A DNA stretch of 33,050 nt from Deltaproteobacteria bacterium (GTDB lineage: Bacteria; Desulfobacterota; Desulfomonilia; UBA1062), in assembly GCA_011046135.1 (NCBI GenBank), contig DSBG01000109.1:1-33050 (forward strand), given 5' to 3'. A program made the position numbers and the translations under genes. Numbering within the stretch: the stretch's first letter is position 1; every line of letters begins with the position of its first letter. Under the pieces are notes generated by a model that saw nothing but the letters and a program-made list of their open reading frames with translations, ran no database searches and was not told where the DNA came from. Below are positions 1 to 33,050 of the stretch, piece by piece.

Positions 1-1
1 A

Positions 2-1654
2 TATCCTGCACGTACCCTCGATGAGGCGATAAACGCAATCTGGATTACCATGGTGGGGGCGCACATCGAGAACACCAATGCAGGGCTCTCCCTCGGGAGG
101 CTGGATCAGTGGCTTCAGCCGTATTTCGCCTCTGACATGGCGAAGCTTGCCACAAAAGAAGAGCGTGAGGAATACATTAAGCGTGCCATCGAGTTCGTGG
201 GATGCTTCTTCTTCCGGTGTACCGATCATCTCCCCTGCATGCCCTACATCGCGACCATCTACTTCGGGGGAAGTTCGTCTGACCAGGCGATTACCCTGGG
301 AGGCCTGACACCGGAAGGAGAAGATGCGGTCAACGACATGACCTACATCTTCCTGAAGGTGACGGAGATGCTTTCGATCCGCGACCCCAACATGAATGCA
401 CGCTACCACCCCGACAAGAACAGTGACACGTATCTCAAGCGGCTCTGCGAGGTGAATCTCATAACCGCTGCGACGCCGTCCATGCACAACGACGCGGTCA
501 TCATGGAGTCCCTGAGTCAATTCGACTACGAAGAACAGGATCTTCGAGACTGGGCTGCGGTGGGCTGCGTGGAACCGACGATTGCCGGCAAGCATGCGGG
601 ACACACCAACTTCCACCTCATCAACATGGTGGCGGCCCTGGAGATGGCCCTCAACAACGGCAGACATCCCCTCATGCGGTGGAAGCTCGGGCCAGACACA
701 GGCGAGATAGAGCAGGGGGTGTTCACGACGTTTGAGCAGTTCTACGAGGCCTTTCTCGCCCAGTTCACGTTCCTGATCGACCAGTCGATCCTGCTCAACA
801 ACTGGTATGCAGAGGAGCACCAGTACGTGCGCCCCACGCCCTTCCTCTCCGCGCTTACTGACGGGTGCATCCGGAAGGGGTCCGATGCAACCAAGGGTGG
901 GGCCAAGTACAACAGCTCGGGTGCCGCGGTCATCGGGCTTGCGGATGTGACGGATTCACTCATGGTGATCAAGAAGCTCGTGTTCGATGAACAGAGGGTG
1001 ACCTTCGCCGATCTCAAGCGTGCGGTGGACACGGACTTCAGGAACGACCCCGTGCTCCACGCCCTGGTCACGAAAAAAGTTCCTTTCTTCGGCTCGGGGA
1101 GCGATGAGGCGGTGGAGATGGCCAACCGCATTACGAAGTTCACCCATGACTATTACACGGCCATCCCCCATTACCGCGGCGGAACGTATACCGTCGGGTT
1201 CTGGACCATGTCCCAGCACGTTGCCTTCGGGACCCTCACCGGGGCCCTGCCTTCCGGGAGGAGGGCGGGAAAGCCCTTTACTCCTGGTCTCACTCCGGAG
1301 CCGAACGCGTCTCGCAACCTTCTGGACAACATACGGGATGTCGCCCGCCTCGACCCCCACAACATCACCAACAACTTGGCCTTCAACGTGAAGATCGTGC
1401 CCTCGGCGCACGATTCGCACGAAAAAACGGTGCAGGACATGTTCTCCTACGTGAAGACCTACTTCACCCTGGGAGGGATGCAGATGCAGATGAACGTGGT
1501 GACCTCGGACACGCTTCGAGATGCCATGGCCTACCCGGAGAACTATCGCAACCTGATTGTGCGCATCTCCGGATACAATGCCTACTTCGTGACCCTGCAC
1601 AGGGACCTGCAGCTCGAACTCATCGAACGGGCAGAGTACGGCATGACACACTGA
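2..1654 (+). CDS. Glycyl radical enzyme (PFL-like), 5' end outside window
   Basis: The reading frame is open to the left edge, so the N-terminus is missing; about 550 codons are visible of a family that usually has 780-850. The motif VGCVEP places the thiyl-radical cysteine at codon 566-568, with a glutamate two residues later. The glycyl radical loop RISGYNAYF lies near the C-terminus, with the radical glycine at codon 1571-1573. Family knowledge: the Cys-x-Glu arrangement is typical of enzymes that eliminate water, amines or sulfite (diol dehydratases, choline lyase, hydroxyproline dehydratase, isethionate lyase), but arylacetate decarboxylases also have it, so the substrate is not assigned. 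The protein needs a radical SAM activase, which is not in the window and may lie upstream. An alcohol dehydrogenase follows after 94 bp, consistent with an aldehyde or alcohol intermediate (inference). Confidence 0.9.
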   Translation, partial: YPARTLDEAINAIWITMVGAHIENTNAGLSLGRLDQWLQPYFASDMAKLATKEEREEYIKRAIEFVGCFFFRCTDHLPCMPYIATIYFGGSSSDQAITLGGLTPEGEDAVNDMTYIFLKVTEMLSIRDPNMNARYHPDKNSDTYLKRLCEVNLITAATPSMHNDAVIMESLSQFDYEEQDLRDWAAVGCVEPTIAGKHAGHTNFHLINMVAALEMALNNGRHPLMRWKLGPDTGEIEQGVFTTFEQFYEAFLAQFTFLIDQSILLNNWYAEEHQYVRPTPFLSALTDGCIRKGSDATKGGAKYNSSGAAVIGLADVTDSLMVIKKLVFDEQRVTFADLKRAVDTDFRNDPVLHALVTKKVPFFGSGSDEAVEMANRITKFTHDYYTAIPHYRGGTYTVGFWTMSQHVAFGTLTGALPSGRRAGKPFTPGLTPEPNASRNLLDNIRDVARLDPHNITNNLAFNVKIVPSAHDSHEKTVQDMFSYVKTYFTLGGMQMQMNVVTSDTLRDAMAYPENYRNLIVRISGYNAYFVTLHRDLQLELIERAEYGMTH

Positions 1655-1748
1655 ACAGAATGTTTCGCGGGTGGTGCATATAAGGACCTGCTGGATCATC
1701 AGTGTCGCGGGAGGACACGAATACCCGGGCAGGGAGAAATGAGTCTCC

Positions 1749-3014
1749 ATGAATGAGAAGAGGGCCGGGATGATGGCAGTGATGTTCAACTACAGCATCC
1801 CCCGGATCGCACTGAAGAAGATCGGCCTCGGCAGTGATTTCTTTCTCGTGAAGTACAGCGATGCGTGGCCGGTTCCCAGAATCGTCCATCCTAAGCAGGT
1901 CGTGATGAGGACGCGTCTGGGCGGCATCTGCGCGTCAGATCTTCACCAGCTCACGGTGTCACTGTCTCTCTACGCGAGCATCATGGCGTCTCCGGTCAAC
2001 CCCGTACCCATGGGACACGAGGCCGTGGGCACGATCGAGGAGGTGGGGGCCGAGGTGACGAGACTTCGACCAGGTGACAGGGTAGTCTACAACCCCATAG
2101 GCAGGTGCTCATGCTACGGGTTCGATCCCTGTCCGAGCTGCAGGAACGGCAATTATCAGCACTGCTTCTGCCTTCTCGGCATCGGGGATGGTACCGAGCG
2201 CGAACAGGAGTATGGCGGCAGGTGCAAGTTTGGTGGGTTCGGGGGAGGGGCGTTCAGCGAGTATCTCCTCGGCCTCGAGCAGCAGTTCCACCTGGTACCC
2301 GAGCATGTGCCGGACGAAGTGGCGGTACTTGCAGAACCCTTCACCATTGCACTGCATGCGGTATCCCGCCACATGCCAAAGGAGACGGATACGGTTCTCG
2401 TAGTGGGGGCGGGCATCATCGGTCTTCTCACGATAAAGGCGTTGAGAGCCTTGGGTTCGCAGTGCAGGATACTGGCCATCGCACGATATCCTGTGCAGGC
2501 AGCTATGGCACGAAAGCTCGGGGCGACCGAGGTCATCACAGAGCGCGCTTCCAGGAAGCTCTACGACAGAATTGCCCGTGCGACTGGAGGGTCGCTCTTC
2601 ACCCCTCTTTTCAGCAAGCCCGTGCTGTATGGAAATCGGGGACCCGACATCATTTTCGACTGCGTGGGTTCAGAAGCCTCGGTGGATGACGATCTCAGGC
2701 TGTCCCGGAGCAATGGTAAGGTTGTGATCCTCGGACTGGATTTCAATATCACGAAACAGGTGGATTGGTCCGTAGCGATCTGGAAGGAGATCGACGTCAC
2801 TGGAACCCTGTTCTCAGGGAGGGAGGTCTTTGAAAACCGGAAGATCGATGCCTTCGACCTGGCCCTTGAACTCATGTCACGCGATGGGGAATCTTTCAGG
2901 GGGCTGGTCTCCCACACGTTTCCGGTTGATCGGTTCCGCGATGCGATCCGATGCATACGCTCAAAGGAGAAAAACAGTGCCATCAAGGTTGCTCTGGATT
3001 TCAGACGTGGCTGA
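1749..3014 (+). CDS. Zinc-dependent alcohol dehydrogenase (MDR family)
   Basis: This 421-residue medium-chain dehydrogenase has the catalytic zinc motif GGICASD (Cys61) and GHEAVG (His90-Glu91). A cysteine-rich structural zinc lobe spans about 120-141 (C120, C122, C128, C131, C139, C141); its first spacing is wider than the usual CxxCxxC pattern. The nucleotide-binding glycine motif is VVGAGIIG near 218-225. It should oxidise or reduce an alcohol/aldehyde pair with NAD(P) in the cytoplasm. The start at 1749 follows AGGGAG at 1731-1736; an internal ATG at 1770 would also give a complete enzyme. It lies directly downstream of the glycyl radical enzyme on the same strand, so the two probably work in one catabolic route (inference). 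Confidence 0.88.
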   Translation: MNEKRAGMMAVMFNYSIPRIALKKIGLGSDFFLVKYSDAWPVPRIVHPKQVVMRTRLGGICASDLHQLTVSLSLYASIMASPVNPVPMGHEAVGTIEEVGAEVTRLRPGDRVVYNPIGRCSCYGFDPCPSCRNGNYQHCFCLLGIGDGTEREQEYGGRCKFGGFGGGAFSEYLLGLEQQFHLVPEHVPDEVAVLAEPFTIALHAVSRHMPKETDTVLVVGAGIIGLLTIKALRALGSQCRILAIARYPVQAAMARKLGATEVITERASRKLYDRIARATGGSLFTPLFSKPVLYGNRGPDIIFDCVGSEASVDDDLRLSRSNGKVVILGLDFNITKQVDWSVAIWKEIDVTGTLFSGREVFENRKIDAFDLALELMSRDGESFRGLVSHTFPVDRFRDAIRCIRSKEKNSAIKVALDFRRG

Positions 3015-3257
3015 CCGTACGAATTCCAGGGATGTTTCGGCACTCACCCGGACGTACTCCGTCATCGACAGCCTGCTTCGGAATCCACGGGGAAGGATCT
3101 CCCATGCCGATCAAAGGATCATAAGGAGTCATAACAGGGATACGTCGAACGCGGGAGAGGTTCTTATGCGGACAGGTGCAGAACGTCCGGTGGTGATGAC
3201 ATATTTAAGGCAGAGGGTTTTCTGTGTCGGGAACGAATGTTCGTGCAGGGGGAGAGG

Positions 3258-4367
3258 ATGAAGATTCTCGTTCTCGGTGGTGCGGGTGACATGGCGAGAG
3301 ATGCCCTCGATGAACTCGACAGAGAAACGGGGGACCTGGCCATCACCATTGCCGACCTCAATCTGGACAAGGCGAGGCGGGAAGCGGCTGGCAGGGGAGA
3401 GCGGGTTACTGCCCAGGGTGTCGATATCGAAGACCATTCTCGGCTGATGGAGCTCATGAAGCAGCACGACATAACCTTGGGGTTTGCCGGGCCGTTCTAT
3501 TACTTCGAGAAGCGACTTGCTCGGGCTGCACTGGAGGCAGGGAGACCCTATGTCTCCATTGCCGACGACTACGAGGCCTACCTGGAGGTCATGACCCTCG
3601 AAGAAGAAGCCCGGCTCACCGGTGTTCACATCTTGACAGGGTGGGGAAATTCTCCAGGCATCACCCAGGTTCTGGCCCGCAAGGGGTACAACTCCATGGA
3701 AGAACCCAGGCGCATCAATGTGCACTGGGCTGCCGGCTCCAACGAGGCAGCAGGCCCTGCAAACCTTACGCACCTCTTCAATATCTTTCACGGCACCACG
3801 CTCCAGACAATCCGCGGCCGGGAAATCAGGGTGCCCACCGGCGGAGGCAGAAAGGTCGTGCGGTTTCCCTTCCCCCTGGGGGAGTTGCCCGTATACTACA
3901 CGGGGCATGCGGAAAGTGTCTCTATCCCCCGCAACCTGACCGGACTCCAGGAGGTAACCCTGCACGGCGGAGTCCAGCCCTCCTACATCCCGCTGATGAT
4001 CATGGTGATGGACAAAACAGGCCTGTTCAGCACCCACGACCGCAGAAAAAAGGCAGCGGAGTTCTTCTATAAAATCGAGAGGATCTTCGGAACGGGCGGG
4101 TTAGACAAGTCCGTGGGAAGGGTGGACGTGTATGGGTTCCACAGGGGAAAGACAGCACACCGTACCTACACGTACCTCGGTCACATTGGCCGGATTACCT
4201 CCGTTCCCTGTGTGGTGGCGGCTCTGTGGGAACTAGAGGGTGCATTCAGAGATATCCCGGGTGGAGTCTATGCCCCTGAAAGACTGCTCACCGACCCTGA
4301 TCCATTTCTGACAGAGATCATGCGAAGGGGCGTGGAAATCTTCTTCCACGAGGACGGCCTTGAGTGA
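3258..4367 (+). CDS. Saccharopine dehydrogenase-like NAD(P) oxidoreductase
   Basis: The protein (369 residues) opens with a Rossmann strand and glycine motif, MKILVLGGAGDMARDAL, followed by the pattern of the saccharopine dehydrogenase/homospermidine synthase fold (TITLGFAGPFYYFEKRLARA-type helix, then GWGNSPGITQVLA). The start was placed at ATG 3258 because a strong purine run (AGGGGGAGAGG) lies immediately before it and the Rossmann motif begins at once; an ATG at 3237 would add seven unconserved residues. Family members act on amino acids or imines, but many bacterial homologues have no known reaction, so none is assigned here. It follows the alcohol dehydrogenase after 243 bp on the same strand and may belong to the same pathway. 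Confidence 0.8.
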   Translation: MKILVLGGAGDMARDALDELDRETGDLAITIADLNLDKARREAAGRGERVTAQGVDIEDHSRLMELMKQHDITLGFAGPFYYFEKRLARAALEAGRPYVSIADDYEAYLEVMTLEEEARLTGVHILTGWGNSPGITQVLARKGYNSMEEPRRINVHWAAGSNEAAGPANLTHLFNIFHGTTLQTIRGREIRVPTGGGRKVVRFPFPLGELPVYYTGHAESVSIPRNLTGLQEVTLHGGVQPSYIPLMIMVMDKTGLFSTHDRRKKAAEFFYKIERIFGTGGLDKSVGRVDVYGFHRGKTAHRTYTYLGHIGRITSVPCVVAALWELEGAFRDIPGGVYAPERLLTDPDPFLTEIMRRGVEIFFHEDGLE

Positions 4368-4602
4368 AAAAACGCTCAGACACAGACGAATCTTTCCCGT
4401 GAACCGGAACACGTGAACCGGAGCCGAACCGTCCCTGGGACCGTAATCGTCCCGTACCCATCTCCTCCTTGGGAATGAACCGTTCAGAGTCGCCGATACA
4501 CCGGTGGCACGAGTACGGCATCAAGAATAGCTCTTCTCCCCAGTTTTCAGTTTCACTTCCGGGGGATCTCCTGATAAGAGGAATAGTCTAAGGATAGTCC
4601 TC

Positions 4603-5919
4603 ATGACGCAGGAGAAACAGACTGATCATCCCGGAGATTTGCCCGAAACAGCCCCCTATACTGCAGCGAAACAATGGCTGAGATTATTCCCTGCGCTCAT
4701 GGAACGGGACTTCAGAACACTGTGGCTTGGCATGATGCCGGGGATCCTCGCCATTCAGATGTATTTCTTCGCCAATGGCTACCTGGCCTTCGAGCTCACG
4801 GGAGCAGCCAAATCCATCGGGTACATCTCTCTGGGATTCGGCATTCCCATGCTCGTCTTTTCCCTGGTGGGGGGCATGGCGGCTGACCGTTATTCAAAAC
4901 GAGGGATTCTCCTGATCAGCCAGGCAACCATGGTTCTCTCGGCAGCGATCATGGCTGTCCTGATCGTAACTGAAACTATCAGAATCTGGAACATGGTGGT
5001 CCTTTCAGGCATCATGGGTACAGCCTTCACCTTTCACATGCCGGCCAGGCAGTCGTTCATTGCCGAGCTGATAAGCCCGGCCCGATTGGTCAATGCCATT
5101 GCCCTGAACAGCTCGGGATTGAATGCCTGTCGGGTCATCGGTCCTCCTTTGGCAGGATGGCTGATCAGCAAGCCCTGGGTGGGCATCGGCGGGGTGTACG
5201 CAACCATGGCTCTCCTGCTTGTGATTGTCGTGGTGAGTCTCTTCAGGATTCCCGACCGAGGAATTCATGCACACGCGAAAGACACCTCCGGAACCAGGGC
5301 GGTGCTTGACGGCCTTGGGTATATCCGGGGCAACCCTGTCCTGCTCGTCCTGTTGATACTGAGCATTGCCCCCATCATTTTAGGGATGCCGGTTCAGGCA
5401 CTGATGCCGGTTTTCGCCAAAAATGTATTCGGTGTGGGACCAAAGGGACTCGGGTTTCTGATGATGGCCAACGGCATAGGCGCCCTCATCGGGTCTCTTG
5501 TCGTTGCATCGATCCAACAGCTCAGGCGGCCCGGCATGGTGCAGCTGGTCCTCGGGGGGCTCTTTGGCGTGAGTCTGGCGATTTTTGCCTTTGGATATTC
5601 GTTTTCCCTCGCTCTTGTGATGATGGTGATCATCGGCATCGTTTCGTCCTCCTATCTCTCGCTCAACGCAACCCTGATCATGGATGCCACCGACAAACGC
5701 TACCACGGGCGTGTCATGAGTGTGTACATGTTCACCTTTTCAGCCCTTCCGTTTGGGAACATGATCATGAGTGTCTTTGCCGACGCCTTCAGTGCACCGG
5801 TGACCGTCGGTGTCGGGGGTCTGCTGCTGGCAGCGGTTGTCCTGCTTTTCGCCCTTTTCAGTCCTGCTTATAGAGGGTTGCAGTATGGCACGTCTTCAAC
5901 GATGGGTTCATCTCGTTGA
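4603..5919 (+). CDS. Major facilitator superfamily transporter
   Basis: This 438-residue inner-membrane protein has about twelve hydrophobic segments by eye. The MFS loop 2-3 signature appears as GGMAADRYSKRG. The pattern resembles the drug/siderophore exporter branch (DHA3 or EntS-like, MFS_3), though direction and substrate cannot be read from sequence. AAGGA about 8 bp upstream supports the ATG at 4603. It is the last plus-strand gene of the glycyl radical enzyme locus, separated by 235 bp without a gene, so it may have its own promoter. Transport of the locus's substrate or product is only a suggestion. Confidence 0.88.
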   Translation: MTQEKQTDHPGDLPETAPYTAAKQWLRLFPALMERDFRTLWLGMMPGILAIQMYFFANGYLAFELTGAAKSIGYISLGFGIPMLVFSLVGGMAADRYSKRGILLISQATMVLSAAIMAVLIVTETIRIWNMVVLSGIMGTAFTFHMPARQSFIAELISPARLVNAIALNSSGLNACRVIGPPLAGWLISKPWVGIGGVYATMALLLVIVVVSLFRIPDRGIHAHAKDTSGTRAVLDGLGYIRGNPVLLVLLILSIAPIILGMPVQALMPVFAKNVFGVGPKGLGFLMMANGIGALIGSLVVASIQQLRRPGMVQLVLGGLFGVSLAIFAFGYSFSLALVMMVIIGIVSSSYLSLNATLIMDATDKRYHGRVMSVYMFTFSALPFGNMIMSVFADAFSAPVTVGVGGLLLAAVVLLFALFSPAYRGLQYGTSSTMGSSR

Positions 5920-5954
5920 GGGATCCTGATCCCTGACCATTTCACGCAGTGAAA
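5919..5954. terminator. Two short inverted repeats between convergent genes
   Basis: AGGGATC-CT-GATCCCT (5919-5934) abuts the stop of the MFS gene, and TTTCAC-GCA-GTGAAA (5940-5954) follows. The next gene comes from the opposite strand, so these may help end transcription from both sides. Neither is followed by a clear T-run, so the call is weak. Confidence 0.3.
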
Positions 5955-6036
5955 CAGTGCCGCGACGTCCACAGATGCGCGTGCTCTGGTGGATGCTGCC
6001 AGAAGGAGGAGCATGCATCATGGAAAACGGTCAGTA

Positions 6037-7014
6037 TCAACCCGTTGCCTGTGAGAGTCGAATGACTTCTTCGTGGGGCCCCAGCATCCTGATGAACGTG
6101 CTGAGGAGATTATTGTCAAACTCGGTTATGGCCTCTGTCTTGATGATCTCGATGGCGTCGAAAGGCTTCATGGGCTTCTTGTAGGGCCTCTCAGATGTCA
6201 GTGCGTCGAAGATATCCGCAATGGCACAGATCCGGGCACAGGGATGGATGTCCGTCATGCCGAAGGGATACCCGCTCCCGTTGGGGCGTTCGTGATGCTG
6301 CATGGAGATATACGCAGCCTCATCAGTAAGGTGCCCTGTCTCCATGAGGATGGTGTAGCCGAATTCGGGATGCTTCTTCATGATCGCCCACTCATGATCG
6401 TCCAGGTTTCCCCGTTTTGAGAGAATGGATTTCGGTATCTTGCACTTTCCGATATCGTGGAGAAAGTACCCGTACGTCAGCCGTTCCAATTCCTCCATCC
6501 CTAGTGCACGGTCATTCGTGTAGAAATGGATGGCAAGAGCGGTGGCGAAGATGCCGACGTTGACACTGTGTGTGTAGGTGTTGAAATCATGCTCCGTAAT
6601 GGAGAAGAGGTCGTTCAGGAGAATTCTGTTCTTCATGATGTTTTTGAACATGGGTTTCAGGGTGTTTTTCAGCACTTCGATCTGATTGGAATTCGGGTCT
6701 TCAAAGGCCTTTCTGAGGGCATGCATGGACGACACGTAGAACGTAGCGGCCTTGACTTTTCCGGGTATGGTGGAGTCGTTGATGATCTTGTCAGAATTTT
6801 CATGAATGTATTCTTCGAAGGTGCCTGCATCAGTTCTCCGGACATAGATCCTGCTGATTCCGAATCGATGGAGCTCGAGGAGGTGATCCCGAGTGAACAC
6901 CCCGCCTTTCTCGAGAAAGGGTACGAGCATGTCCTGGTGCTTTATGAACAGGTCCACGACGACCTTCTCATAGAGAACGATGACATCTATGGGAACAGGC
7001 CTGAATACGTTCAT
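6037..7014 (-). CDS. HD-GYP domain protein, probable c-di-GMP phosphodiesterase
   Basis: The C-terminal half of this 325-residue protein is an HD-GYP domain. HDIGK (His186-Asp187) and the HHERPNGSGYP block (240-250) are intact, so metal binding and cyclic-di-GMP hydrolysis are expected. The N-terminal 130 residues show no receiver or membrane segment that I recognise and may be a sensory or scaffolding region. The ATG at 7014 lacks its own ribosome site at normal spacing. Instead AAGGAG (7036-7041) precedes a six-codon ORF whose TGA overlaps the ATG, suggesting translational coupling. The radical SAM gene ends 82 bp upstream on the same strand, so the two may be co-transcribed. Confidence 0.9.
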   Translation of the reverse strand: MNVFRPVPIDVIVLYEKVVVDLFIKHQDMLVPFLEKGGVFTRDHLLELHRFGISRIYVRRTDAGTFEEYIHENSDKIINDSTIPGKVKAATFYVSSMHALRKAFEDPNSNQIEVLKNTLKPMFKNIMKNRILLNDLFSITEHDFNTYTHSVNVGIFATALAIHFYTNDRALGMEELERLTYGYFLHDIGKCKIPKSILSKRGNLDDHEWAIMKKHPEFGYTILMETGHLTDEAAYISMQHHERPNGSGYPFGMTDIHPCARICAIADIFDALTSERPYKKPMKPFDAIEIIKTEAITEFDNNLLSTFIRMLGPHEEVIRLSQATG

Positions 7015-7031
7015 GCAGGGCTTTTCGGCAT
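7011..7031 (-). other. Six-codon minicistron overlapping the HD-GYP start
   Basis: ATG at 7031-7029 opens the hexapeptide frame MPKSPA, ending in TGA at 7013-7011, which overlaps the HD-GYP ATG as ATGA. AAGGAG lies 4 bp before this ATG but about 21 bp before the HD-GYP ATG. No in-frame upstream start exists for the HD-GYP gene before a stop. Coupled initiation is inferred. Confidence 0.4.
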
Positions 7032-7096
7032 TCGTCTCCTTGGAATTTACAGTACGTGAGGGAATCTGAGTTCAGTAACGTCATACAGGCACATCG

Positions 7097-8617
7097 TTAT
7101 CTCTTCGCAAACAATGGTGCATGGTTCGAGGTAAAGAACGGAGGGTCCTGTCGTACAATGCGCGCAATGGATCTCTGCCGCTTGAATTCCTTGTCCAGGA
7201 ACTGGCGGACTCTGTTTCTGTCCCATCCCGCAGGGTGGACAAACCCCTGGTACAGGGAAAGGTCTCCCTCCGAGAAATCGAAGGTCGTGAGGTTCGCGGC
7301 ATCGTGGCTGTATCTGGGCAGATTGAAGATCGAGACGTTAAGAAAATCGATGGCTTCCTGATGCCTGCTCACGAAATCGAGGGTTTTCTGTGCGCCCACG
7401 CAGTCCTCAGGTGTTCCGAACAGGATATACACATACGTGGCTATTCCTGCACGTGTGAGGCTTTTCAGGACATGAGCAGCTGTTTCGAGCCTGATCCCCT
7501 TGCCCAGTTTGTCAAGTACGCCCTGGTCTCCTGATTCCAGCCCGAGCTGAAGCATCACGCACCCGGATCGTTTCAGGGAGGAACAGAGGTCGGGATCTGC
7601 AAGCTCAGGTATAATCTTCGCGAATCCGTACCAGGGAGAAGGGAGTTCCTCCCGGGCAAGGGATGCGATGATCGATGGACTCAGTGCATTGTCACAGAAG
7701 TGCACGAGTGCCGGTGAATGCTTCTTTAGGACGTGACGCACCAGAGAAACGACAGCACCGCCGGGAACAGGGCAATACCGTGTGTTCTCCGACTTTTCCG
7801 GGCAGAAGGAACATCTGCCCCAGTAACAGCCCGTTGACGTGCTCAGGGGGATGATGCTTCCCGGGGAAAGGTAGTCACGGGTTTGAAAGCCTCCATATTC
7901 GGGCAGAGATATCCGGGAAGGGGTCTCGCCCCTGAAGAGAGAGAGAAGGCGGTCCTCTCCCGGGCCGTCGACAATTTCGTCCACCAGGCCGGCAAAGGTA
8001 TTCGTTTTCATGGGGCCCCTCATCCACGAGGTAACCAGCCCTCCGCCCAGAAGGATCTTCGTTCCTGGGCTGAGGATTTTTGCCTGACCGATCATGGCAA
8101 AGGTTGTCAGTACCTGACTGAGGTAGTTCAGGGAAAAACCCAGGTATCCGGGGGCGTGTTCTTCCAGGAGAGCCTGCAGCCGCTTGAGAAAGTAGGGATA
8201 GAACACATTGTCTTCCGGGTGCTCTGCCGCGTGCAGCAGATCAGCGCTCTTCACCGGCGAACGTCTCATGTGGGTGAAGTTGTTGAGGCTGACATGAACC
8301 CCGTGGCTTTTTGATCTCACCTCCAGGATCCTGTTGAGCTCGGTGACCGCTTTGATGTACGCCCCCATATTCCCGAAGGCCGTTCCATCCCTGAGGGACC
8401 GGAGATTTTTCTCCACGTGGCGTGCACTGCGTCTGGTCCAGGTGTCCTGGGCATGGAGGGGTTCTCCGGAGGTGATCAGGTGGAGAAGGCATTCAAGGTT
8501 TGCGTCAATCACCAGGTGCTCGACACCATGGTCCTTAAGGATCCCCGAGAGTTTTGCGAGCCCGGCCGGCGGTTCGCAGGGACGCGATACAGGGGCAGTA
8601 ATGAGCACGATGTCCAT
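7097..8617 (-). CDS. Radical SAM protein with B12-binding-like N-terminus
   Basis: This 506-residue protein opens with MDIVLITAPVSRPCEPPAGL, typical of the B12-binding-domain class in which a Rossmann-like domain precedes the radical SAM barrel. The [4Fe-4S] motif is CYWGRCSFC (Cys264, 269, 272), CX4CX2C rather than CX3CX2C, a variant I associate with some B12-type radical SAM branches. Downstream segments (LQLGLESGDQGVLDKLGKG and YVYILFGTPED) fit the Elp3/MiaB-like barrel. The reaction is unknown. AAAGG five bases before the ATG supports the start. Upstream lies a 169-bp gap holding a long inverted repeat that could fold in the leader RNA; downstream is the HD-GYP gene. Confidence 0.85.
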   Translation of the reverse strand: MDIVLITAPVSRPCEPPAGLAKLSGILKDHGVEHLVIDANLECLLHLITSGEPLHAQDTWTRRSARHVEKNLRSLRDGTAFGNMGAYIKAVTELNRILEVRSKSHGVHVSLNNFTHMRRSPVKSADLLHAAEHPEDNVFYPYFLKRLQALLEEHAPGYLGFSLNYLSQVLTTFAMIGQAKILSPGTKILLGGGLVTSWMRGPMKTNTFAGLVDEIVDGPGEDRLLSLFRGETPSRISLPEYGGFQTRDYLSPGSIIPLSTSTGCYWGRCSFCPEKSENTRYCPVPGGAVVSLVRHVLKKHSPALVHFCDNALSPSIIASLAREELPSPWYGFAKIIPELADPDLCSSLKRSGCVMLQLGLESGDQGVLDKLGKGIRLETAAHVLKSLTRAGIATYVYILFGTPEDCVGAQKTLDFVSRHQEAIDFLNVSIFNLPRYSHDAANLTTFDFSEGDLSLYQGFVHPAGWDRNRVRQFLDKEFKRQRSIARIVRQDPPFFTSNHAPLFAKR

Positions 8618-8654
8618 GCTTGCCTTTGAAGCAGGTTTCAGGTGGTGCTGTCAA

Positions 8655-8736
8655 TCACCCAGCCCTCGCATTAACGATCCTCGGTTTTACGCGGGAGCAC
8701 CCCTTGTTTCCCAGTAAAGATTCTCCGGCTGGGTGA
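8655..8736 (-). ncRNA. Candidate structured 5' leader RNA upstream of the radical SAM gene
   Basis: Ten bases, TCACCCAGCC, pair perfectly with GGCTGGGTGA about 62 nt later (arms 8655-8664 and 8727-8736), enclosing further pairings. Read on the minus strand these are GGGA with TCCC, and GCGTAA with TTA-A-TGC (one bulge), the latter capped by CGA-GGA-TCG. This is a three-way-junction-like fold about 38 nt before the radical SAM ATG. It matches no riboswitch class that I recognise. A small mobile palindromic element is the alternative. Confidence 0.4.
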
Positions 8737-8786
8737 GATCTTGGCCTGCGCTCCTGTACCGCACCTGCGGTGCCTGGCCTGAGCTA

Positions 8787-9581
8787 TCAGCCGTATGCCC
8801 GTGCGGCGCAGACATCGTCGAGGGACCTCTGCTGGATCACCTCTCCGTGCCTGCTGATGACGATTTCAGAAAGGGGTACGGTCACGCCTGAACGGTGCAG
8901 TGCATCGAGGGCCCCATGGACAAAGGCGCTGCAGCACGGCACCTCCATGCGCACCACGGTGAGAGAACGCGGGCGTGCCGTGGAAAGGATATCTGCCAGG
9001 CGCGTGATGTGTGCCTCGAGGTTGTCCAGTTTGGGGCATCCGATGGCAACGGTTCTTCCCCTGAGAAAATCTGCGTGGAGGTTGGCGGAGGCAACGGCTA
9101 CACAGTCTGCAAGCAGCAGGAGGTCCGAATTCTTCAGATAGTTCGCGTTCGGGCTCAAGAGCTGGAGCTTCACCGGCCAGTGGGTGAGCTCCGAGGGGGT
9201 GGACTCTGTGGTGATTTCCCGGGTTTCTTCCCCGGGACAGGTCTCCTTCAGGAACATTGCAGCCGACGAGGAACACCCGCAGGCCAGAATAGGTGCTGGT
9301 TCGTGTGCATGGAGGTGGGGCTTATGGGCTGTATGGCGACTCTCGATGTGCGCGTGTACCGCCGCTTCGCTGAATTCCTCTGCCTCCCGTTCTATGATGG
9401 TGAGCGCCCCCTCGGGGCAGGTTCCGATGCACGCACCGATCCCGTCGCAGAGAATCTCGCCTTTGATCCGTGCCTTGCCATTCACGAGTTCCAGCGCTCC
9501 CTCGGCACATGCGAGGATACACTGACCGCACCCCGTGCACCTTTCTTCGTCGATCTCGATGATCTTCCTGATCTGCTTCAT
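8787..9581 (-). CDS. 4Fe-4S dicluster ferredoxin-like protein with Cys-rich C-terminus
   Basis: The first 60 residues of this 264-residue protein hold two ferredoxin motifs. The first is complete, CTGCGQCILAC (Cys15, 18, 21, 25). The second, CDGIGACIGTCP (Cys45, 51, 55), lacks the usual second cysteine, with Ile48 in its place. The remaining 200 residues contain further cysteine pairs (ACGCSSS, GCPKLDN, VPCCSAF) and resemble a class of Fe-S proteins with an uncharacterised C-terminal domain. An electron-transfer role is likely; the partner is unknown. AAGGA precedes the ATG. The gene is divergent from a Crp/Fnr regulator across 125 bp that contains a TTGAC-type palindrome, which suggests redox or nitrosative control (inference). 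Confidence 0.82.
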   Translation of the reverse strand: MKQIRKIIEIDEERCTGCGQCILACAEGALELVNGKARIKGEILCDGIGACIGTCPEGALTIIEREAEEFSEAAVHAHIESRHTAHKPHLHAHEPAPILACGCSSSAAMFLKETCPGEETREITTESTPSELTHWPVKLQLLSPNANYLKNSDLLLLADCVAVASANLHADFLRGRTVAIGCPKLDNLEAHITRLADILSTARPRSLTVVRMEVPCCSAFVHGALDALHRSGVTVPLSEIVISRHGEVIQQRSLDDVCAARAYG

Positions 9582-9606
9582 CGCGTCCTTCCTTCCCGCA
9601 TTTTTA

Positions 9607-9620
9607 TTCTACATATAGAA
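9607..9620. promoter_or_regulatory. AT-rich palindrome TTCTA-CATA-TAGAA
   Basis: A perfect 5-bp inverted repeat with a 4-bp centre lies 26 bp before the ferredoxin-like gene. On the minus strand it contains TATATG at 9617-9612, which could be a -10 element. A start about 9605 would put the TTGAC palindrome at roughly -41.5, the usual site for an Fnr-type activator. Confidence 0.35.
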
Positions 9621-9638
9621 GAAGCGGCGGGGTCAGGC

Positions 9639-9654
9639 CTTGACCCAGGTCAAG
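9639..9654. promoter_or_regulatory. Fnr/HcpR-type operator palindrome
   Basis: CTTGACC-CA-GGTCAAG is a perfect inverted repeat with 7-bp arms, midway between the divergent ferredoxin-like and Crp/Fnr genes. Its TTGA half-sites are those read by Fnr-class helices bearing an E..SR signature, which the adjacent regulator has. It is therefore a likely autoregulatory and target operator. Confidence 0.6.
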
Positions 9655-9706
9655 ATGAGATAATTTTCACGTTGCATGATTTCCGGATCAACCGTAGAGT
9701 CTTGTT

Positions 9707-10375
9707 ATGGAACTGCGTGACCATGTACGGCAGGCAGACCTCTTCAGCGGTCTGTCTGAAGACATCATTTCCCGGCTTGCATCCCGTGCACGGGTCATCT
9801 CTTGTGCACAGGGAGACCTGCTCTTCACCGAGGGACAGGAGGGGAGCGCTTTTTTCCTCCTGATCGAGGGTGCTCTCAGACTGTTCAAAACCTCTCCCGG
9901 CGGTCAGGAGATCTCGCTCAAGCTGGTGAAGCCCGGTGAGATCTTTGCAGAGGTCATCCTGTTCGAGAACCCCAGCTACCCGGTCAATGCAATGGCCATC
10001 ACCGGGGCGCGCATGATGTCATTCGAACGAAGCCACGTTCTCGGCCTTCTCGATGAGAAGAAGTTCCGTAACGAGTTCATTGTAAATCTCATGAGGAAAC
10101 AGCGCTACCTGGCCGAGCGGATCCTCTACCTCACGACCTATGACGTGGAAGAGCGGTTTTTCAGATTTCTGATCGAGAGGTACGGTCACGCCGGAAGGTA
10201 CACGGTCGACATGGCAAAAAAAGATATTGCATCCGCTATCGGAACGATTCCCGAAACATTCTCTCGCCTCATCAAGCGCCTGAAGAAACAGGGGATGCTT
10301 CAGTGGGAGGGAAACTCTCTCACCATAGAGAAGGACTACCTCAATCTTTTCAACGACGAGTCTGGGAATCCCTAG
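9707..10375 (+). CDS. Crp/Fnr family transcriptional regulator
   Basis: This 222-residue protein has a cyclic-nucleotide-type beta-barrel (about 10-120), a dimer helix and a C-terminal winged helix-turn-helix. The recognition helix reads IPETFSRLIKRL, with Glu183, Ser186 and Arg187 matching the E..SR signature by which Fnr contacts TTGA half-sites. Only one cysteine is present (Cys33), so it cannot bind an Fnr-type 4Fe-4S cluster by cysteines; heme or another ligand would be needed, as in Dnr- or HcpR-like proteins. The palindrome 52 bp upstream fits its predicted specificity. It probably controls itself and the divergent ferredoxin-like gene. Confidence 0.88.
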   Translation: MELRDHVRQADLFSGLSEDIISRLASRARVISCAQGDLLFTEGQEGSAFFLLIEGALRLFKTSPGGQEISLKLVKPGEIFAEVILFENPSYPVNAMAITGARMMSFERSHVLGLLDEKKFRNEFIVNLMRKQRYLAERILYLTTYDVEERFFRFLIERYGHAGRYTVDMAKKDIASAIGTIPETFSRLIKRLKKQGMLQWEGNSLTIEKDYLNLFNDESGNP

Positions 10376-10484
10376 CTGGCCTGGAGTGGAGGCGAGACAC
10401 TGAATAAGCGCACCGGTGTGCACAAAGTTCACGGGAGAGAATTTTTCGAACCGCCTGATCGTGATCCGGTTTAACGAGAGGCAG

Positions 10485-11405
10485 TTACGAACGCTTTGCC
10501 ATCACCCTGAAGAGGGCATATCCCCAGAGCTGGGAGACGATCATGCCGGCAAACATGAGGGCGCACCCGGAGAGTTCCCTTGGGGTCAGGATCTCATCGA
10601 GCATGATCCAACCCCCGAGCGCTGCGAACACGGCCTCGAGACTCAGAAGGATTGCGGCGTGTGCCGGGTGTGCATTCTTCTGTGCCACCACCTGGAGGGT
10701 GTAGGCTATTCCAACGGACAGTACACCACCGTAGAGGATGGGGATGCTCGCCTGGACCAGTGCCGGCCCTGCGGTGGCCTCGAAGATAAGTGAAGTAATG
10801 AGGCTCAGCAGTGAGCAGATCGCATACTGGATGAAGGCGAGTTGGAGTGAATCGAACCTGGGCGAGAGCCAGCCGATAATGATCACGTGGCCGGCCCAGA
10901 AAAAGGCGCCGATGAACACGAGAAGATCACCGAATGATATGGTAAACTGCTCCGTGACACTGAGCAGGTACATGCCGAAGGCTGCAAGGAGAACACCAAT
11001 CCATGTTCCTGCAGAGGTTCTCTGCCCGAGAAACAGGCCCAAGATCGGAACGATGACCACGTAGAGGCCGGTAATGAACCCTGCGTTGCCTGCGGTGGTA
11101 TGGACGATGCCCGTCTGCTGGAGGGACGATCCGGCGAAGAGGACAAGCCCGGCAATAAAGCCACCACCCAGGAGGCCCCCCCATCCTGGATTCTCTGCAG
11201 ACTTCTGTGATGATCCGTGGATCGTCCCGTTTCTGAGAATGATGGGCAGGAGCACCATGCACCCCAGGGCGAAGCGGATTCCGTTGAAGATGAAGGGTCC
11301 GACATACTCCATCCCGACGCGCTGTGCCACGAACGCAAATCCCCAGATCGTTGCCGTGGTGAGGAGCAGGGTATCAGATTTCAGCGTTCTCGTGTTCAGG
11401 GACAT
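10485..11405 (-). CDS. EamA/DMT family transporter
   Basis: The protein (306 residues) has about ten hydrophobic helices in two EamA repeats. The first begins at TIWGFAFVAQRVGMEYVGPF; the second contains the conserved glycine-rich stretch SLEAVFAALGGWIMLDE. It lies in the inner membrane and moves a small metabolite, often an amino acid or nucleoside in this superfamily; the substrate cannot be read from sequence. It converges with the Crp/Fnr gene (109 bp between stops) and diverges from the rhomboid gene. It has no operon partner in the window. Confidence 0.88.
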   Translation of the reverse strand: MSLNTRTLKSDTLLLTTATIWGFAFVAQRVGMEYVGPFIFNGIRFALGCMVLLPIILRNGTIHGSSQKSAENPGWGGLLGGGFIAGLVLFAGSSLQQTGIVHTTAGNAGFITGLYVVIVPILGLFLGQRTSAGTWIGVLLAAFGMYLLSVTEQFTISFGDLLVFIGAFFWAGHVIIIGWLSPRFDSLQLAFIQYAICSLLSLITSLIFEATAGPALVQASIPILYGGVLSVGIAYTLQVVAQKNAHPAHAAILLSLEAVFAALGGWIMLDEILTPRELSGCALMFAGMIVSQLWGYALFRVMAKRS

Positions 11406-11726
11406 CGATCGTTTCCACCAGGTCGGTGTTCATCATGTGCTCGATCCTGCCGGGATGAATTTTTCTATACAAGCCTCCGAGGTTCTCCGCAGAGATCTCC
11501 CTGCAGGCTCGTGAGGTGCGACATACCTGTTCTCATTGCCGGAGTCAAGAAAGGAAACAGGGCTGTTTCTTCGTAGGGACAGGATTACCGGTTCATTTCC
11601 CCTCCGGTGTGTGGTAGTCTGTGTCGAGGCAGATCATGTTGACGTATACCTCCATACAGGTGGTTCAGTGAGACAACACGGGATTGAACAGAGTGATCTT
11701 GAATAAGCACGAGCGGGTGAACATCC
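11406..11726. other. Divergent intergenic region, EamA/rhomboid
   Basis: This 321-bp gap contains no convincing gene. It must hold start signals for both flanking genes, but I see no strong -35/-10 pair. The only clear element is the palindrome at 11554-11569. Confidence 0.5.
11554..11569. promoter_or_regulatory. Operator-like palindrome GAAACAG-GG-CTGTTTC
   Basis: Seven-bp perfect arms are separated by two bases, about 150 bp upstream of both divergent genes (EamA and rhomboid). The short centre suits a dimeric repressor site better than an RNA hairpin. No cognate regulator is identified. Confidence 0.3.
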
Positions 11727-12491
11727 ATGTTTCCCTTGCGTGACGAGAACCCGACCCTGCATACCTCCTTTGCAACCTTTCTCATCATCGCACTCAATGC
11801 CGCGGCGTGGATCTTTCTCCAGGGGTTCGGCATGAACCCGGAGCTTGCCATTTCGGTCTGCCGCTTCGGCCTGATCCCCGGTGAACTCCTCGGCATTGTG
11901 CCTCCCGGCACACAGGTTCCCATGGGCAGAGAGATTTCCTGCGTGATCGATGGGAGTGCCAGCTGGCTCACGGTCTTCAGCTCCATGTTCATGCACGGAG
12001 GGTGGCTCCACCTCATCGGAAATATGTGGTTTCTCTACCTGTTCGGCGACAACGTGGAGGATGCCATGGGCCCGGTGCGGTTCGTGGTGTTTTACCTCAT
12101 CTGCGGCGTTGCCGCGGTTGCTGCCCAGATGATTTCAAACCCTGCGAGCCCCATACCCATGGTCGGTGCCTCAGGGGCCATCGGGGGCGTCATGGGTGCC
12201 TATGTCCTGCTCTATCCCCGCGCACCGGTCCATGTTCTGGTTTTTTTCGGGTTCTTCATCACGCGCATCGTGGTTCCCGCATACTTCATGCTCGGCTTCT
12301 GGTTTCTCCTCCAGGTCATCGAGGGAATCTTCACCCTTGGAGCTCCCGGCGGCGGCGTGGCGTTCTGGGCTCATATCGGGGGTTTCCTCGCGGGCGTCGT
12401 GCTGGTCAGGGAGTTCTGTGTGGCGGGCAGGCTGAAGGGCTGCAGACAGAAGCGCGGATCCACAAAGGGGATTATCCGCAGGATCAGGTAG
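11727..12491 (+). CDS. Rhomboid family intramembrane serine protease
   Basis: The sequence (254 residues) shows the full catalytic dyad, GASGAIGG with Ser149 and AHIGGF with His216, on predicted membrane helices. Also present is the family block FMHGGWLHLIGNMWFLYLFG (89-108). About six or seven hydrophobic segments are visible, and a loop of about 40 residues follows the first helix. It cleaves membrane-protein substrates within the bilayer; bacterial substrates are rarely known. The C-terminal tail is short and basic (KGCRQKRGSTKGIIRRIR). It is probably transcribed alone, because 382 bp separate it from the next gene, which has its own promoter. Confidence 0.92.
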   Translation: MFPLRDENPTLHTSFATFLIIALNAAAWIFLQGFGMNPELAISVCRFGLIPGELLGIVPPGTQVPMGREISCVIDGSASWLTVFSSMFMHGGWLHLIGNMWFLYLFGDNVEDAMGPVRFVVFYLICGVAAVAAQMISNPASPIPMVGASGAIGGVMGAYVLLYPRAPVHVLVFFGFFITRIVVPAYFMLGFWFLLQVIEGIFTLGAPGGGVAFWAHIGGFLAGVVLVREFCVAGRLKGCRQKRGSTKGIIRRIR

Positions 12492-12678
12492 CTTCCTTTG
12501 AACAACGCTTTGCCAGCACATCTGACACCGGGAGGTCCACGATCTGCCTGAAGGAGCGCCGTTGCAGGGTTTTCTTCCCTTGAACCTTTGGATACGACAT
12601 CACCAGATTCAGAAACGCTTCCCCATTCCGTTCACCCGTGTAAAGACAAGGGGGAGAAACGGGAGAGAATCGGAAAGA

Positions 12679-12726
12679 GGTTTCCTAGTGAACCCCGCAC
12701 CTGATGAGCGGAGAACTCAGGAAACT
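12679..12726 (+). other. 48-nt potential RNA hairpin
   Basis: GTTTCCT (12680-12686) pairs with AGGAAAC (12719-12725). Inside, AGT pairs with ACT and CCGC with GCGG. The element lies in the 382-bp gap before pckG, upstream of the predicted pckG promoter. No T-run follows, so it is not an ordinary terminator. It might be an RNA end-protecting structure for the rhomboid transcript or a small RNA element. Confidence 0.3.
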
Positions 12727-12810
12727 ACATGGTGTTTTGCGTCAATGCTTACCGGGTGTGTCCTGAAAAAACCTAAAAAAGAAGATTCTCCATCAGGGTG
12801 AAAGGAACTC

Positions 12811-12839
12811 TTGAAAAAGGGTTTAGGCTTCTGTATAGT
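12811..12839 (+). promoter_or_regulatory. Predicted sigma-70 promoter of pckG
   Basis: TTGAAA (12811-12816), a 17-bp spacer and TATAGT (12834-12839) form a near-consensus promoter. Transcription would begin near 12846, about 28 bp before the pckG ATG at 12874. The TTG of the -35 box opens a longer reading frame for pckG, but it would lie upstream of this transcript. Confidence 0.65.
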
Positions 12840-12873
12840 GTTTGCCTACAAAACAGCGAAGAGGAGCAGCCCC

Positions 12874-14664
12874 ATGAATGGAGTTCCCAAACACGAAAGA
12901 CTCATTGCCTGGGTTCAGGAAATGGCAGATCGGTGCCAGCCTGATCAGATCTACTGGTGTGACGGCAGCAAAGAGGAATATGACCGTTTGATGGCCATGA
13001 TGGTCACGAGCGGGAGCGCTATTCCTCTGAAGACGCGTCCTAACAGTTTCCTCTTCCGCTCGCATCCGAGCGACGTGGCCCGTGTGGAAGACCGGACGTA
13101 CATCAGCACGCAGAAGCCAGACGATGCCGGGCCCACGAACAACTGGATCGACCCGGGTGAGCTCAGGGAGATCATGAAAAAACTCTATGATGGCTGCATG
13201 AAGGGACGCACCATGTACGTGATTCCCTTTTCCATGGGGCCTATCGGGTCTCCCATCGCCAAGATCGGCATCGAGATCACCGACAGTCCCTACGTGGTAT
13301 GCAACATGCACATCATGACCCGCGTGGGCACCAGGGTGCTCGAGGTCCTGGGAACCGAGGGAGAATTCATCCCCTGCATGCATTCCGTTGGGGCGCCCCT
13401 TGAACCCGGCGACAAGGATGAAGCGTGGCCATGCGCGCCCATGGAGAAGAAGTACATCAGCCACTTCCCCGAAGAAAATCTGATCTGGTCCTTTGGTTCC
13501 GGATACGGAGGAAACGCTCTGCTCGGAAAGAAGTGCCTTGCGCTTCGCATCGCTTCTGCCATGGCACACCGGGAGGGGTGGATGGCAGAGCACATGCTGA
13601 TCCTTCGCTTCACGAGCCCAGGGGGCAAGCGCTACCACATCGCGGCAGCCTTTCCTTCGGCCTGCGGCAAGACAAACCTGGCCATGCTCCAGCCCACCGT
13701 TGAGGGTTGGACCTGTGAAACCATCGGAGATGATATCGCCTGGATGAAGATCGGTCCTGACGGAAGGCTCTATGCCATCAACCCCGAGGCCGGTTTCTTC
13801 GGCGTCGCCCCGGGAACGTCCTACGATTCCAACCCCATGGCAATGGATTCACTGCACGAGAACATCATCTTCACCAACTGCGCGCTCACCGACGACGGGG
13901 ATGTGTGGTGGGAAGACATGGATGGAGACCCGCCGACCCATGCCATCGACTGGAAAGGCAGAGACTGGACACCGGAAAGCAAAGACCCGGGAGCACATCC
14001 GAACGCACGCTTCACAGCTCCTGCCTCACAGTGTCCCTGCATCTGTGAAGACTGGGAGAAGCCCGAGGGCGTTCCCATCGACATCTTCATCTTTGGCGGG
14101 AGGAGGACAGGGGTGGTTCCCCTGGTCACCGAGGCATTCAACTGGGATCACGGGGTTTTCCTCGGAGCCACGGCATCATCAGAAACAACGGCAGCCAACA
14201 TCGGAGACATCGGAACGCTCAGGCGCGACTCCTTTGCCATGAAACCCTTCTGCGGCTACAACATGGGCGATTACTTCCAGCACTGGCTCACCATGGGTGA
14301 CGCCCTGGGAGACAAGGCCCCCCGGATCTTCTACGTGAACTGGTTCCGAAGGGACAGCGACGGGAAGTTTCTCTGGCCGGGATTCGGCGAGAATTCCAGG
14401 GTGCTCAAGTGGATGTGCGAGCGAGTCGACGGCAAGTCCGGTGCATATGAGACCCCCATCGGGCTTCTTCCGGAGGACGGCGCCCTAGACCTGAAGGGGT
14501 TGAATGTCTCCCCTGGGATCATGCAGGAGCTGCTCAAAATCGATGAGGAGGCCTGGAAGGCGGAGATCCCCACCATCGAGAAGCACTTCTCGCAGTTTGG
14601 AGATCGTCTGCCACAGCGTTTGAAGGAGCAGCTGGACGAGCTCAGGAAACGCTTCGGTCTTTAG
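12874..14664 (+). CDS. pckG: Phosphoenolpyruvate carboxykinase (GTP)
   Basis: This enzyme interconverts oxaloacetate plus GTP with phosphoenolpyruvate, CO2 and GDP, linking the TCA intermediates to gluconeogenesis. The 596-residue length is normal for the GTP class. The nucleotide P-loop FPSACGKTN (260-268) includes the reactive cysteine Cys264 and Lys266. The conserved stretches [24 protein letters not shown] and FYVNWFRRD are all present. The ATG at 12874 was chosen because GAGGAG lies 7 bp upstream and the predicted promoter covers the alternative TTG at 12811. In an anaerobe it may run in either direction. Two 2-hydroxyacyl-CoA dehydratase-type genes follow after 170 bp with their own promoter candidate. 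Confidence 0.96.
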
Positions 14665-14782
14665 TACGGGTTCTTTCCTGGAATAAAACGGGTTCCGGAA
14701 ACTGGCCGGACAGTGTGGTCAGCACCGGGGCCCGCCCGTCTATCAGTTTTTTCACAGCCATTGACAAATCCCCTCGAAAACG

Positions 14783-14812
14783 TTGACGGTACCTTCGCTG
14801 CTGCTGTAGTAT
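14783..14812 (+). promoter_or_regulatory. Predicted promoter of the dehydratase pair
   Basis: TTGACG (14783-14788), an 18-bp spacer and TAGTAT (14807-14812) lie just before the first subunit gene. The start would be near 14819, 16 bp before the ATG. A second TTGACA at 14761 has no matching -10. Confidence 0.45.
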
Positions 14813-14834
14813 TGTCAGACAGGACGACGAAGGT

Positions 14835-15953
14835 ATGGTGCATGAACAGCACATGGTTCCCTTTACCGAGGCAGCGTTCCATCGCACGGAGCGACTTCGG
14901 AACACGGCAGCGTCGGGGAAAAAGATCATCGGGTATTTCTGCACGTACACCCCGATCGAGCTCATCCATGCAAGCGGGTTTCTGCCCGTGAGGATCTGGG
15001 GAGAACAGGTTCGGGTTGAGCAGGCGTATACGCTGGTGCCAAACTTCATCTGTCCTTACATGCGCCAGTCCCTCGAGCGTGCCATGGCAGGAGAGTACGA
15101 TTTCCTCTCTGGGCTTGTGCAGGGGTACACGTGCGATATCGCCTGCGGCCTCTTCAATGTCTGGAAAGAGAACATCCCCCTGGAACTCTTCCACAGTCTT
15201 CCGCTCCCCTACAACGACACAGAGGATTCACGGTTGTTTTTCCGTGAAGGGGTGCAAGAACTCCTCGACAAACTCTCAGGGATTGGTGGCTGCTTCAGCG
15301 AAGATTCCCTTGAAGAAACCCTTATGATCTATGGGCAGATCCGGGAGCATCTCCTGGCCCTGGATGTGATGCGGTCAACCCGGAGGTTTGCTTTCGGAGC
15401 AGAGGCTTTCGCGGCAATGCTCAGGGCTGGATTTTTCCTGGATCCGCTGGAATACCTGGGTATGCTTGCAGACCTGAAGGAGGCACTGGAAGAAAAAGAG
15501 AAGAGCCCTGCAGAGGGGATCCCGGTTATTCTCTCGGGGAGTCTCATAGAGAATTCCCCGGTTCTGGCCCTCATCGAAGAGCTTGGTGGAGTGATTGTAT
15601 CCGACGATCTCTGTGACGGGATGCGCAATGCCTCTCCTGCATATGGTACGGGCGCAACCCCCACCGAACGGCTCCTGGACCGGTACATGAGGCGGCTTCC
15701 CTGTCCGGCCAGGGCGAGACCAAGTTCCCGGGCCTCGCTCCTCCTTGATCAGGTGCGCACATCACGTGCCCGTGGTGTTGTTTTCGTGTTCCAGAAGTTC
15801 TGCTCCCCGCATCTCGCAGACTACCCGAGTGTTTCTGAAACCCTCAAGAAGAAAGGATTTCCCAGCATTCTCATTGAACTGGACGAAGAGGGAGTCATGG
15901 ATGGTCAGATCAGGACCAGGCTGGAAACCTTTTTCAGTATGCTGGAGGACTGA
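14835..15953 (+). CDS. 2-hydroxyacyl-CoA dehydratase D-family subunit (HgdB/BcrC-like), first
   Basis: The protein (372 residues) belongs to the HGD-D family that forms the [4Fe-4S] subunits of 2-hydroxyacyl-CoA dehydratases and class I benzoyl-CoA reductases. Recognisable features are GYFCTYTPIELIHASGFLPV near the N-terminus, FICPYMRQSLE (Cys73), YTCDIAC (Cys100, Cys104), DDLCDGMRN (Cys260), LPCP (Cys290) and FQKFCSPH (Cys323). These cysteines are candidate cluster ligands. The second subunit gene begins one base after its stop, so the pair should form one heterodimer. No BLAST-level distinction between dehydratase and reductase is possible by eye. No ATP-dependent activator is nearby. Confidence 0.85.
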   Translation: MVHEQHMVPFTEAAFHRTERLRNTAASGKKIIGYFCTYTPIELIHASGFLPVRIWGEQVRVEQAYTLVPNFICPYMRQSLERAMAGEYDFLSGLVQGYTCDIACGLFNVWKENIPLELFHSLPLPYNDTEDSRLFFREGVQELLDKLSGIGGCFSEDSLEETLMIYGQIREHLLALDVMRSTRRFAFGAEAFAAMLRAGFFLDPLEYLGMLADLKEALEEKEKSPAEGIPVILSGSLIENSPVLALIEELGGVIVSDDLCDGMRNASPAYGTGATPTERLLDRYMRRLPCPARARPSSRASLLLDQVRTSRARGVVFVFQKFCSPHLADYPSVSETLKKKGFPSILIELDEEGVMDGQIRTRLETFFSMLED

Positions 15954-15954
15954 C

Positions 15955-17220
15955 GTGGCCGGCACCGGTAAGTCGAAGAAACGTCTGAATGCAGCCAGAG
16001 AGCTGACACAGGTCGTGGCTGACTATTACCTGGAATGTCAGCAGGCCCATGACCAGGGAAAGCCCGTGGGGTGGATGCCGCCCATGAACGGTGTCATCGA
16101 GGTCTTCTATGCCATGGATCTCCAGCCGGTTTTTCCTGAAAACTGGTCTCCCGTGTGTGCCGCGTTCGGCCTGACCCCCGGGAATTTCGAGGTGTCCGAG
16201 GGCATGGGGTATTCACGCGACCTGTGTGGGTACCTGAGGAATATCGTGGGATATGTCTACTCGGACATGCATGCTGCACACGTACCCCTGGGAGGTCTGC
16301 CCGAGCCTGATCTTCTGATCTCCTTCGGCGGCGGGTGCATCCCGGCCATGAAGATTTTCCAGATTCTGGAACAGCGATTCCCTTCGTCCCGAATCTTTTC
16401 TGCAGATCTGCCCCAGGTTGCGGTGGAAGACATCCGCGACCATCACATCAGGTACGCAGTCAGTGAGATACACAGGCTCATCGATTTTCTCACCAGGGCC
16501 ACTGGAAAGAAAATGGATTATGACCGGCTCGAGGAGGCGGTGATCCTCTCAGACAAAGCCTGTGCCTTGTGGGACGAGATCATGTCTTACAGAAGATTCA
16601 TCCCCACCCCCATTTCCGCGGCCGAGATCGGCATCATGTTCGTGATGGTAACCCGGCAGGGAACCCAGGTAGCCGTTGATTTCCTCACCAAGGTGAGGGA
16701 TGAGGTGCGCCAGCGTGCCAATGACGGGATCGGAGTCCTCGAGGATGAACAGGTCAGACTCTTCTGGGACAATATTCCCCTGTGGTACAACATGGGACTG
16801 TTCAACGCATTCGAGCATATGGGCGGGGTCTTTGTGGCGGAAACCTACTCTGCTGCGTGGTCGCTGAGGTTGGATACATCCAATCCCCTCGAAGCGCTGG
16901 CCATGAAAAGCCTCATGTCCTACTCGCTGGTCTCCTGCCTCTCCATCAGGCGGCGTAAGGAGATGGTTCTCAAGGCATGCAGGGACTACGCGATCGACGG
17001 CGCCGTGTTTCACCAGAACAAGTCATGTGTTCCCATCACCATCGGCCAGACCGATATCCGGCGTGCGCTGCTCAAGGAACTCGACATCCCCTCGATCACC
17101 ATCGATGCTGATCACATGGACGCTCGCAATTTCTCCCATGCCCAGTTCCAGACCCGTGCCGATGCCTTCATGGAGATGCTCCTTGAAAAGAAAAGGGACA
17201 GGGGAAGGCCTGGCGTCTGA
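15955..17220 (+). CDS. 2-hydroxyacyl-CoA dehydratase D-family subunit (HgdB/BcrB-like), second
   Basis: A GTG start at 15955 is set by GGAGG (15944-15948) inside the previous gene, 6 bp before it; the two genes are separated by one base and must be translationally linked. The product has 421 residues. The motif MPPMNGVIEVFYAMDLQPVF is typical for the larger subunit, followed by RDLCGYLRNIVG (Cys91), FGGGCIPAMK (Cys128) and FHQNKSCVPITIGQ near the C-terminus, where the family has N-[RK]-S-C-x-P. It should carry a [4Fe-4S] cluster and bind the acyl-CoA together with its partner. The natural substrate could be a hydroxyacyl-CoA from amino-acid fermentation or an aromatic acyl-CoA. Confidence 0.86.
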   Translation: MAGTGKSKKRLNAARELTQVVADYYLECQQAHDQGKPVGWMPPMNGVIEVFYAMDLQPVFPENWSPVCAAFGLTPGNFEVSEGMGYSRDLCGYLRNIVGYVYSDMHAAHVPLGGLPEPDLLISFGGGCIPAMKIFQILEQRFPSSRIFSADLPQVAVEDIRDHHIRYAVSEIHRLIDFLTRATGKKMDYDRLEEAVILSDKACALWDEIMSYRRFIPTPISAAEIGIMFVMVTRQGTQVAVDFLTKVRDEVRQRANDGIGVLEDEQVRLFWDNIPLWYNMGLFNAFEHMGGVFVAETYSAAWSLRLDTSNPLEALAMKSLMSYSLVSCLSIRRRKEMVLKACRDYAIDGAVFHQNKSCVPITIGQTDIRRALLKELDIPSITIDADHMDARNFSHAQFQTRADAFMEMLLEKKRDRGRPGV

Positions 17221-17275
17221 ACCCGGGACGAGTGATTGTATCTTCCGAAACCCTAATTCTCGGCACGTACCCTTC

Positions 17276-17791
17276 CTACTCGTCGAGGGGCTCGATCACC
17301 ACGCGCCGGAAATCCTCCTGGATTTCAGTCTTGAGATTGAACGTCATCCGGATCTTCCGGGTGTAGTGCTCGTGGTGCCGAAGCGTATCCGATGCAAAGA
17401 AATCTTCCAGGACGATGGTCGTTTCGACGGGTCTGAAGCCCTCCTTCTCCACCATGATGGTCTTGGGATGCGCGCTGTTGAACCGGGTATTCCGTGTCTC
17501 GTGAGACACGGATCCGTCCGTTGGCGAGACCAGCCTGCGCTCCTGCCCGGACACAAAAGGGGCTGCCTCGAACTCCAGCGTGCATGGGGTTGTACACTGG
17601 CGCTGACCATCGAGGAAGACCGATGAACCAGCCTGATCCGATTCCACATCCACGATGAGCTTGACAAAACAGTTCCCCCTCCACTGGTACCAGCTCACCC
17701 AGTCGTACTGGGAGGGACCGCTGCACCCCCCGATCAACGTCATGATGGCAGCCACAAGGATCATCAGGGAACACTTCAACGGATCCTGCAT
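17276..17791 (-). CDS. PEGA-like lipoprotein
   Basis: The precursor (171 residues) has a short N-region, a hydrophobic stretch and a lipobox, LIGGC, with Cys23 as the predicted lipidated residue, so the mature protein is membrane-anchored. Residues around 56-72 (SSVFLDGQRQCTTPCTLEF) resemble a PEGA domain, a small surface-layer-like beta fold that often contains P-C-T near this point. The C-terminal half looks beta-rich and has no motif that I know. AAAGGAG lies about 6 bp before the ATG, and a promoter candidate is found at 17861-17890. The function is unknown; an envelope role is likely. Confidence 0.75.
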   Translation of the reverse strand: MQDPLKCSLMILVAAIMTLIGGCSGPSQYDWVSWYQWRGNCFVKLIVDVESDQAGSSVFLDGQRQCTTPCTLEFEAAPFVSGQERRLVSPTDGSVSHETRNTRFNSAHPKTIMVEKEGFRPVETTIVLEDFFASDTLRHHEHYTRKIRMTFNLKTEIQEDFRRVVIEPLDE

Positions 17792-18197
17792 GAATCACTC
17801 CTTTTCATGTCACGGTAGGCTCTGTAACCTTTTATTTCACCGCACAATCCTACCGAGCCCAGTATATACTCATTGGTGAGGAAAACTCAACTCGCCGATG
17901 CCATCGTTGACTTTGCAAGAGAGATGGGTGTCAGCCGGCACCAAGGATCACCGGACCGACGATGCGGATTATTCCATTGCTCCAGAGGATATCCGCCATG
18001 GTGATCCGTGCGGTGTGTACGGAAAGCATGCTTCATGCACGGTGAAGATCAGGTCTTCTCCATCCGGGGCTGTCGCGACGGAACCATCAATTGCAGGTCC
18101 ATGTACATCACCAGGAAATACAGTAGCACGGTGCGAGTACACGACTCCATGGCAGAGGCGTCTTTCGGTTTCCGTCATGGTTGTCAGCATGTCTTCA
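17792..18197. other. Intergenic region upstream of the lipoprotein gene
   Basis: This 406-bp region separates the lipoprotein gene from the end of the YihY gene. It holds a promoter candidate at 17861-17890 and a 10-bp perfect palindrome AGTATATACT (17861-17870). Reading frames exist on both strands, but none has recognisable protein character. Confidence 0.5.
17861..17890 (-). promoter_or_regulatory. Predicted promoter of the PEGA-like lipoprotein gene
   Basis: On the minus strand TTGAGT (17890-17885), an 18-bp spacer and TATACT (17866-17861) form a plausible sigma-70 promoter. It would start transcription about 60 bp before the lipoprotein ATG. Confidence 0.5.
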
Positions 18198-19550
18198 CTA
18201 TCTTGTTCCAGCGACAAGATCTTTCAGCAGGACATTCGTGCCGCTGCGTTCCAGTTGGTCCTGGAAGTTTCGGAGGGTTTCATCCAGGGCAGCACGTTCG
18301 TCTGTCTTTGGCAGGGGAATCGAATCGACGCCCTTGCGTTCCAGGGCTTCCAGGACAGATGCCACGCTGAGCGTATTCACATCACGTCCTACCTGATACG
18401 CATTCTGTGCATCTGCTTCTGATACGGTCTGGGAAACGAGGCCGCTCTGAACCAGTTCGCTTATGATTTCCCGGACCAGGCGGAGGGGAATTCCCAGGAT
18501 CTCTGAAATCTCCTGCGAATGAGGCGCCTTCTCTCCGCGGATGAAAATCATCACGAGGTGGTGCATGATGAGCAGGCTGAGCAGTTTTCTGAATGCAGGA
18601 GATATTTTTCTGCTGTCCGGTTCGTACTCGTAGGCATCGTCGTTCTGGTGGGCAAAGGAAAGTTCGGCACCGAACAGCACGATGGTCCAGCTGAGATGGA
18701 GCCACACGATAAAGAGTGGGAGCGCTGCAAAGCTGCCGTAGATGGCGTTGTATCGCGTAACCCCGACCTGGAAGGCGATGTAGAGCCACTGAACGATGAC
18801 AAAGACCGTTCCGGAAACGACACCGGCGAGGAGGGACGATGAAAACTTTACCTTGGTGTTGGGCATGAACATGTAGACAAAGGCCAGCAGAGTCCAGATA
18901 AGGCAGTAGGGGATGAGGTTCAGGACGAGGGAGAGCACGACACTGAACAGTCCCAGGATGGCAAAACGTTCGAAGAGCTCTGTGAGGTGTGTCATGACCA
19001 GAACCGTTGCGCTGCTGGAGAGAATGAGCAGAATGGGCCCGATGAGCATCAGGGACAGGTAGTCGGTGAGCTTCTTTCCCAGGGTCCTCCCCTTTGATAT
19101 CGCCCAGATATCATTGAATGATGCCTCGATGTGGTCCAGTACCTTGAATACGGCATACAGAAGCAGAGCAATACCTACCCCGGCAAGGACACCCCCCCGG
19201 GTATTTTCCAGGAGGTTGCGGGCAAACTCGATTACCCAGACGATCACCTGCTCTTGACCGGCAAACTGTTCCACGATCCGCTGCTCGAGCAGTTTCTGAA
19301 ACCCGAATCCTTTGGCAATGGCAAAGACCAGAGCAAACACCGGAACGATCGCCAGAAGTGAATAGAGGGTGAGAGCCGATGCCCGCAGCGAACACCGGTC
19401 ATCCACGAACTCTTTGGCTGTGATGAGGGCCATCCTCAGGTATCTGATGAAAAAGCTGCGTGTCCCTGTGAGGTGTTTCACTCGGACACGCCAGATGCCG
19501 GTCTGCAGGAAGGCCTTTATTTGTTCAATACCGGAGGTGATACTCTCCAT
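18198..19550 (-). CDS. YihY/BrkB family membrane protein with C-terminal winged helix
   Basis: The first 310 residues have the six membrane segments of the YihY/virulence factor BrkB family, including SALTLYSLLAIVPVFALVFA near residue 60 and the YNAIYGSFAALPLFIVWLHL block. The extra 130-residue cytoplasmic tail contains an Rrf2-like helix-turn-helix pattern (SQEISEILGIPLRLVREIIS). This fused layout is common in Desulfobacterota and related groups. The family was once called RNase BN, but that activity belongs to another protein, so no enzymatic role is claimed. GGAGGGAG immediately before the ATG supports the start. It lies 252 bp downstream of the truncated cheX and may be transcribed separately. 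Confidence 0.88.
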   Translation of the reverse strand: MESITSGIEQIKAFLQTGIWRVRVKHLTGTRSFFIRYLRMALITAKEFVDDRCSLRASALTLYSLLAIVPVFALVFAIAKGFGFQKLLEQRIVEQFAGQEQVIVWVIEFARNLLENTRGGVLAGVGIALLLYAVFKVLDHIEASFNDIWAISKGRTLGKKLTDYLSLMLIGPILLILSSSATVLVMTHLTELFERFAILGLFSVVLSLVLNLIPYCLIWTLLAFVYMFMPNTKVKFSSSLLAGVVSGTVFVIVQWLYIAFQVGVTRYNAIYGSFAALPLFIVWLHLSWTIVLFGAELSFAHQNDDAYEYEPDSRKISPAFRKLLSLLIMHHLVMIFIRGEKAPHSQEISEILGIPLRLVREIISELVQSGLVSQTVSEADAQNAYQVGRDVNTLSVASVLEALERKGVDSIPLPKTDERAALDETLRNFQDQLERSGTNVLLKDLVAGTR

Positions 19551-19802
19551 ACGCTCCCTCCACAGAAGATGTAATGAAACACCCTGTTTATCCTGGATGC
19601 GTCCGAGCGTTTCCTGAGTCAGGGAGAGAGCCCTGTCGTTCCCGGGGCTGTACTCGCTCGAATCGCGTATATCAACGGAGATATTTTTAGCACTATCAGG
19701 CTAGTTTTCATAGGACGAACTGGATGTTCCACAGACTTGTGACAGGGAAGGCGTCCCTCTTTCGCGTTGATCGAGAGAACAGGCCCGTTTTTTCAGGCCC
19801 CA

Positions 19803-20060
19803 TCAGGGATCGAAGCAGACCTCGATGGTGAAGTGGCCTGTGTCCGTTTCAAAGGGGATCACAATGATCGACTGCTTGGTGATGTGGCAGATGGTGTGGT
19901 TTTTTCCGGTGATCACCGTGGGTATCGCCCCCTTGAGCGACCTGCCGAGTGTCTCGAGCTTCTGTCGTGCCTGACCCGAGATGATGTTGAGGACCTCGCC
20001 CACGGCGTCTTTCACCTCATCGTTGATCTCCTTGACTTCTTCGCCGAACATTCTGCTCAC
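19803..20060 (-). pseudogene. cheX: 5'-truncated CheX-like chemotaxis phosphatase
   Basis: The 85-residue frame begins with GTG 20 bp after the GNAT stop and covers only the second half of a CheX domain (about 150 residues when complete). It keeps the catalytic helix DAVGEVLNIISG with Glu22 and Asn25, the residues that dephosphorylate CheY, and the IPTVITGKNH strand. Upstream of the GTG the same frame continues with good CheX character (LLFEECILSIVSRMFGEE) into the GNAT coding sequence, up to a stop at 20115-20117, without an NTG start other than CTG. About 50 N-terminal residues are missing. It is probably a relic of a deletion that joined GNAT to cheX, though a short coupled protein is possible. 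Confidence 0.6.
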
Positions 20061-20079
20061 AATGGAGAGGATGCATTCT

Positions 20080-20586
20080 TCAAAGAGGAGCGTTTCCTGC
20101 AGGGAGAAGCTGTTTCACATAGACGATCTTGTCGTCACCCGGGGCGTAGAAATCCTTGAAACGCGCCTCCTGGCGGTACCCGTTTCGTTGATAGAATTCT
20201 CGCGTGGGCAGATAGAGCCCTCGAGAGGAGGTTTCAATATAGACCTTCGCGCCATCCATCAGCGAGATGGCTTGTTCGGTTCTCTCCAGCAGGCTCGTGC
20301 CGAGTCCGGAGTTCTGGCGATCTTTGCGTACGGCAAACCAGTAGATGTCGAAGCTGTCTTTCGTGCAGGGAATGGGGCCGAAACAGGAGTATCCGAGCAC
20401 GACATGGCCTTCGTTTTCCAGGAAGATGAAGGAGTACCCGCTCGGGGAACCCTTGGCAAGGCGTTCTTCCACGAGTTCGATGGCAACGCCGACTTCTTCG
20501 GGGGTGAAGAATCCCGTTGATTCAACGAGGCAGCGCACTGCATCGGTGTCAGCTGGAAGGGTTTCTTCCCGGTAGATGATGGGCAT
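20080..20586 (-). CDS. GNAT family N-acetyltransferase in kamA operon
   Basis: The protein (168 residues) has a single GNAT domain. The acetyl-CoA pyrophosphate loop is RQNSGLGTS (90-98), preceded by the strand FDIYWFAVRKD and followed near the C-terminus by REFYQRNGYR, a typical GNAT end. It should transfer an acetyl group to an amine. It lies 24 bp downstream of an ATP-grasp gene and closes the block that begins with kamA. In the known N-epsilon-acetyl-beta-lysine route (AblA/AblB) a GNAT enzyme acetylates beta-lysine. This protein is much shorter than AblB as I remember it, so the acceptor may instead be the ligase product (inference). Its end overlaps the hidden upstream part of the cheX remnant. 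Confidence 0.88.
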   Translation of the reverse strand: MPIIYREETLPADTDAVRCLVESTGFFTPEEVGVAIELVEERLAKGSPSGYSFIFLENEGHVVLGYSCFGPIPCTKDSFDIYWFAVRKDRQNSGLGTSLLERTEQAISLMDGAKVYIETSSRGLYLPTREFYQRNGYRQEARFKDFYAPGDDKIVYVKQLLPAGNAPL

Positions 20587-20610
20587 GGCGCTTTAGAGAT
20601 GTCTCCTGTC

Positions 20611-21612
20611 TCAGGTTGACTGTTCCGCCGAGAGGGAATCCGCGAGGATCCGCTCTATGACTTCTCCGTAGGTGATACCTGAACGATGTGCTGCTGCAAC
20701 GAACCCGCTGTCAGGTGAGATACAGGGGTTTGCATTGATTTCGAGCACATAGGGGAGTCCCTCGGTATCCACCCTGAAGTCTACCCGTGCGTAGCCACGC
20801 AGGTCAAAGTAACGCCAGCACTTCAGTGCTGTCTCCTTGAGTCTTCCCAGAAGTACCTCGTCTGAAGAGGAAAACTCGAAGCTGCGCTGGGTGTCTTTGT
20901 ACTCAGGAGAAGCCTCGTCCCACTTCGCGCGATAGTCAACGATCCGTGCCTTGTGTTCAGGGAAATCAAAGACAATCTCGGCCGGAGGCAGAACCTCCAC
21001 TCCAGAGGTGGTTGCGAGGAGGGACAGGTTGAACTCCCTGCCGTCGATGAATCTCTCTGCAAAGCACTGGGTCTTGAGTTCTTCAGATCGTTTTTCCACA
21101 AGAGCCTTCAGCATTCCAGGGCCCTCGATCATTACGACGGAGCTCTCGTCGAGCCCGATGGATGCCTCCTCCCACAGGGCCTTGATGATGCAAGGTGCAG
21201 GCAGGGGTAGTTCAACCGGATCTGCGGGCCCGTGGCCAATCCACTCTGGTGTGGGTATCTCGTTGAGCAGCATCCATCTCTTGGCGAGCACCTTGTGAGA
21301 GGTGAGGAACATGGCCTCTGCCGGAGCTCCTGTGTAGGGAATGCCCAGGTGGTCGAGGTAGGAGCAGGCGACATGGATGAGTCGCCCGTCCCCCTCGAGG
21401 GATTCCACGATGTTGAAGACACACAGGGGCACGAGCATGTTCAGTGTTCTCATGCAATCCTGTGACGACAGTGAAAAGGGGAGCATGTGGGGGGTGTATC
21501 CCAGTTCGGCGAGGGCCTTTGAGATCTCCCTGGCCTGGATAAGGACATCGGCTTCATCCTTGTGCGCGTCTTCGGGTACTGGATTGTGGAGAATGACGAT
21601 GTCACCACTCAT
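20611..21612 (-). CDS. ATP-grasp ligase, D-Ala-D-Ala ligase-like (second of pair)
   Basis: The protein (333 residues) has an ATP-grasp fold: an N-terminal domain with VFNIVESLEGDGRL (65-78), a central ATP-binding domain with SHKVLAKRWML (105-115), the Lys144 strand IIKALWEEASIG and the hinge ERFIDGREFN (186-195). The metal-binding end holds ARVDFR (Asp278, Arg280) and VLEINANPC (Glu291, Asn293). It should activate a carboxylate as acyl phosphate and join it to an amine. It differs strongly from its neighbour, so the two ligases probably do different steps rather than duplicate one. The ATG overlaps the stop of the upstream ATP-grasp gene by 11 bases. Cell-wall D-Ala-D-Ala synthesis is unlikely, because mur or fts genes are absent here. 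Confidence 0.87.
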   Translation of the reverse strand: MSGDIVILHNPVPEDAHKDEADVLIQAREISKALAELGYTPHMLPFSLSSQDCMRTLNMLVPLCVFNIVESLEGDGRLIHVACSYLDHLGIPYTGAPAEAMFLTSHKVLAKRWMLLNEIPTPEWIGHGPADPVELPLPAPCIIKALWEEASIGLDESSVVMIEGPGMLKALVEKRSEELKTQCFAERFIDGREFNLSLLATTSGVEVLPPAEIVFDFPEHKARIVDYRAKWDEASPEYKDTQRSFEFSSSDEVLLGRLKETALKCWRYFDLRGYARVDFRVDTEGLPYVLEINANPCISPDSGFVAAAHRSGITYGEVIERILADSLSAEQST

Positions 21613-22588
21613 GATTCACGCGTCTCATGGCGGAGTCAACGATGCGTTTGATAAGCCACTGGAAGGAGATTCCCTGCAGCCTGCAGAGAATGGGAAGATC
21701 GGAGTGAACAGGGTTGAGGCCGGCAAGGGGATTGACTTCGATAACGTTCGGCACACCCTGGTCGTCCATTCTCAGATCTATCCGCCCTGCATCCCTGCAT
21801 CCCAGGATCCTCCATGCCTTGAGGGCAATCTCACAACAGCTCTGTGCCGCTTCTTTCTCCGGCAGCCGATACTCGATGTGCTCTTCGTAGTGAGATTTGC
21901 TGTACAGGGAGTAGATGTTGTTTCCAAAAGGGTCTTTCCTGAAGATGATTTCCATGGCCCCGAGGGCGGAGGCGTCCTCCCCGGAGCCCGCAATCCCCAC
22001 GGTGAACTCGCGACCGGGCAGGAACCTCTCCACGAGCACAGGCTGTCTGAACTGTTTCAGGAGCGCTGCGCCTACGGACAAGAGCGCTTCTTTCGACATG
22101 ACCCTCGACGCATCGCTGATCCCCTTCCCGGTTCCTTCTCCCACCGGCTTCAGGAAGAGGGGGTAGGCGAGATTCACGGTGGCGAGCTCCTCGGCACTGT
22201 TCACCACCACAAAATCAGCAGTGGGGATTCCCGCACCGGTGATGATGGATTTGGTGATCCCCTTGTGGAGCGTGATGGAGAGAACCAGCGGATCGGAAAA
22301 GGTGTACGGAATCCTGTAGGCATCCAGGAGAGCAGGAACCTGTGATTCCCGTCCGAATCCATACATGCCTTCGGCTATGTTGAATACGAGATCCCACCTG
22401 TTCCCGGATGCGAGCCTTTCCACAAGGCCTTTGATGTTCCCGATCCTGTCAATGTCGTGCCCGGAGGCACAAAGAGCTTCTTCAATTCCGTCGATGGTGT
22501 CTGACAGGTCGAATTCCGCTGTCTCCTCGTAACTGAACCCCTCTTTCAGGTAGTCGTCACGAAGATCGTAGGTGAGCCCGATGACCAT
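21602..22588 (-). CDS. ATP-grasp ligase, D-Ala-D-Ala ligase-like (first of pair)
   Basis: The chosen start gives 328 residues beginning MVIGLTYDLRDDYL, a beginning I consider typical for this subgroup. It sits one base after the kamA stop (TAAG-ATG), which favours translational coupling. An ATG at 22606 would add six residues. ATP-grasp features are DLVFNIAEG (66-74), LHKGITKSII around Lys109, FLKPVGEGTGKGI with Lys147, the hinge VERFLPGREFTV and the metal site RIDLRMDD (Asp271) with VIEVNPLAGL (Glu284, Asn286). It should make an amide or peptide bond with ATP. Its position directly after an aminomutase suggests that beta-lysine is one substrate (inference). Confidence 0.87.
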   Translation of the reverse strand: MVIGLTYDLRDDYLKEGFSYEETAEFDLSDTIDGIEEALCASGHDIDRIGNIKGLVERLASGNRWDLVFNIAEGMYGFGRESQVPALLDAYRIPYTFSDPLVLSITLHKGITKSIITGAGIPTADFVVVNSAEELATVNLAYPLFLKPVGEGTGKGISDASRVMSKEALLSVGAALLKQFRQPVLVERFLPGREFTVGIAGSGEDASALGAMEIIFRKDPFGNNIYSLYSKSHYEEHIEYRLPEKEAAQSCCEIALKAWRILGCRDAGRIDLRMDDQGVPNVIEVNPLAGLNPVHSDLPILCRLQGISFQWLIKRIVDSAMRRVNHEW

Positions 22589-22589
22589 C

Positions 22590-23897
22590 TTATGCACCAG
22601 GTGCATGATGAAGGGATGATTCAGGATACCTGAACAGCGCTCCTTCGTAGTTTCTCAGGATCACACCCTCTGCGGTGCGACCCTGAAAGTAGTCGGGCAG
22701 GAGGGGAATCTTTCCCCCTCCCCCGGGGGCGTCGATCACATAGTGAGGCACGGCATATCCCGAGGTATGTCCCCGCAGGCCCTCGATCATCTCAATACCC
22801 GTTTCAACACTCGTTCTGAAATGGGATGACCCGAGAATGGGGTCGCACTGGTAGAGATAGTACGGCCGTACCCGGACCTTCATCAGTCCGTGGTAGAGTG
22901 TTTTCAATGTTTCCACGCGATCGTTGATTCCCTTGAGGAGCACTGTCTGGCTGCCGAGCGGTAATCCTGCATCTGCGAGCTGCGTGCAGGCGGCACACGT
23001 CTCCGGCGTCAGTTCATCTGGATGGGTGAAGTGAATGCTCATCCACAACGGGTTATATTTTTTCAGGATCCTCAGCATCTTCGGTGTAATCCTCTGCGGG
23101 AGAACCACAGGCACTTTCGTCCCGATACGGATGACCTCGACGTGTGATATACGACGTATGCTGGACAGGAGATACTCAAGCTGACTGTCCGGCAATGTCA
23201 GCGGATCGCCTCCGGAGAGGAGAACATCCCTGATCTGGGGTGTTTGCTCGATGTAGCTGATGGCCTGCTGCCACTGCTTGATGCTGCTGCGGAACTTCCC
23301 GTTGCACCCCACCATGCGGGAACGGGTACAGTACCGGCAGTACGAAGAGCAGAACCCTGTGGTCAGGAAAAGGACCCTGTCGGGGTATCGGTGAACCACG
23401 CCGGGAACCGGGCTCTGGTGTTCTTCATGTAAAGGGTCCGGCTTCTCGTCCGGACTCGTCAGGTACTCATCCATCACCGGGATCATGGATCTCCTGATTG
23501 CCTGGGCAGGGTCAGATCTGCTGATCAGGCTCGCATAGTAGGGGGTGATCCTCAGCGGCAGTCCGGAAGAATGACACATGATGGCCATCCGCTCATCGCT
23601 GGTAAGGTCGATCATTCGCCGGATCTGGTCAAGGCTTGCGACGCTGTTCCTGATCTGCCAGTGCCAGTTGGACCACTCTGCCTCACTTGCCTGCGGATAG
23701 AAATTCCTCAGGAACTGCTGCGAGGGCGGGCTGATGGGTATCCGGCATGCGGATGGGTGCCTTCTGACAGGGTGCGGGGCGAGGAAGATATCGCCAAAGA
23801 GGCTCTGGGGAATCGATGGGGGTTCGTCGGTTGATTCGGAACTTAAGGGGTCCGGATCGTCCACGCAGACAGACATGACATGACCGGTGTTCTTCAT
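22590..23897 (-). CDS. kamA: KamA family lysine 2,3-aminomutase-like radical SAM/PLP enzyme
   Basis: The 435-residue length is close to that of clostridial lysine 2,3-aminomutase. The radical SAM motif is CSSYCRYCTR (Cys183, 187, 190), followed by Arg192, the position that holds the substrate carboxylate. YQCDPILG (Asp352) and VIDAPGGGGK (Asp389, Lys396) match the two aspartates that bind the lysine side-chain amine and the PLP lysine. The expected reaction is therefore L-lysine to beta-lysine. About 40 N-terminal residues rich in Ser, Pro and Asp precede the conserved domain. AAAGGAGG about 9 bp before the ATG is a strong ribosome site. It heads the block with two ATP-grasp ligases and a GNAT enzyme. 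EF-P modification (EpmB) is an alternative role, but no efp or epmA lies here. Confidence 0.9.
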   Translation of the reverse strand: MKNTGHVMSVCVDDPDPLSSESTDEPPSIPQSLFGDIFLAPHPVRRHPSACRIPISPPSQQFLRNFYPQASEAEWSNWHWQIRNSVASLDQIRRMIDLTSDERMAIMCHSSGLPLRITPYYASLISRSDPAQAIRRSMIPVMDEYLTSPDEKPDPLHEEHQSPVPGVVHRYPDRVLFLTTGFCSSYCRYCTRSRMVGCNGKFRSSIKQWQQAISYIEQTPQIRDVLLSGGDPLTLPDSQLEYLLSSIRRISHVEVIRIGTKVPVVLPQRITPKMLRILKKYNPLWMSIHFTHPDELTPETCAACTQLADAGLPLGSQTVLLKGINDRVETLKTLYHGLMKVRVRPYYLYQCDPILGSSHFRTSVETGIEMIEGLRGHTSGYAVPHYVIDAPGGGGKIPLLPDYFQGRTAEGVILRNYEGALFRYPESSLHHAPGA

Positions 23898-24012
23898 CTC
23901 GATTGTTCCTCCTTTACTGGGAAATCGATGATTTTGTTGTGGCGATGCGACTGCATGAACACAAAAAGTGCGTGGAAAAAAGGGAGGGGTGGAAGAGACG
24001 TGGATGGTTTCA

Positions 24013-24075
24013 TCAGACGATGTCTGTCAGGATGGAGTCATCATCATCTAATTGAAAACTCTGTGGTGCATTCAT
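24013..24075 (-). CDS. Candidate 20-codon acidic mini-ORF in the kamA leader
   Basis: ATG at 24075-24073 and TGA at 24015-24013 enclose 20 codons containing QLDDDDSILTDIV. GGGAG (24084-24088) lies 8 bp before the ATG, a good ribosome site. The frame is between the predicted kamA promoter and kamA, 115 bp before the kamA start. It may be a leader peptide, a small acidic protein or chance. I recognise no family. Confidence 0.3.
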   Translation of the reverse strand: MNAPQSFQLDDDDSILTDIV

Positions 24076-24155
24076 CTCACGATCTCCCTGCCGAAGGATC
24101 TTTTCGTATTCCTGTCATGGTAACTTAACAGGAAAGCGCTCATATTTTATGATTT

Positions 24156-24183
24156 CTAATAACCTTCTTTTTTAAGAATTCAA
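24156..24183 (-). promoter_or_regulatory. Predicted promoter of the kamA operon
   Basis: On the minus strand TTGAAT (24183-24178), a 16-bp spacer and TATTAG (24161-24156) form a promoter candidate in very AT-rich DNA. The transcript would have a leader of about 250 nt before kamA. Tandem repeats lie 5 bp upstream of the -35 box. Confidence 0.45.
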
Positions 24184-24188
24184 GAGAA

Positions 24189-24210
24189 ATGTGAGGGTCA
24201 TGTGAGGGTC
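24189..24210. repeat. Tandem 11-bp direct repeat, possible activator site
   Basis: ATGTGAGGGTC occurs twice without a gap (24189-24199 and 24200-24210). An 11-bp period, about one helical turn, is characteristic of sites bound by OmpR/PhoB-family dimers. It lies immediately upstream of the predicted kamA -35 box and about 80 bp upstream of the predicted mrfA promoter, so either or both could be regulated. Confidence 0.5.
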
Positions 24211-24289
24211 AATGAATTTTTTTCTCCGCGATGGGGATGAGGTTTTCGAAGGCCTTCCCCCTGCCTCCCCGGCCATGTGGTTTTGCCCG

Positions 24290-24319
24290 TTGACAGGCTG
24301 GTGGGACCATCTCTATAGT
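24290..24319 (+). promoter_or_regulatory. Predicted sigma-70 promoter of mrfAB
   Basis: A consensus TTGACA (24290-24295), an 18-bp spacer and TATAGT (24314-24319) give a start near 24326, about 80 bp before the preferred mrfA ATG. Confidence 0.65.
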
Positions 24320-24407
24320 CACAGCGACAGGCAGTACTTCTCCTTGCTTTGTTGGACCTTGTATGACGGTTCTCAACACTTCCAGAGAGGGCAGGGTGCA
24401 GGAGATC

Positions 24408-26777
24408 ATGACCACACAGACGGTGAGTCAATGGGTTGAGCGCAGGAACAACGACCGGCGCTTCCGTGAACATGTCACAGCAATGCATCACATCCCTGCA
24501 TCCCAGGGGAGCTATGCCCCGTTTCCTGACTGGGTGCAGCCTCGCCTGAAAGAGGTTCTCCTCGGGCGAGGGATCAAAGTGCTCTACACCCACCAGGCAC
24601 AGGCCATGAACATCATCAGGTCCGGCAGGGATGTTGTCCTGGTCACGCCCACGGCAAGCGGAAAAACACTGTGCTATAACCTCCCTGTCCTGCAGCACAT
24701 CCTCGAAAAGCCGGAAACCCGAGCTCTCTATCTCTTCCCCACCAAGGCCCTGGCTCAGGATCAGATGCATGAGATCCACGGACTGATTGGTGAGCTCAAG
24801 GCCGATATAAGAACCTTCACCTATGATGGTGACACCCCTGATGAGGCAAGGCAGTCCATCCGCAAACAGGGGCACGTGGTGGTGACCAATCCCGACATGC
24901 TGCACACCGGAATCATGCCGCACCACACCAAATGGCAGAAGCTCTTCGCCAATCTGCAGTATGTGGTGGTGGACGAGCTTCACGTATACCGCGGCGTGTT
25001 CGGCAGCCACCTGACCAACGTGTTCAGGCGCCTGAAGAGGATCTGCCGTTTCTATGGAACGGACCCGATCTTCATCTGCTGCTCGGCCACCGTGGCAAAC
25101 CCGAAGGAACACGCCGAGAATCTCCTGGAGCGCCCCGTGGAGCTGATAGACAAGAGCGGTGCTCCGAGCGCGGAAAAGACCTTTATCCTCTACAACCCCC
25201 CCATCATCAACAGGGAGCTGGGCATCCGGCAGTCAGCCATTACCCCGGCACGAAAAATAGCCGCAGATCTCATTGCCAACCAGATCCAGACCATCATGTT
25301 CACCACCAGCCGTCTCAATGTGGAGGTGCTCACGAAGTACCTCAAGGACACGTTTCGCGGAAGAACTCCCGTAAACGATCGTTTCGTCAGCGGGTACCGG
25401 GGCGGATACCTGCCGAACCTGCGCAGGGAAATCGAAAAGGGTCTGCGGGATCGGGAGGTGATGGGCGTGGTGAGTACCAATGCCCTGGAACTGGGCATCG
25501 ACATCGGGGATATGGAGGCATGCATCATGGCGGGGTACCCGGGATCCATCGCAAGCACATGGCAGCAAGCGGGAAGGGCCGGGCGCCGTATGGGGCACAG
25601 CCTTGCACTCCTCATCGCCCGCAGCACGCCGATAGACCAGTTCATCGTGGAAAATCCCGAGTTCTTCTTCTCCCGATCACCCGAGCACTGCAGGGTGAAT
25701 CCGGATAACCTCCTGATCCTGCTCCATCACATCAAGTCCGCGGCCTTTGAGCTTCCCTTCGAGCGAGGTGAACTCTTTGGAGGAGAGGAGCTCGAAGAAT
25801 TACTCGGGTATCTTGAAGAGAAGGGAGTTCTCCATCGGGTGGACCAGCGGTGGCACTGGAGCGCTCAAAGTTATCCGGCCGATGAAGTGAGCCTCCGGTG
25901 CGTGAACCCCGAAAATATCGTGGTCATCGACACCACTGAGACGGGGGCACCGAACGTAATTGCAGAAGTTGACTGGGACAGCGCTTTCACCACGGTGTAT
26001 GAAGGGGCGATCTACATGGTGGAATCCCAGCAGTACCATGTGGACACCCTGGATCTCGAGCGAAGGAAGGCCTACGTGCGTAAGGTTGACGGAGACTACT
26101 ACACCGATGCCATGACCTACACGAACGTGCGGGTGATCGATGACTTCGACGAAACGCTCCATGGCAGGATCATCGTGGAGCACGGCGAGGTTGAAGTGGT
26201 TCGCAAGGTTGTGGGATACAAGAAGATAAAGTTCTACACATCCGAGAACGTGGGGTACGGAGACGTGACCCTTCCCCAGAAGGACATGCACACCACGAGC
26301 TACTGGTTCACCATTCCCTGGGATCTTCTGAACACACTCCCCATCCGACGCGAGGAAATCATCGACGGGCTCAAGGGGCTTGCCCATGCACTGCACCACA
26401 TCGCGGCAGTTCTCCTGATGGCGGATATCAGGGATATCGATCGTGCCATCGGGGACAAGAGTGGTCAGTGGTACGTGCGGCACGGCCGTGACAGCAGGGT
26501 GATCCTGACCGCTCCTGACGGGGAAGACGCAGGCTCTGAGGTCATGGTGGATGCCTATGATCCCACGATATTCATCTTCGATGCCTACCCGGGTGGGATA
26601 GGATTTTCGAACCTGCTCTTCGAACAGCACACCGGTCTCGTAGCGTCAGCGACGGCACTGATCAATTCCTGTGGCTGTGAGCACGGGTGCCCCATGTGCG
26701 TGGGGCCTGTTCTGGAGGCAGGCCCCTCGGCAAAAGATGCGGCGCGGCTGATTCTCTCCCTCTTTGATGTGCCATGA
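24408..26777 (+). CDS. mrfA: DEAD/DEAH-box helicase with C-terminal zinc-binding DUF1998 (MrfA/YprA family)
   Basis: This 789-residue superfamily 2 helicase has the Walker A motif TPTASGKT (Lys86), the DELH box at 189-192, the motif III sequence CSATVANP and the motif VI-like QAGRAGRR. Its C-terminal segment ends in CGCEHGCPMC, the four-cysteine zinc site of the DUF1998 region. In Bacillus subtilis MrfA acts with the exonuclease MrfB to repair mitomycin C damage outside UvrABC. The partner gene here overlaps its stop by four bases (ATGA), strong support for the same assignment. AGGAG just before ATG 24408 favours this start; an ATG at 24363 would add 15 residues without a ribosome site. Confidence 0.92.
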   Translation: MTTQTVSQWVERRNNDRRFREHVTAMHHIPASQGSYAPFPDWVQPRLKEVLLGRGIKVLYTHQAQAMNIIRSGRDVVLVTPTASGKTLCYNLPVLQHILEKPETRALYLFPTKALAQDQMHEIHGLIGELKADIRTFTYDGDTPDEARQSIRKQGHVVVTNPDMLHTGIMPHHTKWQKLFANLQYVVVDELHVYRGVFGSHLTNVFRRLKRICRFYGTDPIFICCSATVANPKEHAENLLERPVELIDKSGAPSAEKTFILYNPPIINRELGIRQSAITPARKIAADLIANQIQTIMFTTSRLNVEVLTKYLKDTFRGRTPVNDRFVSGYRGGYLPNLRREIEKGLRDREVMGVVSTNALELGIDIGDMEACIMAGYPGSIASTWQQAGRAGRRMGHSLALLIARSTPIDQFIVENPEFFFSRSPEHCRVNPDNLLILLHHIKSAAFELPFERGELFGGEELEELLGYLEEKGVLHRVDQRWHWSAQSYPADEVSLRCVNPENIVVIDTTETGAPNVIAEVDWDSAFTTVYEGAIYMVESQQYHVDTLDLERRKAYVRKVDGDYYTDAMTYTNVRVIDDFDETLHGRIIVEHGEVEVVRKVVGYKKIKFYTSENVGYGDVTLPQKDMHTTSYWFTIPWDLLNTLPIRREEIIDGLKGLAHALHHIAAVLLMADIRDIDRAIGDKSGQWYVRHGRDSRVILTAPDGEDAGSEVMVDAYDPTIFIFDAYPGGIGFSNLLFEQHTGLVASATALINSCGCEHGCPMCVGPVLEAGPSAKDAARLILSLFDVP

Positions 26778-28090
26778 AGGTCAAGGACAGACTCAGGCGC
26801 CTGACTGGGGAACGCATAGAGACCCCTGGATCCCCTCCGGACAAGGAGGTGATCACCGAGCTTCGAAAGAAGATCCAGGCCATCCTTGAGCGAAGCCCTG
26901 TCGGGAGCACGCCAAAGGATGCGCGATACACGGGTGGATCCGTCAGGCTCGAGCAGGTAATAACCGGAGAGGAAGTTCGAACACCACAGGGTATGTTTTT
27001 CTTTTCCCGGACGGTCTTTACGGATACCACGTATCATGGAATCATGCGGATTGGAGACTTTCCGCGGATCGGCATGGATTCGTTGGGAATTCTCGCGAAA
27101 AACCCAGTGATATCTCTCCACGAACCCTGCCATGCGCTGTTCCTGGATACCGAGACCACCGGTCTTTCCGGTGGGACAGGAACCTTTCCCTTCCTCGTCG
27201 GGCTCGGCTGGTTCGAAGGAGATCACTTTATCACCTGCCAGCTCTTTGCTCGTGATTTTTCGGAAGAAAAAGCTCTTCTCTCCTTCTTGCAGGAGCTCTC
27301 GTCCGACAAGAAGTTTCTGGTTACTTTCAATGGAAAAGCATACGATCTCCCCCTGCTTGCATCGCGGTATATTCTCAACAGGCTCGAGGACCCCTTTCTC
27401 GGCAAGGAGCATCTGGACCTTCTCCACCCCTGCAGGAGGCTTCTTGGACACCGCCTGGAGAACACCCGCCTGGCGACTCTTGAATCCTCGATTCTGGGGC
27501 TGAACAGGAGGGGGGATATCCCCGGGTTCGAGATTCCCCAGCGGTACTTTGACTGGCTCAGAAGGAGAGACGGCAGGCTTATGGAGGATGTGTTCGAGCA
27601 CAACCGGATCGATGTGATCTCCATGGCAGCCATCACCAAGCACCTGAGTGATCTCCTCGATGGATCCCTGGCAACACAGTCGGTGCCGGGAGTAGATCTC
27701 TTCTGTGTTGCGCGTCTTCACCTCGAGAGGGGAAACACCGATGCATCGCGCTCCCTGCTGGAGGGGTTGCTGTGTTCACCGGATACAGGAGTCGCGAAAC
27801 AGGCACGGGAAACCCTCTCCCTTCTCCACAAGAAAGCCGGGCGCTGGAATGAAGCCGTCGTGATCTGGGAAAAGATGCTTGAGGATGATGTGCTCGATAT
27901 CTTTGCCAGTGTCGAACTGGCAAAGTGGTGCGAACATCGGGTTTCAGATTACGATCGCGCAATACAACTTGTGTCTCGGGTCCTTGAACAGCATCCATTC
28001 CTGTCTGAAGAGCTCCAGTGGTCCCTCGAGTACCGCCTCAGGAGACTGCTCAGAAGGACACTCAGAAAGCATCCGACTGAGGGATCCTGA
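26774..28090 (+). CDS. mrfB: RNase H-like DEDD exonuclease (MrfB/YprB family)
   Basis: The protein (438 residues) has a DnaQ-like exonuclease core: LFLDTETTGLSGG with Asp125 and Glu127, VTFNGKAYDLPLL with Asp191, and EHNRIDVISM with His276 and Asp280. Together they form a DEDD metal site with an H-x3-D ending. From about 300 to the end there are paired helices of TPR type (ARLHLERGNTDASRSLLEGL and similar), a protein-contact region also known in MrfB. The first 100 residues are family-specific. It starts inside the mrfA stop, so both are made from one message. Predicted role: degrade a DNA strand near a lesion or crosslink opened by MrfA. Confidence 0.9.
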   Translation: MKVKDRLRRLTGERIETPGSPPDKEVITELRKKIQAILERSPVGSTPKDARYTGGSVRLEQVITGEEVRTPQGMFFFSRTVFTDTTYHGIMRIGDFPRIGMDSLGILAKNPVISLHEPCHALFLDTETTGLSGGTGTFPFLVGLGWFEGDHFITCQLFARDFSEEKALLSFLQELSSDKKFLVTFNGKAYDLPLLASRYILNRLEDPFLGKEHLDLLHPCRRLLGHRLENTRLATLESSILGLNRRGDIPGFEIPQRYFDWLRRRDGRLMEDVFEHNRIDVISMAAITKHLSDLLDGSLATQSVPGVDLFCVARLHLERGNTDASRSLLEGLLCSPDTGVAKQARETLSLLHKKAGRWNEAVVIWEKMLEDDVLDIFASVELAKWCEHRVSDYDRAIQLVSRVLEQHPFLSEELQWSLEYRLRRLLRRTLRKHPTEGS

Positions 28091-28096
28091 TTCTAA

Positions 28097-28140
28097 CCTG
28101 TCATGTTCTGTCCAGACAGGCAGAAATCTACCTGTTTTAT
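28097..28140 (+). terminator. Mutually exclusive hairpins after mrfB, possible terminator/attenuator
   Basis: CCTGTC (28097-28102) can pair with GACAGG (28115-28120), which can instead pair with CCTGTT (28131-28136), followed by TTTAT. The second fold has the shape of a weak intrinsic terminator, with arms ACAGG and CCTGT. The three-segment layout is like an attenuator in front of citrate synthase, though simple termination of mrfAB is the modest reading. Confidence 0.4.
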
Positions 28141-28238
28141 TCAAGGTTTTCGTGGAGTTTCCCTGATTGATCAGCCGGTGCAACCTGTGATAGAGAGGAT
28201 GGGCTGTCACGGACAAGTACAACCCGAAGAGGTGGAAC

Positions 28239-29585
28239 GTGGAAGATATCGTTAAGAAAATCGATGGCTTGGCGCGGTATCACGATGAAGTGTCTCCCGA
28301 TCTCGTACGAGAGAAAGACATCAAGCTCGGTCTGAGGAATGCAGATGGAACGGGAGTAGTCGTCGGGATCACATCAAAGGGCAGTGTCATCGGGTTTAAA
28401 AGAGTCCCCACAGATGATGGACAGGGAACGATCGCTCAACCCGTGCCCGGCAGACTCCTCTACTGCGGATACGATGCCATAACCCTTGCAGAGCGCATCC
28501 AGTCAGAAGACAGGTTCGGGTTCGAGGAGGTTGCCTACCTTCTCTTGACCGGCGAACTCCCGAAGCTCGATGATCTTGCCAAGTTCAATCGGACGCTCTC
28601 CAAGAGGAGAGCGCTAACCAAGAATGAGCGGAGCATGCTCATGCAGGAGGCGGAAAACGAAAATCAGATGTTCGCCCTGCATGCAGTGATCTCTCACCTG
28701 AGCAGGTGTGATCCAAGGCCGTTTTCCCTGGAGATCGGCGATGTTATTGAACGGTGTGTAGCGCTGATAGCGAAAATGCCCACCGTCGTTGCTTATAACT
28801 ACAATGTTTCCCGCTACCACCAGGGTGCGAGTCTCAGGATCATCAGGCCCGATCCTGAACTCTCCACAGCCGAGAATTTTCTCTACATGCTCAGGGGAGA
28901 AAGGCCGACCCGCAAGGAAGCCATGATCTTCGATCTCTCCCTCATGCTCCATGCTGAACACGGTGGTGGAAACAACTCCACGTTCACGGTCCGCTCCGTG
29001 TCGTCAAGTGGGGCGAACACCTACATGGCGATCTGCTCAGGCATCGCTTCTTTGAGCGGCCATCTGCACGGCGGTGCCAACGAGGCGGTCATGATGATGA
29101 TCAGGGATATCAAGAAGAACGTGAAGCACTGGGCAGATCGTGACGAGGTCAGCGCATTCCTCATAAAAATTCTTGAGGGAAAAGCGCACGACAGATCAGG
29201 GAAGATCTACGGGATGGGCCACGCGGTTTACACCCTGAGCGACCCCAGGGCCGAGATCCTCAAGCTCAAGGCCGAGGAACTCGCCACCAGGAAGGAACAG
29301 CTCTTGGAGCTCAACCTCATGAAACTGGTGGCAGATGTGGCGCGGGAACTGATTCAGGAGCGCAAAGGTCAGGTGGTTGCCCCGAACGTGGATTTCTACT
29401 CGGGATATGTCTACAAACTCCTGGGCATTCCCATCGAACTCTATACCCCCATCTTTGCCATGGCAAGGGTTACAGGATGGTCCGCCCACCGGATCGAACA
29501 GATCATCCAGGCGAAGATTATCAGGCCGGCCTACCTCACCTCGCTCCCGGAGGAATTTGATTACGTCCCTCTCCACGAGAGGTAG
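28239..29585 (+). CDS. gltA: Citrate synthase
   Basis: This 448-residue protein of the Si-type citrate synthase family condenses acetyl-CoA with oxaloacetate. Active-site blocks are LHAEHGGGNNSTF (His238, His241), SGHLHGGANEAV (His277 catalytic), YGMGHAVYTLSDPRAE (His328 catalytic) and NVDFYSGYVY (Asp385 catalytic). A GTG start is used; GAAGAGG lies 5 bp before it. The N-terminal 45 residues contain an extra GTGVVVGITSKGSVIGF segment, as in some larger bacterial citrate synthases. The gene follows mrfB after 148 bp and is closed by a strong hairpin at 29612-29647, so it is probably its own unit. A methylcitrate synthase activity cannot be excluded by eye. Confidence 0.93.
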   Translation: MEDIVKKIDGLARYHDEVSPDLVREKDIKLGLRNADGTGVVVGITSKGSVIGFKRVPTDDGQGTIAQPVPGRLLYCGYDAITLAERIQSEDRFGFEEVAYLLLTGELPKLDDLAKFNRTLSKRRALTKNERSMLMQEAENENQMFALHAVISHLSRCDPRPFSLEIGDVIERCVALIAKMPTVVAYNYNVSRYHQGASLRIIRPDPELSTAENFLYMLRGERPTRKEAMIFDLSLMLHAEHGGGNNSTFTVRSVSSSGANTYMAICSGIASLSGHLHGGANEAVMMMIRDIKKNVKHWADRDEVSAFLIKILEGKAHDRSGKIYGMGHAVYTLSDPRAEILKLKAEELATRKEQLLELNLMKLVADVARELIQERKGQVVAPNVDFYSGYVYKLLGIPIELYTPIFAMARVTGWSAHRIEQIIQAKIIRPAYLTSLPEEFDYVPLHER

Positions 29586-29611
29586 CTCTTTTCCTGAATG
29601 GTGAGAGATCG

Positions 29612-29655
29612 CGACCCGGAAGACACGTTGTGGTGCCTTTCGGGTCGTTTGTCGT
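29612..29655 (+). terminator. Intrinsic terminator of citrate synthase gene
   Basis: CGACCCGGAAG (29612-29622) pairs with CTTTCGGGTCG (29637-29647) over 11 positions with one G-U pair, and the loop can form an inner CAC/GTG pairing. TTTGTCGT follows. The stop codon lies 26 bp upstream. Confidence 0.6.
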
Positions 29656-29893
29656 ATAAACCCCCTTCGATTTTCCCGCGCGGTGCGTACACCATCGTGC
29701 CGGCTGATCATGGCGCAGGAGACCCCGGATGGGTTGCTGCGTGAGCCCGGAAGACCCTGCTCGTTGACCGCAACGAAGATCGTTTTTTCTGGTCATCTCT
29801 CGAGAAACCCTGGTAAAAGGGAAAGGTGCAAGGCTGTTTCACGGGAAGGTGTGCGGACATGGTACGTGTCCCTGAAACGCAGGGGAGGTGATC

Positions 29894-30781
29894 GTGAGAA
29901 AGATTGACGCTGACTTTCTCAGCAGAGGTCTGAGGTGTTCGGGATGGCTGTATCTCCCCGATGGTGCACAAAAACCCCCGGTGATCGTCATGGCCCACGG
30001 GATGGCAGCTCAGAAGGATTTCGGTCTACAGAGCTATGCCGAGTACTTTGTTGCCAAGGGAATGGCCGCCTATGTCTTCGACTACCGGAACTTCGGCGCC
30101 AGCGAGGGCGAGCCACGGAACCTCGTGAATCCCTGGAGGCACCTCGCAGACTGGGAGGCGGCGATCACCCACGTGAGGGGTCTTACCGAAGTGAATCCCG
30201 ATAGGCTCGCCCTGTGGGGAACATCGTTTTCCGGTGGACACGTGATGGTGACGGCCGCGAAGGTCAAGGGGATAAGGGCTGTGGTGGCCCAGGTGCCCTT
30301 CGTGGACGGAATTTCCTCTGCCATGCAGTTCCCCCTGTCATACCTGGTCCAGGGCGTGTTTCATGGGATGAAAGACGTGTACAGCCTAATCAGGAAAAGG
30401 ACCCCGCACATCGTACCCGCTGTTGCCGCGCCCGGGGTGTTTGCCCTCATGAACACGCCCGAGTGCATGAAGGGGTACCTTGACCTCGTGCCGGAGGACA
30501 CCACGTGGAAAAACGAGGTGCCAGCCAGGATAACCCTCATGATCACGTCGTACCGGCCCGTCAGGTATGCCCGGAGGATCCCCTGCCCGGTGCTCCTCGT
30601 ATACGCGAAGCAGGATTCGCTCATTCCTTATCAGGCCGTTGAAAAGATGGGGCGGGCGATTCCCCGGGCCGAACTCCTCGGTCTCGCCGCGGGGCATTTC
30701 GATGTCTACACCGGAAAATTGTTCGCTCAGGTTGTGGAGAAACAAGCCGACTTTTTCTCCCGGCACCTTTCTTGGAGATAG
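29894..30781 (+). CDS. Alpha/beta hydrolase
   Basis: The protein (295 residues) has the alpha/beta hydrolase order: oxyanion strand VIVMAHGMAAQKDFGLQ, DYRNFGASEGEPR, nucleophile region LWGTSFSGGHV, acid AKQDSLIP and catalytic histidine AAGHFDVYTG. The nucleophile elbow reads G-T-S-F-S-G, where the usual glycine two positions after the serine is also serine. This occurs in related dienelactone-hydrolase-like groups. GTG at 29894 is chosen because AGGGGAGG ends 5 bp before it; GTG 29888 would overlap the ribosome site. It is 89 bp upstream of a CoA-transferase gene pair on the same strand, which suggests esterase or thioesterase work on the same acyl compounds (inference). Confidence 0.85.
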   Translation: MRKIDADFLSRGLRCSGWLYLPDGAQKPPVIVMAHGMAAQKDFGLQSYAEYFVAKGMAAYVFDYRNFGASEGEPRNLVNPWRHLADWEAAITHVRGLTEVNPDRLALWGTSFSGGHVMVTAAKVKGIRAVVAQVPFVDGISSAMQFPLSYLVQGVFHGMKDVYSLIRKRTPHIVPAVAAPGVFALMNTPECMKGYLDLVPEDTTWKNEVPARITLMITSYRPVRYARRIPCPVLLVYAKQDSLIPYQAVEKMGRAIPRAELLGLAAGHFDVYTGKLFAQVVEKQADFFSRHLSWR

Positions 30782-30870
30782 TCCGGCGGGGTTTCCTGGT
30801 GTCTGCGCATGTGAAGAAGTTAAGGATGAACGATGAAGGATCATCATTCCCGACAGAAAAGGAGGGGGAC

Positions 30871-31917
30871 ATGGCTCATCAGACGAACAAGGTCATGACG
30901 GCGAAGGAGGCCATCGGCAGATTCGTGCACGACGGCGATCACCTGGTCATCGGGAACTACACCGTGGGAACCTGTGCCGAACTCGTGTTCGAGGTGATCA
31001 GGCAGCAGAAAAAACACCTGACCCTGTATTCCCAGTCAGGCGTCTTCGATGTCGAGGTCCTGGTGGGAGGGGGATGTGTCGACCAGCTCGTTACCACCTA
31101 CGTGTACCGGGCCGGGGGGAAGGATGGTGGCTCCGCGGTGGAGAGGGCACTGAAGGCGGGGACGCTCCAGATGGAGGACTACACGAACTTCCAGTACAAT
31201 GCCAGGCTCGTGGCCGGTATGCACGGCTTTACCTTCATGCAGGTCCTGGAAGGCGCCATGGTGACGGATCTCTTCAAGAAACGGACCTTCATGGGCGAGG
31301 ACAAGTACCGCGTGATGACGTGTCCGTACTCCGGTAAAGAAGTTTTGACTGTTCCTGCAGCAAACCCCGATGTGTGTATCGTGCACGTGCAGAGGGCAGA
31401 CCGGTTCGGCAACGCCCAGTACTGGGGAGCCCTGGGCAGTGTTGCCGCAGCGGCCCTTGCCAGCAGGAAGGTGGTGGTCTCCTGCGAGGAGATCGTCGAG
31501 CATGACATCATTCAATCGAGTCCTCACCTCACCTTGATTCCTGCGTACCGCGTCGATGCCGTGGTTGAGGTTCCCTGGGGGGCGCACCCCACCGAGGTGC
31601 TCGGCTACTACAATCTGGACCGGGTGGCCTATGCGCTCTTCTTCATGTCCGACATGACCGGCGATGGCCTGAAGGCATGGATGGACGAGTGGGTCTACGA
31701 GTGCAGGGACCGCCAGGCATACCTCGACCATTACGCTCTCAAGCACGGGATGCAGATGCTCGACGCCATCAGGGCCAAGGCCTATTATTCGGCACCCGCA
31801 AACTATGGTTCTGCATTCACTTCGTGCTGGGACGACGAGAACCGCGAACGGTCGATGGGGATAACACGCGAAGAAATGGAAAAAATCCTGGAGGAAAGGG
31901 GGTTGCTCTATGGCTAA
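30871..31917 (+). CDS. CoA-transferase subunit A (glutaconate CoA-transferase/IpdA-like)
   Basis: The sequence (348 residues) matches the family I CoA-transferase alpha subunit, with the nucleotide-binding-like opening AKEAIGRFVHDGDHLVIGNY, HVQRADRFGNAQYWG and the block VPWGAHPTEVLGYYNLD. AGGAGGGGGAC directly before ATG 30871 sets the start. The subunit pairs with the following gene, whose ATG overlaps its stop by 8 bases. The pair moves CoA between carboxylic acids, for example glutaconate, or acts as a ring-cleaving acyl-CoA hydrolase in the related IpdAB branch. The substrate is not determined. A role beside the 2-hydroxyacyl-CoA dehydratase-type proteins 14 kb away is possible but unproven. 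Confidence 0.85.
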   Translation: MAHQTNKVMTAKEAIGRFVHDGDHLVIGNYTVGTCAELVFEVIRQQKKHLTLYSQSGVFDVEVLVGGGCVDQLVTTYVYRAGGKDGGSAVERALKAGTLQMEDYTNFQYNARLVAGMHGFTFMQVLEGAMVTDLFKKRTFMGEDKYRVMTCPYSGKEVLTVPAANPDVCIVHVQRADRFGNAQYWGALGSVAAAALASRKVVVSCEEIVEHDIIQSSPHLTLIPAYRVDAVVEVPWGAHPTEVLGYYNLDRVAYALFFMSDMTGDGLKAWMDEWVYECRDRQAYLDHYALKHGMQMLDAIRAKAYYSAPANYGSAFTSCWDDENRERSMGITREEMEKILEERGLLYG

Positions 31918-32734
31918 CACATACACGCTCGACGAACTCTTGATCATCACCGCTGCCAGGGAAATCAAGGACTATGACCGGGTCATCCTCGGGGTGGGTC
32001 TGCCGACCACAGCGGGCGCCATGGCAAAGGCCCTCCACGCGAAGCACGCGACGTTGATGATGGAGTCCGGGATCATCGATTTCCAGCCGCTGGTACCTCC
32101 GAATCACATCGCAGACGCCCACGCGTGCCGTGGATTCTCCTATGCCACGGACCTCTTTTCCGCCTTCACCATGACCTACCGGGGATTCGTCGATGTCTGC
32201 TTCCTCGGGGTCGGCCAGATCGACAAGTTCGGCAACCTGAACACCACGGTCATCGGCGACTACTACAAGCCGACCCTGAGGTTGCCGGGTTCAGGGGGTG
32301 CCGCAGATTTCATATCGTATGCCAGGCGCACGGTGCTCACCATGCGGGGAGGGGAGTTCGTGGAGAAGCTCGACTACTTCACCTCACCCGGCTATCTCGG
32401 CGGAGGCGACCAGAGGGACGAGACCGGACTGTTCCCCGAGGGATCGGGACCCTCCATGCTGCTCACGACCAAGGGTGTTTTCCGGTTCCATCAGGAGACC
32501 AAGGAACTGTACCTGGAAAAACTGCATCCCGGGGTCAGCGTCGATCAGGTGAAGAAGGACGTCCCCTGGGACCTGCTGGTGTCCCCCGATCTTTCCGAAA
32601 CAGATCCTCCCACCGAGGAAGAGATCGATTTCATCAGGCAGTTCGCACCCACCGAGGCGGTAGGGAGGAAGCTGATGTACGAACTCGGAATAGCGAACGC
32701 GTTGAAGAAAGCCGAGGCGAGAAGCAAGCCCTGA
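31910..32734 (+). CDS. CoA-transferase subunit B (glutaconate CoA-transferase-like)
   Basis: The protein (274 residues) is the beta subunit. The segment LMMESGIIDFQPLVPP contains Glu52 in an E-S-G context, the position of the catalytic glutamate that forms the glutamyl-CoA thioester in true transferases. Its presence favours a transferase over an IpdB-type hydrolase, which lacks this glutamate. GVGQIDKFGNLNTT and LPGSGGAADFISYARRT are family blocks. The ATG at 31910 lies inside the end of subunit A (ATGGCTAA), ensuring coupled synthesis. A heterotetramer in the cytoplasm is expected from family knowledge. Confidence 0.87.
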   Translation: MANTYTLDELLIITAAREIKDYDRVILGVGLPTTAGAMAKALHAKHATLMMESGIIDFQPLVPPNHIADAHACRGFSYATDLFSAFTMTYRGFVDVCFLGVGQIDKFGNLNTTVIGDYYKPTLRLPGSGGAADFISYARRTVLTMRGGEFVEKLDYFTSPGYLGGGDQRDETGLFPEGSGPSMLLTTKGVFRFHQETKELYLEKLHPGVSVDQVKKDVPWDLLVSPDLSETDPPTEEEIDFIRQFAPTEAVGRKLMYELGIANALKKAEARSKP

Positions 32735-33050
32735 GGGTGTGGACAGCAAAGAAACAACGAGATGGATGGGGTTCATGCGTGAAAGGCTTAAAAACAACGA
32801 GAAGCGGCCGTTCGTTTTCGTGATGCAGTGAAGCAGACGCCCTTCGATGTGTGCGTGCGAAGAGGGGAGAACCCGGTAAACAGAATTGCTGCACGTGACC
32901 TGTGTCCTTGATGGTGCAGGTTACCCTGACCCATCTTCGACAGTAAATCGTCAAAAATGGTGGTTTAGCGTTTGTAGAGGCGCATAAATCCACGATCGTG
33001 ATTTTCAGCTGGAAATACATGGTGCCAACATAAGGTAATATATGGCTTGA
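32735..33050. other. Non-coding right end of window
   Basis: No gene is recognised in these 316 bp. They hold a 10-bp perfect palindrome CACGATCGTG (32991-33000) and AT-rich DNA (TAATATATG) at the very end, which may be the control region of a gene beyond the window. Confidence 0.5.

Follow-up and report, generated by a model that had tools for sequence, protein, structure and literature searches.

Gene content of the locus

The window, i.e. the whole stretch of DNA analysed (33,050 nucleotides), is an entire contig. It carries on its + strand the genes of a glycyl radical enzyme (GRE), a zinc dehydrogenase, a saccharopine-dehydrogenase-like protein and an MFS transporter, in the order given by the original prediction (Table 1). 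The PFL-like and Gly_radical domains, the radical glycine and the thiyl cysteine place the first protein in the GRE superfamily. Its predicted assignment to the CxE type holds, as the motif GCVEP (Cys codon 566-568, Glu codon 572-574) and the RISGYNAYF radical loop are both intact, but the window encodes only roughly the C-terminal 55% of a protein of about 1000 aa: the reading frame is open at the first base of the contig and its 5' end is cut. The saccharopine-dehydrogenase-like protein has no NCBIfam match. The predicted carrier is indeed an MFS protein, but its resemblance is to exporters and not to an uptake carrier: it matches the H+ antiporter family, EntS and Tet(V), in each case with a score under the NCBIfam cut-off.

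Table 1. Features of the locus and of the contig that overlaps its start
Feature	Location	Strand	Evidence
CxE glycyl radical enzyme (GRE), C-terminal 550 aa	2..1654	+	Pfam PFL-like (E 7.6e-115) and Gly_radical (E 1.4e-23)
Thiyl-radical Cys codon (GCVEP)	566..568	+	aligns with Cys433 of glycerol dehydratase 1r8w
Catalytic Glu codon, CxE motif	572..574	+	aligns with Glu435 of 1r8w
Glycyl radical codon (RISGYNAYF)	1571..1573	+	aligns with Gly763 of 1r8w
Zinc-dependent (GroES-like) alcohol/polyol-type dehydrogenase, 421 aa	1749..3014	+	Pfam ADH_N (3.2e-20), ADH_zinc_N (1.5e-20)
NAD(P)-binding oxidoreductase, saccharopine-dehydrogenase-type N-terminus, 376 aa	3237..4367	+	Sacchrp_dh_NADP (1.1e-13)
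MFS transporter, exporter-like, 438 aa	4603..5919	+	Pfam MFS_1 (2.7e-37), MFS_3 (1.8e-33)
GRE N-terminal half with SCP2 domain	contig C8, L007:12322-14034		367-bp overlap with the window

The upstream sequence that the original prediction had called for probably lies at the end of another contig of the same genome, C8. The overlap runs from the first base of the window to the last base of C8, with 356 of 367 identical bases (97%) and 121 of 122 identical residues. The missing N-terminal half of the GRE is thus most likely the one at the end of C8. We infer this join from the overlap, and the 3% divergence could mean that there are two copies. Genes of the same clade are found in this genome as one complete copy (on C91), one C-terminal half (on C23) and one N-terminal half (on C8).

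Placement of the glycyl radical enzyme

The gene set had been predicted to match none of several known clusters, and clustering of the enzyme with a characterised family, together with upstream genes of that known pathway, had been named as the outcome that would contradict this. The GRE belongs to none of the named families tested and lies in its own clade of 33 sequences (support 100/100), composed of a subclade in which the enzyme is fused to an additional N-terminal domain (23 sequences, 100/100) and a sister group (10 sequences, 98/93); the residues C-V-E are read in all 33. This clade occurs in at least six phyla (its own and at least five others) and in 42 of the 395 genomes sampled in its own phylum, i.e. 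about one tenth.

Comparison with NCBIfam models was done with L041, a full-length relative that is 88% identical over the part encoded by the window. Its scores are far below the cut-offs for the trans-4-hydroxyproline dehydratase HypD (NF043068; 372 for a cut-off of 1100), the choline TMA-lyase CutC (TIGR04394; 352.9 for 1050) and the sulfopropanediol dehydratases (NF048011 and NF048009; 360.5 and 351.6 for 1000). Isethionate sulfite-lyase is not among the NCBIfam matches listed for L041; its structures align with lower Z scores (33.3 and 32.8) and it is not represented in the tree.

The active-site comparison with structures that had been proposed indicates that the catalytic Cys, Glu and Gly are kept and that the diol-binding residue set of glycerol/1,2-diol dehydratases is not. 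At the positions of 1r8w that we take, with their numbering, to bind the diol in glycerol dehydratase, the window has Ala (His281), Gly (Ser282), Asp (Tyr339), Asn (Asp447) and Trp (Tyr640), whereas the propanediol dehydratase 9rco retains His281, Ser282, Asp447 and Tyr640. Three GREs of a distant clade (L148, L149 and L010), presumably alkyl/benzylsuccinate synthases according to their motif and neighbours, read ACMSP and lack the Glu of CxE; the GRE of the window is not of this type.

An SCP2-type domain, fused or encoded separately

The full-length GRE carries an N-terminal extension of about 190 aa with a predicted SCP2 (sterol-carrier-protein-2) fold; this domain, its key feature, is not part of the window. 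All of the 80 named loci kept (the best 80 of 345) carry this domain, as their alignments start at or before residue 48 of the query. The domain was folded alone (pLDDT 85), and the structural table that VIA gave for the full-length model covers the GRE core. The first 12 Foldseek matches of the domain model are all UbiJ-SCP2 or (putative) SCP2 (E from 3.1e-6), and VIA aligns it with the SCP2 domain of an alkylsulfatase (Z 14.0, 2.1 A over 104 residues) and with SCP2 proteins (Z from 13.1 downwards). At the sequence level the SCP2 signal is weak: Pfam SCP2 is matched by 19 of 79 N-terminal domains at E<=0.01 (best 1.2e-5) and not by the other 60, and matches of the fused domain to PDB sequences only reach E 0.22-0.25. 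By its modelled fold, the domain is a member of the SCP2 superfamily. UbiJ is an SCP2-fold protein that acts in quinone biosynthesis, so this fold may also serve ends other than lipid carriage. No SCP2-bearing GRE was found in a literature search that left most subscription papers out of reach.

In the sister group, a small separate gene encoding an SCP2-like domain follows the GRE gene in all 12 loci searched, and in the genomes of the phylum all 16 sister GREs (16 of 16) have an SCP2-like match next to them. The profile of this stand-alone domain matches that of the fused domain (98.9%, E 1.2e-17), and one stand-alone gene (L158) scores 21.3 bits with PF02036, exactly the cut-off; searched by sequence against the PDB, the sister profile retrieved no SCP2 chain (best matches to FtsH, E 0.014). 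Judged by these sequence comparisons, the two forms are a split/fusion pair, with the domain fused N-terminally in the subclade of the window and encoded by its own gene in the sister group. Both parts also co-occur: among the 395 genomes of the phylum, 42 have the GRE, 42 the domain and 39 both (Fisher p 1e-46), i.e. 39 of the 45 genomes having either part, with three genomes showing the GRE without the domain and three the domain without the GRE at the threshold used.

Two other proteins accompany the enzyme in the sister group, one belonging to DUF6765 (PF20551, E 3e-109; faint match to Zn-phospholipase C, E 0.02) and one of 800 aa without a Pfam match. Sequence searches of the PDB up to E 1 gave no relative for either of them, and no mention of DUF6765 was found in the literature searched.

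Genes near the enzyme

The suggestion that the four genes of the window define a pathway is not supported by the comparison of 91 loci, 34 of which lack 2.5 kb of sequence on one or both sides. The Zn-dehydrogenase cluster lies near the GRE in three of them (the window, L061 and L042), and the saccharopine-dehydrogenase-like and MFS clusters in fewer than three each, both being singletons among the first 24 loci. The latter two genes are local and lie outside any conserved pathway. The most frequent neighbours are an activase (57 loci) and a TetR regulator (41), followed by SDRs of any type (23; not seen at 68), AFOR (9; not seen at 82) and an acyl-CoA ligase cluster (9); seven of the nine AFOR loci are one syntenic block. 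No activase lies beside the GRE in the window. Contig C20 of the same genome encodes an activase homologue (53% identical to that of L041), which adjoins genes for AFOR and an acyl-CoA ligase.

Several neighbours recall particular pathways. A sphingoid-base or sterol substrate was considered because one SDR neighbour resembles ketosphinganine reductase; it matches TSC10 (8jat, E 6.6e-23), but beta-hydroxybutyrate/ketoacyl reductases score better, giving no decisive support. The same substrates were suggested by an extended SDR neighbour that resembles OleD, HpnA and SdmB, with scores well under the cut-off for each. OleD-like and AMP-binding genes are present, but olefin synthesis of the OleC/OleD type was set aside. 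At one locus from Chloroflexi (L119), the GRE gene is followed by genes for an activase, alpha/beta hydrolases, a glycerol-kinase-type FGGY kinase and a GlpD-like protein; this glycerolipid operon is only suggestive, as its gaps are about 270-540 bp and it is a single locus.

Proposed function and alternatives

The GRE clade appears to be an uncharacterised family defined by its SCP2-type module. Taken as a whole, the GRE motifs, clade, split/fusion and co-occurrence seen in the sequences and the predicted SCP2 fold point, with a probability of about 0.5, to a CxE eliminase whose SCP2 module would take a hydrophobic, lipid-like substrate and whose product would be a carbonyl compound, the window encoding the catalytic C-terminal half. 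The following model can be drawn. The activase, here encoded at a separate locus (C20), would put the radical on the glycine of the GRE, and the thiyl radical of the Cys would then abstract a hydrogen from an OH-bearing carbon. As modelled on diol dehydratases and choline lyase, the Glu of CxE would aid the departure of the adjacent leaving group (OH, OR, amine or phosphate). The SCP2 module would bind the hydrophobic tail and deliver the substrate to the barrel, as SCP2 domains possibly do in alkylsulfatases. The reaction would yield either an aldehyde or ketone with a long chain, or a small carbonyl compound together with a fatty alcohol. This carbonyl product might be taken by the Zn-dehydrogenase or an SDR, or by AFOR, before an acyl-CoA ligase activates it for beta-oxidation. 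It is rather doubtful that this amounts to a widespread anaerobic pathway in which the SCP2-bearing GRE breaks a lipid-type substrate and the resulting carbonyl compound is oxidised by ADH, SDR or AFOR and converted to acyl-CoA. Candidate substrates for such a pathway are long-chain 1,2-diols or 1-O-alkylglycerols (ether lipids).

The SCP2-like domain could also be structural or regulatory (dimerisation, membrane or activase docking, radical protection) and the substrate small and soluble, a possibility to be taken seriously although it is probably not the right one. Other GREs have extra parts that are not known to bind the substrate (BSS beta and gamma, the HPAD small subunit, the N-terminal part of CutC), CutC and the diol dehydratases come nearest to the core in fold (Z about 36-38.6), and what may be transketolase-like halves at L174, read from their first residues only, would fit as well. 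However, the diol-binding residues are changed, the structures nearest to the domain in fold are those of lipid carriers and of domains from alkylsulfatases, and the SDR, AFOR and long-chain acyl-CoA ligase neighbours suit a fatty product better. The enzyme might instead build lipids, as a step in making or remodelling ether lipids or other membrane lipids of an unusual kind. TetR regulators and SDRs are compatible with this, and the clade includes Desulfatibacillum alkenivorans (L100), for which the accessible part of PMC11150832 reports mono- to tetra-alkyl ether cardiolipins. Such a role is nevertheless unlikely, since the AFOR and acyl-CoA ligase neighbours indicate breakdown and the clade, absent at threshold from 353 of the 395 genomes of the phylum, is therefore an accessory trait.

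If the enzyme were simply one for glycerol/1,2-diols, choline or hydroxyproline, with a variant gene cluster, the shared fold and the catalytic Cys, Glu and Gly would be expected, but the scores far under all equivalog cut-offs, the five replaced positions and the separate, fully supported clade make this very improbable. D. alkenivorans and like hosts degrade hydrocarbons, and the genome of the window encodes on C13 a GRE of the alkyl/benzylsuccinate synthase kind beside methylmalonyl-CoA mutase genes; that the clade is itself such a hydrocarbon-activating, fumarate-adding enzyme is scarcely credible, as it has Cys-x-Glu and the presumed succinate synthases read ACMSP in a distant clade.

To our knowledge, the substrates of characterised CxE glycyl radical eliminases are small soluble molecules. 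The association of the clade with a lipid-carrier-like part suggests that radical chemistry is applied by anaerobic bacteria to molecules of a fatty, lipid-like kind. In anoxic sediments and sludge, fats and membrane lipids need breakdown free of O2, and a clade that travels with such a module is a pointer to radical chemistry acting on lipids there. Alkylglycerol monooxygenase (AGMO) requires O2. An anaerobic route of alkylglycerol breakdown, if true, would be new and would provide its oxygen-independent counterpart, AGMO being described in the accessible part of PMC7911779 as the sole known alkylglycerol-degrading enzyme. Desulfatibacillum alkenivorans DSM 16219, a host available in culture, makes the proposed eliminase open to testing.

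Comparison with known systems

The clade shares the GRE barrel, Cys-x-Glu and the glycine loop with the B12-independent glycerol/1,2-propanediol dehydratases 1r8w, 5i2g and 9rco (VIA Z 37.2-38.6 over about 760 residues, 26-28% identity), but differs from them by its SCP2-fold N-terminal extension and in not keeping the diol-binding residues. CutC has the same fold (VIA Z about 36-37) and CxE eliminase residues; the clade is nevertheless far from its NCBIfam cut-off, and the N-terminal extension of CutC is not known to be SCP2. PFL2 of Archaeoglobus fulgidus (2f3o) is also a CxE GRE and, like some members of the clade, has Asn where glycerol dehydratase has Tyr339, but is devoid of the N-terminal domain and lies outside the clade. 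Among the papers that were accessible in part, PMC11574389 describes many abundant gut GREs as being of unknown function, PMC12583861 presents the limonene GRE as a fumarate-adding enzyme and PMC13101534 concerns other enzymes.

The N-terminal domain itself, as modelled, has the same fold as SCP2, MFE-2, UbiJ and the SCP2 domains of the alkylsulfatases SdsA1, SdsAP and Pisa1. In the latter, the module is likewise attached to an enzyme acting on alkyl substrates (for SdsAP, according to the accessible part of PMC5426288), but their catalytic part has a metallo-beta-lactamase fold, whereas here it is a glycyl radical barrel.

The truncated GRE gene and its surroundings

The GRE gene of the window is cut by the edge of the contig, which the window covers entirely (G000:C23, 33,050 bp). 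In the remaining part, the GCVEP motif with its thiyl cysteine and CxE glutamate is intact, as is the loop of the radical glycine (RISGYNAYF). The next three genes, listed below, lie on this strand as well, after successive gaps of 94, 222 and 235 bp. Among the eight window proteins scanned (2–10372), none is a GRE activase.

Coordinates of the features discussed (positions count along the contig or locus named)
Feature	Contig or locus	Positions	Strand	Remarks
GRE	Window	2–1654	+	550 aa, open at first base of contig
Zinc-dependent dehydrogenase	Window	1749–3014	+	
Protein with saccharopine-dehydrogenase-type NAD(P)-binding domain	Window	3237–4367	+	
MFS protein	Window	4603–5919	+	Nearest to exporters
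B12-binding-type radical SAM protein	Window	7097–8617	-	506 aa; under every curated cut-off
Ferredoxin-domain protein	Window	8787–9581	-	264 aa; divergent from next gene
Crp/Fnr-type regulator	Window	9707–10375	+	
GRE, N-terminal half	L007 (C8, same genome)	12322–14034		571 aa; contig ends within gene
GRE with ACMSP motif, and partners	L010 (G000:C13:26000-42629)	6740–15341	-	
AFOR, activase, acyl-CoA ligase	L177 (G000:C20)	4705–12088		
SCP2-GRE and following genes	L119 (Chloroflexi)	7528–18198		
Second, divergent SCP2-GRE	L153 (D. alkenivorans)	9295–12258		988 aa

The genome carries one complete member of the clade described below (on contig C91; 998 aa, 75% identity to the part present in the window), the C-terminal half in the window and an N-terminal half on contig C8. 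The last 367 bases of C8 and the first 367 of the window overlap exactly end to end, without gaps, with 356 identical positions and 121 of 122 identical residues at the protein level. The two halves are taken as a single gene, split in the assembly by strain variation, although they could reflect a recent second copy.

A probable SCP2-fold partner

Nearly all full-length relatives have 970–1068 aa (chain 1r8w of glycerol dehydratase has 787), and the alignment starts at or before query residue 48 in all 80 relatives retained from named genomes (the best 80 of 345). The core (residues ~188–1011), compared without the N-terminal residues 1–187, matches the fold of glycerol/propanediol dehydratases and CutC (Z ~36–38.6). 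The N-terminal domain was folded separately from 79 sequences (pLDDT 84.9). In a Foldseek search with this model, the first 12 rows are all occupied by proteins named UbiJ-SCP2 or (putative) SCP2, starting at E 3.1e-6, and VIA-align superposes it on the SCP2-like domain of an alkylsulfatase (Z 14.0, 2.1 Å over 104 residues) and on a human SCP2-like protein (Z 13.1). By sequence, Pfam SCP2 is recognized in 19 of the 79 domains at E ≤ 0.01 (best 1.2e-5), and the domain profile matches just three PDB chains up to E 1, all of them SCP2 (E 0.22–0.25).

The GRE family profile, run against 395 genomes of the phylum, gave 54 rows in 42 of them: 34 start at profile position ≤17 and thus include the fused domain, 16 start at 160–206 and lack it (frames of 775–911 aa), and 4 are partial. 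All 12 domain-less loci searched for one carry a short gene (139–186 aa) 3' of the GRE, in most cases directly upstream of the activase. Two of three short genes tested match Pfam SCP2 (21.3 and 19 bits, for a cut-off of 21.3) and the third does not; the profile of all 12 matches the fused domain (probability 98.9%, E 1.2e-17, 111 columns). Over the same 395 genomes, this profile gave 55 rows, i.e. 19 stand-alone genes and 36 weaker rows, 29 of the latter lying within the frame of a GRE row. A stand-alone gene adjoins the GRE in all 16 domain-less rows, 11 of which had contributed to the profile and 5 had not. At the thresholds used, GRE and domain occur together in 39 genomes, the GRE alone in 3 and the domain alone in 3 (Fisher p ~1e-46, related genomes being counted as independent). 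This co-occurrence, together with the split and fusion counts, is the strongest evidence for a functional partnership between the SCP2 part and the GRE. The existence of a GRE clade with an SCP2-fold partner is considered highly probable (about 0.93).

Position among GREs and active site

In a maximum-likelihood tree of 48 rows, built over the part of the protein present in the window (leaving out CutC, too short, and isethionate lyase), 33 rows form a clade (support 100/100) made of 23 fused (100/100) and 10 domain-less GREs (98/93). Glycerol and propanediol dehydratases, HypD and A. fulgidus PFL2 fall outside it, as do eight other GREs from D. alkenivorans. None of the NCBIfam equivalogs was reached, all being missed widely. 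Relative to glycerol dehydratase, the window GRE keeps Cys433, Glu435 and Gly763, whereas His281, Ser282, Tyr339, Asp447 and Tyr640, which bind the diol, are replaced by Ala, Gly, Asp, Asn and Trp. The histidine aligned with His164 is invariant in 16 of 16 full-length sequences. The kept and changed residues suggest an eliminase-type catalytic machinery with a different pocket, and eliminase chemistry is considered likely.

The divergent SCP2-GRE of D. alkenivorans has no evident adjoining activase or SDR. Another GRE of the window's genome (L010) has an ACMSP motif without the CxE glutamate and is accompanied by an activase, methylmalonyl-CoA mutase, a B12-binding subunit and MeaB; it resembles a locus for alkylsuccinate synthase, as expected of an anaerobic hydrocarbon degrader.

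Gene neighborhoods

Neighbors within 6 kb were counted at 91 loci (the 80 named ones, best of 345, without L138, and 12 more; 11 duplicates removed), 57 of which have 2.5 kb on both sides. An activase is found at 57 of the 91 and a TetR regulator at 41. SDR-type dehydrogenases of any kind occur at 23 (classical 14, extended 11, fused 4), AFOR and the acyl-CoA ligase cluster at 9 each, and the cluster of the window's zinc alcohol dehydrogenase at 3; at another locus (L174), the GRE is flanked by zinc dehydrogenases on both sides. A single syntenic block accounts for seven of the nine AFOR loci; in the other two (L086 and L128), AFOR lies on the strand of the GRE and downstream of it. Contig C20 of the window's genome keeps the block without the GRE (AFOR with ferredoxin, activase and acyl-CoA ligase), adjoined by a kinase of the FGGY (glycerol) type and by a MlaE-like gene; its activase lies between AFOR and the ligase, where relatives have TetR-GRE-activase. 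Although patchy, these neighbors are consistent with a carbonyl product, since their substrates are alcohols, aldehydes and fatty acids. The original prediction, a possible new anaerobic catabolic route of unknown substrate, holds in general, but the window's own set (zinc alcohol dehydrogenase, saccharopine dehydrogenase-like enzyme and MFS carrier) does not define it.

In the Chloroflexi locus, the SCP2-GRE stands in a row with an activase, two hydrolases of the alpha/beta type, a glycerol-type kinase and a protein resembling glycerol-3-phosphate dehydrogenase. The domain-less sister loci L162–L168 often have nearby a DUF6765 protein with a faint zinc-phospholipase-C signal and a protein of ~800 aa for which searches found neither Pfam family nor PDB relative.

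Proposed reaction and comparison with known systems

The following model is considered the most likely. The activase would put the glycyl radical on the GRE, the SCP2 module would present the tail of an amphipathic substrate, the thiyl radical would abstract a hydrogen from the OH-bearing carbon and the glutamate would protonate the neighboring leaving group. The carbonyl product would then pass to an ADH, SDR or AFOR and on to the acyl-CoA ligase. A lipid-like substrate is somewhat favored; that it is specifically an alkylglycerol or a long-chain diol appears unlikely. No description of an SCP2-bearing GRE was found in the literature searched, which was covered in part. While the GRE superfamily and its mechanism are already known, the partner domain and the clade are considered new, and the substrate class is probably new as well.
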